From Glutamicibacter arilaitensis Re117 (GTDB lineage Bacteria; Actinomycetota; Actinomycetes; Actinomycetales; Micrococcaceae): a stretch of DNA of 64,000 nt. The stretch covers positions 1,674,001 to 1,738,000 of the forward strand of contig NC_014550.1 in the NCBI RefSeq assembly GCF_000197735.1, given 5' to 3'. The position numbers and the translations under genes are program-made. The notes below the pieces were generated by a model. The model worked only from the letters and a program-made list of their open reading frames with translations. It had not been told where the DNA came from and searched no databases. This document shows, piece after piece, positions 1 to 64,000 of this stretch (the first letter of the stretch is position 1; each line of letters opens with the position of its first letter).

Positions 1-278
1 AGGCTAGGGATGTCGTCTACGGACCAGGGTTGATCTGACGAAATAAAACAAATAGCACGCCAGTACTATTGGCAATAGTCCTTTGTTAGCAAGTAGCGAT
101 CTTTCGTACCGTTAGAACGGCTCGTTCAGTCTCGTCGGTAGCCCGTCGACCACCTGCCTGTTCGAGTAATACTTGTCACAAGCGTCGGTTCTGTGCCTTG
201 AACGCTGTTTGTCAGTTTGAGTTCTCCGGTTGTTTCGGGATAGGATGAAATGTCGGATTATGTTCTATAGGAGTCGTC
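1..278. other. Upstream intergenic region without a recognisable gene
   Basis: I see no convincing coding region here. A short perfect hairpin (ACTATT, loop GGC, AATAGT at 65-79) followed by a weak T-rich stretch may be the terminator of a gene left of the window. A stop codon at 246-248 closes the reading frame of the downstream DUF177 gene. A clear AGGAG ribosome binding site lies at 269-273. Confidence 0.4.
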
Positions 279-899
279 ATTAGCGAAAAGCGTTCTGATC
301 GGTCGTCACGCGACGCACTCGATCGCAACTCGCCACTGGTTTTTTCAACCAGAGATCTGGGCCGTTCGCCTGGTTCGATGCATATTCTAAATGAACAAGT
401 TCCGGCTCCCACTGATGTGGGAAATGCACTCATCGGTATTCGTGGAGGATCTGAGCTTGACTTAGATCTTCGCCTTGAATCCGTACATGAGGGAATCCTG
501 GTATCGGGTACCGCTACGGCACAAATTGCTGGGGAATGTGGACGATGCTTGGAGCCTATCGAGTACGATTTCGAGGCTGATATTCAAGAACTCTTCTACT
601 ATGAAGAGAGCGAAGAATTCGAAGACGATGACGATGTGGACCAGTATTGGGTGGTCGATGACTTGATTGACATCGATCCGGTATTGCGTGGTGCAGTAGT
701 AACTGCCCTGCCTTTCCAGCCGGTTTGCAAGAAGGATTGCTTGGGGCTCTGCAGTGAATGTGGAATTAGCCTCAACGATGATCCTGAGCATCAACATGAG
801 ATCCTGGATCCACGTTGGGCAGCGCTAGCGCAGCTGTCTGACAATGTCGCATCAGATGCGACAAACGATAAAACGTCATTCAAGAGAGAAGAGAAGTAG
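279..899 (+). CDS. DUF177 (YceD) family protein, probable ATT start
   Basis: DUF177/YceD proteins are conserved next to rpmF in most bacteria and are linked to 23S rRNA or ribosome accumulation. The first ATG is at 378, but the frame is open back to 249. Residues coded upstream of that ATG ([15 protein letters not shown], about 333-377) match the conserved N-terminus I know from actinobacterial members, so the real start must be further up. The only candidate with a good ribosome binding site is ATT at 279, five bases after AGGAG (269-273); this gives 206 aa. Two cysteine clusters (GECGRC in the middle, and [12 protein letters not shown] near the end) suggest metal binding. It is followed two bases later by rpmF, so the two genes are surely co-transcribed. 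The family is certain; the ATT start is an inference. Confidence 0.85.
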
Positions 900-901
900 T
901 C

Positions 902-1105
902 GTGGCTGTTCCAAAGCGGAAGATGTCCCGTGCGAATACTCGTGCCCGCCGTTCTCAGTGGAAGGCTACCGCGCCGAACCTGGTGAAGACCGTTGAAAAC
1001 GGTCGCGTAACCTACAGCCTGCCTCACCAGGCTAAGGTTGTCACCGACTCGGCTGGTACCGAATTGTTCCTTGAGTACAAGGGCCGCAAGGTCGCAGACG
1101 TCTAA
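902..1105 (+). CDS. rpmF: 50S ribosomal protein bL32
   Basis: This 67-aa basic protein has the bL32 N-terminus [20 protein letters not shown] and belongs to the large ribosomal subunit. It contains no cysteine, so it is the zinc-independent form; the C-terminal half (positions 35-67, ending in KGRKVADV) replaces the usual zinc ribbon. The start is GTG, two bases after the DUF177 stop, with an AGAAGAG purine stretch as ribosome binding site inside the upstream gene. It lies in an apparent operon with DUF177, rnc and mutM. Confidence 0.96.
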
Positions 1106-1108
1106 GAC

Positions 1109-1807
1109 ATGTCTTCTAAAGAAGAACTAATGAAGCGTCTCGGAATCAATATTGATTCCGAGACGTTTCGTCTTGCATTTACCCACCGATCATATTCATA
1201 TGAACACGGTGGTATTCCAACGAATGAGCGGCTTGAATTTCTAGGCGACTCCATTCTTGGCTTCTGCGTTGCAGAATACCTCTACGCTAGCTTCCCGGAT
1301 CTTCCGGAAGGTGATTTGGCTAAGCGCCGTGCGGCGATTGTCAGCACTCGTGCGCTGGCCATGATTGCCCGTGATCTCGAAGTTGGCGAACACCTGTTCC
1401 TTGGCCGAGGCGAATCACAGTCCAATGGCGCAAATAAGTCTTCGATTCTAGCTGACACCATGGAAGCAATTCTTGGTGCCACGTACCTGGTCCAAGGCAT
1501 GGACGAAGCTCGTGCCTTAGTACTTCGATTTGTAACTCCATTGCTTGAAGATCCTCGCTTGTTGGGTGCAACTACAGACTGGAAAACCGTTATCCAAGAA
1601 GAAGTCGCGTCCCAAAAGCTTGGTGAAATGTGCTATGAAGTCACCGGCTCTGGCCCAGACCATGCACGTACCTATGTAGCTAAATTGTGCATTGGCGCAA
1701 AGAGTTACGGTGAAGGACATGGTCCTTCGAAGAAAGAAGCTGAACAGGAAGCCGCGCATAATACTTGGCTTCTGTTTCACCCTGGCGAAGTACTTCCCAA
1801 GGGATAG
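1109..1807 (+). CDS. rnc: Ribonuclease III
   Basis: Cuts double-stranded RNA, including the 16S and 23S rRNA precursor stems. The 232-aa protein has the RNase III signature NERLEFLGDS at residues 39-48, with E43 and D47 as metal ligands and D116 and E119 in the second acidic cluster. A C-terminal double-stranded-RNA-binding domain covers roughly 155-225 and ends in the usual KKEAEQEAA helix. The length is normal. It starts three bases after rpmF and ends 11 bases before mutM, so the genes are probably translated from one message. Confidence 0.97.
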   Translation: MSSKEELMKRLGINIDSETFRLAFTHRSYSYEHGGIPTNERLEFLGDSILGFCVAEYLYASFPDLPEGDLAKRRAAIVSTRALAMIARDLEVGEHLFLGRGESQSNGANKSSILADTMEAILGATYLVQGMDEARALVLRFVTPLLEDPRLLGATTDWKTVIQEEVASQKLGEMCYEVTGSGPDHARTYVAKLCIGAKSYGEGHGPSKKEAEQEAAHNTWLLFHPGEVLPKG

Positions 1808-1818
1808 TCAGCGTAACC

Positions 1819-2742
1819 ATGCCTGAGCTACCTGAAGTTGAAGTGGTCCGTGAAGGACTGGACAAGTGGATCCGCGCTCGGACGGTGCAATCCGTTCAAG
1901 TCCTGGACCCTCGTTCAGTGCGTCGCCACATTGATGGCGTAGATGACTTCGAGCAGACTTTGACTGGGTGCACTATCACTTCGGTGGTGAGGCGTGGAAA
2001 ATTTCTTTGGATGGACCTTGAAGGTCTAGAAACCCCAACAGCACTCGTTGCACATCTCGGGATGAGTGGACAGCTACTGGTGGAAGAACCCGATGCGCCA
2101 GATGAGAAACATCTTAAAGTCAGGCTTTCGCTAAGCCAAAAATCTGTTTTCCCTAGAGAGTTGCGTTTCGTTGATCAGCGTATCTTTGGTGGAATGTTCC
2201 TTTCCCCATTGGTAGCGACTGCGGATGCGTTACCCGCCGGCGCAGGGTCGATTAGGGCTACAATTCCTGAAGCTGCTGCTCATATTGCGCGAGATGTGAT
2301 GGACCCTCACCGTGCCCCAGAGGACTTGTACGTTTCGCTTCGGAGGCGAACGACTCAGCTCAAACGGGCCATCTTAGACCAAGGGATTATCTCCGGTGTG
2401 GGAAATATCTATGCTGATGAGGCTCTTTGGCAAGCGGGCCTTTCAGGATTACGGAATACCGCAACCATTAGGCGTCCAGAGGTAGACCGTCTCAACGACG
2501 CCTTGGTTGATGTAATGACTCGCGCCCTAGCTGCTGGCGGAACCAGCTTCGACTCGCTTTACGTCAACGTCAACGGAGCCAGTGGATATTTCGCGCGGTC
2601 GTTGAACGCGTATGGGCGAGAAGGAAAGGCCTGTGCCCGCTGCTTGGAAAACGGACGGGATTCTTTGATTAGGCGTGACCCATTTATGGGACGATCTTCC
2701 TACAGTTGTCCGGTATGCCAACCGCGTCCGCGAAAGCGCTGA
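1819..2742 (+). CDS. mutM: Formamidopyrimidine-DNA glycosylase (Fpg/MutM)
   Basis: Bifunctional base-excision repair enzyme that removes 8-oxoguanine and formamidopyrimidines and cleaves the abasic site. The start must be the ATG at 1819, because the catalytic proline has to follow the removed methionine: the protein begins MPELPEVE, giving P2 and E3. The open frame extends upstream to 1765, but that part is not family-like. A C-terminal zinc finger (CARC at about 275, CPVC near the end) carries the usual FMGRSSYSC segment. At 307 aa it has the usual length. It is the last gene of the rpmF-rnc-mutM run. Confidence 0.96.
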   Translation: MPELPEVEVVREGLDKWIRARTVQSVQVLDPRSVRRHIDGVDDFEQTLTGCTITSVVRRGKFLWMDLEGLETPTALVAHLGMSGQLLVEEPDAPDEKHLKVRLSLSQKSVFPRELRFVDQRIFGGMFLSPLVATADALPAGAGSIRATIPEAAAHIARDVMDPHRAPEDLYVSLRRRTTQLKRAILDQGIISGVGNIYADEALWQAGLSGLRNTATIRRPEVDRLNDALVDVMTRALAAGGTSFDSLYVNVNGASGYFARSLNAYGREGKACARCLENGRDSLIRRDPFMGRSSYSCPVCQPRPRKR

Positions 2743-2763
2743 ATTTCAACCTAAAGTTTTAGA

Positions 2764-2814
2764 ACGGAAAAGCATCAGGTCGATCACTAGTGATTGGATC
2801 TGATCCTCTTCCGT
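2764..2814. terminator. Imperfect hairpin between convergent genes
   Basis: ACGGAA at 2764-2769 pairs with TTCCGT at 2809-2814. Between them, ATCAG pairs with CTGAT and the centre is the palindrome ATCACTAGTGAT (2783-2794). It lies just after mutM and before the convergent serine hydrolase, so a bidirectional terminator is likely; no strong T tract follows. Confidence 0.45.
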
Positions 2815-2943
2815 ATTGTTCACAAATTTGCCCAGTAGAACAGATTCTGAGGGTTCGCCTAGATCATAAAACTTCTGGGTCGATGGTGTGTCATTCCAAC
2901 CATGTCCGTGATCGCTAAAAAGGCAGCCGGCGCTGCAACCAGG

Positions 2944-3756
2944 CTAGCTATGCTTTTGCAATACCTGTTCATTGAACGGTGCCCAAGCATCTACGGCCCA
3001 TTGACCGAAATTCTTGTCGGTCAGAGTGACGCAAGCCAACCCATGCTGTGGATCTACCCATAGGAAGGTTCCCGACTGCCCAAAATGCCCAAAAGTATCA
3101 GTTGGGTGCGAAGCGCCAGTCCAATGAGGGCTTTTCGTTGAACGAATTTCAAAGCCGAGGCCCCAATCGTTTGGATTTTGTCGGCCGTAACCTGGTAAAA
3201 TACCTGCCAGATTTTCAAAGTGCACACGTGTGGCATCAGCCAATGTTTCTTTGGCCAAGATTGTTGGATTCAGTAACTCAGCTGCAAACTTGGCAAGGTC
3301 GGCTGCCGTGGACCGACCATCCTTTGCACAACTACCGGCAATCACGGTGTTGTTCATTCCTAATGGAGCGAATACTGCTTCTTGAGCATACTCTGGCAAG
3401 GAAATGCCGGTTTGGGCTTCCAAATGCTCCGCGAGCTTATCGAATCCCGTATTCGAGTATCCACGCTTGGTGCCCACAGCAAAGCGGATTGTCTCACTGT
3501 CAAAGTCATAGCCTGCAGTATGTGCCAGTAAATGATGAACTGTTGATCCCTCGGGGCCTGCCGGCTCATCGAGTGAAATTGCTTCTTCTTCTAGCGCCAC
3601 GAGGAACGCATAAGCGCTGAGCAGTTTAGTCACTGAAGCCAAGGGGAAGGCATGTTGAGTATCGCCATGCTGGTCAATGATCTGGCCAGATACGTCAACC
3701 ACCACGCTTACCGCATGCCCGGACGGCCACTGGTCAATCTGTGTCAGAACGCTCAT
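2944..3756 (-). CDS. Serine hydrolase, beta-lactamase/penicillin-binding-protein fold
   Basis: A 270-aa member of the class C beta-lactamase-like (PF00144) serine hydrolases. The nucleophile motif SVTK is at residues 41-44, the second motif YSN at 100-102, and a third HxG-like motif (HFGQSG) lies near 227. No signal peptide is visible, so it is probably cytoplasmic. At 270 aa it is shorter than true AmpC enzymes, and an esterase or peptidase role is as likely as beta-lactam hydrolysis. It stands alone, divergent from smc and convergent with mutM. Confidence 0.85.
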   Translation of the reverse strand: MSVLTQIDQWPSGHAVSVVVDVSGQIIDQHGDTQHAFPLASVTKLLSAYAFLVALEEEAISLDEPAGPEGSTVHHLLAHTAGYDFDSETIRFAVGTKRGYSNTGFDKLAEHLEAQTGISLPEYAQEAVFAPLGMNNTVIAGSCAKDGRSTAADLAKFAAELLNPTILAKETLADATRVHFENLAGILPGYGRQNPNDWGLGFEIRSTKSPHWTGASHPTDTFGHFGQSGTFLWVDPQHGLACVTLTDKNFGQWAVDAWAPFNEQVLQKHS

Positions 3757-3905
3757 AGAATGATCTATCCCTCGATTTTCTTGCTGAGATTTGCGAGCAG
3801 AACCAGAGAATCCCCACCATGCTTCGCTAGAATTACGACGTAGGGTTGAGTTTAACTGGTCAAACCAACCTTAGCGACCTGACCCAAACTTAGGAACTTC
3901 ACGCC

Positions 3906-6900
3906 GTGCATCTTAAGACTCTCACCGTTCGCGGATTCAAGTCTTTTGCTTCAGCGACCACTTTTGAGTTTGAGCCAGGCGTGACAGCGGTGGTGGGACC
4001 AAACGGTTCCGGGAAATCCAACGTCGTAGATGCGCTGTCCTGGGTGATGGGGGAGCAAGGTGCCAAAACGCTCCGTGGTGGCAAGATGGAAGACGTCATC
4101 TTCGCTGGTACTTCCGGACGTGCGCCGCTAGGACGTGCTCACGTTTCCCTGACCATCGATAACACTGATGGTCAGCTTCCCATTGACTACGCTGAAGTTA
4201 CAATCTCACGTACCTTGTTCCGTGCCGGTGGTTCAGAATACGCGATTAACGGCAGCTCCTGCCGCCTGCTGGATATCCAAGAACTGCTTTCGGATTCTGG
4301 CCTTGGCCGTGAAATGCACGTCATCGTAGGACAGGGGCAGCTAGACCGGATTCTTCATGCCACGGCTGAAGACCGTCGAGGATTTATTGAGGAAGCGGCG
4401 GGTGTACTTAAGCACCGCCGACGCAAAGAAAAAACACTTCGCAAGCTTCAGGCAATGCAAGGCAACCTGGATCGACTTGAAGACCTCAGCAGCGAGGTAC
4501 GCCGTCAGCTTGCCCCCTTGGGCAGACAAGCCAAAATTGCCCGCCGTGCAAAGACAGTTCAGCTGGATGTTCGTGATGCAAAGTCACGATTGCTCGCTGA
4601 TGACCTCGTGACGCTGAATAATAAGCTTGCCCAAGACATCGATGATGAATCAAGAATTCAGGCTCAGCAGGATGACGCGAATGCTCGTCTGGAGCGGGGT
4701 AGAAAACACCTAGCCGAATTGATCTCAAAACTAGAGCTGCTCAGCCCGCGTCTCGGTACTGTGCAAGAAGCATGGGTGTCGCTGAGCACTCAGGCTGAAC
4801 GATTCCGTTCCCTTTCCGCGTTGGCGCGAGAACGTGGAAAGCTACTGCAGAGCAACGAGACACACTTCGACTCAAGCCGAGACCCGCAGCGCCTTGAAGC
4901 CCAAGCTGAGCGTATGAGCGAAGAACTCGAAGAGCTGGAAGAAGCTTTGGAGGACCGCCACGAAATCCTTGCTGAAGCTGTCGAAGCCAAAGAGCAAGCA
5001 GAAGAAGCGTCCCGTGCCGAGCAACAGCGGATGGCTACAATGCTCCGTGCAGCAGCTGACCGACGCGAAGGCATGTCGCGACTTGCCTCGCAGGTAGCCT
5101 CGGCACGTAGCCGTGTGGATGTCACTCGCGCCGAAATTGGCCGGCTACAAGAAAACGCGCAGACCTTTGATTCTGATGTGGAATTGGACCAACGGTCATA
5201 CATCCAGATTTCAGCTGACCTTGAAACTCACATGGGCGCTGAAGCACAGCTGAATTCAGCTTTTGAATCGGCGGAAAACGCTTTTAGCGTGCTTGATACT
5301 GCCCAGCGCAATGATAATCAACGTGAGCGAGAACTTTCTGTACGAGTTTCGGGTCTTTCTGCTCGCCTTGAAGCCCTGAAGCTGAATAGCAAGCCAAACG
5401 ATCAGTCTGCCAAGCTGCTGGAATCAACTTCTGCGCAGCTAATGGGACGTCTCGGTGAGCTGCTGACGGTTAGAGCAGGATATGAACAAGCTGTGGCCTC
5501 GATTCTGCGAGATAACGCTGAAGCGTTGGTAGCAGAAAACACCTCAACTGCGCTGAACCTTGTTGCGCAGCTGCACTCGGAACAAGCCAGTGCCATTTTC
5601 CTGCACACGGATATTCAAGCGCCGCTCAATGCAATGCCGGTAATTCCTGATGCCGTCTTTGCCCGAGAAGTTGTGAGCGCTCCAGCAGAACTTGATGCCT
5701 TGCTGGAGCGACTATTTTCCGGTCAGTACATTGTTGAAGATCTTGGCCAGCTGCAGGCCATTCTTGACCAATATCCTTCAGCTCAACTAACAACGCTAGA
5801 GGGAATATCTGTCAGCGCAGCTCGAAGCGCAGTGGGGGATTCAGCTAGTGCTTCGCTAATCGCCCAGCAGGCATTGGTAGAGCAGACTACTGCCGAGCTG
5901 CAATCCTGCCGGGAAGAACTCGGCGCCATAGAATCACAGCTTGCCCAGCGCGGTCCCCAACTATCGATTGCTCAACAAGCACGCGATGAAGCGGCATTTG
6001 CATTAAATGAATCTGACGCGACTATTGAAGAACTTTCTTCCTACCTTGCTCGGCTGGGGGAGAAACTGCGAACGACGCAGGCCTCCAAACAGAAGCTGTT
6101 GCTCAAACTAGAGACGCTCAACGAAAAATTTGAGATCGAGCAGGAATCTCTGGAAGAGATTACCGAGCGTATGGAGCTGGCCTCTACCGAGCAAGACGAT
6201 GAAACAGTTGATGATGCAGGGCGGGCAGTCCTAGTTGACGCTGCTGCTTCGGCACGCCAGCAGGAGCTGGAAGCACGTCTTTCATTACGTAGTAGCGAAG
6301 AACGCGCGGTAGCACTGCGCTCTCGCATCGAGGGGCTGCGTCGTACAGCTGCGGCTGAACGCAATCACCGTGAAGTGGCAGCCCGCCTAGCGGAACAGCG
6401 AAAGGCTCAGGCTGCTAACGCTAATCGTGTTGAACAGGCTGCTGAGCGCGTATTGCGTTTCATTGAAGTCTCTACTTCAATGGCAAGTCAGGAGCGCGAC
6501 GAGCTTTCTGTCAAGAAGACGGAACTCGAATCGATGATCGGCAGTCAACGTACCGAAGCGGAACAGCTATCGGCTGAACTGACGCGTCTGGCTGATGCCG
6601 TACATCGTGATGAGATGGCTCGCGCTGAATTGCGCATGCGTATCGAAAACTTAGAGACTAAAGCGTTGGAGGAGCTGGGCTACACCCCAGATCATCTGAT
6701 CGCTCACTTCGGTCCGGACCAGTTGATCCCTGAGGCTCTTGACGAAGATGATAAATGGGGTTCACTGCGTCAGAACGTAGATGAAGATGGTAATCCGATT
6801 GGAACCAAACCCTACGATCGCGGTGAGCAAGAAAAACGCCTGAAGAAAGCAGAGAAGGATCTTTCTGCTCTGGGTAAGGTCAACCCGTTGGCGCTGGAAG

Positions 6901-7478
6901 AATTTGCTGCGCTTGAAGAACGCCACAAGTTCCTATCCGGGCAGTTGGAAGATCTCAAAAAGTCTCGTAGCGATCTCCAGCAGATCATCGTTGATGTAGA
7001 CTCCCATGTCGAGAGAGTCTTCACCGAGGCCTATGAAGATACCGCGGTACAGTTCAAACGCATTTTTGAACGGCTATTCCCTGGGGGAGAAGGACAGCTT
7101 GTTCTTACCGATCCAGGGAATATGCTCGCCACAGGTATCGAAGTTGAAGCACGCCCTGCAGGTAAGAAAATTAAACGACTCTCTCTACTCTCTGGCGGTG
7201 AACGCTCGCTAACCGCAGTTGCTTTGCTGGTGGCAATTTTCAAGGCACGCCCTTCACCGTTCTACGTGATGGATGAGGTTGAAGCCGCCCTGGATGATAT
7301 GAACTTGGGTCGTTTGATCACGATTTTTGAAGAGCTACGTGAATCTTCGCAGCTGATTGTGATTACTCATCAGAAGAAGACCATGGAAGTTGCTGACGCG
7401 CTGTATGGCGTGACCATGCGTGGAGATGGTGTTTCAACTGTCATTGGTCAGAAGATGGATCGCGCCCCAGCTGAGTGA
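3906..7478 (+). CDS. smc: Chromosome segregation protein SMC
   Basis: Structural-maintenance-of-chromosomes ATPase of the bacterial condensin; with ScpA and ScpB it organises and separates the nucleoid. The 1190-aa protein begins with MHLKTLTVRGFKSFA and a Walker A motif GPNGSGKS at residues 31-38. Two long coiled coils follow, separated by a hinge at about 505-650. The C-terminus carries the ABC signature LLSGGERSL and a Walker B segment ending in MDEVEAALDD. The start is GTG at 3906, eight bases after AGGAAC. It has its own terminator at 7491-7545. In many actinobacteria smc directly precedes ftsY; here an MFS gene on the other strand separates them. Confidence 0.97.
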   Translation: MHLKTLTVRGFKSFASATTFEFEPGVTAVVGPNGSGKSNVVDALSWVMGEQGAKTLRGGKMEDVIFAGTSGRAPLGRAHVSLTIDNTDGQLPIDYAEVTISRTLFRAGGSEYAINGSSCRLLDIQELLSDSGLGREMHVIVGQGQLDRILHATAEDRRGFIEEAAGVLKHRRRKEKTLRKLQAMQGNLDRLEDLSSEVRRQLAPLGRQAKIARRAKTVQLDVRDAKSRLLADDLVTLNNKLAQDIDDESRIQAQQDDANARLERGRKHLAELISKLELLSPRLGTVQEAWVSLSTQAERFRSLSALARERGKLLQSNETHFDSSRDPQRLEAQAERMSEELEELEEALEDRHEILAEAVEAKEQAEEASRAEQQRMATMLRAAADRREGMSRLASQVASARSRVDVTRAEIGRLQENAQTFDSDVELDQRSYIQISADLETHMGAEAQLNSAFESAENAFSVLDTAQRNDNQRERELSVRVSGLSARLEALKLNSKPNDQSAKLLESTSAQLMGRLGELLTVRAGYEQAVASILRDNAEALVAENTSTALNLVAQLHSEQASAIFLHTDIQAPLNAMPVIPDAVFAREVVSAPAELDALLERLFSGQYIVEDLGQLQAILDQYPSAQLTTLEGISVSAARSAVGDSASASLIAQQALVEQTTAELQSCREELGAIESQLAQRGPQLSIAQQARDEAAFALNESDATIEELSSYLARLGEKLRTTQASKQKLLLKLETLNEKFEIEQESLEEITERMELASTEQDDETVDDAGRAVLVDAAASARQQELEARLSLRSSEERAVALRSRIEGLRRTAAAERNHREVAARLAEQRKAQAANANRVEQAAERVLRFIEVSTSMASQERDELSVKKTELESMIGSQRTEAEQLSAELTRLADAVHRDEMARAELRMRIENLETKALEELGYTPDHLIAHFGPDQLIPEALDEDDKWGSLRQNVDEDGNPIGTKPYDRGEQEKRLKKAEKDLSALGKVNPLALEEFAALEERHKFLSGQLEDLKKSRSDLQQIIVDVDSHVERVFTEAYEDTAVQFKRIFERLFPGGEGQLVLTDPGNMLATGIEVEARPAGKKIKRLSLLSGGERSLTAVALLVAIFKARPSPFYVMDEVEAALDDMNLGRLITIFEELRESSQLIVITHQKKTMEVADALYGVTMRGDGVSTVIGQKMDRAPAE

Positions 7479-7490
7479 CTGTCTGGTGGG

Positions 7491-7545
7491 GAAATATCCC
7501 AGCGGCGTTGCTAAAGGCTCAACACTGCTGGGATATTTCATTTTT
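7491..7545. terminator. Bidirectional terminator between smc and the MFS gene
   Basis: A perfect 13-bp stem (GAAATATCCCAGC at 7491-7503, its complement at 7527-7539) with a 23-base loop is followed by ATTTTT. It sits between two convergent stop codons and can serve both genes. Confidence 0.85.
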
Positions 7546-7552
7546 CTGCTCG

Positions 7553-8788
7553 TTAGTCATTCACGGTGACTGGTTTGATGGTCTTAGGAACCAGCAGCCA
7601 GGCGATAACGCCTACCAAACCAACAATTGCAGAAATGTTGAAGGCTAGCTGGAAACTAATGAGGTCAGCCATCGCGCCTGCAAATAGTGGACCAATGATG
7701 GACCCAAGGTCGGTGCACATTTGGAACCCGGCAAGTGCCTTGCCGCCGTTACGGCCTGAGCCAATGACGTCAGCAACGGTTGCCTGCTGTGCTGGTCCAA
7801 GTAGCCCGCCACCCAAACCTGCCAAGACTGAGAAAACCACGAATCCGACTAAGGAAGTCGAATATCCCATAGCGCCAATGGATAGCAGCAAGACGCTCAT
7901 GCCTACGATCACCGGAAGCTTGCGTCCGATACTGTCCGTCAAACGTCCGGAGAACACCAAAGCGCAACCGTTGCCAATGGCAAAGGCAGTCATCGAAATG
8001 CCGGCTGCAGTCGCGCCCATGGATTGGCCAAAGACTGCCAGGGCAAAGAGCGGGATCATGCTATTACGGACACCAAAGGCTAACCAGCCGTAGCTGAATC
8101 CAGAGAATAACGCAGCACGGTACGCGGGGGAGGCTAGCGCCTCACGGGTGGTGACTACCTCAATGTCAGAATGTTTGGTTCGTGGATTAGCAGCGTCCGA
8201 ATCCAGGTCACGGCGTCTTCCCAGTGCCATGTAGACCACGCCGGCTGCAATGACCAACGCCGTGCCATAAATGAGGAAAGGGATACGCATTCCCAAAGGT
8301 GCCAACAAGGTACCCAATACTGGGCCAAAGACGTTGCCTAGCAAGAATGAGCCTGCATAGAGGCCAGAGATACGTCCGCGTGACTTATCCGGAGCCAACC
8401 GGGCAATGAGTGCCATAGCCGAAATGGTGAACATGGTGGAACCAAAGCCACCAAGGCCACGGGCAATCAATAATTGCGTGTAATCCTGTACTACCGCACA
8501 GAGCAAGGTGGAGACGGCCACCAAAAGCACACCGGTGACATAGATCTTTGGTTCGCCGAGTTTCCCAACAAGCACTCCCGCAACGGGCGCAAAGATCAGG
8601 CGGGTAAAGGCAAAGATACTGACAATGATTGTCGCTGCAGCATTGCCCACGTTGAAGCTCACCGCGTACTGCGGCAAGATCGGGGCAATCAACCCGAAGC
8701 CAAGCGCGATAATGAATGCCGCAACAAGCAGCACTCGAATCTCTTGGGGGATCGGTGGCTTAGCTTTGCGGGTAGGTGTCAATGACAT
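7553..8788 (-). CDS. Major facilitator superfamily exporter
   Basis: A 411-aa polytopic membrane protein with 12 predicted helices in two halves. The loop after helix 2 reads GVLVGKLGEPKIY, in the place of MFS motif A, and DSIGRKLP (about 285) is the matching loop of the second half. GSFLLGNVFGPVLG near residue 145 fits the motif of drug/proton antiporters. It most resembles 12-helix multidrug or metabolite exporters; no substrate can be named. The start is ATG at 8788. It is a single gene, divergent from ftsY. Confidence 0.88.
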   Translation of the reverse strand: MSLTPTRKAKPPIPQEIRVLLVAAFIIALGFGLIAPILPQYAVSFNVGNAAATIIVSIFAFTRLIFAPVAGVLVGKLGEPKIYVTGVLLVAVSTLLCAVVQDYTQLLIARGLGGFGSTMFTISAMALIARLAPDKSRGRISGLYAGSFLLGNVFGPVLGTLLAPLGMRIPFLIYGTALVIAAGVVYMALGRRRDLDSDAANPRTKHSDIEVVTTREALASPAYRAALFSGFSYGWLAFGVRNSMIPLFALAVFGQSMGATAAGISMTAFAIGNGCALVFSGRLTDSIGRKLPVIVGMSVLLLSIGAMGYSTSLVGFVVFSVLAGLGGGLLGPAQQATVADVIGSGRNGGKALAGFQMCTDLGSIIGPLFAGAMADLISFQLAFNISAIVGLVGVIAWLLVPKTIKPVTVND

Positions 8789-8961
8789 ATCTATATAAGT
8801 GATGGTTCTGCTATCGCTGCGCAGTAACCCTCAGCCTTTCTGCAACAGGTTATGGGCCAGAATGCCCACCTAGCAGTCTATCCCTGAATCAAATACTGTT
8901 CCCGCTAGTTCTACCTGCCACATAAACCCTAAACGCGTGCAGGTATGAGACGATTTAAAGC

Positions 8962-10143
8962 GTGACTGATTTGCTTATTACAATTATCATCGCTGTCGCG
9001 GCTGTCCTCATTGTGGCTATTGGCATCATTGCCTTCGTCGCCAAGGGCCGCAAGCCAAAGACTCCGTACACCTCAGAGCGGGACTTAGATGACCTGCCAA
9101 CTGGCCAGAGCGCTGAGGGCGATACTGATGCCGCAGCATCGGAGGCCGGCGCCACCGATGTAGCCGTAGCGGTCGAAGAGCCTGTCGCACCGGCTGCCCC
9201 GCAACTCGATGTACCTGAACCTGTTCAGAGCCGCCTGGCTCGCCTGCGCGCACGCCTGACCAAGTCCAACAACATGTTCTCCAAGGGCCTGCTGGCCCTG
9301 CTCTCCCAGGACTCGATTGACGAGGATGTCTGGGAAGAAATCGAAGAGAATCTGCTGATGGCAGATCTGGGCACCGAACCTGCCTTGGAACTTGTTGACG
9401 CACTGCGTGAACGCGTGAAAATTGAAGGCAGCACCGACCCAGCACGCGTCAAGGCCATGCTGCGTGAAGAACTGCTCAAGCTCGTGGATCCAACCATGGA
9501 CCGCAGCTACCTGCCAGCACCCCACCCGGACCGCCCAAGCATCATCATGGTGGTAGGCGTCAACGGTGTAGGCAAGACCACCACCATCGGCAAGCTGGCT
9601 CGTGTATTGGTAGCAGAAGACAAGGACGTGCTCCTTGGCGCTGCTGATACATTCCGTGCCGCTGCAGCTGAACAGCTGGCCACCTGGGGAGACCGCGTGG
9701 GCGTGCCTACCGTACGTTCAGACATTGACGGTGCAGACCCAGCATCTGTAGCTTTCGAAGCCGTATCTGCCGGTATTGACCAAGAAGTCGACATCGTCAT
9801 GATTGACACCGCGGGACGCCTGCAGAACAAGGTCGGCTTGATGGATGAGCTGGGCAAGATCAAGCGCGTGGTGGAGAAGAAGGCTGCCATTGATGAGGTC
9901 CTGCTGGTCTTGGATGCAACCACCGGTCAGAACGGTTTGCAGCAGGCCAAGGTCTTCTCGGAAGTTGTCAACGTTTCCGGAATCGTCTTGACCAAGCTGG
10001 ACGGCACCGCCAAGGGCGGGATCGTTGTGGCGATCCAGCGCCAGCTCGGCGTTCCGGTGAAGCTTGTTGGTCTGGGTGAAGGCCCAGATGATCTGGCACC
10101 GTTCAATGCAGAAGATTTCGTAGACGCATTGCTCGAAGGCTAA
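8962..10143 (+). CDS. ftsY: Signal recognition particle receptor FtsY
   Basis: GTPase that docks ribosome-SRP complexes at the membrane; partner of Ffh, encoded at 27450. The 393-aa protein starts with a hydrophobic helix (about residues 4-27), the membrane anchor typical of actinobacterial FtsY. An acidic, Ala-rich linker, the N domain and the G domain follow. GTPase motifs are GVNGVGKTTT (near 200), DTAGRLQNK and TKLDGTAKGG, and the C-terminus has the closing GLGEGPDDLAPF motif. The start is GTG at 8962 with only a weak purine-rich site upstream. From here on the sequence is clearly richer in GC than smc and its neighbours. Confidence 0.96.
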   Translation: MTDLLITIIIAVAAVLIVAIGIIAFVAKGRKPKTPYTSERDLDDLPTGQSAEGDTDAAASEAGATDVAVAVEEPVAPAAPQLDVPEPVQSRLARLRARLTKSNNMFSKGLLALLSQDSIDEDVWEEIEENLLMADLGTEPALELVDALRERVKIEGSTDPARVKAMLREELLKLVDPTMDRSYLPAPHPDRPSIIMVVGVNGVGKTTTIGKLARVLVAEDKDVLLGAADTFRAAAAEQLATWGDRVGVPTVRSDIDGADPASVAFEAVSAGIDQEVDIVMIDTAGRLQNKVGLMDELGKIKRVVEKKAAIDEVLLVLDATTGQNGLQQAKVFSEVVNVSGIVLTKLDGTAKGGIVVAIQRQLGVPVKLVGLGEGPDDLAPFNAEDFVDALLEG

Positions 10144-10604
10144 GCGTAGCGCCTGCTACCGGTGAACTCCCTGTCATGAATCCCATGGCCGGGAGTTCGC
10201 TGTTTAACCGGTGTTTCCCGCACCGCGCGGCAGAGGCAGCACGTTGCTTGCTGAAGATCCTTGTAACTGAGGATTTTCTTGGTCAGTGCAAACGCTCTTC
10301 CAATAGAAAGAATCCGGTAGAAGAGAACGCGTTTGCAGTTTGTGCTCATGATTCTCCGGCGCCGCACGTAGATCTGAGAGCCATCGCAATAGATAGCGTG
10401 GTGCCGCAGCACTGCTGGGGCACCGCTTGTCCAGCTGATCTATCTGAGTTGATATTTCATGCGCTCGCAGGCTTGCTGGTTTCCTCCTGAATGATCATTC
10501 TCGCTGGATGCACGGCTGGGAAGGCGCGGGACTCGCGGATGCTGTTTCGGCCGCATGAACACCAGCCCCCCGGTGAATGATCGCCAAAGCCTCGCTTTGC
10601 CGTT
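10144..10604. other. Gene-free interval after ftsY
   Basis: No convincing gene. A hairpin at 10162-10200 (GAACTCCC / GGGAGTTC with two further pairs), 20 bases after the ftsY stop, is a probable terminator. A short CAAAGC-CTC-GCTTTG hairpin at 10585-10599 lies just beyond the stop of the glycosylase on the other strand. The small open frames in between lack family resemblance and ribosome binding sites. Confidence 0.4.
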
Positions 10605-11252
10605 CTAGCGCGGTGCGTTGCGTCCGGGACGGAAGGCCGAGACGCTCGGCTCTCCGGGCAGCCAGAAGCGCCAAGGAAATTCCGGGCCGCCCGCAACCCC
10701 GGCCACGCCCACGCGCGGGCCCGCCATGATGTCCTGCGCCGGCTGTTCCGGCCGGAAGATCCGGAACGGCGCAGCGAAAAGATCCCGCCCGTCATGGGCC
10801 TCGCGGGTGATGCCCAGCGCCGTAGCCAGGTTGCCTGGACCCCGGGCCAGCTGCGGCTCCTTGAGCGGGCTGGCGCCTTCCTGCTGCGGGCGTTTGGCGT
10901 GGCGACGCGCAGCGGCCAGCGCAACGCCGTCGACCACCTGACCGGCGCGCACCAGCACCCCGGAAGCCGTGTCAGCCGGCGAGCACACCAGATTCAAGGC
11001 AAAGTGCATGCCGTAGCTGAAGTACACGTACGCATGGCCTGCTTCCAGGAACATCGATGCATTGCGCTGGGTCTTCCGGTCCTTGGAGTGGCTGCCCGGG
11101 TCATACCGGCCGGCAGTCCCCACGCCCATATACGCTTCGGTTTCCGTGATCCGCACGCCCACCGCACCTTCGGGAGAATCCACTTCCAGAATGGCCCCGA
11201 GCAGTTGCGGGGCGACATCTACGGCATCAGGCAGGAAAAAAGAACGGTCCAT
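10605..11252 (-). CDS. DNA-3-methyladenine glycosylase (AAG/MPG type)
   Basis: Removes alkylated purines (3-methyladenine, hypoxanthine) from DNA. The 215-aa reading from ATG at 11252 begins MDRSFFLPDAVDVAPQLLGA, the usual N-terminus of this single-domain family. RITETEAYMG contains the conserved glutamate region; DPGSHSKDRKTQRNASMF and AYVYFSYGMHFALNLV form the substrate pocket, and LARGPGNLATALGI is the characteristic C-terminal motif. The open frame continues upstream to 11465, but those residues do not fit the family. It is transcribed alone against the flanking genes. Confidence 0.93.
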   Translation of the reverse strand: MDRSFFLPDAVDVAPQLLGAILEVDSPEGAVGVRITETEAYMGVGTAGRYDPGSHSKDRKTQRNASMFLEAGHAYVYFSYGMHFALNLVCSPADTASGVLVRAGQVVDGVALAAARRHAKRPQQEGASPLKEPQLARGPGNLATALGITREAHDGRDLFAAPFRIFRPEQPAQDIMAGPRVGVAGVAGGPEFPWRFWLPGEPSVSAFRPGRNAPR

Positions 11253-11434
11253 GGCCCCAGTATGCCAAGCGAAGCTACAGCGTCCCTGAATGCCAGCAAG
11301 TTCAGCGGCACCTTGATCTGGAGGAATCCCGGCAAAAGCCAGCATGTCCGCCCCGCAACTCCGCTGGCATCTTGCGCTGATGGCGCTGCGGGGCCGCTTG
11401 ATTCCTGTGGCACAGATAGCGCAGTGAATTCTTT

Positions 11435-11450
11435 GAAACGATCGCGAAAC
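11435..11450 (+). promoter_or_regulatory. Possible GlnR-type site upstream of amt
   Basis: GAAAC, six bases, GAAAC (11435-11439 and 11446-11450) resembles the half-site spacing of actinobacterial GlnR boxes. It lies about 140 bp before the ammonium transporter, a typical GlnR target. It rests on two short half-sites only. Confidence 0.3.
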
Positions 11451-11590
11451 ATTAACGAGAAGCAACCGTTACCCCGCGAGTCATCTTGATACACAGCCGA
11501 AACGAAGCAGCCAGTGTCCGGAAACATCTGCGGCGTTGAATAGTCATAACAACACCGATACACCGAACACCTTGAGGGGATGTGGTCCAG

Positions 11591-12811
11591 ATGGAATTGG
11601 ATGTAGCCAATTTATGGATCCTGATAGCCGCCGCACTCGTACTGCTGATGACGCCAGCACTGGGGCTTTTCTACGGCGGCATGACTCGCGCCACCGGCGT
11701 AGTGAACATGATGCTGATGAGCTTCTCGGCCGCGGCGATCACCGCGGTGGTCTGGGTGCTCTGGGGCTACTCGTTCTCCGCCGGGGAACCAGCCATCGCC
11801 GGAATCGTCGGCAATCCAATCAGCGACTTCGCCATGCACAACACCGAGCAGTCCGAATTGCTCGCCGCCGGATTCGCCGGTACCTTCGCCATGATCTCGG
11901 TAGCCATCATCTCCGGAGCCATCGCCGACCGTGCCCGCTTTGCGCCATGGCTGTTCTTCGTCCCGCTGTGGGTCACCCTGGTGTACGCACCGGTGGCCTT
12001 CTGGGTCTGGGGTGGAGGCTTGCTCTCAGCAGACGGATTCCTGGGCAGCATCTTCGGCGAAGCCATTGACTTCGCCGGCGGCGCAGTGGTCCACACCAAC
12101 GCAGGTATCGCAGCCCTGGTCCTGGCCCTGAAGCTGGGCCAGCGCCACAACTTCCACGACCGTCCGCAGCCGCACAACACCCCACTGGTCATGCTCGGTG
12201 CCGGTCTGCTGTGGTTCGGCTGGTTCGGTTTCAATGCCGGTGCGGCGACCACCGTCGAGCAGGCTGGACTCATCTGGGTCAACACCCTGGCAGCTCCGGG
12301 TGCAGCCGTCCTTGGCTGGATCCTGGTTGAAAAGCTTCGCGGTTCCCGCCCCAGCTCGCTGGGTGTCGCCTCCGGTCTGGTGGCCGGCCTGGTCGCCATC
12401 ACTCCTTCCTGTGCAGATGTGGCCCCGTGGGCCGCGATGCTGCTGGGCGTCCTGGCTGGCGCCGGTGCAGCCTGGGCAGTGAACCTGAAGTGGAAGCTGG
12501 GCTACGACGACTCGCTGGATGTTGTCGGCGTGCACCTGGTCGCCGGCTTGATCGGAACCCTGTTCCTGGGCTTCTTCGCCCTGCCAACCGAGGAGAGCGC
12601 TGGCGGACTGTTCTACGGCGGAGGCGTTGCCCAGCTGATCGCCCAGGCAGCCACCCTGATTGTGGTCATGGTCTTCTCCGCGGTGATGACCTGGGTCATC
12701 GCCACGGTCATTGGAAAGTTCAGCCCATGGCGTGTCGCGGCAGATATCGAAATTGCCGGGATCGACGAGGCGGAGCACAACGAAAATGGATACCAGCTGG
12801 TTTCCAAGTAA
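11591..12811 (+). CDS. amt: Ammonium transporter (Amt family)
   Basis: Integral membrane channel for ammonium uptake. The protein (406 aa from ATG 11591, or 409 from GTG 11582) has about 11 transmembrane helices. Family motifs are TPALGLFYGGMTR near the N-terminus, DFAGGAVVHTNAGIAALVLAL (first pore histidine region, about 160-180), GLLWFGWFGFNAGAA, and DVVGVHLVAGLIGTLFLG with the second pore histidine. Purine-rich GAGGGGA precedes both possible starts. In many actinobacteria amt is followed by glnB and glnD; here it is followed directly by a terminator and a catalase gene. Confidence 0.95.
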   Translation: MELDVANLWILIAAALVLLMTPALGLFYGGMTRATGVVNMMLMSFSAAAITAVVWVLWGYSFSAGEPAIAGIVGNPISDFAMHNTEQSELLAAGFAGTFAMISVAIISGAIADRARFAPWLFFVPLWVTLVYAPVAFWVWGGGLLSADGFLGSIFGEAIDFAGGAVVHTNAGIAALVLALKLGQRHNFHDRPQPHNTPLVMLGAGLLWFGWFGFNAGAATTVEQAGLIWVNTLAAPGAAVLGWILVEKLRGSRPSSLGVASGLVAGLVAITPSCADVAPWAAMLLGVLAGAGAAWAVNLKWKLGYDDSLDVVGVHLVAGLIGTLFLGFFALPTEESAGGLFYGGGVAQLIAQAATLIVVMVFSAVMTWVIATVIGKFSPWRVAADIEIAGIDEAEHNENGYQLVSK

Positions 12812-12875
12812 GGAGCGGAATCTGGAAAATAACGCAACACAAGCACGAGGGGCAGGGCGTTTCTGAAACGTCCTA

Positions 12876-12916
12876 CCAGGACCGCCGGTGGGCCATGCAG
12901 CCACCGGCGGTCCTGG
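12876..12916 (+). terminator. Strong GC hairpin after amt
   Basis: A perfect 16-bp stem (12876-12891 with 12901-12916) and a 9-base loop, without a T tract. This is common for terminators in high-GC actinobacteria. Confidence 0.7.
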
Positions 12917-13045
12917 CGTGTTCACGCCCGGTGGCGGGCACATGTGTAAATCATGGGAATCGCCTAGTGCGCTGGCATCAGCGGTGCACCGGCCCCTAGC
13001 GTGGCATTCACCAGCCGATTATTCCCAAGCAGCTAGGAGAGTGCC

Positions 13046-15148
13046 ATGGCCAGCGAACCAGAACAGCAAGCAAGCCCGGGAGGGGAACCGGTGTTGTCCG
13101 GCCCCGGCCAGGACAGCGAATTCCTGACCACCAACCAGGGAGCTCCCGTCAGCGATACCGACCATTCGCTCAAAGCCGGAGAGCGCGGGCCCACCTTGCT
13201 GCAGGATCACCACCTGCGCGAGAAGATCATGCATTTCGACCACGAGCGGATTCCGGAGCGCGTGGTGCACGCCCGCGGCGCCGGTGCCCACGGCTCCTTC
13301 ATCAGCTACGGCAACGCCTCCGAGCTGTGCCGGGCCGATTTCCTCAAGCCCGGGAAGCAGACCCGGGTCTTCGTGCGGTTCTCCACCGTGGTCGGTTCCC
13401 GCGGCTCGATGGACACGGCCCGCGACACCCGCGGCTTTGCCACGAAGTTCTATACCGAAGAGGGCATTTTCGACCTGGTGGGCAACAACATCCCGGAGTT
13501 CTTCATCCAGGACGGCATCAAGTTCCCGGATCTGGTCCATGCCGCGAAGCCGCACCCGGATGTGGAGATCCCGCAGGCGCAATCGGCCCACGATACCTTC
13601 TGGGATTTCGTCTCCCTGCATACCCCTGCCCAAGCCCACGTGATGTGGCAGATGAGCGACCGCGCGATACCCCGCTCGCTGCGCATGATGGAAGGGTTTG
13701 GCGTGCACACCTTCCGCATGGTCAACGAGGCGGGCAAAGCGTCCCTGGTGAAGTTCCATTGGAAGCCCAAGCTCGGCGTGCACTCGCTGGCCTGGGAAGA
13801 GTCCCAGCTGGCCGCCGGTGCGGATCCGGACTTCCACCGCCGCGATCTGGCCGAAGCCATTGACGCAGGCGCCTACCCCGAATGGGAACTGGGCGTGCAG
13901 ATCTTCCCCGATGACGGCACAGCGGTCTTCGAAGGCATCGACCTGCTGGATCCGACGAAATTCGTGCCAGAAGAACTGGCCCCGGTCCAGCCGCTGGGCA
14001 AGATGGTGCTGGACCGCAACCCGGAGAACTACTTCGCGCAGACCGAGCAGGTGGCCTTCCACCCCGGCCATCTGGTTCCGGGCATCGATATCAGCGATGA
14101 CCCGTTGCTGCAGGCGCGGCTCTTCTCCTACCTGGACACCCAGCTAACGCGCTTGGGCGGGCCCAACTTCGCGCAGATCCCGATCAACGCTCCGGTGTCC
14201 CCGGTCAATGACATGTTCCGCGATGGCTTCCACCAGCACCGGGTGCCCAAGGGCATCGCACCGTACAAGCCCAACTCGCTGGATGGCGGCTGCCCCTACA
14301 TGTCGCAAGTGGTTTCCGGGCAGCAGCCTCCGCTGGACTTCCCGCAGCCGGTGCCTGAAAGCAAGAAGGTGCGTTCTGAGCCTGCCAGCTTCTCTGACCA
14401 TTACAGTCAAGCCCGCTTGTTCTACATCAGCCTCTCGGCCGTTGAACGCGCCCATGTGCAGCAGGCCTACTCCTTCGAGCTGGGCAAGTGCACCGATCCG
14501 GTGATCCGCCAGCGCCAGGTGGAATGCCTGGCCAAGATCGATAGCCAGCTGGCCGCCGGCGTCGCCAAGGCACTGGGCTTGCCTCAGCCGGCAGCCATGG
14601 AGCTGGCTGACCCGATAGCCAGTCCCGCGCTTTCGCAGATCGGGAAGTCCTGGCCGGTGGACGGGCGCAAGGTCGGGGTGGTGTTCAATACCGGCAACCA
14701 CCAGCACGTGCCGGGAATCGCCCAAGCGCTGGCCGAACGCGGAATGTCCCCGCTGCTGGTCTCGGCCTCGGGCGGCGAAGTGGCTCCCGGGTTGCCCATT
14801 GACCGCACCTACCTGACGGCGCGGTCCATCGAATTCGATGCGCTGGTGCTCATCGGCCCGCTGCCTCCGGCCCCTGATGCTTCGGTTGCCTTGGATGCCA
14901 AGGCCGGTGCCGCCGGCGCGGGCGGGGTTCCCCTCGACCCGCGTCTGGCATTGCTGGTGACTGAGGCCTACCGGCACAACAAGGCCATCATCACCCTGGA
15001 AGGGCTCTCCGATGGCCTGCTCCAGGCAGTCGGCCTGGAAGATGATGCCCCGGGCATTGAACTGGTCCAGGTAGACGGGGTTGCCGACAGCGCTCAACAG
15101 CTGCTGTCCACCCACCGTGCGTGGGAACGTTTCCCGGTCAAGGACTAG
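13046..15148 (+). CDS. katE: Large-subunit (clade II) catalase, KatE type
   Basis: Heme catalase that disproportionates hydrogen peroxide. At 700 aa it belongs to the large-subunit clade. An N-terminal arm leads to the active-site histidine H75 in RVVHARGAGAHG and asparagine N148 in DLVGNNIPEFF; the heme tyrosine lies in RLFSYLDTQ (about 352-360). The C-terminal 150 residues form the flavodoxin/DJ-1-like domain typical of this clade (VGVVFNTGNHQHVPG onwards). ATG at 13046 follows AGGAGA at a good distance. KatE enzymes are usually stationary-phase or general-stress proteins; the neighbours (YihY, pyridoxamine-oxidase-like, CsbD) fit a stress cluster. Confidence 0.96.
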   Translation: MASEPEQQASPGGEPVLSGPGQDSEFLTTNQGAPVSDTDHSLKAGERGPTLLQDHHLREKIMHFDHERIPERVVHARGAGAHGSFISYGNASELCRADFLKPGKQTRVFVRFSTVVGSRGSMDTARDTRGFATKFYTEEGIFDLVGNNIPEFFIQDGIKFPDLVHAAKPHPDVEIPQAQSAHDTFWDFVSLHTPAQAHVMWQMSDRAIPRSLRMMEGFGVHTFRMVNEAGKASLVKFHWKPKLGVHSLAWEESQLAAGADPDFHRRDLAEAIDAGAYPEWELGVQIFPDDGTAVFEGIDLLDPTKFVPEELAPVQPLGKMVLDRNPENYFAQTEQVAFHPGHLVPGIDISDDPLLQARLFSYLDTQLTRLGGPNFAQIPINAPVSPVNDMFRDGFHQHRVPKGIAPYKPNSLDGGCPYMSQVVSGQQPPLDFPQPVPESKKVRSEPASFSDHYSQARLFYISLSAVERAHVQQAYSFELGKCTDPVIRQRQVECLAKIDSQLAAGVAKALGLPQPAAMELADPIASPALSQIGKSWPVDGRKVGVVFNTGNHQHVPGIAQALAERGMSPLLVSASGGEVAPGLPIDRTYLTARSIEFDALVLIGPLPPAPDASVALDAKAGAAGAGGVPLDPRLALLVTEAYRHNKAIITLEGLSDGLLQAVGLEDDAPGIELVQVDGVADSAQQLLSTHRAWERFPVKD

Positions 15149-15245
15149 CGCACCCAGGCGGGCGCGGCGCGGCCGGTGCATCAGCTGGTGCGCCTGCGCG
15201 CCGGCGCTGCCCGCTGGCACAAGTAATTGTTGAGGAGATTTGCAC

Positions 15246-16376
15246 ATGACTTCAGAATCCGAGAGCCATGATGGAAAAGGCAGCGCGGGCGCAACGGCTG
15301 CGAAAGCCAGGCGTGCTCCGGCACCAGATGCCCGATCCAAGCCCGATTCCCCACCGGACATGCACCCGCGGTCATGGAAGTACGCGGCCGGGCGATCCAT
15401 CAGGGAATTCTCCCGGAAGAAATGCACGGATCTGGCGGCATCGCTGACGTATTTTGCGATGCTCTCCATTTTCCCTGCGCTGCTGGCCGTGGTTTCCTTG
15501 CTGGGAGTTGCCGGCCAAGCGGAAAACATGACCCGCAATATCCTCTCGCTGATCCAGGAACTGGCCAGCAAGGAAGTGGTCGAAACCCTGCGCCAGCCCA
15601 TCGAGCAGCTGGCGTCGGCCCCGTCGGCAGGGCTGGCTCTGGTAGCCGGTTTGCTCGGCGCCCTGTGGAGCGCTTCAGGCTATGTCGGAGCTTTCGGGCG
15701 AGCCATGAACCAGATCTATGAAGTTTACGAAGGCCGTCCGTTCTACAAGCTGCGTCCGCTGATGCTGGCGCTGACCCTGGTGCTGCTGGTTGCCGTATCC
15801 GTGCTGGGGATGCTGCTGATCGTCTCCGGCCCGCTGGCCCAGGCGATCGGGAACGTCCTGGGACTGGGCGAAAGCGCCGTGGCCATCTGGAATATCGCCA
15901 AATGGCCGGTGATTGTGCTGTGCGCGATTGTGCTGGTGGCCGTGCTCTACTACGGGGCGCCTAATGTGAAGCAGCCGAAGTTCCGCTGGGTCAGCCTCGG
16001 ATCGGCCATCGCGCTGCTGGTGCTGGCGGTGGCTACCGTGGGCTTCTTCTTCTACGTCTCGAACTTCGGCAACTACAACAAGACCTACGGCGCCATTGGC
16101 GGGGTCATCGTGCTGTTGCTGTGGCTGTGGATCGCCAACCTCTCGCTGCTGTTCGGCGCGGTCTTCGACGCGGAGGCCGAACGCGGACGCCAGCTGCAGG
16201 CGGGAATCGCTGCCGAACGCTCGGTCCAGCTTCCGCCACGGGATATCAAGGCCAGCGTGAAGCAGGCAGAAAAAGAAGAGCAGGACATCAGCGACGGACG
16301 GGCGCTGCGCTTCACAAGTGAACTGCAGGCCGAGGAGCAAGCCGATCCGCAGCCGGGGCGGAGCCCGGAGCGCTGA
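15246..16376 (+). CDS. YihY/BrkB family membrane protein
   Basis: A 376-aa polytopic membrane protein of the YihY/BrkB family, once mislabelled RNase BN; the function is not established. After a polar N-terminus of about 45 residues comes REFSRKKCTDLAASLTYFAMLSIFPALLAV, the family's first helix with its conserved LTYFAMLSIFP. A central hydrophobic block follows, then YYGAPNVKQPKFRWVSLGS and YNKTYGAIGGVIVLLLWLWI, both diagnostic. The ATG at 15246 is eight bases after GAGGAG and is better than the TTG at 15240. It lies 97 bp after katE and may be co-transcribed. Confidence 0.92.
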   Translation: MTSESESHDGKGSAGATAAKARRAPAPDARSKPDSPPDMHPRSWKYAAGRSIREFSRKKCTDLAASLTYFAMLSIFPALLAVVSLLGVAGQAENMTRNILSLIQELASKEVVETLRQPIEQLASAPSAGLALVAGLLGALWSASGYVGAFGRAMNQIYEVYEGRPFYKLRPLMLALTLVLLVAVSVLGMLLIVSGPLAQAIGNVLGLGESAVAIWNIAKWPVIVLCAIVLVAVLYYGAPNVKQPKFRWVSLGSAIALLVLAVATVGFFFYVSNFGNYNKTYGAIGGVIVLLLWLWIANLSLLFGAVFDAEAERGRQLQAGIAAERSVQLPPRDIKASVKQAEKEEQDISDGRALRFTSELQAEEQADPQPGRSPER

Positions 16377-16478
16377 GCGGCAGCCGAAGCTGGCAATCAT
16401 CTGGGTGCGCCTTGGCGCGGGCCGGCACCTCGGTAGCGTGGGATACGACCGGAAAATTCCAATTCAAAGGAGCTGAAT

Positions 16479-16955
16479 ATGGCCAACGAAGAGGCAAGCA
16501 AGGTTATCGGCATCATTAAGGACCTGCGCATTGCAATGGTCTCGACACACAGCGCGGGAAAGCTGGCCAGCCGCCCGTTGACACTGATTGAAGCCAGCGA
16601 GCAGGGAGAACTCTGGTTCTTCTCCACCGCGGATTCTGAAATTGTCCACGAAATCCGGGCCCAGGGATTGGTCAATGCCGCGTTCAGCGGATCCAAGGCG
16701 TGGGTCTCGGTCAGTGGGCAGGCGCAGGTGGTGCAGGATGTTGCCAAGAAGAAGGAACTGTGGAATACCGCAGTGGAAACCTTCGCCAGCGAAGGCCCGG
16801 AATCTGCGCAGACAGTGCTGCTGCGCATCGATGCCGACTCCGCTGAATACTGGGAGAACCCCGGCGGGGCAGCGAGCCTGGTGGCCGGCTGGGTGAAGCA
16901 GAAGCTCACCGGAAAGCCAGCCGAGCCAGGGGATTCGAATACAGTCGAGTTGTAG
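16479..16955 (+). CDS. General stress protein 26-like, pyridoxamine 5'-phosphate oxidase fold
   Basis: A 158-aa split-barrel flavin-binding family protein. Motifs are MVSTHSAGKLASRPLTL near residue 20, LWFFSTADSEIVHEI and VNAAFSGSKAWVSVSGQAQVV; the pattern matches general stress protein 26 (Pfam Pyrid_ox_like), which binds FMN or FAD. True PdxH activity is unlikely. AAAGGAG precedes the ATG. A very strong terminator follows 19 bases after the stop. Confidence 0.9.
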   Translation: MANEEASKVIGIIKDLRIAMVSTHSAGKLASRPLTLIEASEQGELWFFSTADSEIVHEIRAQGLVNAAFSGSKAWVSVSGQAQVVQDVAKKKELWNTAVETFASEGPESAQTVLLRIDADSAEYWENPGGAASLVAGWVKQKLTGKPAEPGDSNTVEL

Positions 16956-16973
16956 TCCACCGGAAACCGGCAT

Positions 16974-17014
16974 CGGCCGCTGCTCCTGATTGAAGGAGCA
17001 GCGGCCGTTTTTTT
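16974..17014 (+). terminator. Intrinsic terminator
   Basis: A perfect 14-bp GC stem (16974-16987 with 16994-17007), a 6-base loop and seven T residues: a textbook rho-independent terminator. Confidence 0.95.
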
Positions 17015-17036
17015 GTGCAGGGTGCCTAGCACACAG

Positions 17037-17070
17037 CTGCGCCCCATGGATTTGCATCCATGGGGCGCAG
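17037..17070. terminator. Hairpin downstream of csbD-like gene
   Basis: A perfect 14-bp stem (17037-17050 with 17057-17070) and a 6-base loop, lying 13 bases beyond the stop of the minus-strand CsbD gene. No T tract is present on either strand. Confidence 0.65.
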
Positions 17071-17083
17071 TTGGCTGAAGGGC

Positions 17084-17275
17084 TTAGGACAGGTCGTCTC
17101 TGACATCCTTGGCGGCGTCCTTGACGTGTTCTCCTGCCTGCTTTGCCTTGGCTGCGGCCTGGTCCTTCATGCCTTCAGCCTGCAGCTTCTCATTATCGGT
17201 GGCATCTCCGTAGGCTTCCTTGGCCTTTCCAGATGCTTCCTGGGCCTTGTTCTGGATCTTGTCTCCAATACCCAT
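17084..17275 (-). CDS. CsbD family stress protein
   Basis: A 63-aa hydrophilic, Ala/Lys/Glu-rich protein starting MGIGDKIQNKAQEASGKAKE, the CsbD signature. CsbD proteins are general-stress proteins (SigB-dependent in Bacillus) without a defined activity. The ATG at 17275 follows a perfect AGGAGG at eight bases; the longer frame to 17311 has no such site. It lies next to the general-stress-26-like gene but on the opposite strand. Confidence 0.9.
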   Translation of the reverse strand: MGIGDKIQNKAQEASGKAKEAYGDATDNEKLQAEGMKDQAAAKAKQAGEHVKDAAKDVRDDLS

Positions 17276-17506
17276 GATTCTTACCTCCTGTGTGGATCTG
17301 GTTACTGACAATTTGGACTATAGGCCAGTTTGCAACCAGGGGATCCGCAACTGGATGTTTGCTTGCGGCCAACTTTGCAATTCATCAAGAAGGTTGCTTC
17401 GCGGTGCTGAAGCGGATTAGGGAACGCTCCCAGTTATCCGGCCACATTCTATGCAAGAGCTTTTGGGCCGCGCATGGTCCAGTTCTATCTGAGAACACCG
17501 GTGGCA

Positions 17507-19918
<2,412 letters not shown>

Positions 19919-19919
<1 letters not shown>

Positions 19920-19940
19920 AAAGTGTAGTTTTGCACTTTA
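19919..19940. promoter_or_regulatory. Palindromic operator at tetR start
   Basis: TAAAGTG, eight bases, CACTTTA forms a perfect 7-bp dyad at 19919-19940, immediately upstream of and touching the ATG of tetR. Related TTTGCAC / GTGCAAA half-sites occur at about 19902-19908 and 19950-19956. The size and position fit a TetR operator. Confidence 0.6.
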
Positions 19941-20273
19941 ATCCCAACGGTGCAAATTCGATGGATGCGGCGCAGCGTGGTGCGTGCGGGCCCTGCGCGC
20001 ATCGCCATTTTTCTGCGCTGGCTCACCGCGCAGCCGCACTACCCGGGCATCCGCCACTGGGTTCAGGCAGGGAGCGAAAGCAAGCGATTGCCACAGGGCG
20101 CACGCTTGGAAGTTTTCCAGCCGAGGCGCAGCTCTTGCTCCCGCTGTTTTCCAAGAATTGCAGCTGCACCCGGCGCGATGTTCCCGCGGTTATCAGGAGC
20201 CATTCAGCTGGGCCGAAGGTGGAATGGCTGTCACTTAGACTGGCCGAAAGTTCAGAGCAAAGAAGGAGGCCTG
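19941..20273. other. Intergenic region between tetR and the acyl-CoA dehydrogenase operon
   Basis: Divergent promoter region of about 330 bp. A reading frame from 19950 stays open into the next gene, but its first 108 residues do not look like a known protein. A strong AAGGAGG at 20263-20269 points to the ATG at 20274 as the first real codon. Confidence 0.45.
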
Positions 20274-21335
20274 ATGGACCAGCAGCCGGTCTCATTCAGT
20301 GCTGCGAACCAAAGATCTGGCAGCAAAAGCGCTGAAACGTGGTGGAACGGCGAAGCAGCGGTGCGTGCCGCCGCCGTACGCTGCCAGGGCAACCCCGAAG
20401 CGATGTTGCGCGCACTTCAAAGCGCACAAGGAGCACCTCCAGCACCGGCAGCCGGGGATACCCGGCGGCTCTGGGAACTGCTGGCCTCCGTGGCGGCCAC
20501 CGACTTGGTCGCGGCCAGGACGCTGGAACCGCATCTGGATGCAGCAGGAATCCTCAGCCAAGCAGGCATTGGCTGGGAGGACGGAACCACCTGGGGAGTA
20601 TTCGCCGCGCAGTCGCCCACAGCCAAGCTGGAAGCGGCCCGGCTTCCCGGTGGTGGATGGATGCTGAACGGCACCAAGCCCTGGTGCTCGCTGGCTGCAC
20701 AGCTCTCGCACGCCCTGGTCACCGCCGGCACTCCGCACGGAGACCGGCTGTTCATGCTCTCCTTGCGCCAGACCGGGGTAGAACCGGCAACCGGGTGCTG
20801 GGTCAGTCGCGGCATGGCGCAGCTGCCCAGCGGCGCGGTGGACTTTGATGCTGTGCCGGCCCAACCGGTCGGAGAAGCCGGCTGGTACCTGACCCGTCCC
20901 GGGTTTGCAGTTGGCGGGGCCGGCGTGGCCGCCTGCTGGTTCGGGGGAGCAGTGGGAATCTACCGCCATTTGCTGCGCAGCGCCCAAGCGCGCACTCCCG
21001 ACCAGCTGGCCCTTGCCTGGCTTGGCGAAGCAGAGCGCCTGCTGGCCGGGGCAGCCGCGATCCTGGAACATGCCGCCGGGCTTGCCGATGCCGGTCAATT
21101 GGATGCCATCGCCGCCCACCAGGTCCGCGGACAGGTAGCCGGGGCCTGCACGCGAATATTGCAGCTCAGCGGCCAAGCCACCGGACCCGGCCCGCTGACC
21201 GCAGATGAGGAACATGCTAGGCGCGCAGCAGATCTGGGAATCTACTTGCGCCAGCACCACGCGGCCCGCGATGACGCGGCGCTGGGCCAACTGGTCCTGG
21301 ATAGCGCCGCCACGGCAGGAAGGAGCCCATGGTGA
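20274..21335 (+). CDS. Acyl-CoA dehydrogenase-like protein of a conserved unknown operon
   Basis: A 353-aa flavoprotein-like enzyme resembling the middle and C-terminal parts of acyl-CoA dehydrogenases: GIGWEDGTTWGVFAA and LNGTKPWCSLAAQLSHALVTA correspond to the FAD and substrate beta domain, and RPGFAVGGAGVAACWFGGAVG to the start of the helical C-terminal domain. It is somewhat shorter than normal (about 380 aa), and the N-terminal helical domain is divergent. I could not identify the catalytic glutamate. AAGGAGG is the ribosome binding site. The last seven bases overlap the PIG-L gene, so translation is coupled. I know similar dehydrogenase/PIG-L/methyltransferase/glycosyltransferase sets in other bacteria, but none with a defined product. 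Confidence 0.8.
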   Translation: MDQQPVSFSAANQRSGSKSAETWWNGEAAVRAAAVRCQGNPEAMLRALQSAQGAPPAPAAGDTRRLWELLASVAATDLVAARTLEPHLDAAGILSQAGIGWEDGTTWGVFAAQSPTAKLEAARLPGGGWMLNGTKPWCSLAAQLSHALVTAGTPHGDRLFMLSLRQTGVEPATGCWVSRGMAQLPSGAVDFDAVPAQPVGEAGWYLTRPGFAVGGAGVAACWFGGAVGIYRHLLRSAQARTPDQLALAWLGEAERLLAGAAAILEHAAGLADAGQLDAIAAHQVRGQVAGACTRILQLSGQATGPGPLTADEEHARRAADLGIYLRQHHAARDDAALGQLVLDSAATAGRSPW

Positions 21336-22699
21336 GCTTCACGCATCGAGAGCCCGGAACCTGTGCTGCCCGCTGGCAGCAGGCAGGACTTGAGCAGATT
21401 TCCGCACTGGAACCGGAAAAGCTGTTCAACGCGACCACATCGGTGATCGTGCTGGCTGCCCACCCGGATGACGAGAGCCTGGGAGCCGGAGGACTGATCA
21501 GCATGGCGCTTGAACGGGGCATAAAGGTGCACGTCATCGCCTGCAGCTTCGGTGAAGCATCGCACCCGGATTCCAAGACACACACCGCCGCACAGCTGGC
21601 CTCGCTGCGCAAGGCGGAGCTGGCTCAGGCCATGGACAGGCTGCAGCCGCAGGGAACGCACGCCGGGAAGCTGCACCTGCACTGCCTGGGGTTGGGCGAC
21701 AGTCAGCTGGAAACCCAGCAGGAGCAGATCCGCGCGGCCCTTGAGCAGCACGCCGGCGAAGGTTGCCTGATTGCCAGCACCTATCGCGGCGATGGGCACC
21801 CGGACCATGAGATCCTGGGCAGGATCGCGGCAGCCTGCGCCGCCGCGCACGGTGCATGCCACCTTGAATTCCCCATCTGGTACTGGCACTGGGCGCAACC
21901 GGGCAGGCAGGTGGGCTGGAAGCATTGGCACCGGCTGGCCTTGGATGCCGCCGGCGCGAAGGCCAAGGGACGCGCTTTGGAGGCGCACCGCTCCCAAACC
22001 CTTCCGTTATCCGACTTGCCCGGAGATGAAGTGCTGCTGGGCGCAGGGTTCATGCAGCACTTCTCCCAAGGCGCGGAGATCTTCCGTGCCACTTGGCCGG
22101 GCCACAAGGACGCCGCGTCGGCTCCGGCCACCTTCGATGAGCTCTACTCTCAGCGCGAGGATCCGTGGGAATACCGCAGCAGCCGCTACGAGCAGCGCAA
22201 GCAGCAGATCCTGCTCGCCTCGCTGCCACGGGTAAGGTACGGAGCGGTCCTGGAACTGGGATGCTCCATTGGGGTGCAAAGCGCTGAACTGGCCCGCCGG
22301 TGCGCAACGCTGCTGGCCGTGGATGCCAGCGCCACGGCACTGGCCCAGGCCCGGGATGCGGTGGCTTCAATGGATCATGTCACCTTGCTGCAGGCCACCG
22401 TGCCCGAGCAATTTCCGCAACTGGAACCGGGCAGCGTGGAACTGGTAGTACTCAGCGAGATCGGCTATTTCCTGGCCGCGGACGAGCTGGATCAGGTGCT
22501 CGCCGACAGTGCAGATGCGCTGGCTGCCGGCGGAGAGCTGGTGCTATGCCACTGGCTTCACCCCATCGAAGGCTGGCCGCTGGACGGTGAAGCGGTGCAC
22601 CGCATGGCTTCCGGGCTGGGGTTCGAGCGCATCGTGGAGCATCGGGAGGCGGATTTCCTGCTCGAAATACTACGCAAGCCAGCTGGTGCCCATGGGTAG
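21329..22699 (+). CDS. PIG-L deacetylase fused to a SAM-dependent methyltransferase
   Basis: A 456-aa two-domain protein. Residues 38-240 are a PIG-L/LmbE zinc deacetylase: AHPDDE at 44-49 supplies His and two Asp, and GHPDHE (about 155) the second His. Such enzymes remove N-acetyl groups from amino sugars. Residues 270-450 are a NodS-like methyltransferase: YSQREDPWEYRSSRYEQRK, then the SAM motif VLELGCSIGVQSAELARR and VDASATAL. The fusion suggests that deacetylation and methylation act on the same sugar. It overlaps the dehydrogenase gene by seven bases and the glycosyltransferase gene by eight. Confidence 0.88.
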   Translation: MVSFTHREPGTCAARWQQAGLEQISALEPEKLFNATTSVIVLAAHPDDESLGAGGLISMALERGIKVHVIACSFGEASHPDSKTHTAAQLASLRKAELAQAMDRLQPQGTHAGKLHLHCLGLGDSQLETQQEQIRAALEQHAGEGCLIASTYRGDGHPDHEILGRIAAACAAAHGACHLEFPIWYWHWAQPGRQVGWKHWHRLALDAAGAKAKGRALEAHRSQTLPLSDLPGDEVLLGAGFMQHFSQGAEIFRATWPGHKDAASAPATFDELYSQREDPWEYRSSRYEQRKQQILLASLPRVRYGAVLELGCSIGVQSAELARRCATLLAVDASATALAQARDAVASMDHVTLLQATVPEQFPQLEPGSVELVVLSEIGYFLAADELDQVLADSADALAAGGELVLCHWLHPIEGWPLDGEAVHRMASGLGFERIVEHREADFLLEILRKPAGAHG

Positions 22700-23426
22700 G
22701 GGCCTGGCGGGGATGGCGGTGATCATCCCGGCCCATGATGAACAAGAGCGCCTGGGCTGCTGCTTGGATTCGGTGCGCGCGGCTATGGACCATCTGGCCG
22801 GTGCCTGCCCGCAGGTCGAGGCGATGGCCATTGTGGTTGCCGACAGCTGCAGCGATGGCACCGCGCAGATTGCCCGCCGGCATATCAGCGAAGACCCGCG
22901 GATCAGCTTGCAGCAGGTTGGCTACGGCAATGTCGGAGCCAGCCGGGCGGCCGGCGCACGCTACGCGCTGGCTGGCTTGGGTGAGCGGATGGATCCCGGT
23001 TCCATCTGGCTGGCCAGCACCGATGCGGATACTTCCGTCCCCGAGAACTGGCTGGCGGGCTTTGCCGAGCTTCACGCCAGGGGAGCAGATGCGGTGGTTG
23101 GAACCGTGCAGCCGGATCGCGGGGAACTCGATGAGGACCTTTTCAACCTGTGGCAGCAGGCCTACCATCCGGTCGAAGGGCATGGGCACATCCACGGGGC
23201 GAACTTCGGGGTGAGCGCCGCTGCCTATCTGGGGGTCGGGGGCTTCGAGCCGCTGGCGGCCCATGAGGACGTGGCGCTGGTGACGTCCTTGCGCCGCGCC
23301 GGTTACCGGGTGCAGGCCACGGCCCGGATGCAGGTACTGACCTCGGGGCGCTTGCACGGCCGGTTGCGCGAAGGTTTTGCCGACTACCTGGCCGGGTTGG
23401 ATCACCAGATGCTGCGCGCCCGCTAG
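22692..23426 (+). CDS. Family 2 glycosyltransferase
   Basis: A 244-aa GT-A fold enzyme. VIIPAHDEQERL (residues 10-21) is the nucleotide-binding start and VVADSCSDGTAQIAR follows. STDADTSVPENWL holds the DxD-like metal site, and FEPLAAHEDVALVTSLRRAGYRV the acceptor-side ED motif. No membrane helix is seen, so it acts in the cytoplasm or at the membrane surface. The start is ATG at 22692 inside the end of the PIG-L/methyltransferase gene, which gives translational coupling. It is the last gene of the three-gene operon, ended by the hairpin at 23464-23510. Confidence 0.88.
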   Translation: MGRGLAGMAVIIPAHDEQERLGCCLDSVRAAMDHLAGACPQVEAMAIVVADSCSDGTAQIARRHISEDPRISLQQVGYGNVGASRAAGARYALAGLGERMDPGSIWLASTDADTSVPENWLAGFAELHARGADAVVGTVQPDRGELDEDLFNLWQQAYHPVEGHGHIHGANFGVSAAAYLGVGGFEPLAAHEDVALVTSLRRAGYRVQATARMQVLTSGRLHGRLREGFADYLAGLDHQMLRAR

Positions 23427-23463
23427 CGCAGCCCAGGGGATTGATGGCCTAGGGGCACAGGAA

Positions 23464-23510
23464 AAGCCCCCAGGGAACACTGCGGATACGCGTGTTTTCC
23501 CTGGGGGCTT
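23464..23510. terminator. Strong bidirectional hairpin
   Basis: A 14-bp perfect stem (23464-23477 with 23497-23510) extended by CAC/GTG after a two-base bulge, between the convergent glycosyltransferase and 147-aa gene. There is no clear T tract. Confidence 0.75.
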
Positions 23511-23534
23511 CTGGCCGTGGTGGCGGTGCTGCTA

Positions 23535-23978
23535 TCAGGAACTGCTGCCCGGGTGCTGCGCGGCGTACTTGCCGGCGAGCAGCTCGGAGTTGAATGCAGG
23601 CACCGCGTGGGCGACCGCACTGTACTGCCAATACTTCACGCGGAATGAGGTCATTCCGTTCTGCTCGGCTTCGTCGAACAAATCCTTGATCTTGGTGCGC
23701 GGTGCGCTGGGCCGAACCACTTCCAACACCGGTGAAGGCTCGGATATGTGCAAGAACTTCAGCTCGTCGGTTTGGGTTTCAACCATTGCGACCAGCACTG
23801 GACGCCTATGTACTGAAACCAGGCCCATCACATCGTCGAGCGGTTCCAAGGGCTGGGTCATGACTACTGGCATTCCCTGGGTCCAACCGTAGTTGCCTAG
23901 ATGCCTTCTACCCTCGCGTGAGCCCAGAAGTTCTGCAACGCGTAGCGCTGTCTGGGACCTGACTAGCCTTCCTGGCAT
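23535..23978 (-). CDS. Unrecognised protein, paralogue of the 29369-29851 gene
   Basis: A 147-aa soluble protein of no family I recognise. It aligns with the protein encoded at 29369-29851 over most of its length: MPGRLVRSQTALRVAELL, WTQGMPVVMTQP, PVLVAMVETQTDELKFLH and KYWQYSAVAHAVPA each have close counterparts there. No signal peptide, membrane helix or catalytic motif is apparent. GTGGAGGG precedes the ATG, a good site. It is a single gene, convergent with the glycosyltransferase operon. Two copies in one window suggest a small lineage-specific family. Confidence 0.75.
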   Translation of the reverse strand: MPGRLVRSQTALRVAELLGSREGRRHLGNYGWTQGMPVVMTQPLEPLDDVMGLVSVHRRPVLVAMVETQTDELKFLHISEPSPVLEVVRPSAPRTKIKDLFDEAEQNGMTSFRVKYWQYSAVAHAVPAFNSELLAGKYAAQHPGSSS

Positions 23979-24303
23979 GTGAACTACCCTCCACTTCTAG
24001 ACGATACTTCTCAATTCAACTGTGCGGTTCTCCATCCCCTCACTTCTCGTCGTTGCCCAAGAAGGCATCATGGGCGATGCGGCACGTGGTGGGGACTTGA
24101 GAAGAAATTATCATTGGCACGCCAACGAGTTGTGAAGACGCCCGAATTTTCAGGTAATTCTCAGGCTTTATTAGCTACTAGTCAGTAGATCCGTCAGGTA
24201 ACTGAGACTTTTCGTAGCACGCAGCGGGATTTGCCAACGTCCATCCCTGGAAAATCGACCCCACGGCCGGTAAACAGAAGGCGCAGGCGAGCCAGGCAGT
24301 GGA
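23979..24303. other. Intergenic region, no gene seen
   Basis: About 325 bp upstream of the 147-aa gene and downstream of the FAD oxidoreductase, both on the minus strand. It is AT-richer than its surroundings. I found no family-like open frame and no clear terminator. Confidence 0.35.
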
Positions 24304-25731
24304 TCAGTTTTTGCGCAGGTCGTCCAGCGCACGGTGCGCCGCATTCCAGCCAGCCATGCCGTGCACTCCACCGCCCGGAGGAGTGGAGGAAGAGCACAGG
24401 TACAGTCCCGGCACGCCCAGCGAATAGGGATTGAGCGAAGGGGTGGGGCGGAAGAACTGCTGGGTGCCGGCTAGCGAACCGCCGCCGATATCCCCGCCCA
24501 CCAGATTCGGATCCCACGCCTGCAACTGCGCCGGGCCGGTGTCCACCCGGTGCATGATCCGATCCCTGAAGCCCGGCGCGAACCGCTCGATCTGCGCATC
24601 GATCAGCGCTCCGGCATCCCCGCCATAGCCCTGGGGCACATGGGCATAGGACCAGATGACATGCTGGCCGGCCGGGGCACGGGAAGCATCAGCGCTTGAA
24701 GGCTGGACCACCATCACGAACGGGCGATCGGGCATGCGCCCGGATCCGACCTGGTGCTCGGCCTCGGCCAGCCGCGCGGCGTCACCGATCACATGCACCG
24801 TGCCGGCCTGCGAAGTGCGCGGATCGCGCCAGGGGATTGGGCCATCGAGCAGGTAGTCCACCTTGTAGGCCGCGGTGCCGTAGCGCCAGCGCTCGAACCG
24901 CCGGCGCAGGTTTCCGGGCAGCTGGTTGCCAGCGAGCTGCAGCACCTGGCGTGGGGTGAGATCCAAGAAGGTAAGCTGCGCCTCGGGGAGCTGGGCGAGG
25001 CTGGTGATCTGGTGCCCGGTATGGATCTGCACGCCCAGATCATCGAGCACCCGCAGCAGTGCCTCGATGATGCTCCCGGTTCCTGCCCGTGCCACTGGCC
25101 AGCCCCAGGACTGGCCCAAGGCTCCAAAGAGCACGCCGAAGCCCGAGGTGAACGGATGGGACAGCGGCAGCATGGAGTGCGCACTGGATCCGGCGAACAG
25201 CGCCGCGGCCTGCTTAGTCCTGAAAGCCGCCGCGCCCAGCACCTTGGCCGGAGGCAAGGCGCGCAGCCCGAACCGGGCCATCAGGATCGGATGCGGCGGG
25301 ATGCCCAGCAGCGGGCTGGTGGCATTATCCAGAATCTTCTGTGCGTTGCGCACCAGCGGCTCATGCAGCAACCGCCAGGCCCGCGCATCGGATGGGAACT
25401 GCTCCATGGTTGCTTCCAGATCCTGATGCAGGAACACCGAATCAGCGTCGTCAAGCGGGTGGGCCAGCGGATAGTCGTGGAAATCCCATTCCAGCCCATG
25501 GCCAGCCAAGTCGAAATGCGCGAAAGCGCGGCTGCCATAGGCGAAGGGGTGGGCCGCCGCACCCAGATCCGCGATGGTGCCCTCGCCCAAGGTGCTGCCA
25601 GAAGCCGCCGCTCCGCCGGGATGCGGATTGCGCTCGAAGACCTGGACATCCCAGCCCTGTTCGGCCAGCACTGCCGCGGCGATCAGCCCATTGGGTCCGG
25701 CGCCGACAATATTCGCCTTGCCGGTCTTCAA
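24304..25731 (-). CDS. FAD-dependent oxidoreductase, phytoene-dehydrogenase-like
   Basis: A 475-aa flavoprotein. The N-terminal dinucleotide-binding motif VGAGPNGLIAAAVLAEQGWDVQVFER is at about residues 10-35, and PGGAAASGS follows as in CrtI/amine-oxidase-type enzymes. The C-terminus PYSLGVPGLYLCSSSTPPGGGVHGMAGWNAA is the second FAD contact and matches uncharacterised phytoene-dehydrogenase-like NAD(P)/FAD proteins. No carotenoid genes are nearby, so a desaturase role should not be assumed. Its ATG overlaps the stop of the preceding helical-protein gene by four bases. Confidence 0.88.
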   Translation of the reverse strand: MKTGKANIVGAGPNGLIAAAVLAEQGWDVQVFERNPHPGGAAASGSTLGEGTIADLGAAAHPFAYGSRAFAHFDLAGHGLEWDFHDYPLAHPLDDADSVFLHQDLEATMEQFPSDARAWRLLHEPLVRNAQKILDNATSPLLGIPPHPILMARFGLRALPPAKVLGAAAFRTKQAAALFAGSSAHSMLPLSHPFTSGFGVLFGALGQSWGWPVARAGTGSIIEALLRVLDDLGVQIHTGHQITSLAQLPEAQLTFLDLTPRQVLQLAGNQLPGNLRRRFERWRYGTAAYKVDYLLDGPIPWRDPRTSQAGTVHVIGDAARLAEAEHQVGSGRMPDRPFVMVVQPSSADASRAPAGQHVIWSYAHVPQGYGGDAGALIDAQIERFAPGFRDRIMHRVDTGPAQLQAWDPNLVGGDIGGGSLAGTQQFFRPTPSLNPYSLGVPGLYLCSSSTPPGGGVHGMAGWNAAHRALDDLRKN

Positions 25732-26258
25732 GGGCGGCCCTCCTTCCGGCCGTGGTGAACTTGCGGGGCGAAACGCTCTGGCCAGGTCTCATCGCTCAGT
25801 GCCTTGAGCTGGCTGATCTGCGATTCTGCGCGATGCGACAAATCCTGTAGCAGCTCCTGGTCCAGCCGCGGATCATGCGGCAGCATCAGCAGCATCGTCT
25901 GCCACATGCGCAGCTTCGCGTTGAGCAGGCCGGTGAGCACATCGAGCTGCACCTGCGCGGCGGCCAGCTTGCGCATGCGCAGCGGATTAAATGGATTGAC
26001 GTGCCCGGCGAGCTTTGCCGCCGGAGCCAGCAAGCGGGACATCGGCCGCTTGGTGCAGCCCAGCTGGTCCATGATCCGCTTCAGGTCATCCTGGTCGGCT
26101 TGGACCTGCTGGTGCAACGATTCGAAGCGCTTGGCATACGCAGTGTCCGCCCAGGTATGGTGGGCGGCCTTGAAATGATTCAGCCCGGATTCGGAGCCCA
26201 GCAGGTGTTCGCTCAGGTACCGGTGCATGGTCTTCTGGTCAATACTGGTGCGCGGCAT
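25728..26258 (-). CDS. Hypothetical helical protein coupled to the FAD oxidoreductase
   Basis: A 176-aa protein that I do not recognise. It is almost entirely predicted helix, with many Gln, Leu, His and Arg residues; HQQVQADQDDLKRIMDQLGC (around 44-63) recalls ferritin-like or bundle proteins, but no metal motif is clear. The ATG at 26258 has GAGGATGA just upstream; a longer frame to 26282 or 26372 lacks a ribosome binding site. The stop overlaps the FAD oxidoreductase start by four bases, so the two are translationally coupled and may act together. Confidence 0.65.
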   Translation of the reverse strand: MPRTSIDQKTMHRYLSEHLLGSESGLNHFKAAHHTWADTAYAKRFESLHQQVQADQDDLKRIMDQLGCTKRPMSRLLAPAAKLAGHVNPFNPLRMRKLAAAQVQLDVLTGLLNAKLRMWQTMLLMLPHDPRLDQELLQDLSHRAESQISQLKALSDETWPERFAPQVHHGRKEGRP

Positions 26259-26379
26259 TGGCTCATCCTCGTTTAATGTCATGGTCGCTTGGAGTGCTGC
26301 TGAGTGAAACGCTAGGGCACCATCAGGCACCGGCCAATGGGCGTCAGCTGATCTGCAGGTTGCACCCAGCAACGGGGAA

Positions 26380-26397
26380 ACTGCCCGACTGGGCAGT
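26380..26397. terminator. Short hairpin downstream of the alpha/beta hydrolase
   Basis: ACTGCCC, four bases, GGGCAGT at 26380-26397; on the minus strand it is followed by TTTCCCC. A possible weak terminator of the hydrolase gene. Confidence 0.45.
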
Positions 26398-26453
26398 CAG
26401 GAGAATTGAACGGTCGCACCAGGTGGGCGGCGTCGCGCAGCACCTTCCGCGGT

Positions 26454-27179
26454 TCAGCGCTCCAGGGATGCCGGAGGCGCCAAATGCTTGAGTACTGCAT
26501 GGTGCAGGCGGACATCGGAAAGCAGGCGGAAGTGGCCCAGTGTGGGCAGTTTGATATTGGTGGCACCGGCTAGGTCGCAGCCACCTGGGATATGCGGGTC
26601 GAAGCTGCTGTAGATGGAGATGATCTTCGCATTCACGCTCAAGTTAGCCGAGAGCTTGAGCAATCCCAGGTCGTTGGGGGATAGCGAGCGCAAGGAACGG
26701 ATGGGGGCGTAGCGCGCATAGCGCGACCCGGAGAACGGGGTGCTGATGGCAATCATTTTATTGACCCGGTAGCCCTGCAGCGAGGCGGCCATCAGGTACT
26801 TGCCGATCAGCCCGCCTTTGCTATGCGCTACCAGCACAGCATCTTCCAGCTGCATCTGTTGAAGATAGTCCGAAACCACCTCGGCCATCTGCGGTACCGA
26901 GCCACGGTTGTACCCCAGCTGCGGGATGACATGCACGCTGTGCCCTGCTTGGCGCAGCACTTCGGCCAGCGGGAACATGAATTTCCAGGGTTCCCAGATC
27001 CCGGGGATCAGCACCACCGGTTGGAGACGGGATACGCCGCCAGTGCGCAGGCGCTTGGCGGATGCGGCCGGCAACATGGAGCGCAGCTGCCAGGCTCCGG
27101 CGTACAAGTAGTCCTGCGCCCATGCCGCGGCCAGCTCGGTTCGCCGGGCAAGAGTACTGGCCAGGGCGGTTTTCTCCAC
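26454..27179 (-). CDS. Alpha/beta hydrolase, lipase/esterase type
   Basis: A 241-aa alpha/beta hydrolase. VVLIPGIWEPWKFMFPLAEVL (about 55-75) is the oxyanion-side strand; the nucleophile elbow AHSKGG has S120. A likely acid residue lies in YSSFDPHIPGG (about 193) and the histidine in LPTLGHFRLLSD (about 217). The AHSKGGL elbow is typical of triacylglycerol-lipase-like and PGAP1-like hydrolases. No signal peptide is seen. The ATG is at 27179, with a ribosome binding site of only moderate quality. Confidence 0.85.
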   Translation of the reverse strand: MEKTALASTLARRTELAAAWAQDYLYAGAWQLRSMLPAASAKRLRTGGVSRLQPVVLIPGIWEPWKFMFPLAEVLRQAGHSVHVIPQLGYNRGSVPQMAEVVSDYLQQMQLEDAVLVAHSKGGLIGKYLMAASLQGYRVNKMIAISTPFSGSRYARYAPIRSLRSLSPNDLGLLKLSANLSVNAKIISIYSSFDPHIPGGCDLAGATNIKLPTLGHFRLLSDVRLHHAVLKHLAPPASLER

Positions 27180-27449
27180 CTGTATTCCTTTGCATTGTGC
27201 GGTGCTGCTGGAAACCGTTGGGACAGCAATGCGGTCCCAACAGCAATATGACCACAGACCTCGTGCTCAGCCCGGCAACGACATTGCCCGGCGGTGATAA
27301 TAGCCCTCAGGTGAATCGGTCCACGAAGTTTTGACCACATCCGGCGCGCAGACGGTTAGCCGTGCGCCTGATTATTGATATTCTTAGGAGTTGAGTCCTG
27401 TGCGCTGTTGATGCGCACCACAAGACCTATCGAAAGAAGTGCCCGGCAC

Positions 27450-29015
27450 GTGTTCAATTCACTTTCCGATCGCCTGACAGCAACCTTCAAGAACCTGCGC
27501 GGCAAGGGCCGCCTGACTGAAGCGGATATCGACGGTACCGCACGCGAGATCCGTCGCGCCCTGCTTGACGCCGACGTTGCCGTACCGGTGGTCCGCGGCT
27601 TCGTAGCCCAGGTGAAGGAACGCGCCTTGGGCGCCGAGGTTTCCGAGTCGCTGAACCCGGGCCAGCAGGTCGTCAAGATCGTCAACGAGGAACTCGTTGG
27701 CATCCTCGGTGGCGAAACCCGCCGCCTGAACCTGGCCAAGAACCCTCCAACGGTGATCATGCTCGCCGGCCTGCAGGGTGCCGGCAAGACCACCCTGGCC
27801 GGCAAGCTGGCCAAGCACCTGAAGGCTGAGGGGCACACCCCGATGCTGGTGGCCTGTGACCTCCAGCGTCCCAACGCAGTCAAGCAGCTGCAGATCAACG
27901 GCGAACGCGCCGGCGTTCCGGTCTACGCACCGCACCCGGGCGTCTCCTCGGAATTCGACACCCCCACCGGGGATCCGGTAACCGTAGCCCGCGACGGTGT
28001 CGCCGAGGCCAAGGCCAAGCTGCATGACATCGTCATCGTGGATACCGCCGGCCGCTTGGGCGTGGACACCGAGATGATGGCCCAGGCCGCGAACATCCGC
28101 GCCGCCATCAACCCGGATGAAGTGCTCTTCGTCATCGATGCGATGATCGGCCAGGACGCGGTCAACACCGCCCAGGCTTTCCATGAAGGCGTGGACTTCA
28201 CCGGCGTCGTGCTCTCCAAGCTTGATGGCGATGCCCGTGGCGGTGCGGCGCTGTCGGTAGCTTCGGTCACCGGCAAGCCAGTGATGTTCGCCTCCACCGG
28301 CGAGAACCTGGACGACTTCGAGATCTTCCACCCGGACCGCATGGCTTCGCGCATCCTGGACATGGGCGACGTGATGACGCTCATCGAGCAGGCCGAGAAG
28401 AACTGGGACAAGACCGAAGCCGAGCGCATGGCGAAGAAATTCGCCGACCAGGAAGACTTCACCCTGGACGACTTCCTGGCCCAGATGGCCCAGATCAAGA
28501 AGATGGGCTCGATGAAGAAGCTGCTGGGCATGATGCCCGGCGCGCAGATCTCCCGCCAGCAGCTCGAGCAGTTCGACGAACGCCAGATCGACCGCGTTGA
28601 GGCCATCGTCCGTTCGATGACCCAGCACGAGCGCGTGGCTCCTAAGATCATCAACGGCTCGCGCCGCGCGCGTATCGCCAAGGGTTCGGGCGTTTCGGTC
28701 TCCGAGGTGAACCAGATGCTGGAGCGTTTCGCCGAAGCGCAGAAGATGATGAAGAAGATGGCTGCCGGCGGCGGCATCCCGGGCATGCCGGGGGCCGGCA
28801 AGGGCGCTGCCCGCAAGGCGAAGGCCAAGGGCAAGGGCAAGAAGCAGCAGAAGTTCGGCAACCCGGCCAAGGCCGCGCAGGCCGAGCTGGAGGCCAAGAA
28901 CAAGAAGGCCGCAGCACCTACCGGAGCTTCCTTCGGCCAAGGTGCCAACCAGGACTTTGATCCTTCAAGCCTGAACCTTCCAGCAGGCTTCGAGAAGTAC
29001 TTGGGCAATAAGTAG
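27450..29015 (+). CDS. ffh: Signal recognition particle protein Ffh
   Basis: GTPase of the signal recognition particle; it binds signal peptides and 4.5S RNA and docks to FtsY. The family N-terminus FNSLSDRLTATFKNLRGKGRL starts at GTG 27450, about ten bases after GAAAGAAG; the frame to 27375 is an artefact. The 521-aa protein has G motifs GLQGAGKTTL (about 105), DTAGRLGVD and SKLDGDARGG. The methionine-rich M domain (about 300-450) contains MKKLLGMMPGAQ and the RNA-binding SRRARIAKGSGVSVSEVNQML. A lysine-rich tail follows. A perfect terminator ends the gene. Confidence 0.97.
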   Translation: MFNSLSDRLTATFKNLRGKGRLTEADIDGTAREIRRALLDADVAVPVVRGFVAQVKERALGAEVSESLNPGQQVVKIVNEELVGILGGETRRLNLAKNPPTVIMLAGLQGAGKTTLAGKLAKHLKAEGHTPMLVACDLQRPNAVKQLQINGERAGVPVYAPHPGVSSEFDTPTGDPVTVARDGVAEAKAKLHDIVIVDTAGRLGVDTEMMAQAANIRAAINPDEVLFVIDAMIGQDAVNTAQAFHEGVDFTGVVLSKLDGDARGGAALSVASVTGKPVMFASTGENLDDFEIFHPDRMASRILDMGDVMTLIEQAEKNWDKTEAERMAKKFADQEDFTLDDFLAQMAQIKKMGSMKKLLGMMPGAQISRQQLEQFDERQIDRVEAIVRSMTQHERVAPKIINGSRRARIAKGSGVSVSEVNQMLERFAEAQKMMKKMAAGGGIPGMPGAGKGAARKAKAKGKGKKQQKFGNPAKAAQAELEAKNKKAAAPTGASFGQGANQDFDPSSLNLPAGFEKYLGNK

Positions 29016-29028
29016 CCGATAGTCTACA

Positions 29029-29074
29029 CAGGGCGGTGACCAGCGTTTACGCTGGTCACCGCCCTGACTGTTTT
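29029..29074 (+). terminator. Intrinsic terminator of ffh
   Basis: A perfect 17-bp stem (29029-29045 with 29050-29066), loop TTTA, then ACTGTTTT. Confidence 0.93.
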
Positions 29075-29306
29075 GCCTGGAGCGTTCCACACACATAGCT
29101 GACCGCATCGGTTGGCGATGGCCCGGACGCTGAGAGCGCCCACGGGGGCGGCCGACTCGCGAATAATCCCGGCGGGGTGACCCGGGTTGTGGGCAAGACC
29201 AGTGATTTCATTTGATCTTCCTGCCCAACGGCGCGCGCTTCCCCGATGGCGTCCGATGCCTCTGGGCCAGTCGCGAGAATTCGGGTGGATTCTCAGCGGT
29301 GAAGCA

Positions 29307-29352
29307 ATAGCCGCGCTCACCGCTCCCTTCGGGATGCGGCAGGCGCGGCTAT
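29307..29352 (-). terminator. Hairpin after the 160-aa hypothetical gene
   Basis: ATAGCCGCGC at 29307-29316 pairs perfectly with 29343-29352. It lies about 17 bases past the stop of the minus-strand gene and has a weak T-rich tail on that strand. Confidence 0.5.
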
Positions 29353-29368
29353 GGGGCTAGCAAGGTGC

Positions 29369-29851
29369 TTATCTGTTGGACGCCGCAGTGGCCAGCGCTG
29401 GCTTGACACCTTTTGTTGGCAGAGAATAGCGTGCAGTTGCGGTGTTCTGTGATTGCATAGCAGCGCACGCGGGAATTTTGTGGGCTACGGCCGTGTGCTT
29501 CCAGAACTTCATGCGGAACTCAATCATGAGGTCCGTCCCGAGGCGGTCAAAGAACTCTCCTACGGTGAGCCGATCTGAAGATGGCTTCGCCACTTGCAGG
29601 GCGGGTTGCGGTACGGTGACATGCATCAACTGCAACTCATCAGTTTGCGGATCGAGCATCGCTACCAGCACCGCACGCCCATGGATCGAGACCATGCCCA
29701 TTGCATCGTTGAGGGATTCAGCTGGCTGCGTCATGACGATGGGCATTCCCGGAGTCCAGCAATAATCGGCTAGGTGGGCCTTGCCTTCACGGGTGGCGAG
29801 AAAATCAGCGACTCTGATTGCTGTCTGTGTTCGAACGATTCGACCTGGCAT
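29369..29851 (-). CDS. Unrecognised protein, paralogue of the 23535-23978 gene
   Basis: A 160-aa soluble protein of unknown family. The ATG at 29851 gives MPGRIVRTQTAIRVADFL, matching the start of the paralogue; the frame continues to 29875 but without need. Shared blocks are WTPGMPIVMTQP, AVLVAMLDPQTDELQLMH and KFWKHTAVAHKIPA; the C-terminal 25 residues differ. It is followed upstream by another hypothetical gene on the same strand (29983-30432) and a divergent MarR gene, which together may form a small regulated unit. Confidence 0.75.
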   Translation of the reverse strand: MPGRIVRTQTAIRVADFLATREGKAHLADYCWTPGMPIVMTQPAESLNDAMGMVSIHGRAVLVAMLDPQTDELQLMHVTVPQPALQVAKPSSDRLTVGEFFDRLGTDLMIEFRMKFWKHTAVAHKIPACAAMQSQNTATARYSLPTKGVKPALATAASNR

Positions 29852-29982
29852 GTTAGATACTTCCCTTTCTTGCACTGCACATGAATGAAAATACTGATGC
29901 TTCCAGGGTCCGGGAGGTTATGTTGGCCTCGCACTGGACCCTGGTTTTAACGGTGGATTCTTCTTGCTAGGGGCCGGAGCTT

Positions 29983-30432
29983 CTAGGCCATGCTCAAAAT
30001 CGAAGGTTGATCTTCCACAGCCATTCGCGGCCCGCTGGCCTGCTCGGCGGTGAATGGATGGTCCAGCCAGCTCTTGGGCAGCCCAGCGGGGTCTGCGTGT
30101 TCGGGGGATGCCAACAGGTTTTCCCTGCCGGCGACGGCGAACTGCAAATTCCGCACTTCAAACCGGACGCCGAGGTCCTTTTCCATCTGCGGCAGCAGAG
30201 TGCCGTTGGCGTACTGCATCAGATCAGACACGCTGTCTTCACTTTTCGAAGTGCATGCCAAGTTGACGGTCAGTTGATCTGGTGATCCGGTGATCGTGCA
30301 AATCGCTGAATGCACAGTGTCCTTGTTCTGGCACTGCTGGGAACCGAAGGCTGCGATCTTGTGAATCCGCGCCTGCCAGGCCTTGGCTTCGCGCGTGGTT
30401 TTTTCTAAGGGAACTGCTAGGGGCTTATTCAT
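29983..30432 (-). CDS. Hypothetical protein next to a divergent MarR regulator
   Basis: A 149-aa protein I do not recognise. It contains two cysteines about ten residues apart (QQCQNKDTVHSAICTI, near 34-44) and a third at about 59 in NLACTSKSEDSVSDLMQY. No signal peptide or membrane helix is seen. ATG at 30432 follows GGAGCGGA. The gene is divergent from the MarR gene across a 171-bp spacer holding a large imperfect palindrome, so MarR control is plausible. It may be co-transcribed with the 160-aa gene 131 bp downstream. Confidence 0.65.
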   Translation of the reverse strand: MNKPLAVPLEKTTREAKAWQARIHKIAAFGSQQCQNKDTVHSAICTITGSPDQLTVNLACTSKSEDSVSDLMQYANGTLLPQMEKDLGVRFEVRNLQFAVAGRENLLASPEHADPAGLPKSWLDHPFTAEQASGPRMAVEDQPSILSMA

Positions 30433-30474
30433 GTTCCGCTCCGATGATCGTAGCTGTTTCGTAGTAAGATATAT

Positions 30475-30503
30475 GTAGGTAGGCTAACTATTAGCTAGGC
30501 TAC
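30475..30503. promoter_or_regulatory. Imperfect palindrome in the MarR divergent spacer
   Basis: GTAG, four bases, GCTAA, central CTA, TTAGC, four bases, CTAC: 13-bp half-sites (30475-30487 and 30491-30503) with nine of 13 positions symmetric. The position between the divergent genes fits a MarR operator. The whole spacer is AT-rich. Confidence 0.45.
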
Positions 30504-30603
30504 ATTAATATTTTCAAATTATGCAAGCTGGACTTCAAATAAGAGTGGATCCTACTTTTGGAGTTCACGGACTCGGCGTTGATATTGGGCGAAGGGAGTT
30601 CCC

Positions 30604-31167
30604 ATGAGCAGTTTTAGAGCCAGCGGGTATTGGTACGACGAGGGCAGCTCGGTGCCCCAGGCCGTTGATTTGCTTAATCTCATGCGCAGGTACCGTGAGG
30701 CAGAGCGGAGCATGCGAGCACAGACTCGCGGTTCGATGGGAATGAACGAAACCGACATGTCTGCGCTCCGATTCCTGCTGGCAGCCCATCGCAAAGGCAA
30801 GATTCTCCGCCAGCGTGACTTCGCTGAAGAATTGTGCATCTCGAATGCATCTGTTTCGGCTTTGATCGACCGATTGTGCCGTGATGGCTACGCAGATCGT
30901 GTTGCACATCCCGCAGATCGTCGGTCCGTGGGCATCGTGCCCACCGAATACAGTGATACAGAAGTACGCGGAACGCTGCATAAGATGCACGAGCGAATGA
31001 TCGAGGCGGCCGGTACGCTTTCCGAGAGCGAGCGTCTTGCCACGGCAAAATTTTTGAATGCCATGATCCGCAGTGTTCAGATCACTGATGAGCCAGGGCA
31101 TTCCGCTCTGCGCGACTCAACGATGCCGCAGAGCACTGCATCTTCTCGGCAGGGGCATGGCACATAG
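30604..31167 (+). CDS. MarR family transcriptional regulator
   Basis: A 187-aa winged-helix regulator. RQRDFAEELCISNASVSALIDRLCRDGYADRVAHPADRRSVGIVPT (about 62-108) contains the recognition helix and the wing with the conserved D-R-R. The N-terminal helix and the C-terminal helices provide the dimer interface. GGGAG precedes the ATG at 30604. Divergent from a hypothetical gene with a palindrome in the spacer. The ligand is unknown. Confidence 0.9.
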   Translation: MSSFRASGYWYDEGSSVPQAVDLLNLMRRYREAERSMRAQTRGSMGMNETDMSALRFLLAAHRKGKILRQRDFAEELCISNASVSALIDRLCRDGYADRVAHPADRRSVGIVPTEYSDTEVRGTLHKMHERMIEAAGTLSESERLATAKFLNAMIRSVQITDEPGHSALRDSTMPQSTASSRQGHGT

Positions 31168-31393
31168 CGTCAGCTCCTGCCCGTGGGGTATTTGGTTGCA
31201 TTGGAAGGAAACGCTTGAAAGGTGACCATGTTGCTTCCTGCAGGTTGTCTCATTGGAAGAACGTGTGAGGCATCCAAGGTTCTGTCACCGAGTTCCTGAG
31301 TAAAACATTGTAGCCGCTGCCCTGCATCGCTCCTGCACATAAGTTCGGAACAACTAAAAAATTCCGCCCGTCTAACAAGTTAGGAAGATTCGA

Positions 31394-31669
31394 ATGCCTC
31401 GAAAGCATATTGATGTCAGCGTCAGTCACGATGAGTTCGAAGATCTGAATAACGCTTTGGAAGACCATCGCGATAGTTTCAAGCAAATGGCTGAGGAAGC
31501 AATCGGCGGTTTCGGCTTAGAGCCCGAATATTGGGCAGGCCGGGCGCAGGAAGTCGAACGCCTGCGCAAGACGGTTCATGAACGCAGCACCGAGGAACGC
31601 GAACCGCAGGAGGGTGCCGATCCTGGTTCAGCACGAGGCCATGATTTCGAGTCCGATTCCCGCGAATAA
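31394..31669 (+). CDS. Small acidic hypothetical protein
   Basis: A 91-aa highly charged protein (MPRKHIDVSVSHDEFEDLN at the start) with a predicted helical centre and a disordered acidic tail rich in Glu, Asp, Arg and Ser. AGGAAG lies six bases before the ATG. No family is recognised. Coding is likely rather than certain. Confidence 0.5.
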   Translation: MPRKHIDVSVSHDEFEDLNNALEDHRDSFKQMAEEAIGGFGLEPEYWAGRAQEVERLRKTVHERSTEEREPQEGADPGSARGHDFESDSRE

Positions 31670-32001
31670 GCCTCGTATGCGGATAGGGCGCGTTGGACTT
31701 CGAATGCGAAGGGGAATAGCCGCTGCGAGTCCATAATGGGCTGTTGCCGTGGAAGCGAGCAAACAACCAACGGGCAGGAATCATAGCCGGGATATGCCTT
31801 AGTCGAACCGTGTGGAGCCAATCCGCTTACCCATCACCGCGTCCACGGTGCCAAGTAGCAACTCATCGAGCCAGCTGGTCACGCTGTTGTTAAGGCTCTA
31901 AGCAGCCTGGCATGTTAGCGGTGTACTCGACGATGACTGGGGTAATCTCAGCCTATGATTGATTTATCTCTAAATCCAATCAATCAAAGGGGTTGCTTTT
32001 C
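31670..32001. other. Intergenic region with an inverted repeat
   Basis: About 330 bp without a supported gene. TGATTGATT (31956-31964) and AATCAATCA (31978-31986) form a 9-bp inverted repeat with a 13-base spacer. The right arm touches the AAAGGGG ribosome binding site of the next gene, so it could be an operator or affect translation. TATGAT at 31954-31959 is a possible -10 element inside it. Confidence 0.4.
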
Positions 32002-33195
32002 GTGGATTCAACTGAGTTCAATTACCTCAACCTGGAGTTCATCTTCATGGGCGATAAGCCCGAAGTGGCACAGCTGGTACGCACCGCGCTAGCCGACCGC
32101 CGCCTGCTGGGCTTTATCGGCGGAGCTGTTGAGCGTGAGAATTCAACTCAAGTCACCGCCGAAGTGGCCACGGTAAGCGAAGCCCGTGATGCGGTGCTCT
32201 ACCGCATTGATGCCAAGGGCAAGCTGCGCGAAGGGTCGCGCGTGACCAAGCTGGTCCACGAATTGAAGAACTCCACCGGAGCAAGCTACGTGTTGGTGGA
32301 TGGGGATGAGATTGATGGCCCGACTCCGGATGATGAGGTCCTTGGGGACTTCGGCAGCACCAACGAGCTGCTGCACGGTCCCAAGCTCAAGGGCTCAGAG
32401 CTTGTGCTGGCAGCAGGATTCGCGGATAACGAGATCACTGTGTGGGACAGCGCCTCGGGACTGATGGCAATGCTGAAGGAACCTGTCTATGCCCCGAACA
32501 TCTCGCGCTCGAACCGCCCGTTCTTGTCTTTGACTCGAATGGGTAATGTCATTTCGGCAAGCATTGAAGCCAAGGGATCACGCCGCGATATCTTCAGTTC
32601 CTCGCTGGGTATTGTGCTTGATCTGGAGCGCACGCCAATCCTTGAACCAGTTGCCGGTTCGCCGGCAGCATTACGGCTTGAGGAGCTAGAAAGCCTGCTC
32701 TATGGCTACGGTGAAGAGGATACCGAGCTGCTTGAAAAACTGATCTCAGATCCTGCGGCCCGTGCAGAAGCCCAGCAGCTATTGGCGCACTCTGCGGATT
32801 TGAAGGATTTGAAGCGTCTGCTTTCGCTCTTCGGGTTTGACCCGCGCAGCGTGGATTACCTCACCGGGCGCCCGCTGCCCGAAGACCGCCGAGTACTTGC
32901 CACCGGCAACCCGATCAAGACCCTGAGGGCAGCGTTGGCTGAGCAGGAACGTGAAGCCAAGGGAATCGAAAGGTTGCTGTACCGCCACAGTTGGAATCCC
33001 AAGGCGCTCATTGGCTCTGGCATCGCGGTGCTCGCATCCGGTTTGGTGGCGCATCAAGTTCTGGCACGCAGCCAGAAGTTCGAGTGGCTGCCCAAATCAG
33101 CACGCCAAGTCCTGATGGCGGCTTGGTATGCCGATGGCGCGTTCTACCTGGGCAAGGGAATCATTGACGCGCTGAAGGCCAAGCGCAGCAACTGA
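32002..33195 (+). CDS. Hypothetical protein with a C-terminal hydrophobic segment
   Basis: A 397-aa protein of no family I recognise. GTG at 32002 is nine bases after AAAGGGG and is preferred to the TTG at 31993, which directly abuts that site. The first 220 residues look like an alternating strand/helix domain; residues 220-325 are helical and leucine-rich. ALIGSGIAVLASGLVAHQVLA (around 333-353) is a possible membrane segment. An exceptionally strong terminator follows. It is the last gene before the composite transposon. Confidence 0.7.
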   Translation: MDSTEFNYLNLEFIFMGDKPEVAQLVRTALADRRLLGFIGGAVERENSTQVTAEVATVSEARDAVLYRIDAKGKLREGSRVTKLVHELKNSTGASYVLVDGDEIDGPTPDDEVLGDFGSTNELLHGPKLKGSELVLAAGFADNEITVWDSASGLMAMLKEPVYAPNISRSNRPFLSLTRMGNVISASIEAKGSRRDIFSSSLGIVLDLERTPILEPVAGSPAALRLEELESLLYGYGEEDTELLEKLISDPAARAEAQQLLAHSADLKDLKRLLSLFGFDPRSVDYLTGRPLPEDRRVLATGNPIKTLRAALAEQEREAKGIERLLYRHSWNPKALIGSGIAVLASGLVAHQVLARSQKFEWLPKSARQVLMAAWYADGAFYLGKGIIDALKAKRSN

Positions 33196-33213
33196 ACGGC
33201 CAAAGAATTATAG

Positions 33214-33264
33214 ATAGCGAGATGGGTCGCAGTTCATTTGAACTGCGACCCATCTCGCTATTTT
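33214..33264 (+). terminator. Very strong terminator before the transposon
   Basis: A perfect 22-bp stem (33214-33235 with 33240-33261), loop ATTT, then a short T run. Before the transposon arrived, this hairpin lay between this gene and the convergent acyl-CoA synthetase gene and could end both. Confidence 0.93.
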
Positions 33265-33297
33265 AAGCGTTCAGTCTCTGGAGGTTCCCGCTAGCCC

Positions 33298-34693
33298 CAA
33301 TACCGTTTACTTAGTGCATTCATGTGTTAATCTGCTCCCATGGCACGCAGCGGATGGATGAAACCCGTAGAACCAACACGACTTTCGGACCACGTCTCCT
33401 TAGGCGTACTAGCGAAGGTTTTCCCGCCTTCGCTGGTCAACGAGGTGGTCACCAAAGTCGGCGCCGGCGAGCAGCGCTCACGCCTGCTGCCCGCGTGGAT
33501 GATGGTCTACTACGTGATGGCCCTGGCCTTGCATGCTGCAGCTTCCTACGAGGAGGTCATGCGCAACCTGCTCGGCGGTCTGCAATGGATTTCCCACCGT
33601 ACTAGCGAATGGAGCATGCCTACCAAAGCAGCCATTTTCAAGGCCCGTACCCGTCTGGGCGCACCGGTGATGATCGAGCTGTTCGACCAGGCAGCCAAGC
33701 CCTTCGGGCTTCAAACCCCACGGGGGTTCCTGGCCGGGTTGCGCCTGGTCAGTGTGGACGGGACGACCATGGACCTTGCTGATACGCCCGCCAACGAGCG
33801 GGCCTACGGACGACCGGGAACGAACACCGAATTCAAGAGCGCTTTCCCTCAAGCACGACTCCTGGGACTGGTGGAATGCTCCACGCACGCCATTATCGGC
33901 GCGGTGACCGGGCCTTACACTACCGCGGAAAACGACATGTATCCCGGGCTGCACCACAAGCTGGATTCGAGCATGCTTCTGATGGCTGACCGCGGTTTCT
34001 TCAGCTACCGATCTTTCAAGGACAGTGCCGCAACCGGAGCCCAATTGCTCTGGCGGGTGCGCGGAAACATGGTCCTTCCCGTGCATGAGGAATTCGAAGA
34101 CGGCTCGTACCTTTCTGCCGTCTACGAAGGGACCAAGGAACGCCGGAACAACGTGGATCCCATCCGCGTGCGTGTGGTGGAATACGCGGTCGGTGACGGA
34201 GAGAAGACCAGTGAATTCCGGTTGCTCACCACAATCTTGGATCCCGGTATCGCCTCGGCGCGCGAGCTGGCCGAGGCTTATGCGAAGCGATGGGAGATTG
34301 AGTTGTGCTTCAAGGAAATGAAAACCCATCAGCGCGGGCCTTCGGTGGTGCTGCGGTCGAAAACCCCTGAGGGCGTCCTTCAGGAAATCTATGGGTACCT
34401 TTGCGCTCACTATGCGCTGCGCACGTTGATTGGCGAGGTAGCTGCAGAGTTTGACGAGGATCCGTTGCGGATCTCATTCACCCGTACGTTACGGGCCGCC
34501 CGGCGTTCGATGGCCACGCGGCCCGGTTTTTACCCCTGAAAATCTGCGGACATCATTTGCCGCGTTCTGTTCAGAACTTCTTCACGAGCTATTACCCGAG
34601 CGTCGAGACCGGGTCAATCCACGTGTGGTGAAGCGGGAGATGTCTGGCTGGCTGGTGAAGAAAGTCCCGAAACCCGTTAAGTAAACGGTATTG
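33298..34693 (+). mobile_element. IS4-type insertion sequence, left copy
   Basis: The 1396-bp element has 16-bp terminal inverted repeats: CAATACCGTTTACTTA at 33298-33313 and its complement at 34678-34693. It carries one transposase, whose reading frame shifts near the end. The protein and all shadow frames are the same as in the right copy (44635-46030), so the two copies are identical or nearly so and their duplication is recent. Confidence 0.92.
33340..34539 (+). CDS. IS4 family transposase, left copy (frame shifts near the end)
   Basis: A 399-aa DDE transposase. SVDGTTMDLADT holds the first Asp (about 145), LLMADRGFFSY the second (about 218), and YAKRWEIELCFKEMK the IS4-type Y-R-E-K signature with the catalytic Glu (about 315-329). 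The frame closes with a TGA at 34537-34539, but the next 150 bases in the +1 frame (to 34684) code for a C-terminus ending in KPVK that is plausible for this family. All catalytic residues lie before the shift. Either a fixed frameshift that spares activity or programmed frameshifting is possible. Confidence 0.88.
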   Translation: MARSGWMKPVEPTRLSDHVSLGVLAKVFPPSLVNEVVTKVGAGEQRSRLLPAWMMVYYVMALALHAAASYEEVMRNLLGGLQWISHRTSEWSMPTKAAIFKARTRLGAPVMIELFDQAAKPFGLQTPRGFLAGLRLVSVDGTTMDLADTPANERAYGRPGTNTEFKSAFPQARLLGLVECSTHAIIGAVTGPYTTAENDMYPGLHHKLDSSMLLMADRGFFSYRSFKDSAATGAQLLWRVRGNMVLPVHEEFEDGSYLSAVYEGTKERRNNVDPIRVRVVEYAVGDGEKTSEFRLLTTILDPGIASARELAEAYAKRWEIELCFKEMKTHQRGPSVVLRSKTPEGVLQEIYGYLCAHYALRTLIGEVAAEFDEDPLRISFTRTLRAARRSMATRPGFYP

Positions 34694-35195
34694 CCTTTAG
34701 CTGGCAAAACGTTCAATAGATTAAGGCGGGTGGCGTGATTCATTTTGCTGGTGTGCCAGCTTCGTCACCGTGAGCGTAAGGCAAGTAGTCACCGGAACCG
34801 TTGTCGACGATCGCGGTCAAACCACCCTTGGTGGGCGCGCAACCTTCTATGGGCCGCAGGTTCGGTTGGCAGATGGAGGGGACACAGCGGTTCCATCAAC
34901 TACGGTGTTCGAGTTCAATGCGGATTGAATGAGCAGCCCTGAAAACTACGCTGCAGAACACATATCAGGCAAAGCTCAAAGGCGGGGTCGAATATTGATT
35001 ACTGCGCTGTTGTCGGATCATCACTTCAGATGGCACGGTCCTGGGGATTTGAGTTCTGTCATTCATTTCGCCGGTCGGACTGCCAGAGGACACAGTGATA
35101 TCAGATGATTGTAATCAGTGTCACGCGTGTTTCTTGAATTCATGCTGATGTAAACACCACTACTCAGCTCTGAATGCGAGCCAATCATCTATGAT
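34694..35195. other. Inner flank of the left IS4 copy
   Basis: About 500 bp of probable ancestral cargo sequence between the IS4 copy and the first ISL3 element. The only coding signal is the short fragment at 34725-34928; the rest shows no family-like frame. Confidence 0.4.
34725..34928 (+). pseudogene. Fragment of an unidentified gene
   Basis: An open frame from 34725 to the TGA at 34926-34928. From GTG 34770 it would code 52 aa containing VTGTVVDDRGQTTLGGRA and ending TVFEFNAD. The residue pattern (Thr/Val/Gly strands, D-G turns) looks like the end of a beta-rich protein. No ribosome binding site precedes the GTG. I read it as the 3' remnant of a gene truncated near the IS4 copy; a small intact gene cannot be excluded. 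Confidence 0.35.
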
Positions 35196-36644
35196 GGCTC
35201 TTCAGGATTGAGGGTGTAAACGCCGTCTAAACCCACCGGTCTCCAACAACGACCGGGCGATATAGTGCGCCAGATTCTTGAACCCCAACGCGATACCTCG
35301 CAGATGCTCCAACCTGCCATTCAAAGCCTCGGTAGGACCATTCGAACTACCAATATGATCAAAGTACGCGAGAATGTCCGTCTTCCTCCTGCGCAGGGTG
35401 CCGCCGAGCTTTTTCAGCTCCGGCAACCCTTTCGGTACCTTCGTGCCAACTTCGTTGATCAGTTGCTCCAAGGCCCACCGTCCGACCTCGGGCTTCGGTT
35501 GCCGGTAGGCATCCACCATCTTCTGATACACGCTCCAGACCAATTGAACCGGCTCATACTCCGGCTCCTTGAACAGGTCTTCAAGCTTGGTCTTCTGCTT
35601 TTCCGTAGCCAAGGATAGTCCCGTGGTCAGCGTTCGCCTGCACTTGTAAAGCGGGTCATCCTTGCGTCCTCGACGCCCATGTTGCTCACGTTGAATCCGT
35701 TGCCGGGTCTGGTCCAGCGCCTCGGAACCTAGTTTGACTACATGGAATGGATCCAACACCTCCACCGCGTGGGGTAGCTCCTCGACGGCAGCTGTTTTGA
35801 AGCCGGTGAAACCGTCCATTGCGACGACTTCAATGCCCTGTTTCCATTGTTCTTCTTGATCAGCCAGCCAGGTTTTGAATACAGCTTTGGATCTTCCAGG
35901 GACCATGTCGATCAGTCGTGCGGTACCGGTGCCGTCACGCACCGCGGTGAGGTCCACAATCACGGTGACGTATTTGTCGCCGGTTCGGGTATGCCGCCAA
36001 ACATGTTCATCGACTCCCAGCACTTTGACCCCGTCGAAGCGGGTTGGATCATCAATCAGTAAGCGTTGACCTTCAGCCAGCACAGCCTCATTGGCGGTAT
36101 TCCAGGTGACGCCGAGGCCTTCGGCAATTCGGGAGACTGACAAGTGGTGGCAGACCAGTCCAACCAGCGCCCAGCGTAGCCCGGTCCTGCTGATTTTCTG
36201 GCGTGGCGCTACTGCTTGGGACAGCTCTTCACGCCAGACTCGTTGGCAATTGGCGCAACGGTAGCGGCGGTGTTTGATGACTAGGACAGTGGGACGCCAG
36301 CCCAATGGTTCGTGGGCGAGGCGGCGGGTGACGGTATCGCGTGGAATGCCTGCTGCTCCGCAGGTTTGGCACCAAGGGATCGGGTTGGTGACGTGGCAGA
36401 GGATTTCGGCTTTCGCTGCGCTCAGGTGTTGCCCGATTGCGGTCAGTCCCAAGCCGTCAAGATTGGTGAAAGTGGTGAGGTCTGGTGCGGTGAAGGTAGG
36501 ATTGAGCAACGTCGAGGTCTTTCGAAAATGGCTAGTGTAGTAACTTCCATTCTTCTGGAAGACCTCGACTTTTTCGTGCTCGGCGACATGCCCGGGAATC
36601 GGGGTGTTGGTTTCAGGTGGTTACACTCTTATTCCTGAAGAGCC
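35196..36644 (-). mobile_element. ISL3 family element (1449 bp) upstream of the cargo glycosyltransferase
   Basis: Terminal repeats start GGCTCTTCAGGA at both ends (35196-35219 and the complement at 36621-36644, 24 bp with three mismatches). The 8-bp target duplication TCTATGAT is exact at 35188-35195 and 36645-36652. Both features are hallmarks of ISL3. The element carries one intact transposase on the minus strand. The right end lies 70 bp upstream of the glycosyltransferase start, so the insertion is in that gene's promoter region. Confidence 0.94.
35202..36509 (-). CDS. ISL3 family transposase
   Basis: A 435-aa transposase with an N-terminal zinc-finger-like region (CHVTNPIPWCQTCG and CANCQRVW), a helix-turn-helix and the ISL3 DDE domain: VLGVDEHVWRH (first Asp), VVAMDGFTGFK (second Asp) and, near the end, GSSNGPTEALNGRLEHL with the last acidic residue. 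Intact length. The stop codon lies inside the terminal inverted repeat. A close relative of the same length is encoded at 38722-40029, with scattered differences. Confidence 0.94.
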   Translation of the reverse strand: MLNPTFTAPDLTTFTNLDGLGLTAIGQHLSAAKAEILCHVTNPIPWCQTCGAAGIPRDTVTRRLAHEPLGWRPTVLVIKHRRYRCANCQRVWREELSQAVAPRQKISRTGLRWALVGLVCHHLSVSRIAEGLGVTWNTANEAVLAEGQRLLIDDPTRFDGVKVLGVDEHVWRHTRTGDKYVTVIVDLTAVRDGTGTARLIDMVPGRSKAVFKTWLADQEEQWKQGIEVVAMDGFTGFKTAAVEELPHAVEVLDPFHVVKLGSEALDQTRQRIQREQHGRRGRKDDPLYKCRRTLTTGLSLATEKQKTKLEDLFKEPEYEPVQLVWSVYQKMVDAYRQPKPEVGRWALEQLINEVGTKVPKGLPELKKLGGTLRRRKTDILAYFDHIGSSNGPTEALNGRLEHLRGIALGFKNLAHYIARSLLETGGFRRRLHPQS

Positions 36645-36713
36645 TCTATGATTTGAGAAGAATAGGAATCTATTTCTGTATTAGTTCTTCTGCAGCAGAG
36701 GTTGGTTGGCTGA

Positions 36714-38102
36714 ATGTCACGACGTTCGTTCATGATCACTTGGATAATTGACGAGAAATTCGGGGGATTGACGACTGCGTGCTTGCAACGTGCTAGTAGC
36801 TTCGCAAAGAAAGATGGCAAGTCGAATGTTGTAACATTCGCTTATACGCAACACCTCAATTCTACGGTTGAGCGATTGCGCGGAATCGGGCTAATTGCTT
36901 CTGGTGTGAAGGTTCATAACTTGTATTCCGACTATGCCTCCAGAGTCTCGCACCCGCCGGTGAAGAAGCTGGCCGCAAAGGCGGAAGGCATGAAATGGTC
37001 TGTGGAGCCAGTAGAGTCCCAGGTTAATGATGCCGGGATCTTCAAGCATGTGTATGCGCACACGGACGATTCCGCTTCCTCGAGGATCATCTATTCTCGA
37101 CCGGATGGCTCCAAGTTCATGTCTGATGCGAAATTCGTGGTTGGTGGTGAATCAAAACGAGAAATCGCGATATTCAACGGGGCAGGTGAGGTCCTCAAGA
37201 AGTTCTCATCCGCCTCATCGCTGTACCGACATTGGCTGACTGAAATTGTCGGATATGAAGAGTCGATCGCTGTATTCGACAGCAGCTTTGTAGCCTCAAT
37301 GATGGGACCATGGCGTGCGCCGAAGACAACCAAAATGTTTGTCTTTCATTCGTCACATGTTGTGGCCGGTGCTGAACCGGAAACGGGTCCAGTGGTACCA
37401 AAGCATCAAAAAATTGCAGCAAACGCCGATAATTGGGATGTTTTCGTATTCCTCACTCGGCAACAGGCTGATGATTTCAACGCGCGCTTTGGCCACGAAT
37501 CTAAGTCTGTAGTTATCCCGAACATCATCAAGAGTTCCTCGCTCAAGAAATTCTCTCGTCGTAATGACCCTAGGCAAATCATTTCAGTGGGAAGCCTCGA
37601 CAGCAGAAAACAAGTAGATCATGCTATTCGCGCAGTCCATGAACTAAAAGAATTGGGGGTCGACTGCAAGCTCACAATCGTTGGAAAGGGCCAAAAGCAG
37701 CAAGAGTTGCAATCCTTGGCAAAGGAACTCGGATTATCTGACCGTATTGAGTTTGCAGGGCACGTAGATGACGTACCGCGGCGACTTGCAAATAGTGGGA
37801 TCTTGTTATTCACAAGCAAGCTGGAGGGCCAGGGGTTGGTTCTCTTGGAGGCGCAATTCCATGGCTGTGTGCCTATTTCGTATGACGTTCGATATGGCCC
37901 AGCGTCTGTGATCGATAGCGGTGTTAACGGGCTGCTCGTTGGACCCAACGATATTCACGCATTGTCGTCGCACGTTGCGTCACTGATTGATAATCCGAAG
38001 GAATACAAGCGGCTTTCCAAGCAGGCCCACTCATCGGCCAAGCGTTACGCTCGGCAAGACTTGACCAATCTTTGGATCAAGGCGGCAAAAAACGCAAGGT
38101 AG
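36714..38102 (+). CDS. Family 4 glycosyltransferase carried by the transposon
   Basis: A 462-aa GT-B glycosyltransferase. The start is ATG at 36714 (ATG at 36732 is possible). The N-terminal half begins WIIDEKFGGLTTACLQRAS. The C-terminal half has the usual sugar-nucleotide domain: IISVGSLDSRKQVDHAI, IVGKGQKQQEL and the acidic motif EGQGLVLLEAQ with its E-x7-E. It resembles TarM/GtfA-type transferases that glucosylate teichoic acid or proteins. It is clearly related to the chromosomal protein at 54312-56120 but lacks that protein's C-terminal 120 residues. The gene is AT-richer than the average neighbour, which suggests foreign origin. It is the only intact non-transposition gene of the island. 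Confidence 0.85.
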   Translation: MSRRSFMITWIIDEKFGGLTTACLQRASSFAKKDGKSNVVTFAYTQHLNSTVERLRGIGLIASGVKVHNLYSDYASRVSHPPVKKLAAKAEGMKWSVEPVESQVNDAGIFKHVYAHTDDSASSRIIYSRPDGSKFMSDAKFVVGGESKREIAIFNGAGEVLKKFSSASSLYRHWLTEIVGYEESIAVFDSSFVASMMGPWRAPKTTKMFVFHSSHVVAGAEPETGPVVPKHQKIAANADNWDVFVFLTRQQADDFNARFGHESKSVVIPNIIKSSSLKKFSRRNDPRQIISVGSLDSRKQVDHAIRAVHELKELGVDCKLTIVGKGQKQQELQSLAKELGLSDRIEFAGHVDDVPRRLANSGILLFTSKLEGQGLVLLEAQFHGCVPISYDVRYGPASVIDSGVNGLLVGPNDIHALSSHVASLIDNPKEYKRLSKQAHSSAKRYARQDLTNLWIKAAKNAR

Positions 38103-38578
38103 CCGACAGTTCGTGAGCTTAACAGCGACGGATAGCTAATTTCGCTGAGAATACCTCTCGCGCCACTTTACCTTTGGCCATTGACTGCGGGACGAATCTC
38201 ACTGGAGATCGGTGGATTGAGTACCGCACGCGTTGTAGCCGAAGAAACGCATTCCTTCAGTTATGACAGCCCTTTTCCCTACCGAAATATCACCGCGGGA
38301 ACGAAGGCGGGAAGGATTCCGTCGCGTTGCCGCGAAGAGAAGAACAGAAGCTCAAATCAAGGCCGACCTGCGCCTCTCTGAAGCAAGGTGTTTATCTAAC
38401 CACCTAAGTTGAGCACCTAAATAAATCTGGGAAAGTGTTGTCAAATTGTAACAACACTAATCAGAGCGCAATTACCTTCCCGTTGGTGCGCAGGTTGATG
38501 TTTCCTTGGGAATATACTTAAGTTTGAAATTCATTGAAGCCTAGAAGGTTTCACTATCAACGGGAATCAAATGGCACT
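38103..38578. other. Transposon cargo without a clear gene
   Basis: About 475 bp between the glycosyltransferase and the left end of the IS1380-type element. A 49-codon frame at 38263-38412 lacks a ribosome binding site and family resemblance. The region is AT-rich, like the glycosyltransferase gene. Confidence 0.4.
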
Positions 38579-38586
38579 GTTTAACC

Positions 38587-40035
38587 GGCTCTTCAGAATT
38601 GAGAGTGTAGCCACCTAAACCCAACACCCCGGATCCCGGGCATGTCGTCAATGCATTAAAAAGTCGAGGCCTTCCAGAAGAATGGAAGTTACCACACTAA
38701 CCATTTCTAGAGACCTCGACTGTGCACCATTCTATCTATACCCCCGCAAATCTCACGACTTTCACCAACCTTGACGGACTGGGACTCACCGCCATCGGGC
38801 AGCGCCTCACGCCGAAGAAAGCTGAGATCCTCTGCCAAGTGACCAACCCTGACCCATGGTGCCAAACGTGCGGAACGCCCGGAAATCCACGCGATACCGT
38901 CACCCGGCGCCTGGCCCACGAACCGTTCGGATGGCGGCCCACCGTCCTGGTGATCAAGCACCGCCGCTACCGCTGCAACCACTGCCAACGAGTCTGGCGT
39001 GAAGACCTCAGCCAAGCGGTAGCGCCACGACAGAAAATCAGCCGGACCGGGCTACGCTGGGCTTTGGCCGGGCTAGTCACCCAGCACCTGTCAGTCTCAC
39101 GGATTGCCGAAGGGCTCGGTGTCACCTGGAATACCGCCAACGAAGCAGTGCTGGCCGAAGGCCAGCGCCTGCTGATAGATGACCCAACCCGGTTCAACGG
39201 AGTCAAAGTGTTGGGAGTTGATGAGCACGTGTGGCGGCATACCAAAAGTGGAGACAAGTACGTGACGGTCATTGTTGACCTCACCCCGGTGAAGGCTGGC
39301 ACTGGCACCGCACGATTGCTCGACATGATTCCCGGACGTTCCAAGGCCGTGTTCAAGACCTGGCTTGCTGAACGCGGTGAAGCATGGAAAAACAATGTTG
39401 AGGTGGTCGCGATGGACGGGTTCACCGGCTTCAAAAGCGCTGCTGCTGAGGAACTGCCCCAAGCCGTAGAAGTCTTGGACCCTTTTCATGTGGTCAAGCT
39501 CGGCTCCGAGGCGTTGGACCAGGCCAGACAACGAGTTCAGCGTGAACAATATGGGCGGCGTGGCCGGAAAGATGATCCGCTGTATAAGTGCCGGCGTACG
39601 CTGACTACAGGTTTATCGCTGGCCACAGAGAAACAGAAACAGCGCGTTGAAGACCTGTTCAACGTTGCGAAGCACGAGCCTGTGCAATTGGTCTGGAGCG
39701 TTTACCAGAGGATGGTTGATGCCTACCGGCAGAAGAAGCCCGAGATCGGGAAGTGGGCCATGGAACAACTGATCAACGAGATCGGTACCAAAGTGCCGAA
39801 GGGTTTACCGGAGTTGAAGAAACTCGGTGGTACGCTGCGCAGGCGGAAACCGGATATCCTCGCGTATTTTGATCACATTGGCAGTTCCAATGGGCCTACT
39901 GAAGCACTCAATGGGCGGTTGGAGCACCTGCGGGGTATCGCTTTGGGGTTCACGAATTTGACGCACTATATCGCACGGTCATTGTTGGAAACCGGTGGCT
40001 TTAGATCGCGTTTACACCCTGAATCCTGAAGAGCC
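38587..40035 (+). mobile_element. ISL3 family element inserted in the IS1380 terminal repeat
   Basis: A 1449-bp element with ends GGCTCTTCAGAATTGAGAGT (38587 onward) and the related complement at 40012-40035. The 8-bp target duplication GTTTAACC is exact at 38579-38586 and 40036-40043. The duplicated bases are the outermost bases of the IS1380 left repeat. Same length as the element at 35196 but with scattered differences, so it is a diverged sister copy. Confidence 0.94.
38722..40029 (+). CDS. ISL3 family transposase
   Basis: A 435-aa intact transposase, very similar to the one at 35202-36509: VLGVDEHVWRH, VVAMDGFTGFK and GSSNGPTEALNGRLEHL are conserved, as are the N-terminal cysteines (CQVTNPDPWCQTCG, CNHCQRVW). 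Differences are scattered through the protein, so the copies diverged before they arrived here. Confidence 0.94.
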   Translation: MHHSIYTPANLTTFTNLDGLGLTAIGQRLTPKKAEILCQVTNPDPWCQTCGTPGNPRDTVTRRLAHEPFGWRPTVLVIKHRRYRCNHCQRVWREDLSQAVAPRQKISRTGLRWALAGLVTQHLSVSRIAEGLGVTWNTANEAVLAEGQRLLIDDPTRFNGVKVLGVDEHVWRHTKSGDKYVTVIVDLTPVKAGTGTARLLDMIPGRSKAVFKTWLAERGEAWKNNVEVVAMDGFTGFKSAAAEELPQAVEVLDPFHVVKLGSEALDQARQRVQREQYGRRGRKDDPLYKCRRTLTTGLSLATEKQKQRVEDLFNVAKHEPVQLVWSVYQRMVDAYRQKKPEIGKWAMEQLINEIGTKVPKGLPELKKLGGTLRRRKPDILAYFDHIGSSNGPTEALNGRLEHLRGIALGFTNLTHYIARSLLETGGFRSRLHPES

Positions 40036-41465
40036 GTTTAACCCGGGTATTTCATGAAGGCCGGTAGTCATTAACTGACTTAAAAGATGAAAAGGTGACC
40101 TGAACTGGGAAAATGGGAGTGTCTAATCTTCCAAAATACCCGTTCAAAGGATCACCTTTTCAGTGAACCATTCTACCCACGTTTTCCCTGCTCTCTCGAC
40201 CCAACTCACCGGCCAGTCCCTGGTCTCTCATGCAGGGTTGTCGGTGCTGACCAGTTTCCTGAATGCCTTGGACTTCCGCAGCCTCTGCGAGGACCGGTTC
40301 AGCCAGTTCGTGCCAGCCACCGCTACCCACCGTCCAGGCAAGATCCTCGGAGCACTGGCTCTATCGTTGGCGGCCGGCGGTGAACAAGCCACAGATATTG
40401 ACCAGCTACGCACCGCACCAGAACTCTTCGGCTCCGTAGCGTCGGATGCCACGGTCAGCCGATTCATGGGCCGGATCAAAGAACAGCCAGAAGCTTTCTC
40501 CTACGGGTTCGCCACCATGACCCGGCGCCTGCGCTCCAAAGTCTGGAATGCGGCCGGGCCGCGGAATCCCGCCCGGCTGGCTACGGCAGCCAATCCGCTG
40601 ATTATCGACATAGATGCGTCGCTAGTGCATGTCCATTCCGAGAAAGAATCCAGCGCTGGGACGTATAAAGGCGGGTACGGTTTTTCACCGATGATCGCCA
40701 TGGCCGACTACGGCAAAGCCCACGGCACCGGCGAAGTCCTCGCCGTGCAATTGCGCCCGGGAAACCGGGGCGCGAACTCCGCCACCTCGCATATCGAGGT
40801 GCTCGGCCAAGCGCTGGCTCAGTTGCCTGATGATTTCTATGACGAGCACGGGAACCTTCGTGGTGAGAAGATCCTGGCCCGTACCGACAGTGCTGGGTCG
40901 TCCAGGGATTTTTTGCACCACCTGCATTCTCTGGGGCTCCAATTCTCCACGTCGTATTCGCTGCCGGTTCTCAAGGAGCGGTTCATCCGGTGGATCGATC
41001 AGAAGAAGTACTGGGAACCAGCCCTGGACGCTAACGGAGATCAGCGTGATGATGCATGGGTGATTGATGCAACGAACGTCTTGGAGTTGAGGCAATACCC
41101 GCCTGGAACTCGGATTTACCGGCTCTTCGAGTTTAAGCGTGGTGCAGGATGTTCAGCACGGTCGGAGGCCCGCCGTGTATAACAATATCCGAACACGGTA
41201 ATGCGCATGATTCCGATAACCCCGCCCTATCCGCTTCAAGTTCTTCGCCGTCAGATTCGCCGCCTCACTCCGAGCATTCGTCAACCGCGTACGAATGAAC
41301 ACCAGCAACTCGCGCCTCCACGCAGTGAGCGTCCGGAACAACGACTTCGCTTCCACCATTTTCGTTGCCTTCACCGATTTCTCCAGCACCGCCCACCTCG
41401 ATTGAAACTCATGGATATCCCGCGTTTTCAGCAGCTCCCGCACGTGTTCCTTAATCCCATAAATC

Positions 41466-42881
41466 GGCTCTTCAAGTTTTAGCGTGGTGAGCCCGAAAAA
41501 TAAGTAAGGCCCGCAGTCCTCTGCGAAAATGGATGTTGTCTAGACAAACCATCAGCAAGGAACTACGAGCCGTGTTTAAGGATACCGGTGGAAACGACGC
41601 TGCGTCGATTCTTCTCAACCTCACTGACTACCGCGTCATCGACGCAACCCAAGAACCAGCCGGACGACAAGTCCTTATCGAGCCCAAAGCCACAGAGGCA
41701 GCCTGTCCAACTTGTGGGGTGATCACCACCCGCATCCACGCCAGACCAGTGCACCGGGTCAAAGACCTCCCAACCGGTGGCAACGACATTAAGGTCCTGG
41801 TGCGCAAACGCCGGATGGCCTGCCAAGAGACCGCCTGCGAACGCCGCTCGTTCGTGCAAACCACCGAACAGCTACCGTTGAGGGCCCGGATCACCACCAG
41901 GCTCTCTCAAAAGCTCGTGGACGAGATGAGCTGCGAACTGCGAGCCGTGTCCAGGGTCGCTTCTGCGTACCAAGTTTCCTGGCCAACCGTGATGGCACGG
42001 CTGAACTTTGAAGGTGAGCTCGCCGGTGACATTGACCGGATGTTCATCGGCAGGCTCGGTATTGATGAGCACCGTTTTCGTAAGGTCCGCTACGCCCGAG
42101 GTAGCAGCGGGAAAGTAGTCAGGATTGAGCCGTGGTCCATAGTCTTCACTGATCTGGATACTGGGAAGATCCTCGATATCGTGGACGGACGGCGAGGTGC
42201 TGCGGTGAAGAAGTGGTTGAAGTCCCGGCCACGGTACTGGCGTCAACGAGTGCAGTACGTGGCCATTGATATGTCTGCTGAGTTCCGAAAAGCGGTGCGG
42301 GAGAACCTGCCCAAGGCAAAGATCAGCGTGGACCATTTTCACGTCATCGCGCGCGCGAATCTCATGATCACCCAGGTGCGCCGGCGCCGTTCCCATGAAG
42401 TCCATGAACGCCGAGGCAGAGTGGCTGATCCGGCCTACAAGTATCGGAAGCTATTGACCTGCAATTTGGAGAACTTGTCGATCAAGCAAGTTGAACGGCT
42501 GAAACTGATCCTTGAAGCAGATCCTGAGCTGGGCGTGATTTATGGGATTAAGGAACACGTGCGGGAGCTGTTGAAAACCAGGGATATCCATGATTTTCAA
42601 TCGAGGTGGGCGGTGCTGGAGAAATCGGTGAAGGCAACGAAAATGGTGGAAGCGAAGTCGTTGTTCCGGACGCTGACTGCGTGGAGGCGCGAGTTGCTGG
42701 TGTTCATTCGTACGCGGTTGACGAATGCTCGGAGCGAGGCGGCGAACCTGACGGCGAAGAACTTGAAACGGATCGGTCGGGGTTATCGGAATCATGGTCA
42801 TTACCGGGTCAGGATATTGTTATACACGGCGGGCCTCCGGCCGTGCTGAGCATCCTGCACCACGCTTAAAATCGAAGAGCC
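41466..42881 (+). mobile_element. ISL3-type element B (1416 bp), innermost insertion
   Basis: A complete sister of element A in opposite orientation. The exact 8-bp duplication CATAAATC lies at 41458-41465 and 42882-42889, inside element A's transposase gene. Ends: GGCTCTTCAAGTTTTAGCGT (41466 onward) and the related complement ending 42881. It is the most recent insertion of the stack. Confidence 0.94.
41533..42849 (+). CDS. ISL3 family transposase of element B
   Basis: A 438-aa intact transposase starting MLSRQTISKELRAVFKDTGG. The N-terminal zinc-finger cysteines (ACPTCG and CQETACERRSF), the DDE-domain motifs LGIDEHRFRKVRY and VAIDMSAEFRKAV, ISVDHFHVIARAN and the C-terminal NARSEAANLTAKNLKRIGRG identify ISL3. 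It belongs to a different ISL3 subgroup from the 435-aa transposases in this island. It could supply transposase for both copies. Confidence 0.94.
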   Translation: MLSRQTISKELRAVFKDTGGNDAASILLNLTDYRVIDATQEPAGRQVLIEPKATEAACPTCGVITTRIHARPVHRVKDLPTGGNDIKVLVRKRRMACQETACERRSFVQTTEQLPLRARITTRLSQKLVDEMSCELRAVSRVASAYQVSWPTVMARLNFEGELAGDIDRMFIGRLGIDEHRFRKVRYARGSSGKVVRIEPWSIVFTDLDTGKILDIVDGRRGAAVKKWLKSRPRYWRQRVQYVAIDMSAEFRKAVRENLPKAKISVDHFHVIARANLMITQVRRRRSHEVHERRGRVADPAYKYRKLLTCNLENLSIKQVERLKLILEADPELGVIYGIKEHVRELLKTRDIHDFQSRWAVLEKSVKATKMVEAKSLFRTLTAWRRELLVFIRTRLTNARSEAANLTAKNLKRIGRGYRNHGHYRVRILLYTAGLRPC

Positions 42882-44634
42882 CATAAATCACGCCCAGCTC
42901 AGGATCTGATTCAAGGATCAGTTTCAGCCGTTCAACTTGCTTGATCGACAAGTTCTCCAAATTGCAGGTCAATAGCTTCCGATACTTGTAGGCCGGATCA
43001 GCGGCCCTTCCTCGGCGCTGGAGCACCTCGTGGGAGCGACGCCGGCGCACCTGGGTGATCATGAGATTCGCGCGCGCGATGACGTGAAAATGGTCCACGC
43101 TGATCTTTGCCTTGGGCAGGTTCTCCCGCACCGCTTTGCGGAACTCAGCAGACATGTCAATGGCCACGTACTGTACTCGTTGACGCCAGTACCGTGGCCG
43201 GGACTTCAACCACTTCTTCACCGCAGCACCTCGCCGTCCGTACACGATATCGAGGATCTTCCCAGTATCCAGATCAGTGAAGACTATGGACCACGGCTCA
43301 ATCCTGACTACTTTCCCGCTGCTGCCTCGGGCGTAGCGGACCTTACGAAAACGGTGCTCATCAATACCGAGCCTGCCGATGAACATCCGGTCAATGTCAC
43401 CGGTGAGCTCACCTTCAATGTTCAGCCGTGCCATCACGGTTGGCCAAGAAACTTGGTACGCAGAAGCGACCCTGGACACGGCTCGCAGTTCGCAGCTCAT
43501 CTCGTCCACGAGCTTTTGAGAGAGCCTGGTGGTGATCCGGGCCCTCAACGGTAGCTGTTCGGTGGTTTGCACGAACGAGCGGCGTTCGCACGCGGTCTCT
43601 TGGCAGGCCATCCGGCGTTTGCGCACCAGGACCTTAATGTCGTTGCCACCGGTTGGGAGGTCTTTGACCCGGTGCACTGGTCTGGAGTGGATGCGGGTGG
43701 TGATCACCCCACAAGTTGGACAGGCTGCCTCTGTGGCTTTGGGCTCGATAAGGACTTGTCGTCCGGCTGGTTCTTGGGTTGCGTCGATGACGCGGTAGTC
43801 GTTGAGGTTGAGAAGAATCGACGCAGCGTCGTTTCCACCGGTATCCTTAAACACGGCTCGTAGTTCCTTGCTGATGGTTTGTCTAGACAACATCCATTTT
43901 CGCAGAGGACTGCGGGCCTTACTTATTTTTCGGGCTCACCACGCTAAAACTTGAAGAGCCGATTTACCTGCGTGCTGAGCCCTTGCATCCGGGGGCGAAA
44001 GCGAACTTGTTCGACACGGACGGGAACCGAGTCACCGCGTTCTTGACCAATGCGCCGCGGTTCAACGTCGCGTTCCTCGATGCCCGGCATCGGGCGCGGG
44101 GCAGGTGCGAAAACAGGATCAAGACGTTGAAGAATGCGGGGTTGGGCAAGCTGCCGTATTGGTCTTTCGCAGCGAACCAGGCGTGGGCGGACTTGGCGAT
44201 GTTCGCGGTGAATTTGGTGTCTTGGCTTCAACTTGCTGCGCTACCTGGCGGGCATGAGGCCGGCTGCTGGGATTTGAAGCGGTGGCGGTACCGGCTATTT
44301 TCAATGGCCGGGAAAGTCGTCACCGGCGGCCGGCAACGCCGGCTGCTGATCGCCGAGAAGGCGCCTGAAGCGCAGCTGTTATGCCAGTTGCAGAAGGGTA
44401 TCGGTGAGTCATTCCAGCGGTGGCGGCACGGCGAGCTGGCCGCCTGAACTGGTGATTGTTCTGTTGTTTATTTGGTTTCGAAAGGCCAATTCAGTCCAGA
44501 TAAGTGGAGCCTGGCACCCAGCGCTGGTGTTTCGGCGCTCTTTGGCGTGGGCGGAATCAGTAACGGCCGCCGGGAATCCTGGGTATCGGATTTCGGTGGC
44601 CGTCAGAGACCTCATGAAAAATCTGGGTTAAACG

Positions 44635-46030
44635 CAATACCGTTTACTTAGTGCATTCATGTGTTAATCTGCTCCCATGGCACGCAGCGGATGGATGAAA
44701 CCCGTAGAACCAACACGACTTTCGGACCACGTCTCCTTAGGCGTACTAGCGAAGGTTTTCCCGCCTTCGCTGGTCAACGAGGTGGTCACCAAAGTCGGCG
44801 CCGGCGAGCAGCGCTCACGCCTGCTGCCCGCGTGGATGATGGTCTACTACGTGATGGCCCTGGCCTTGCATGCTGCAGCTTCCTACGAGGAGGTCATGCG
44901 CAACCTGCTCGGCGGTCTGCAATGGATTTCCCACCGTACTAGCGAATGGAGCATGCCTACCAAAGCAGCCATTTTCAAGGCCCGTACCCGTCTGGGCGCA
45001 CCGGTGATGATCGAGCTGTTCGACCAGGCAGCCAAGCCCTTCGGGCTTCAAACCCCACGGGGGTTCCTGGCCGGGTTGCGCCTGGTCAGTGTGGACGGGA
45101 CGACCATGGACCTTGCTGATACGCCCGCCAACGAGCGGGCCTACGGACGACCGGGAACGAACACCGAATTCAAGAGCGCTTTCCCTCAAGCACGACTCCT
45201 GGGACTGGTGGAATGCTCCACGCACGCCATTATCGGCGCGGTGACCGGGCCTTACACTACCGCGGAAAACGACATGTATCCCGGGCTGCACCACAAGCTG
45301 GATTCGAGCATGCTTCTGATGGCTGACCGCGGTTTCTTCAGCTACCGATCTTTCAAGGACAGTGCCGCAACCGGAGCCCAATTGCTCTGGCGGGTGCGCG
45401 GAAACATGGTCCTTCCCGTGCATGAGGAATTCGAAGACGGCTCGTACCTTTCTGCCGTCTACGAAGGGACCAAGGAACGCCGGAACAACGTGGATCCCAT
45501 CCGCGTGCGTGTGGTGGAATACGCGGTCGGTGACGGAGAGAAGACCAGTGAATTCCGGTTGCTCACCACAATCTTGGATCCCGGTATCGCCTCGGCGCGC
45601 GAGCTGGCCGAGGCTTATGCGAAGCGATGGGAGATTGAGTTGTGCTTCAAGGAAATGAAAACCCATCAGCGCGGGCCTTCGGTGGTGCTGCGGTCGAAAA
45701 CCCCTGAGGGCGTCCTTCAGGAAATCTATGGGTACCTTTGCGCTCACTATGCGCTGCGCACGTTGATTGGCGAGGTAGCTGCAGAGTTTGACGAGGATCC
45801 GTTGCGGATCTCATTCACCCGTACGTTACGGGCCGCCCGGCGTTCGATGGCCACGCGGCCCGGTTTTTACCCCTGAAAATCTGCGGACATCATTTGCCGC
45901 GTTCTGTTCAGAACTTCTTCACGAGCTATTACCCGAGCGTCGAGACCGGGTCAATCCACGTGTGGTGAAGCGGGAGATGTCTGGCTGGCTGGTGAAGAAA
46001 GTCCCGAAACCCGTTAAGTAAACGGTATTG
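44635..46030 (+). mobile_element. IS4-type insertion sequence, right copy
   Basis: 1396 bp, same orientation as the left copy, with the same 16-bp terminal repeats (CAATACCGTTTACTTA at 44635-44650 and the complement at 46015-46030). It forms the right arm of the composite transposon. It abuts the IS1380-type element on the left, and the acyl-CoA synthetase stop codon lies just past its right end. Confidence 0.92.
44677..45876 (+). CDS. IS4 family transposase, right copy (frame shifts near the end)
   Basis: A 399-aa protein identical to the left-copy transposase, with the same DDE motifs and the same early TGA at 45874-45876; the +1 frame continues to 46021 with the rest of the C-terminus. 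That both copies share the shift means it predates their duplication. Confidence 0.88.
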   Translation: MARSGWMKPVEPTRLSDHVSLGVLAKVFPPSLVNEVVTKVGAGEQRSRLLPAWMMVYYVMALALHAAASYEEVMRNLLGGLQWISHRTSEWSMPTKAAIFKARTRLGAPVMIELFDQAAKPFGLQTPRGFLAGLRLVSVDGTTMDLADTPANERAYGRPGTNTEFKSAFPQARLLGLVECSTHAIIGAVTGPYTTAENDMYPGLHHKLDSSMLLMADRGFFSYRSFKDSAATGAQLLWRVRGNMVLPVHEEFEDGSYLSAVYEGTKERRNNVDPIRVRVVEYAVGDGEKTSEFRLLTTILDPGIASARELAEAYAKRWEIELCFKEMKTHQRGPSVVLRSKTPEGVLQEIYGYLCAHYALRTLIGEVAAEFDEDPLRISFTRTLRAARRSMATRPGFYP

Positions 46031-46033
46031 CCG

Positions 46034-47746
46034 CTAGCCCAGACTCTTCAACTCCGGAAAATCCGTGTCCCGGTATTCGCCGCTGGGCTTGGCGCCTTTG
46101 GCCTGCTGCTCTTCCTCGGCCAGGCGAAGTTCCACACGGCGGATCTTGCCGGAAATGGTCTTCGGGAGCTGGGAAAATTCGAGACGGCGGATCCGTTTGT
46201 AAGGGGCCAGCTGCTCACGGCAGAACCCGAGGATGTCCTTGGCAACCGCCGCTGAAGGCTCGACATTCGCGGCCAGCACCACAAATGCCTTGGGTACCGA
46301 GAGCTTGAGCGGATCCGGTGATGGAACCACCGCTACTTCGGCAACCGCTGGATGCTCCAGCACGACCGATTCCAGCTCGAAGGGGCTGAGCTTGTAATCG
46401 CTGGATTTGAAGACGTCATCGGCTCGGCCCACATAGGTCAAGACGCCTTCTTCATCGCGCTCGGCAATATCGCCAGTGTGGTAGACCCCGCCCCTCAGGG
46501 CTTCCTCGGTCTTCTGCGGATCGGCAAAGTAGCCTTTCATCAAGCCGGCAGGCTTGGGATCCAATCGCAAGCAGATCTCGCCGACTTCAGCCAGTTCTCC
46601 GGTGGTCGGATTGCGCAGCTCCACCACATAGCCTGGCATCGGGCGGCCCATTGCACCGACTTTCACCTCGGTGCCCGGGGAGTTGGCGATCTGCACCGTA
46701 GTCTCGGTCTGGCCGTAGCCATCGCGAATCACCTGGCCCCACGCCGTGCGCACCTGGTCAATGACCTCGGCATTCAACGGCTCTCCGGCCGAGACCAGCT
46801 TGCGCGGGGGAGTCTTCAGTGCGCTCAGGTCTGCCTGGATCAGGTAGCGCCAAACCGTAGGCGGTGCGCAGAAGCTGGTGACGTTCTCGGTGTCCATCTG
46901 ATTCATCAGGGCCAGCGGATCAAAGCGATCATAGTTGTAAACGAAAACGGTGGCTTCAGCGATCCACGGACCGAAGAAATTGGACCATGCGTGCTTGCCC
47001 CAGCCGGGGGAAGCGACGTTCAAATGAACATCTCCGGGCTCCAAGCCGATCCAGAACATGGTTGCCAGGTGGCCGATGGTGTACGAGGTGTGGGTGTGCT
47101 GGACCAGTTTTGCCAACGACGTGGTGCCCGAGGTGAAGTAGAGCAGCATGTTTTCATCGGCCAGCGTTGGGCTCTGAAGGCTGAATTCAGCTGGCGCATC
47201 GAAGGACTTGGCGTAGTCCAAGGTGTGCTCGGTTGCCTCGCCGCGTACCTGGACAATCCGGTAGTCTCCTGGCACGGTGTCGAATTTGGCGACGTGTTCA
47301 TGGCTGGTGATCACCCAGTTCGCGTTGCCGCGCTCAATGCGGTCGGCAAGGTCTGCGCTGACCAGCTGGGTGGTGGAAGGGATGATCACCGCTGCCAGCT
47401 TCATGCCCGCGAGCATCAATTCCCACAGGGCCACCTCGTTGCCGAGCATCAGGATGATCGTGTCCCCGCGTTGCAGTCCTTCGTCGGAAAGCCAGCGGGC
47501 CACTTGGGTAGAACGGTGCGAGAGCTGCGCCCAGCTGTAGCGAGCTGTACTGCCATCTGGTTCGGTGAGGATCAATGCTGGCTGATCAGCCCGCTTTGGG
47601 TCCTTGGCTACGGCATCAAACCAGTCATAGGCGAAGTTGAAATCGGTGAATTCCGGCCAAGTGAACTCTGCCCGTGCCCGGTCGTAGTCATCGCGTGCTG
47701 CCAGCAGCAGATCGCGTGCGGCCCGGAACTTATCGGTATTGCTCAT
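46034..47746 (-). CDS. AMP-forming acyl-CoA synthetase
   Basis: A 570-aa adenylate-forming ligase that activates a carboxylic acid via an acyl-AMP to the CoA thioester. LYFTSGTTSLAKLVQHTH is the P-loop, DGYGQTETT the A5 motif, YHTGDIAERDE and GRADDVFKSSDYKLSPFELES the hinge region, and PKTISGKIRRVEL contains the catalytic lysine. It is closest to medium-chain (ACSM-like) enzymes. ATG at 47746 follows AAGGA; the frame to 47878 is too long. The stop codon TAG lies within the 10-bp target duplication of the composite transposon, so the protein is intact. It is a tandem paralogue of the next gene, about two thirds identical by eye. Confidence 0.93.
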   Translation of the reverse strand: MSNTDKFRAARDLLLAARDDYDRARAEFTWPEFTDFNFAYDWFDAVAKDPKRADQPALILTEPDGSTARYSWAQLSHRSTQVARWLSDEGLQRGDTIILMLGNEVALWELMLAGMKLAAVIIPSTTQLVSADLADRIERGNANWVITSHEHVAKFDTVPGDYRIVQVRGEATEHTLDYAKSFDAPAEFSLQSPTLADENMLLYFTSGTTSLAKLVQHTHTSYTIGHLATMFWIGLEPGDVHLNVASPGWGKHAWSNFFGPWIAEATVFVYNYDRFDPLALMNQMDTENVTSFCAPPTVWRYLIQADLSALKTPPRKLVSAGEPLNAEVIDQVRTAWGQVIRDGYGQTETTVQIANSPGTEVKVGAMGRPMPGYVVELRNPTTGELAEVGEICLRLDPKPAGLMKGYFADPQKTEEALRGGVYHTGDIAERDEEGVLTYVGRADDVFKSSDYKLSPFELESVVLEHPAVAEVAVVPSPDPLKLSVPKAFVVLAANVEPSAAVAKDILGFCREQLAPYKRIRRLEFSQLPKTISGKIRRVELRLAEEEQQAKGAKPSGEYRDTDFPELKSLG

Positions 47747-47806
47747 TGGAGTCCTTTGCAAGCGGGGCATCGGTGCCCAATAGAATTCGTCGGTCGTCAG
47801 TATCCA

Positions 47807-47835
47807 AATATACTTCAGTGACCAATTTAGACGAA
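47807..47835 (-). promoter_or_regulatory. Promoter of the first acyl-CoA synthetase gene
   Basis: On the minus strand: TTCGTC (47830-47835), a 17-base spacer, TATATT (47807-47812), about 60 bases before the ATG. The paralogue has the same -10 sequence and spacing. Confidence 0.55.
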
Positions 47836-47983
47836 TTGTTGCGACATCATGCGCACCATTGTGGATTAATGTCTCCAATATTGTCGTGAATCAGATACAG
47901 CGCCGGTCAGAATGCTGAAAATAACCGCTTAGGGCCAGTTCCCGGTATCGCCACCTGCACAGCGGCGATACCAGGATGGCGGC

Positions 47984-49690
47984 TCAGTTCATTAGGTTCG
48001 GGAAATCGGTGTCCTTATATTCGGTTCCTGCCGGGGCGCTTCCGCCATGGCGTTGCTCTTCTGCTTGGCGCAGCTCCACACGGCGGATCTTGCCCGAGAT
48101 CGTCTTGGGCAAATCCGCGAATTCGATCCGGCGCACGCGCTTGAAAGCCGAGAGATGCTCGCGGCAATAAGCCAAAATCGATTCGGCCAATTCCGGGCCC
48201 GGCTCATAACCGCCAGAAGCAACAATGTAGGCCTTGGGAACGGTGAGTCGCAGTTCATCCGGTGCCGGAACCACTGCCGCTTCAGCGACCCCTGGGTGCT
48301 CGATCAATACCGATTCGAGTTCGAAAGGGCTGATCTTGTAGTCACTGGATTTGAACACGTCATCGGCTCGGCCCACATAGGTCAGCACGCCGCGTTCGTC
48401 CCGTTCAGCGATATCTCCGGTGTGGTAGACCCCGTCGCGGAAGACTTCGTTGGTCTTTTCCTCGTTTTCGAAATACCGCTTCATCAGACCCAGCGGGCGC
48501 TGGGCGGTGACCAGGCAAATTTCACCCAGATCTCCTTCTTCTCCGGTGGCTGGATCGCGCAGCACGATCTCATAGCCTGGCATGGGGCGCCCCATCGCAC
48601 CGATAGTGATCTGCTCGCCCGGAGGATTGGCGATCTGCACGGTGGTTTCGGTTTGCCCGAATCCATCGCGGATCACTTGGCCCCAAGCTTTATTGACCTG
48701 GTCAATGACTTCGGCGTTCAGTGGTTCGCCGGCCGAGACGAGCTTCTGCGGCGGATTCTTCAGTTCGCTCAGATCCGCTTGGATGAGCAGGCGCCACACG
48801 GTGGGTGGTGCGCAGAAGCTGGTGACATGCCGGGCATCCATCTGGTTCATCAGGGCTGCCGGGTCAAAGCGTTTGTAGTTGTAGATGAATACCGTGGCTT
48901 CGGCGATCCATGGGGTGAAGAAATTGGACCAAGCGTGTTTCGCCCAGCCCGGCGAAGCGACATTCAAATGGATATCGCCGGGTTCCAGCCCAATCCAGAA
49001 CATCGTGCTCAAGTGCCCTACCGGGTACGAGGTGTGGGTGTGCTCCACCAGCTTGGCTTTCGAGGTGGTGCCGGAGGTGAAGTAGCGCAGCAAGGTTTCA
49101 TCGGCACGGGTGGGGGAGTCTAGCGAAAATTCAGCTTCGGCGTGTGCACTCTGGGCGTAATCGAGAATGCCCGGTGCAGGCTGACCGCCAATTTGGATCA
49201 GCGTGTAGGTTCCGGGTACCGATTCGAATTTGGGGATCTCGCTTTCATTGGTGATCACCCACTGGATATGTCCGCGTTCAATGCGGTCTCGAAGATCGGT
49301 GGGTGTCAGCTGCGTGGTGCACGGAACCAGCACCGCACCCAGCTTGATCCCTGCCAGCATTGATTCCCATAGTTCCACTTGGTTGCCCAGCATGATGGCG
49401 ATGGAATCCCCGCGTTTTACCCCCTGGTCGCTAAGCCAGCGGGCGATTTGCGTGGACCTGCGCGAAAGCTGCGCCCAAGTGCGCTGTGTTGAACTGCCAT
49501 CCAGCTCGGCAATGATCAGCGCGGGTTGATCGCGGCGTTGCGGATCCTTGGCCACGTGATCAAACCAGTCGAATCCGAAGTTGAATTCGCTGAATTCTGG
49601 CCAGGTGAACTCTGCGCGAGCCCGAGTGTAATCCTCACGCAGTTCCAGAAGCCGGTCGCGGGCTGCTCTGAATTCTTCGGTAACGCTCAC
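47984..49690 (-). CDS. AMP-forming acyl-CoA synthetase, tandem paralogue
   Basis: A 568-aa enzyme with the same motifs as its neighbour: RYFTSGTTSKAKLVEHTH, DGFGQTETT, YHTGDIAERDE, GRADDVFKSSDYKISPFELES and PKTISGKIRRVEL. GTG at 49690 (VSVTEEFRAARDRLL) follows GGAAGG at six bases; the frame upstream to 49930 is not family-like. The two genes have separate promoters of matching design. Their divergence suggests different acid substrates, which the sequence does not reveal. Confidence 0.92.
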   Translation of the reverse strand: MSVTEEFRAARDRLLELREDYTRARAEFTWPEFSEFNFGFDWFDHVAKDPQRRDQPALIIAELDGSSTQRTWAQLSRRSTQIARWLSDQGVKRGDSIAIMLGNQVELWESMLAGIKLGAVLVPCTTQLTPTDLRDRIERGHIQWVITNESEIPKFESVPGTYTLIQIGGQPAPGILDYAQSAHAEAEFSLDSPTRADETLLRYFTSGTTSKAKLVEHTHTSYPVGHLSTMFWIGLEPGDIHLNVASPGWAKHAWSNFFTPWIAEATVFIYNYKRFDPAALMNQMDARHVTSFCAPPTVWRLLIQADLSELKNPPQKLVSAGEPLNAEVIDQVNKAWGQVIRDGFGQTETTVQIANPPGEQITIGAMGRPMPGYEIVLRDPATGEEGDLGEICLVTAQRPLGLMKRYFENEEKTNEVFRDGVYHTGDIAERDERGVLTYVGRADDVFKSSDYKISPFELESVLIEHPGVAEAAVVPAPDELRLTVPKAYIVASGGYEPGPELAESILAYCREHLSAFKRVRRIEFADLPKTISGKIRRVELRQAEEQRHGGSAPAGTEYKDTDFPNLMN

Positions 49691-49751
49691 AAGTAACCTT
49701 CCGTAGCTTTGGGTAAGCCACCAAAACCCATGGTGAGGTGGATCACTAGCC

Positions 49752-49780
49752 AATATACTTGGAAGTCCTAGTTCGTGGAA
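49752..49780 (-). promoter_or_regulatory. Promoter of the second acyl-CoA synthetase gene
   Basis: On the minus strand: TTCCAC (49775-49780), a 17-base spacer, TATATT (49752-49757), about 61 bases before the GTG start. AAGTATATT followed by GG is shared with the paralogue's promoter. Confidence 0.55.
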
Positions 49781-49814
49781 GAGCTTGCTTCGCTTCAGGT
49801 CGTAGATGCCAGAA

Positions 49815-49849
49815 CGCGCCCCGCATGGTGATGAACCGTGCAGGGCGCG
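49815..49849 (-). terminator. Hairpin after the first nuclease gene
   Basis: CGCGCCCCGCATGGT (49815-49829) pairs with 49835-49849 at 13 of 15 positions. It lies about 45 bases past the nuclease stop and is followed by TTCT on the minus strand. Confidence 0.55.
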
Positions 49850-49892
49850 CACTGTGCTTGGCCATCCTGCGGCCCCTAATGGAGCGAGTGAA

Positions 49893-50960
49893 CTAGCCGC
49901 AAGGTTTCCAGGTTTTGCCACCCGGGGCATAGCAACGCGGGCCGGTGTAATTCTTAGGCACGGAAGGCCTCTTCGGTTCGATGCGTCGAGGCGTCGTCGT
50001 CCGTGGCTGAGGCGTGCTCCGGCGCTCTGCCGCCCGACGTTCGGTTGCCCGACGCTCGGCAGCTTGCTGGGCAGCCTGCCGCTCAGCGGCTTCTTGAGCT
50101 TCTCGCTTGGCCTTTTTCTCTGCCTCGCGTTTGGCCTTTGCCTCAGCTTCCTTCTTCTTTCTCTCTTTTCCTTCCTTGACTAGTTCGCGGTGCCGCTCAG
50201 AATGCTGGCCTTCCAGGTCCTGGGCCTTCTGCACCGAGCTGTCTAGCTTGCTCAGTGCGTTGGGGAACTTCTTTGCCAGCAGGGCATAGGTCACCGGGTG
50301 GGTGTCCGGCGTCAGGGACTTCAAGCTCTTGCTGACCAGCAGTCCTGCGGCCGCGGCGGCTGCCGCATCTGCCGCCATTGACTCGGCTTCTTCGACAGTT
50401 GTTGCTGCTTCGCTTGGCACTTGGTCGAGCTCTGTGAGTGCGTTGCCAACTTGTGAAGGGATTGCGCATGAAACTTCGGGGCTGAAGAGCCCGCTTGTTT
50501 GGGCTTCGGCTTCGAGCTGGCCGGCCAGAACCTCGTCGTAGAACTTGGTGTTCGGCTCGTACTTCACTGCGATGCCCAGTCCGGCCGCTGCGATAGACCG
50601 ATTGATGAATTCGTCGTCTTTGTAGACGGCCGCCAAGGTGCGCCCATATCGGTCTTCCCGTTCGACGTCATACTGCAACTCGACCTTATCGCCGGGCTGG
50701 AGCAACGATTCCAGGTGTTCGGAGGCCTCTGGCCCGAGGCACTCAACGGCCTTGCTGGGGTCGACCGTTTCAGGAGTATCGATATTCAGCAGGCGCACGC
50801 GCGTCTGGGTGCCGGCTATGGTCATGTCTACGGTATCGCCGTCGATGACCCGAGTGATGACTCCATGCTTGTCTGACTTATAGGTCGTCGCGTAGACAGC
50901 ACCTCCGGTGATCAGTGAACCGGTAAGGGCAATAGAAATCCATGCACTTGATTTCTTCAA
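49893..50960 (-). CDS. Secreted thermonuclease (staphylococcal nuclease homologue)
   Basis: A 355-aa Ca2+-dependent nuclease-fold protein. The N-terminal hydrophobic segment (about 7-24) is a signal peptide or anchor. The SNase domain has VIDGDTVDM (D40), RLLNIDTPET (R56, D61, E64) and EDRYGRTLAAV (R107), which match the catalytic Arg35, Asp40, Glu43 and Arg87 of staphylococcal nuclease, so it should be active. A long Lys/Arg/Ala/Glu coiled region (about 260-310) and a Cys-containing tail (RCYAPGGKTWKPCG) may bind the cell wall. The start is TTG at 50960, six bases after AAGGAT. A tandem paralogue lies upstream. Confidence 0.9.
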   Translation of the reverse strand: MKKSSAWISIALTGSLITGGAVYATTYKSDKHGVITRVIDGDTVDMTIAGTQTRVRLLNIDTPETVDPSKAVECLGPEASEHLESLLQPGDKVELQYDVEREDRYGRTLAAVYKDDEFINRSIAAAGLGIAVKYEPNTKFYDEVLAGQLEAEAQTSGLFSPEVSCAIPSQVGNALTELDQVPSEAATTVEEAESMAADAAAAAAAGLLVSKSLKSLTPDTHPVTYALLAKKFPNALSKLDSSVQKAQDLEGQHSERHRELVKEGKERKKKEAEAKAKREAEKKAKREAQEAAERQAAQQAAERRATERRAAERRSTPQPRTTTPRRIEPKRPSVPKNYTGPRCYAPGGKTWKPCG

Positions 50961-50987
50961 TTCTGGATCCTTGTAGTGCGAGTGATT

Positions 50988-51010
50988 TTCCCACGAGTGG
51001 CTCGTGGGAA
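50988..51010. promoter_or_regulatory. Perfect dyad in the leader of the nuclease gene
   Basis: TTCCCACGAG, loop TGG, CTCGTGGGAA: a 10-bp perfect stem ending about 28 bases upstream of the TTG start. No T tract follows, so an operator or leader structure is more likely than a terminator. Confidence 0.45.
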
Positions 51011-51215
51011 TGTGGTGACGTATTCAAGGTACCCATTTATGTTGAAGATACGAATTTATCGTCCCGTATGACTTAGTCGAGAGTGCAATAGGTGCTTGCA
51101 CCTCAGTGCTATCCATCGCTCTGGGTGCTAATGCATGGCTGGAAGTAGGGCTTGTGGGCGTGGAAACTGTTCTCGCGCGGCCATTGGGGCAGGATGGGTG
51201 AAGGTCGGGTTGTGA

Positions 51216-52274
51216 CTAGCAGTTTTTGCTTGATTGCCCGTTGGGCGCTTCACAATTGGCCCTTGGGTTCACTCGCGAGCCGAGGTGCTCGCGCGAAGGC
51301 TTCTGCTCTAAGGGGTTGTCATTCACAGGCTTGCGGTTAGGGTTGACGCGCTTGGGCTGATTCTCCGGCTGGCTCTGTTTCTTGCTTTTCCGCGGAGAAT
51401 TGGTGTGGGACTTTTTGGGCCTTGGTTCTTCGGCCTTTGATTCCTCCGGGAGCTGCGTCGGTGACTGCTTGCCAGCTGCTTTCCTCCCGGCATTTACTTT
51501 CTTGCTGGGGGTGGCAACTTGCTGTTCGTGCTGGATTTCCAGGTCGGCGGTTTGTTCAATGGTCTCGGCTAGATCCTCCAGGGCTGGTGCCAAGGAATCT
51601 TCGGCGAGCGCCGCACTGACTAATTGTTCTTTTCGATCTTGAGCTTGCAATGCATCAGCCGCGGCGCGGCCTGCAGCTGCCTGCTGTGCGCGTGCATCTG
51701 CTTGCTCAACAGTCTGGCCCAATTCAACGGGTACGGAATGCATTGCCTTCATCGCGTCATTGATCTGAGCGGGGATGGTGCAGGCGATCTTCGTGCTGAA
51801 CAGCCCGCGCTCAGCGGATTCGGCTTCCCGCTGGGCTTGGCTCACCTGTTCGTGGAACTTGGTGTTCGGATCGAACTTGATAGCGATACCGAATCCCTGT
51901 GCGGCAATTTCGCTATTGATGAGCTGATCGGCTTTATAGACCACTGCGAGCGTCTGGCCCTCATGATCTGTGCGCTGAGCATCGTGTTCGAGGGTGACTT
52001 TTTGCCCTGCTGGCAGTGTGCGCTCAAGGAATTCGGCCGCTTCTGGACCGAGGCACTCAGCGCTTCGCTGTGGTTGCTTAGTCTGGGGTGTGGCGACATT
52101 CAGCAGCTGGCTTCGTGTTTTGGCGCCAGAGACCATGATGTCCACGGTGTCGCCATCAATAACCGGGATAACCGTTCCGCGATGCTCTGAAGCGCTGCTG
52201 CTGGTAAAGGCCGTTGCGCCGACAGCCATCGCGCCTGCGACGAGGAGGCTGACTCCGATGGCCTTCTTGGTCAT
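51216..52274 (-). CDS. Nuclease-fold paralogue with replaced catalytic residues
   Basis: A 352-aa tandem paralogue of the preceding thermonuclease, with a signal-like N-terminus (residues 6-25), the SNase-fold domain and a basic tail ending NGQSSKNC. VIDGDTVDI is kept, but the catalytic positions are changed: R56 to Q, D61 to A, E64 to Q and R107 to Q (SQLLNVATPQT and HEGQTLAVV). The alignment with the active paralogue is ungapped, so these are substitutions and not misreading. It should not hydrolyse nucleic acid; binding or regulation is possible. ATG at 52274 follows AAGGGA. Confidence 0.88.
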   Translation of the reverse strand: MTKKAIGVSLLVAGAMAVGATAFTSSSASEHRGTVIPVIDGDTVDIMVSGAKTRSQLLNVATPQTKQPQRSAECLGPEAAEFLERTLPAGQKVTLEHDAQRTDHEGQTLAVVYKADQLINSEIAAQGFGIAIKFDPNTKFHEQVSQAQREAESAERGLFSTKIACTIPAQINDAMKAMHSVPVELGQTVEQADARAQQAAAGRAAADALQAQDRKEQLVSAALAEDSLAPALEDLAETIEQTADLEIQHEQQVATPSKKVNAGRKAAGKQSPTQLPEESKAEEPRPKKSHTNSPRKSKKQSQPENQPKRVNPNRKPVNDNPLEQKPSREHLGSRVNPRANCEAPNGQSSKNC

Positions 52275-52399
52275 TGCTGCATATCCCTTGGTGCGCGAGC
52301 GGTGAGACCCCGGGCTTGTCCTGAGGGGTTGGTTGTACCTTCAGGCTATCTAGATGGAGTGAGGTTTCCAAACCAAGGGCATTGTGAGCGGCTAAACAC

Positions 52400-52423
52400 A
52401 CTTGATTGCTTGAAGCATCAAGT
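52400..52423 (+). promoter_or_regulatory. Inverted repeat upstream of the catE-like gene
   Basis: ACTTGAT, ten bases, ATCAAGT (52400-52406 and 52417-52423) lies about 60 bp before the dioxygenase start. Size and symmetry fit an operator of a MarR- or DUF24-type quinone-sensing repressor, but no such regulator is adjacent. Confidence 0.5.
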
Positions 52424-52481
52424 AAATTACGGTAAGCTGATAATCAATAAGCAATCGAGGTACTTGGGAAAGGAACTTGCC

Positions 52482-53351
52482 ATGACACTTCTGCAGCAAG
52501 ACAAACTAGCGGCCACCACCCACATGAACGCCGTCCAGCTCAAGGTTGGCGATATGAAGACCATGAGCGAGTACTACCAGAAGGCCTTGGGCCTTGAGAT
52601 TCTTGACGAATCTGCTGCCGGTATCCGCCTGGGTCGTGGAACTCAGGAACTGGTCAACCTGCGCAACGCGCCGGGACTGAAGGTGCCATCGCGCAATGAG
52701 GCAGGCCTTTTCCACACCGCATTGCTCTTCGACACGAAAGCCGACCTGGCGGCCACGGTGCTCTCGGCAGCCCAGTTTGATCAGACCCGCTTCGTAGGCA
52801 GTTCCGATCACCTGGTATCCGAAGCCTTCTACTTCACCGACCCTGAAGGCAACGGCATCGAGCTGTACTGGGACCGCCCGCGCGACACCTGGAACTGGAA
52901 CGATGGCCAGGTTGCCATGGACACCGTCTACTTGGATCCAAACCAGTTCCTCAACACCCATTTGACTGAGCGGGCCATTGCCCAGCAGCGCAACGCAGCT
53001 GCAGATGTCGGACACGTGCACCTGCAGGTGGGAAATGTGGCAACCGCCCGCAAGTTCTATGTGGACACTCTGGGATTTGATGAAACCACCACGCTGGGCG
53101 AACAAGCACTGTTCGTCTCGGCTGGCGGCTACCACCACCATATGGCCATGAACGTATGGAACTCGGCCGGAGCAGGACCGCGCAAGGACACCTTGGGGCT
53201 GGGCGAAGTGCTGATCAACGTTCCAAGCGAAGAAGAGGTAGGCAAGCTGGCCGAACGCCTGAACTTCGCGAAGGTGGGCAACCACCACACCGGAGCCGAG
53301 CTTCGATTCAAGGACCCGTGGAATAACGAACTGCGCGTCGCCGTGGGCTAA
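52482..53351 (+). CDS. catE: CatE-like ring-cleavage dioxygenase (two VOC domains)
   Basis: A 289-aa vicinal-oxygen-chelate protein. ATG at 52482 follows GAAAGGAA; the frame upstream to 52302 has no family match. The N-terminal VOC module (AVQLKVGDMKTMSEYYQKAL) is followed by FYFTDPEGNGIELYWDRPRDTW and a C-terminal module with the metal histidine in VGHVHLQVGNV. LFVSAGGYHHHMAMNVW is very similar to Bacillus CatE, a catechol-2,3-dioxygenase that detoxifies catechol and hydroquinones. It is monocistronic, with a palindromic site upstream. Confidence 0.9.
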   Translation: MTLLQQDKLAATTHMNAVQLKVGDMKTMSEYYQKALGLEILDESAAGIRLGRGTQELVNLRNAPGLKVPSRNEAGLFHTALLFDTKADLAATVLSAAQFDQTRFVGSSDHLVSEAFYFTDPEGNGIELYWDRPRDTWNWNDGQVAMDTVYLDPNQFLNTHLTERAIAQQRNAAADVGHVHLQVGNVATARKFYVDTLGFDETTTLGEQALFVSAGGYHHHMAMNVWNSAGAGPRKDTLGLGEVLINVPSEEEVGKLAERLNFAKVGNHHTGAELRFKDPWNNELRVAVG

Positions 53352-53374
53352 GTCCCAAGCGGCCCAGAACTCCG

Positions 53375-53417
53375 ATGCCCCAGGGAGCTCGCCGATCCGG
53401 CGAGCGCCCTGGGGCAT
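53375..53417. terminator. Bidirectional terminator
   Basis: Two paired blocks, 11 bp (53375-53385 with 53407-53417) and 8 bp (53387-53394 with 53398-53405), with one A-G mismatch between them. It lies between convergent genes and has no T tract. Confidence 0.75.
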
Positions 53418-53458
53418 TGCGCGTATTCAGGAGGCATTAGCCGCGGTAGCTTCGGTGC

Positions 53459-54232
53459 TTAGGCCTGCAGGTGCTCGGCGATGTGCTTGGCAGTGAGCGG
53501 TTGCGTTTGGAATGGCTGCAAATTACCCGCGGCCGCTTGGCCAATGACCTGTTGGGCGAAGATGGCCGGGTTAGCGACATCCAGATGGGTCAAGTCCTTC
53601 GGTGCATACTGCCACCACTGCGAAGACTGCAGTGCTTGTACTACCTCGGTTTCGAAGCGGTCGCGGATCTTCTTCGCTGGCAAACCTCCAACAACGGTGT
53701 AGGCCGGTACATCCTTGGACACCACGGAGTTCGAGGCGATCACGGCCCCATCGCCAATGGTGGCTCCGTGGCCCAAGGTGACTTTTTCACCAATCCACAC
53801 GTCATTGCCGATGCTGATGTTCCCCGGCTTGTAGCTGAAGTCCGCTGCGTTCAGCTCGACCCCGTGATCAGCGCTGTAGGTCTGCATCAGCAGCCGCTGG
53901 TTATAGAACACCGGACTGGTCGAGGCCCACTCCAGCGGGTGCTTGGCACCCATCACTTTCATCCCCTTGGCAATGGAAGTGAAGCGCCCAACGGTAATGG
54001 TCTTATTGAGCTTTGAATGCGTATAGGAGAAAGCTCCCATGCGGGGCAGGGCGGTTCCGCTGGTTCCCCAAAAGGTAGTGTAGGGATCCAGTGCGAGGTC
54101 CGGTTCGTAGCTGATCCACGCATCAGGATCGTAATTGGTACCGGTTTTCTCAAAGTCCTCCATGCCTGGAACTGTCATGAGAATCCGGTGGCTGATGAGC
54201 AATGGGCGCAATTGGGACATCTGAATTCGCAT
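53459..54232 (-). CDS. Hexapeptide-repeat acetyltransferase (CatB-related)
   Basis: A 257-aa left-handed beta-helix acyltransferase. The repeat region ISIGNDVWIGEKVTLGHGATIGDGAVIASNSVV, then VPAYTVVGGLPAKKIRDRF, is the xenobiotic/streptogramin acetyltransferase signature; the substrate may be a sugar or an antibiotic. The longer frame to 54412 overlaps the preceding gene, so I start at ATG 54232, although no good ribosome binding site is visible. It lies 79 bp after the glycosyltransferase on the same strand; an O-acetyl modification of the same glycan is plausible. Confidence 0.85.
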   Translation of the reverse strand: MRIQMSQLRPLLISHRILMTVPGMEDFEKTGTNYDPDAWISYEPDLALDPYTTFWGTSGTALPRMGAFSYTHSKLNKTITVGRFTSIAKGMKVMGAKHPLEWASTSPVFYNQRLLMQTYSADHGVELNAADFSYKPGNISIGNDVWIGEKVTLGHGATIGDGAVIASNSVVSKDVPAYTVVGGLPAKKIRDRFETEVVQALQSSQWWQYAPKDLTHLDVANPAIFAQQVIGQAAAGNLQPFQTQPLTAKHIAEHLQA

Positions 54233-54311
54233 GGAAATCAGCCTATGTTGCACAACTTGGAGAAACTTAGGGGTCTGCCGTATTGCCGCTGTGCGCTCCT
54301 TGCTCCTTTGA

Positions 54312-56120
54312 TTAGCCCCTGCGGTTGAAGGAGAGGTTCTTATGCTTGGTGAAGTACGGCAGGATCTTCGACTCGGGCAGTCCCAAGCGCTTGAGCTGCA
54401 TGGCTTTGCCAATGCGCAGTCGCAGGTTCATATCCACCGCGGCATCTTGTTCCTGGGTTTCGCCCAAGAGTGATGGTTCCAGGTCAAAGGCTGCGAGCTG
54501 TTCATCCACGCTGGAAGCGGCCACGCTCGCGATTTCCTCAGTGCTCCGGCGGTTGATGAAGACCAGCTCAAAGATTGCCGGCTCTGGCAGGTCTTCGAGT
54601 TGCGCCTGATGTTCCACCCGAACATGCAACCGCTGTCCGTCAAGGAAATCAACGCCGCGCAGTTTGGCTTCAAAGTGCGGGACGCGGTTCTTCGCGCCAA
54701 GGTTTTTGAGCATCTTGGTCAGTGACAAGGTTTCTTCCCAACGTGAGACGAGATCGCGAGATTGGTACTCGCTGGCAAAGGTGCGGGCGTTTTCTGATAG
54801 CTCGGCGGCCAGGATTGGATCATCCATTAGCGACTGGACCCGATCAGCCATAGCCTGGATATCGCCATGGGGGACGAGGAAGCCATTATGGCCATCGATG
54901 ATGCTATCCGAAGGTCCGAAGTTGATGTCGAAGGACACCGGGATGCATCCTTGGGCCTGGGCTTCGAGGATGACCAGAGCCTGGCCCTCATTGGTCGAGG
55001 TGAACAATTGGGCCGTGCAAGAAGCGAAGTGCCGTGGCAGCTGGTCGGAGTAGCCGTGGAACACCACATGCGCTCCCAGCTCAAGCTCATCAACTTTTTG
55101 AACCAGAGCCTCGGATTGGTTGCCCTCGCCTACTATGTGCAGGGTCGGCTGCTTGCCGCGGCGTACCAGCTCGGCAATGACCTCCAGCGCGGCGGCGACA
55201 TTCTTATTCGGGGTCAGCGAACCGGCGGCAATCAGATTCAGCGGACTGCGCTGCGGTACCGGGGGCTGTACCGCCGGAGCGTTGAGTGGGTTGGGAATGA
55301 CAAAGGTCGAGTCGGTTTCACCGAAGCGGTCAACATAAGCCTTGCGCTGGGCACGGGTCAGGAAGACGAACCCATCCCAGGTTGAACGTTCAGCGATGAT
55401 AGGCCCGTGGCCCTTGGACAGGTGGCCGCTGGCAAGATCCTGCCCCTTGGCCACGTGGACGCTGTGGAATGCGAAGATCTTGGGTACATGTATCGGCGTC
55501 CACGAGGCAAGCAGCTTCGCAGTGAATTTGCTGTCGACCACTACGAGGGAATCCGGGTGGTCCACGATCTGCGTCAGCCAGTGGCGGTAGAAAGCCGCAG
55601 CGCTGGGAAAGCGCGCCACCAGTATGCCGCTGCGGTCAAAAGCCTCCACGATGCGCCGGGGTTTCGTATCCTCGAAGCTGGTATCGGTTAGGAATACCGT
55701 GCCGTCGCCGCGGTAGTAGGTCATCCGGGTGATCTGCTCATCTGGCCCAGCCGTGCTGTGCTCGCAGAAAAGGGTGCCATTGTCACCGGGAAGGTAAACC
55801 TGTTCAGTGCCGGTGAAGTCTTGGTGCTCCGGTTCGCTTGCCGGCTCAGGAATGCTGGCTTGCGGATCCAGTTCATGCTCCGCCAAGAACGCATAGGGGT
55901 TCAGTACGTGCACCTTGGGGGACAGCTTGCCGCGCTGCACCAACTCAGCGGCGATCTGGTCCAACTGCGGGCTAGGAGGGAAAGTCACTACCGCAGCTGA
56001 ACCATAGCGTTCGGCGAAAGCGGCCGCGCGCTGGATGCACACGGTGGTCATGCCACCGAATTCGCGTTCCAGCTTCCATGTCACCATATAGGCGTTGAGG
56101 TGCTGCTGCGTGCTGTCCAC
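54312..56120 (-). CDS. Chromosomal family 4 glycosyltransferase (TarM/GtfA-like)
   Basis: A 602-aa GT-B enzyme. The N-terminus (YMVTWKLEREFGGMTTVCIQR) and the C-terminal half (LIAAGSLTPNKNVAAALEVI, IVGEGNQSEALV and the E-x7-E segment EGQALVILEAQ) identify the family of poly(glycerol-phosphate) glucosyltransferases and related protein glycosyltransferases. The last 120 residues are an extra beta-rich domain. GTG at 56120 follows AAGGAAT at seven bases. It shares a common layout with the transposon-borne enzyme at 36714-38102. It is followed by the hexapeptide acetyltransferase gene. Confidence 0.9.
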   Translation of the reverse strand: MDSTQQHLNAYMVTWKLEREFGGMTTVCIQRAAAFAERYGSAAVVTFPPSPQLDQIAAELVQRGKLSPKVHVLNPYAFLAEHELDPQASIPEPASEPEHQDFTGTEQVYLPGDNGTLFCEHSTAGPDEQITRMTYYRGDGTVFLTDTSFEDTKPRRIVEAFDRSGILVARFPSAAAFYRHWLTQIVDHPDSLVVVDSKFTAKLLASWTPIHVPKIFAFHSVHVAKGQDLASGHLSKGHGPIIAERSTWDGFVFLTRAQRKAYVDRFGETDSTFVIPNPLNAPAVQPPVPQRSPLNLIAAGSLTPNKNVAAALEVIAELVRRGKQPTLHIVGEGNQSEALVQKVDELELGAHVVFHGYSDQLPRHFASCTAQLFTSTNEGQALVILEAQAQGCIPVSFDINFGPSDSIIDGHNGFLVPHGDIQAMADRVQSLMDDPILAAELSENARTFASEYQSRDLVSRWEETLSLTKMLKNLGAKNRVPHFEAKLRGVDFLDGQRLHVRVEHQAQLEDLPEPAIFELVFINRRSTEEIASVAASSVDEQLAAFDLEPSLLGETQEQDAAVDMNLRLRIGKAMQLKRLGLPESKILPYFTKHKNLSFNRRG

Positions 56121-56256
56121 AGTGAAGATTCCTTAGGTTGAACACGGGGAAGTTAGTTTCGCTTCAAGAAGTGGTAATACCGACTCCCACCAAAAGGGTA
56201 CCGGCTGAAGCTAGGCAGGGGCTGGGCGTGGGCCGTTGTGTTGCTCTCAACTCGCT

Positions 56257-56742
56257 TTATGATGCCGGTTCTTGATCCAAGGCAAAGAATTCGAGCAGCA
56301 CGCTATCTGGCAGGCGCCGGCCGGTACCGATAAACACCTTGTGGTTGACCCATGCGAAATCGCTGTCCACCGGTGCGGTACTACGTGGGGAGAAGCAGAA
56401 TTAGATGTTCTGCGCCGGAACTTCTTCTCCGCCCACCAGCTTGGCCAGATCCCGGGCCGAGCCGGTGCGCAGAGCCTGGTTAGCGGCAAAGAGGCGCGTA
56501 CCATCTTCCCGCTCCAAGATATACATCGCTTTCAAGTACGCTGTCGTGCCCAGCGGGTAGAGCTGGACGTCCGCCCCTGCAATCAATACTTTGCCGGTGA
56601 ATCATTCACCCAGCACGGTGCCACCGGTAATCGGCACCACCCTGCGCTCGCCAACAATGGTGGTTCCGATGCTGATCGCTTCGCCAACCTGAACCGTGAC
56701 GGAAGCAAAGAAGGACAGTGTTGGCGGTTGCAGTGCATTCAT
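56257..56742 (-). pseudogene. DUF3237 family pseudogene with two in-frame stops
   Basis: Read on the minus strand, the frame starts MNALQPPTLSFFASVTVQVG and continues GTTIVGERRVVPITGGTV, the DUF3237 N-terminus. It then meets TGA at 56604-56602 and TAA at 56403-56401, and continues to a TAA at 56259-56257 with DFAWVNHKVFIGTGRR and DSVLLEFFALDQ. Both stops are in the same frame, 162 codons in all, with no frameshift. CGA to TGA and TAT/TAC to TAA are the simplest origins. The gene is probably dead; the residues are otherwise well conserved, so the loss looks recent. Confidence 0.75.
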
Positions 56743-56972
56743 GGTCCTGTTTCCTTGCTCCTCGATGCTCTTGTTGTGCTCAGTCCAGGACTCGCCGCAA
56801 AAGCAGCGCACGGCAACCACACGTCCACTTCCACCATCTTGGTGAGATGCCGGCGGGAATAGGTGCGCTGCACCTTGCTCTTCTGCGCAAAACTTCCTAT
56901 GGTTCAGGTTATGGGGTACTTTCCCCAAATTTGTTGGAGGCCGTTAGCGTCTCCGGTAAAGGACGGCACGTT

Positions 56973-57101
56973 ATGTCGAGCAAATCCCCACGTAAGGGCG
57001 AAGCGAAAAAACCTGGCAAGAGCATCAAGGAGAAGCGCGCTGAGAAGCGGCTGAAGCACGCAGAGAGCGTTATCGAGCCAGTGCGCAAGACTGCCAGATA
57101 A
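56973..57101 (+). CDS. Small basic actinobacterial protein
   Basis: A 42-aa lysine-rich protein (MSSKSPRKGEAKKPGKSIKE at the start, EPVRKTAR at the end). AAAGGA lies about nine bases before the ATG. I recall similar short proteins with SPRK and SIKEKRAEKR segments annotated as hypothetical in Arthrobacter relatives. The charge suggests nucleic-acid binding. A very strong hairpin follows. Confidence 0.6.
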   Translation: MSSKSPRKGEAKKPGKSIKEKRAEKRLKHAESVIEPVRKTAR

Positions 57102-57141
57102 CCACAGATTGACACCGGCCCCCGATTATTGAGGGCCGGAT

Positions 57142-57200
57142 AACGAGTTCGAGTCCCTGACCTACGGCGAATTACGCCGGGTCAGGGACTCGAACTCGTT
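57142..57200. terminator. Extended bidirectional hairpin
   Basis: A perfect 21-bp stem (57142-57162 with 57180-57200). The loop contains a further GGCG / CGCC pairing. It lies between the small protein and the convergent siderophore-binding gene, and ends with TTTAAT on the plus strand. Confidence 0.88.
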
Positions 57201-57223
57201 TAATGAGGTTTTTCGAGCTCAGC

Positions 57224-58234
57224 CTATGGCAGCTGCGCGTCCACCTCGAAGTGCTCTGCTACCTGGGTGATGACCTCGTTGGCGCCCTGCAACGACACCG
57301 AGGAAAGGAATACGGAGTCATCGACCTGCATGACTTCGCCTTCCAGCTTTTCCCACAACGGGTTGGAGGTGAACTTCTGTTCCTGCGCGCGCGAGGCATC
57401 GCCTTCGGCTCCCTCGGGAGCCCACGTGGACTGGAAAATCACTTCGGCGTCAGCCTTGAGGATTTCCTCGGGTGACAGCGGCACGAAGATGGACTCGGTG
57501 GTGTCCGGCGCATCCTTTGGGCGCGGGATTTTCATGTCGACCATGATCTCACCGATAAAGGAATCGGTGGCGTACAAGCGGGCGGTGTCCTCGCCAGCGA
57601 AGCGAAGCAGGGAGTAGGTGGTTTCCGGCTTCGTTTCCAGGATTTCCTTGCCCACCGCTGCGGCGCGGGCTTCATAGCTGGCTACCGCCTCTTCAGCTGC
57701 TTCCTTCTTGCCCAGCGCTTCGCCGAGCAGCACCACGTTCTCCTTCCAAGTCGGTCCGGTGGACTCCGAGAAGATGGTCGGTGCGATTTTGTTCAGCTGG
57801 TCGTACATGGCGCCCTGGCGCACATCGGCGGAGATGATCACGTCCGGCTCGGCGGCCAGCAGCTTTTCCAGGTCCGGCTCGGTGATGGTGCCGACGTTTA
57901 CGGCCTCATCGGTGAACTTAGAGGTATCTCCGAGATATTCGGGGAACGGGTTAGTGCCCTTGCGGTATTCGGTGTAGGCCACCAGTTCGGCGCCCAGCAG
58001 GATGGTGGCATCCACGTAGGAAGGGTCCAGTGCGGCCACACGCAGCGGGCGCTGGGCCAGCTCGGTGGTGCCGCGGAAATGCTTGATGCTGGCCGGGAAG
58101 TTGGCATCTTCCTGTGCAGAAGTGCCGGCGGATGGCGCCGGCTCAGTGCTTGGAGCCGAGCTTGCGCAGGAGGCCAGGGCCAACGAGGCCGCGGCTAAGG
58201 CGGCGGTGAGGGCGAGGATGCGAGGCGATTGCAT
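57224..58234 (-). CDS. Iron-siderophore ABC transporter, substrate-binding lipoprotein
   Basis: A 336-aa FecB/FhuD-type (PF01497) binding protein. A signal peptide ends in the lipobox LASC with C23, so it is a membrane-attached lipoprotein. VAALDPSYVDATILLGAELVAY, then PDLEKLLAAEPDVIISADVRQ and a long helical backbone mark the cluster-A-type fold; AEVIFQSTW lies in the C-lobe. It is divergent from the permease genes across a DtxR-type box. No ATPase gene is next to this set. Confidence 0.93.
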   Translation of the reverse strand: MQSPRILALTAALAAASLALASCASSAPSTEPAPSAGTSAQEDANFPASIKHFRGTTELAQRPLRVAALDPSYVDATILLGAELVAYTEYRKGTNPFPEYLGDTSKFTDEAVNVGTITEPDLEKLLAAEPDVIISADVRQGAMYDQLNKIAPTIFSESTGPTWKENVVLLGEALGKKEAAEEAVASYEARAAAVGKEILETKPETTYSLLRFAGEDTARLYATDSFIGEIMVDMKIPRPKDAPDTTESIFVPLSPEEILKADAEVIFQSTWAPEGAEGDASRAQEQKFTSNPLWEKLEGEVMQVDDSVFLSSVSLQGANEVITQVAEHFEVDAQLP

Positions 58235-58296
58235 GCGAGTGCTTTCCGTGAAGACGATTTACTATTTATCGCGCGATGTAATTTTGCTCGACCTAT

Positions 58297-58315
58297 TTAG
58301 GTAAGGGTAAGCTGA
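58297..58315. promoter_or_regulatory. DtxR/IdeR-type iron box
   Basis: TTAGGTAAGGGTAAGCTGA matches 15 of 19 positions of the DtxR/IdeR consensus as I recall it. It lies between the divergent lipoprotein and permease genes, so both arms should be repressed when iron is sufficient. Confidence 0.75.
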
Positions 58316-58445
58316 GTGCGCGAGAAGAACACTAGCACGGATTCTGCCACCGAGGTCAAGTCCCTGCGACATAAACGATTCGCATCATCCGCACGCACCC
58401 GCCGCACACCTCGCGGACCGAGAAAGGCCCCAGATTATCGACCGC

Positions 58446-59435
58446 ATGACACCGCGCATCAGCTCACTGCTGATCCTGGCCGCCGGCGTGGGCGCCGCCA
58501 TCGGGATCAGCCTGTGGATCGGCAGCACCACCTCCAGCTTCGCCGAGCTGCGCCACGCACTGCTGGCTCCCGACGGGCAAGTCTCCGATATCGCGATCCG
58601 CGAGATCCGCTGGCCGCGCACCGTCACCGCGCTGGCCGCCGGGGCCGCCTTGGGCATGGCCGGCACGCTGATCCAGGGCCATACCCGCAACCCGATCGCC
58701 GAACCCGGATTGCTGGGCATCAACCAGGGTGCGGCCCTGGCGATCGTCTCGGTCGTCGCATTCACCGGACCACTGCCAGCCTGGACCCAAGCGCTGCTGG
58801 CCCTGGGCGGGGCGCTGGCCGCGGCCCTGCTGGTCTTCGGCATCGGGCGCATCGACGGGCGCGGGGGATCGCCCATCACCTTGCTGCTGGTGGGCGCCGC
58901 GGTCACCGCACTGTGCGCCGGGGTAGTCTCGGCCATCGTGCTGCTCAGCGAAGCGGCACTGGAGACGTTGCGCTTCTGGCAGGTGGGCTCAGTAGTCCAA
59001 GGCTACGAATCCTTCCTGTCGCTGTGGCCGCTGCTGGTGGCCGGCACCGTGCTGGCCCTGGCCAATGCCCGCGGGCTGAACGCCCTGACCCTGGGCGAGG
59101 ACTCCGCGCGCAGCCTGGGAATCACCGCCCTGCATGCCAGATCCCTGGGACTGGCCGCGATCGTGGCGCTCTCCGGGCTGGCGGTCACCCTGGCCGGTCC
59201 GATCGCCTTCCTGGGCCTGCTGGTGCCGCACATTTCGCGGCGCATCTTCGGCGCCGACTACCGCTGGATCATTCCCGGCTCCGCGTTATGCGGTGCACTG
59301 CTGCTGTGCGTGGCCGACGTGCTGGGCCGCATGCTGGCCCGCCCCGGGGAACTGCCCGTAGGCGTGGTCATCGCAATGCTGGGCGCACCATTCTTCATCT
59401 ATGTGGCCCGGCGCCGCAAGGCGGTCACCGTATGA
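58446..59435 (+). CDS. FecCD-type siderophore permease, first subunit
   Basis: A 329-aa inner-membrane permease of the FecCD/BtuC family with about nine helices. Signatures are REIRWPRTVTALAAGAALGMAGTLIQGHTRNPIAEPGLLGINQGA and, for ATPase contact, GPIAFLGLLVPHISRRIFG. The end overlaps the second permease by four bases (ATGA). A larger out-of-frame reading across both permeases (58316-60487) is spurious in its first part. Confidence 0.93.
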   Translation: MTPRISSLLILAAGVGAAIGISLWIGSTTSSFAELRHALLAPDGQVSDIAIREIRWPRTVTALAAGAALGMAGTLIQGHTRNPIAEPGLLGINQGAALAIVSVVAFTGPLPAWTQALLALGGALAAALLVFGIGRIDGRGGSPITLLLVGAAVTALCAGVVSAIVLLSEAALETLRFWQVGSVVQGYESFLSLWPLLVAGTVLALANARGLNALTLGEDSARSLGITALHARSLGLAAIVALSGLAVTLAGPIAFLGLLVPHISRRIFGADYRWIIPGSALCGALLLCVADVLGRMLARPGELPVGVVIAMLGAPFFIYVARRRKAVTV

Positions 59436-60487
59436 GCACCCAGATGATGCACCCATCGGCTTCGGCCCTGCGCGCCAAGCGCACCCTTGCCACCGGCGTG
59501 CTGTTGCTGACCGTCGCCTTCGCCGCGTTCTGCGTGCACCTGGCCATCGGAGGCACTCCGATCCCAGTGGGCGATGTGGTGGCTACGCTCTTCGGCGCGG
59601 CCCCCGATGCCCGCACCGAATTGGCCATCCTCGAATTCCGCCTGCCGCGCAGCGTAGCCGCAGTGCTCGCCGGGGCAGGCTTCGGCGTCGCTGGCGCACT
59701 GACTCAGAATGTCGCACGCAACCCGCTGGCCAGCCCCGACGTCCTCGGGGTGACCAACGGCGCGGCCCTGGGCGCGGTATCCGTCCTGGCGATCGGCGTG
59801 CACACCGGCGGACGCTCCGAGCTGCTGGTGCACTACGGACTGCCCATCGCCGCCACCCTGGGCGGACTGATGGTTTCCACCTTGGTCTTCGCCCTGGTCT
59901 GGCGCAGTTCACTGGAAAGCAACCGGCTGGTGCTGGTGGGCCTGGGCTTCAGCGGGCTGTGCGCCGCACTGACCTCCTGGATGCTGACCCTGGGCGAAAT
60001 CTACAACGCCCAGCAGGCGCTGACCTGGCTGGCCGGGACCGTCAACGCGATTTCCTGGGCCGATCTGGCCATTGCCCCGGCGATCATCGTGCCCGGACTG
60101 ATTCTTGCCATGCTGCTGCGCAACCAGCGCGAAGTGCTGGCCCTGGATTCGGATACCTCCCGCGCACTGGGCATGAACCTGGGACGCGACCGCGTGCTGA
60201 TGCTCGCGCTGGCCTCGCTGCTGGCCATCGCCGCCACGGTGATCGCCGGTCCGTTGGCCTTCGTCGCGCTGGCCAGCGGGCATGCCGCGCGGCTGGTGGC
60301 CCGGGGCACCATCCCGCCGGTGCCCCACGCCGCATTGATCGGGGCGATCTTCGTGCTGCTTGCCGACCTGGTTGCGGCCCGCGCCTTCCCGGTGATCCTG
60401 CCTGCAGGGGTAGCCACCGCGGTCATTGGTGCGCCGTATTTGATTTTCCTGGTGATCCGCCAATCCAAGGTGCGCCAACGCGGCTAG
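59432..60487 (+). CDS. FecCD-type siderophore permease, second subunit
   Basis: A 351-aa permease. FRLPRSVAAVLAGAGFGVAGALTQNVARNPLASPDVLGVTNGAALG is the conserved N-terminal motif and GPLAFVALASGHAARLVARG the ATPase-coupling loop. It starts at ATG 59432 within the stop of the first permease gene, so the two are translated together as a heterodimer. No ATPase follows; it must be encoded elsewhere. Confidence 0.94.
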   Translation: MSTQMMHPSASALRAKRTLATGVLLLTVAFAAFCVHLAIGGTPIPVGDVVATLFGAAPDARTELAILEFRLPRSVAAVLAGAGFGVAGALTQNVARNPLASPDVLGVTNGAALGAVSVLAIGVHTGGRSELLVHYGLPIAATLGGLMVSTLVFALVWRSSLESNRLVLVGLGFSGLCAALTSWMLTLGEIYNAQQALTWLAGTVNAISWADLAIAPAIIVPGLILAMLLRNQREVLALDSDTSRALGMNLGRDRVLMLALASLLAIAATVIAGPLAFVALASGHAARLVARGTIPPVPHAALIGAIFVLLADLVAARAFPVILPAGVATAVIGAPYLIFLVIRQSKVRQRG

Positions 60488-60551
60488 CAGGTTATCCACA
60501 CTCGGCGGCTTGCTTCAGCTGGCAGATGGTCACTGGACCCATGGTTGGTCC

Positions 60552-62279
60552 ATGAGCATCCACCAGCTAGTTGCCGCGAGCCAGACTCTGCGCGAGGCCC
60601 TGACCGGGTCTTTGCCGCGCGCAGCGGCCCAAATGCTACTTGAGCTGATGGCATCTTGCTGCGCACTGCTGGTCAAGCTCTCGGTGTCCCTGCGCGAGAT
60701 TGATGACCCGCGGGTGGCGGCGGCCCACGCAAGGCTGGTGGAAACCATCTACCGCTACACCCTGAGGGAACAACTGCACAGCGCCATCCACCTGGAATCC
60801 ACCGGCGCCCACATGCTGGAGGATGAAGAGTTGGTGGCGGTCGCCGAATCGCGCAGCAGCTTCGCCGTTGGCGCCCGCCAGCATTCAGGACGGGCCCACT
60901 ATCAGAACACCGGGGAGTTTCTGGCCACTTGGCTGGGACTGAATTCCCATGAAGGGCAGAACCGCGTGCGCGATGCGCACCTGCTCATCGCCCGCCGCCT
61001 GATGGATGGCAGCACCATCGCGCCGCGCATGAACCAGCTGGCCACGCTCTATACGCAGGCGCCAGCACTGGACCCGCGGCTCGTTGCCCGTGTCGCCCGC
61101 GCACTGGATAAATTCGAACCTGCAGACACCTGCTTCCAAGGCCAGCCGCTGGAACCTACCGCCAGCAATGAACAAGGCCAGCTTCTGGAACACCTCGCCG
61201 CGGAACTGCTCCAAGAACCAGACCGGGCCACCCGTGAATCCAAACTCGCCGCCCTGCTTGCTACCCAGCGCAAGGCCCGCAAGAAAACCAGAAACCCCGA
61301 ACCGGGAATCTACCCCCGAGGAACGGTGGGTGACTGCGACAAGTACGAGCTGTATGTCGCCGGCACCCAGCGAGAAGAATTCCGCTCCACACTGGCCCAG
61401 GCGGATAACCCGCGCACCAACGCCGGCAAAGCGGCCCGCTCAGGCGAATCATCGGATGGCGTTGACATGGATTACGGGGCGGAGGAAAGCGGCAGTCAGG
61501 GTGAAGCGCAACCGGGCCAGAACGCCGGGGATCCTGCAGTCGATGAATTGTTCAGCAGCAAGGAGCCGCCACCGCCGTGGGCCAGAGAAGACCGAGGAAC
61601 ATTCTTTGGGCAGCAGTCAGCCGAAGAGCCTGAAGCTGAACAGCCAGCGCACGGCGCAGGCGAAGCAAACCCTTCGAGGAACCTGGATTCGTCCCTGCTT
61701 GGTGATGGGGAAGTACCCGTGGCCCAGCGACGGTTGAATGCACTAATGGCTGCACTTAGGCGACGTTCCACCGGCAAGGCTGCCAATGGCATTACCCCGA
61801 AGATCGGCATGCTCATCCAGCTGAGCGACCTGCAGGATCTTCGCGAGGCAAGCAAGCTGCGCGCCACCACCGGGCATGGGCTGAACCTGGATTCCGTGGA
61901 CACCGCGCAACTGATCTGCCAAGGCGAGATCTACCGGGTGGTCTTCGGCCCCGACGGGCAACCGCTGGATGTCGGACGCAAGGAACGCTTCTTCACGGAC
62001 GCCATGAAACGCGCGATCTTCGCCCGCGACCGTGGTTGCATCGTCCCCGGATGCACCGCGCCACCGGAAATGATCGAATACCACCACGACAATTGGTGGG
62101 AACGAGGCGGATGCACCTCTGTGCGCAATGGCAGTTGTCTGTGCCGACGGCACCATCATGCAATCCATGCCGGCCTGATTGGGCTGGTCACCGTCGGAGG
62201 GTTGGCACACATCATGCTGCCCAAGCATCTGGATCCGCTGCAAATACCGCGAAGAAATAGTGTTCCGGTGGCCGCCTGA
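60552..62279 (+). CDS. DUF222 protein with C-terminal HNH endonuclease domain
   Basis: A 575-aa protein of the DUF222/HNH (13E12-like) type, usually present in several copies in actinobacteria. The N-terminal 250 residues are the helical DUF222 part (LEATRL-like repeats, for example EFLATWLGLNSHEGQNRVRDAH), and residues 290-410 a low-complexity acidic linker. The C-terminal HNH core has CIVPGC, IEYHHDNWWERGG and CRRHHHAIH. It may act in mobile-element or repeat turnover; no function is established. The start is ATG 60552 (weak ribosome binding site); TTG at 60510 is an alternative. The stop lies inside a hairpin. Confidence 0.88.
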   Translation: MSIHQLVAASQTLREALTGSLPRAAAQMLLELMASCCALLVKLSVSLREIDDPRVAAAHARLVETIYRYTLREQLHSAIHLESTGAHMLEDEELVAVAESRSSFAVGARQHSGRAHYQNTGEFLATWLGLNSHEGQNRVRDAHLLIARRLMDGSTIAPRMNQLATLYTQAPALDPRLVARVARALDKFEPADTCFQGQPLEPTASNEQGQLLEHLAAELLQEPDRATRESKLAALLATQRKARKKTRNPEPGIYPRGTVGDCDKYELYVAGTQREEFRSTLAQADNPRTNAGKAARSGESSDGVDMDYGAEESGSQGEAQPGQNAGDPAVDELFSSKEPPPPWAREDRGTFFGQQSAEEPEAEQPAHGAGEANPSRNLDSSLLGDGEVPVAQRRLNALMAALRRRSTGKAANGITPKIGMLIQLSDLQDLREASKLRATTGHGLNLDSVDTAQLICQGEIYRVVFGPDGQPLDVGRKERFFTDAMKRAIFARDRGCIVPGCTAPPEMIEYHHDNWWERGGCTSVRNGSCLCRRHHHAIHAGLIGLVTVGGLAHIMLPKHLDPLQIPRRNSVPVAA

Positions 62280-62289
62280 GCACCGGAAC
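62262..62289. terminator. Hairpin over the HNH-gene stop codon
   Basis: GTTCCGGTG (62262-62270) pairs perfectly with CACCGGAAC (62281-62289). It lies between convergent genes and includes the stop codon in its loop. Confidence 0.5.
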
Positions 62290-62324
62290 CATGAACTGCT
62301 CCACCTGCCGGCTTGGGAAAGAAG

Positions 62325-62954
62325 CTATGGGCGCGAGAGCGCCACCTTCAGCCCGAAACCGATCAGCACCGTCCCGGTGATCCGGTCCATCCAGGACACC
62401 GACTTCGCTGAGCCCAGCCAGCGGCCAGCGATCCGAACCCCGTACACCAAGGCCACTGCCCACACCAGAGTCAGTGCAACATGCACCGCCGATAGCCCCA
62501 TGCCCATGAGCAGGGCGTTGGTGCCCGCCGGGGTGAACTGCGGGATCGCCGCGATATAGAAGACGCCGATCTTCGGGTTCAGCACGTTGGTCACCAGCCC
62601 AGTCAGGTAAGTTCGATAACTGCTTTGCGGCATCGGGATCCGGGCGGCCGGCGACCGCTTCTTCTGCAGGCTCCGGTAGATCATCTGCCCGCCAAGGAAC
62701 ACCAGGTAGGCTGCACCGGCATAGGTTAAAACCTGGTAGGCCAGATTCGAAGCGGCCAGAATCGCCGACGCGCCAGCGGCCGCGGCCACGCCCCAAACGA
62801 ACACTCCAGTGCAAATCCCCAGCGCAGCCAGCATCGCTTCACCGCGTCCACGGGTGATAGCTGAACGAAGAATCAACGCGGTGTCAACACCTGGAATCAA
62901 TGTCATCAAAGCGGCAACGACACCGAAAGCCAGGAAAGCAGAAGGAACGGTCAT
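62325..62954 (-). CDS. LysE/RhtB family amino-acid exporter
   Basis: A 209-aa membrane protein with about six helices. The N-terminus MTLIPGVDTALILRSAITRGRGEAMLAALGICTG is the family signature (PGPD-type motif), followed by AAYLVFLGGQMIYRS and LVTNVLNPKIGVFYIAAIPQF. It exports amino acids or related compounds. No ribosome binding site is seen; TAGTAT at 62962-62967 ends seven bases before the ATG, which suggests a leaderless message. Confidence 0.92.
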   Translation of the reverse strand: MTVPSAFLAFGVVAALMTLIPGVDTALILRSAITRGRGEAMLAALGICTGVFVWGVAAAAGASAILAASNLAYQVLTYAGAAYLVFLGGQMIYRSLQKKRSPAARIPMPQSSYRTYLTGLVTNVLNPKIGVFYIAAIPQFTPAGTNALLMGMGLSAVHVALTLVWAVALVYGVRIAGRWLGSAKSVSWMDRITGTVLIGFGLKVALSRP

Positions 62955-63041
62955 ACAATTAATACTAGGAGCTTCATCTCGGCGCGGTTTCCAAGGTGAG
63001 CAAGCTCATGATGATTGCTCGACGCGCGGTGCCGGATAGAG

Positions 63042-63071
63042 TTGGCCAGCGCGCATGCTCTCTGGCATAAT
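63042..63071 (+). promoter_or_regulatory. Promoter of the rpsP operon
   Basis: TTGGCC (63042-63047), an 18-base spacer, CATAAT (63066-63071). The implied leader to the GTG start is about 125 bases long. Confidence 0.5.
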
Positions 63072-63204
63072 TGCAGGGTACTCGATTTGCAGTGGACCCT
63101 CTCTCCGCTATAAATCCTGTCCTTTTAGAGTCTGGTAAGTAAGGCCTGCCCCACAGGTGCTAAAAATCGGATTCGACCATGTTGAGAAACAGGAGACCAC
63201 AAAA

Positions 63205-63615
63205 GTGGCCGTAAAGATTCGTCTGAAGCGCTTCGGTAAGATGCGCGCACCTTTCTACCGCGTTGTTGTTATGGACTCGCGCGCCAAGCGCGATGGCCGT
63301 GCCATCGAGGAGATCGGTAAGTACCACCCAACCGAGAACCCTTCGGTTATCGAGATCAACTCGGACCGTGCACAGTACTGGCTGTCCGTTGGCGCTCAGC
63401 CAACCGAGCAGGTACACGCACTGCTGAAGATCACCGGTGACTGGCAGAAGTTCAAGGGCATCGATGGCCAGGAAGGCACCTACAAGGTTGCCGAGCCTAA
63501 GCCAGCATTCGTTGCTCCGGACAAGGGTTCTGTGATCCTCCCAGAGGCAATCACCAAGAAGGCTGAAAAGCCAGCTGCTGAAGAAGCAGAGGCCGAAGCT
63601 ACCGAGGCTGAGTAA
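63205..63615 (+). CDS. rpsP: 30S ribosomal protein bS16
   Basis: Small-subunit ribosomal protein. GTG at 63205, nine bases after AGGAG, gives [22 protein letters not shown], the exact bS16 start. Residues 1-80 are the core; the extension (81-136) is rich in Lys and Glu/Ala, as in other actinobacteria. It is followed two bases later by khpA; the usual next gene, rimM, would lie beyond the window. Confidence 0.97.
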
Positions 63616-63617
63616 CA

Positions 63618-63860
63618 GTGCTCGTTGATGCGCTAGACCACTTGGTACGCGGGGTCGTCGAAGAACCGGAAGACGTCAAGGTTGCCTTGAAGTCCACCCG
63701 TCGCGGCGACCTGCTCGAAGTACGTGTGAACCCTGAAGATCTCGGTCGTGTGATCGGACGACAGGGACGCACTGCTCGGGCACTGCGCACCGTGTTGGCA
63801 GCGTTGGCCAAGGAGCCGGTACGTGTCGATGTGATCGACACTGACCGACGCCGAGGCTAA
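63618..63860 (+). CDS. khpA: KH-domain RNA-binding protein KhpA (YlqC)
   Basis: An 80-aa single KH domain. The GxxG loop is GRQG at residues 47-50, in LGRVIGRQGRTARALRTVLA. KhpA binds RNA and, with KhpB/Jag, affects cell elongation and small-RNA regulation. The start is GTG at 63618, two bases after rpsP, so the two genes are co-expressed. Confidence 0.95.
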   Translation: MLVDALDHLVRGVVEEPEDVKVALKSTRRGDLLEVRVNPEDLGRVIGRQGRTARALRTVLAALAKEPVRVDVIDTDRRRG

Positions 63861-63897
63861 ACAACTTAGAGGTCTGACTTTTAAGTTGGCTTCGAAA

Positions 63898-63940
63898 CGA
63901 AAGGAGTTTCCGTCCTAACTAGTGACGGGAGCTCCTTTCG
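63898..63940 (+). terminator. Terminator after khpA
   Basis: CGAAAGGAG (63898-63906) pairs with CTCCTTTCG (63932-63940), with an inner CCGTC/GACGG pairing. TGTTTA follows. Confidence 0.75.
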
Positions 63941-64000
63941 TGTTTACCCCCAGATTTTTATTCCAGTCTCCCGGCACACCGCCACAGAACACAGTGCAGA

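Follow-up and report, generated by a model that had tools for sequence, protein, structure and literature searches.

How did a 12.7-kb block bounded by two identical ISs come to lie at the very end of an acyl-CoA synthetase gene in the cheese bacterium Glutamicibacter arilaitensis Re117, and did it arrive as one piece? The window analysed is the whole 64-kb stretch of chromosome around this block.

Outer duplication and bounding elements

The features at the two outer edges are as follows.

33288–33297: left copy of the 10-bp target duplication, CCGCTAGCCC, fitting the NNNYTARNNN of relatives
33298–34693, plus strand: left IS4-family copy, 1396 bp (identity to right copy; PF13006 and PF01609; NF033592)
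44635–46030, plus strand: right IS4-family copy, 1396 bp (identity to left copy)
46031–46040: right copy of CCGCTAGCCC, holding the synthetase stop TAG (46034–46036, minus strand)
46034–47878, minus strand: host acyl-CoA synthetase gene, unharmed (PF00501 and PF13193)

A reading made from the sequence alone had described an exact 10-bp duplication around a pair of apparently identical, directly oriented 1396-bp IS4 copies with differing inner flanks, and each element of that description is borne out. The window contains CCGCTAGCCC at exactly two places, against 0.20 expected in dinucleotide shuffles (two occurrences were reached by 1/100 shuffles), and both occurrences directly abut the outer ends of the IS4-family copies, so that the duplication lies on the outside of the pair only. 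The two copies are identical over 1396/1396 bp. Their inner flanks are unlike, CCTTTAGCTG following the left copy and ...TTAAACG preceding the right one. A search of the whole 3.92-Mb Re117 genome found these two copies and no third.

Members of the IS4 family have terminal inverted repeats and duplicate a target of about 9–13 bp. The bounding elements belong to this family: their termini carry 16 identical bases as a perfect inverted repeat (CAATACCGTTTACTTA), the duplication is 10 bp long, and the transposase matches PF13006 (E=4.8e-31), PF01609 (E=1.1e-14) and the IS4-family profile NF033592 (252 bits, cut-off 115).

Related IS4s present as single copies leave a similar duplication, likewise 10 bp long, with the core YTAR. 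A motif-free search detected a duplication in 11 of the 18 relative loci having an inverted-repeat pair, and YTAR was present in 11/11. The remaining 7/18 gave no duplication in that search, although one of them, L063, was positive when 10 bp with a central YTAR were required; this second search returned a duplication in 14/55 relative loci. A scan of genome contigs for named relatives of the IS4 yielded just seven distant loci, from one MAG, at 25–26% identity, and in a plasmid search the best match extended over 31% of the IS, at 71%.

The YTAR preference raises the odds that similar flanks arose by coincidence, through two IS4 insertions independent of each other or through a rearrangement. 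However, once YTAR is given, the two flanks must still agree at six other bases and in two binary choices, for which simple arithmetic under equal base use gives a chance of about 1 in 16,000. Neither Re117 copy has its own inside duplication, in contrast with genome G246, where each member of a direct IS4 pair has one (GGCCTAAACC at L051 and CGTCTAACCC at L068). As the donor sequence described below also accounts for the inner flanks, coincidence is extremely improbable.

The target site in the host gene

The CTAG core of CCGCTAGCCC includes the stop codon of the synthetase gene, and one duplicate therefore restores the stop and spares the gene. Correspondingly, the TAG at 46034–46036 is intact inside the right-hand CCGCTAGCCC, as had been proposed. 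An IS with a YTAR target core can thus insert at a stop codon and restore it. Whether stop codons are a preferred target was considered by comparing the YTAR core with the stop of a long open frame in 14 relatives, with no control; L101 alone looks so, a few are equivocal and most do not, and stop-codon targeting is not claimed.

The predicted empty site was found uninterrupted in 11/11 informative congeners, defined as those whose fetched locus includes both flanks: here the gene to the left and an inverted repeat, the latter judged by eye, run straight into the synthetase 3′ end. Another six congeners, whose fetched locus matched the synthetase but not the left flank, are uninformative and were left out of this count. 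Relatives carrying the IS4 copies separately would have spoken against a composite; none of the 17 congeners searched has a full-length copy, and a lone IS4 occupies the site in 0/11 informative congeners.

The cargo and its source

Without nested ISs, the DNA between the IS4 copies comprises 2437 bp, namely one intact glycosyltransferase gene and its flanks.

34694–35195, plus strand: cargo part one, opening with half-site CCTTTAGCTG; 98.0% to L112 8550–9051
36653–38584, plus strand: cargo part two, to the TTAA target of IS1380; 98.5% to L112 9044–10994
36714–38102, plus strand: cargo gene, an intact GT4-type glycosyltransferase, TarM/SdgA-like, 462 aa
44632–44634, plus strand: final three cargo bases, the ACG of half-site TGTTTAAACG; L112 10985–10987

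The cargo is 98% identical to the Glutamicibacter locus L112, from a genome that is probably G. mishrai; core stretches (smc-like, MFS-ftsY-like and synthetase) are 73–79% identical to the same genome. At L112 both IS4 target sites, corresponding to the inner flanks, are uninterrupted. The inner flanks of the Re117 pair are thus unlike because they derive from two original target sites, as read in this donor-type locus. It is usually a drug-resistance cargo that reveals a composite transposon; here a surface-glycan-type gene would have been carried between bacteria of one genus by such an element.

Nested insertions and the size of the unit

The interior holds five later IS insertions, each with its own duplication.

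35196–36644, minus strand: ISL3-A, 1449 bp; duplication TCTATGAT at 35188–35195 and 36645–36652
38587–40035, plus strand: ISL3-A', 1449 bp; duplication GTTTAACC at 38579–38586 and 40036–40043
40042–44627, plus strand: IS1380-family element, 1738 bp without inserts; TTAA at 38581–38584 (before ISL3-A') and 44628–44631
41121–43960, minus strand: ISL3-B2, 1416 bp without its insert, in IS1380; duplication GATTTACC (41113 and 43961)
41466–42881, plus strand: ISL3-B1, 1416 bp, in ISL3-B2; duplication CATAAATC (41458 and 42882)

Positions 33298–46030 are fully accounted for: 2792 (two IS4) + 2437 (cargo) + 1457 + 1742 + 1424 + 1424 + 1457 = 12,733 bp, with TCTATGAT at 35188–35195 doubling as the end of cargo part one. 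To the left of the right IS4, an inverted match of 36 bases (I7) resembled a synthetase 3′ end, but a shared origin was rejected, as the stretch is the right end of IS1380; the resemblance outside the YTAR core is put down to chance.

Elsewhere in the genome, ISL3-A has 18 and ISL3-A' four full-length copies at 100% (rounded) identity. Because of these resident copies, the two elements (2 x 1457 bp with duplications) probably entered after arrival. The best match elsewhere in the genome is 93% for the left part of IS1380 and at most 87% for its right part; for ISL3-B, B1 and B2 themselves aside, it is 94%. None of the congeners searched is closer over the full stretch (IS1380 right part 85%, ISL3-B 82%). 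IS1380 and ISL3-B may have come in with the unit or joined it later. The unit that moved was probably 5.2–9.8 kb rather than 12.7 kb. The composite nature of the 12.7-kb unit first proposed is therefore supported, by the empty site and the donor half-sites, but its size at the time of movement was probably overstated.

The A. arilaitensis Re117 genome paper describes ISs nested in one another like a 'russian doll' and an IS-rich stretch at 1.47–1.72 Mb (PMC2991359). The present unit belongs to the same genome and falls within that stretch; 'composite' and 'IS4' have no match in the main text of the paper, whose IS tables are supplementary and stand outside that text.

How the unit arose

One IS is present twice around non-IS cargo, the duplication lies outside the pair only, and the site is empty in relatives. 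Most likely, then, the unit is a composite transposon, IS4-cargo-IS4, that entered at CCGCTAGCCC. It is proposed that, in a donor near G. mishrai, one IS4 inserted at CCTTTAGCTG, upstream of the cell-surface-type glycosyltransferase gene, and a second, identical IS4 at TGTTTAAACG, within the beginning of the gene that follows. The transposase would then have used the two outermost ends, and insertion of the whole unit at the NNNYTARNNN site CCGCTAGCCC of the A. arilaitensis chromosome would have duplicated those 10 bp. ISL3-A, IS1380, ISL3-B2 (in IS1380), ISL3-B1 (in B2) and ISL3-A' (at the IS1380 edge) would have landed inside, in an order demonstrated only where one IS sits inside another. 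The outer duplication, the empty site, the donor half-sites and the account of every base are demonstrated; a single transposition step and passage between species would explain them. The sequence preserves the target site, the two donor half-sites and each of the later insertions in readable form. With one genome per species, neither a donor holding the two IS4s, nor a carrier plasmid, nor an empty site in G. arilaitensis was seen. A further point against this reading is that the transposase ORF has to change frame to acquire its tail, and its present activity is thus only putative.

The sequence-only reading had offered recombination between IS4 insertions as the other route. A lone IS4 could have entered at CCGCTAGCCC first; a circle of one IS4 and the cargo, formed by looping out from a donor composite, would later have integrated by homologous recombination between IS4 copies. 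This route would leave exactly the same final sequence, and identical IS4 copies are compatible with it, but it requires two separate arrivals of an IS otherwise absent: the genome has no third copy, and the congener searches gave neither a full copy (17 genomes) nor a lone IS4 (0/11), although absence from other species still allows one within G. arilaitensis. It is accordingly rather unlikely, and arrival as a composite is favoured.

Tn10 and Tn5 are composite transposons bounded by IS10 and IS50 of the IS4 family, with a 9-bp duplication. As in these elements, a pair of IS4-family copies would mobilise the intervening DNA, with a short target duplicated outside. The ISs of the present unit are direct, whereas those of Tn10 and Tn5 are inverted; its cargo is a glycosyltransferase rather than drug resistance, its duplication is 10 bp rather than 9 bp, and its transposase frame is split.

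The transposase frame break

The frame break of the left IS4 copy comprises the following features.

33340–34539, plus strand: transposase 0-frame ORF, 399 aa, ending CCC TGA
34492–34525, plus strand: GC-rich inverted repeat CGGGCCGC...GCGGCCCG, one base before T5
34527–34539, plus strand: proposed recoding site TTTTTACCCCTGA
34537–34684, plus strand: +1-frame C-terminal transposase tail, ENLRTSF...KKVPKPVK, stop TAA at 34682–34684; conserved in relatives

The 0-frame ORF stops 145 bases short of the end of the +1 tail, and the Re117 copy reads TTTTTACCCC, that is T5AC4, without an uninterrupted T5C5-like run. Both features would suit a frameshifted pseudogene in an immobile relic moved with help in trans. 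Nevertheless, the same kind of break is kept in 43/50 alignable loci, down to ~40% identity, with the 0 frame closing at this T/C-rich site or close to it and the +1 frame open beyond. Tail differences are concentrated at third positions of the +1 frame (745/571/1376 by codon position over 66 pairs), and the related single-frame proteins P0108, P0110 and P0117 bear a homologous tail. A pseudogene is accordingly quite improbable; from these sequence comparisons the 399-aa ORF is probably not dead, and the transposase would arise through +1 recoding at TTTTTACCCCTGA.

It is likely that this IS4 clade, across the class Actinomycetes, obtains full transposase only by programmed +1 recoding at a conserved TTTTTCCCCC-TGA module, often with a hairpin in front, via either stem-loop-dependent transcriptional slippage or +1 ribosomal frameshifting at CCC_UGA, which would be the first in an IS. 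A pure T+C+ run is present in 39/43 +1-class loci, and the Re117 copy is among the four interrupted. The Re117 hairpin has an MFE of -24.9, against a mean of -13.7 for 200 synonymous recodings, 1/200 being as stable; among relatives, just 13/43 distinct upstream stretches pass 5%, including that of the in-frame L086. Hairpin position was dropped as evidence, because a stem falls at that place almost as frequently in synonymous recodings (43 seen against 37 expected).

Transcriptional slippage that depends on a stem-loop has so far been proven for an IS630, that of Roseiflexus, at T5C5 (PMC5009743, PMC6211511). In Listeria phages, ribosomes are known to shift +1 at CCC_UGA, and the 2016 review by Atkins et al. 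states that no +1 ribosomal frameshift was then known in an IS (PMC5009743). Such recoding was not found for IS4 in the literature searched. Most relatives of this IS4 resemble the Roseiflexus IS630 in having a T-run and then a C-run with the remainder of the protein in the +1 frame. A GC-rich stem-loop is predicted directly 5′ of the run in the Re117 copy and in many relatives, a possible further likeness. The IS4 differs in its transposase family, in the T5AC4 of the Re117 copy, where slippage is a prediction from sequence, and in the additional presence of CCC_UGA at the site. If confirmed, this recoding would add IS4 to the families controlling transposase dose by frame change, and would allow transcriptional slippage and +1 ribosomal frameshifting to be compared readily. 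The T5AC4 of Re117, which keeps CCC_UGA yet breaks the run, would make a natural test between the two.

Target duplication and empty site

The unit is bounded by two copies of one IS4-family element:
33298-34693, left IS4-family copy, 1396 bp
44635-46030, right IS4-family copy, 1396 bp, in direct orientation with the left and identical to it throughout

The sequence CCGCTAGCCC adjoins the outer end of both copies and has no further occurrence in the window. The inner flanks differ, with CCTTTAGCTG coming next after the left copy and TTAAACG directly before the right. The sequence-only reading, which had proposed an exact 10-bp duplication outside the pair only, two identical 1396-bp copies in direct orientation and a spared host gene, was borne out on each point; the stop codon of the host acyl-CoA synthetase gene (46034-47878, minus strand) lies inside the right-hand duplicate and is undamaged. 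No third IS4 copy was found in the genome. Relatives carrying separate IS4 copies, the case named as refuting a single unit, were sought among 17 congeners, and a full-length copy is present in none of them. Partial DNA matches of 36–141 bp occur in three (G001, G008 and G009), and G008 also holds a 36% protein match with an internal stop.

The synthetase has a match in all 17 congeners. Eleven (L009–L019) are informative, having the left neighbour gene within the same fetched locus; in the other six, uninformative on the site, a left-flank match is absent within the fetched stretch. The predicted empty site is uninterrupted in all 11: the end of the left neighbour leads through an inverted repeat, spotted by eye, to the synthetase 3′ end without an insertion, with 86–178 bp between the flank matches. 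At one empty site (L014), CCGCTAGCC holds 9 of the 10 target bases; the remaining congeners diverge further, and the synthetase stop is neither TAG nor TAA in some (e.g. L015 and L017).

The left neighbour gene (31993-33195) encodes 400 aa, has no family match in Pfam or NCBIfam, and is conserved as DNA in at least 11 congeners. The window occupies positions 1,674,001-1,738,000 of a 3,859,257-bp contig in a genome totalling 3,918,192 bp. Excerpts of the genome paper describe Arthrobacter (now Glutamicibacter) arilaitensis Re117 as a cheese-surface bacterium and report an IS-rich stretch at 1.47–1.72 Mb (PMC2991359), within which the unit falls.

Target duplications were also sought beside related IS4 elements (loci L045–L074), as 8–12 bp repeats flanking inverted-repeat pairs, with no motif required. 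A duplication was found in 11 of 18 loci with such a pair and none in the other seven; all 11 contain YTAR, the core of the target NNNYTARNNN. When 10 bp with a central YTAR was imposed, 14 of 55 loci were positive. One genome (G246) has two direct IS4 copies (L051 and L068), their ORFs 859 bases apart, with one 10-bp duplication each. This is the pattern of independent insertions, from which the window pair differs; the G246 pair is potentially a composite in the making.

Cargo and donor

The 2437-bp cargo carries one gene:
36714-38102, GT4-type glycosyltransferase, 462 aa

At least its C-terminal half is similar to enzymes of known structure, namely TarM, Gtf1 and their relatives, and the best protein match, at 98% identity, bears the name of Glutamicibacter mishrai. 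The cargo is contiguous in locus L112 of another Glutamicibacter genome (G006), where window 34694-35195 corresponds to L112 8550-9051 (98.0% identity) and 36645-38592 to L112 9044-10994 (98.5%). Since the synthetase and the smc-like and MFS-ftsY-like stretches (names assigned by eye) are only 73–79% identical between the two genomes, the cargo similarity marks a recent transfer. In L112 the gene sits between the smc-like and MFS/ftsY-like genes; the corresponding window junction (7466-7576) has no such insert. Both CCTTTAGCTG (L112 8550-8559) and TGTTTAAACG (L112 10978-10987, where the next open frame starts) are uninterrupted and fit NNNYTARNNN, and are read as the two IS4 targets of the donor.

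L112 6938-12467, between the same two genes in G006, is a block of about 0.48–0.52 GC holding an apparent TPR protein and two glycosyltransferases (one by search, the others by eye); it is absent from the matching window junction. Open frames of 606 and 650 codons hold two further relatives of the cargo glycosyltransferase (35–36% identity), at window 54732-56096, some 8.7 kb beyond the right end of the unit, and at genome C3:1493184-1494566.

Inner insertions and size of the moved unit

Every inner IS has its own target duplication.

STRATIGRAPHY Insertion sequences between the two IS4 copies (lengths include the duplication)
ISL3-A: duplication TCTATGAT, 1457 bp
IS1380: duplication TTAA, 1742 bp
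ISL3-B2, within IS1380: duplication GATTTACC, 1424 bp
ISL3-B1, within ISL3-B2: duplication CATAAATC, 1424 bp
ISL3-A', across the left edge of IS1380: duplication GTTTAACC, 1457 bp

Two IS4 copies (2792), cargo (2437) and insertions (1457 + 1742 + 1424 + 1424 + 1457) sum to 12,733 bp, the entire span. ISL3-A has 18 full-length copies elsewhere in the genome (two on a second contig) and ISL3-A' has four, all at 100% (rounded) identity, so both probably derived from resident copies after the unit arrived; alternatively, they may have come in with it and then spread through the genome. The best resident identity is at most 93% for IS1380 and 94% for ISL3-B, elements that may have travelled in with the unit. 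The moving unit therefore measured at least 5.2 kb, and 9.8 kb if it already contained IS1380 and the two B elements. Of the proposed 12.7-kb composite, the enclosure of the whole span by the outer duplication stands; what moved was probably smaller, at 5.2–9.8 kb.

ISL3-A (35196-36644) and ISL3-A' (38587-40035), about 80% alike and in inverted orientation, flank the glycosyltransferase and represent two resident lineages.

The unit is of an ordinary kind and is documented with unusual completeness, by the duplication at its outer ends, the empty site, the half-sites in the donor and an account of every base. The remaining doubt is recombination with an IS4 previously present at the site, instead of one-step transposition.

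A conserved +1 frame in the transposase

A probable +1 recoding event, conserved among actinomycete IS4 elements, emerged as a side result and is more novel than the composite itself. The transposase ORF ends at residue 399 (TTT TAC CCC TGA), beyond which the +1 frame stays open, encoding a basic tail that reaches 34684. Both copies carry the feature:
34492-34684, hairpin-TTTTTACCCC-TGA site and conserved +1-frame tail, left copy
45829-46021, the same, right copy

A frame scan covered 56 loci including the window's own copy, six being left out as their match did not reach residue 375. Of the 50 alignable loci, 43, with the own copy among them, have an in-frame CCC after a T-run and a +1 frame that stays open longer; CCC is followed directly by a stop in 25, by U in 13 and by C in five. 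The site is missing in three distant loci (L061, L063 and L065), L086 and L101 stay in frame there, and L091 and L074 have no in-frame site ahead of a stop. A tail motif search of 51 loci matched the +1 frame in 27, another frame in four and nothing in 20, because the search expression was narrow; a three-frame print shows related tails in most of these 20. Among 66 pairs of 12 tails (13 supplied, L048 being dropped by the search expression), differences by +1-frame codon position number 745, 571 and 1376, highest at the third. Single-frame homologues of 466–470 aa possess the tail (P0108, P0110 and P0117). Among the best 120 protein matches, 66 end exactly at residue 399, 45 end 1–20 residues beyond and nine otherwise; as a counter-example, P0016 (88% identical) terminates GFSR rather than in proline.

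Transcriptional slippage could operate at this site by analogy with the Roseiflexus IS630, for which review excerpts describe slippage at T5C5, needing a stem-loop directly upstream, and transcripts minus one C (PMC5009743). As in that element, the T/C run is uninterrupted in 39 of 43 IS4 loci; in contrast, an A interrupts it in the own copy (T5AC4). The own-copy hairpin was equalled in stability by only 1 of 200 synonymous recodings. The same comparison took in 43 distinct upstream stretches, 40 of them belonging to the +1 class and the others being L086, L091 and L101; the 5% level is passed by only 13, and the mean z is −1.16. This low count, the presence of in-frame L086 among the 13 and the A break count against slippage. 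The A break is itself probably derived, because close relatives P0004–P0009 end GFSP, with P0001–P0003 and P0010 ending GFYP (protein sequences only).

Alternatively, a proline tRNA could slip +1 at CCC_UGA, as is known for Listeria phages; as of the same excerpts, no IS with +1 ribosomal frameshifting had been identified (PMC5009743). Titles and abstract openings of the papers listed from openly licensed PMC literature yielded no recoding in this IS4 group. Excerpts of the GeneTack survey report +1 clusters of DDE_Tnp_1 transposases, small ones included, and propose transcriptional realignment at A-rich sites for them (PMC3711429).
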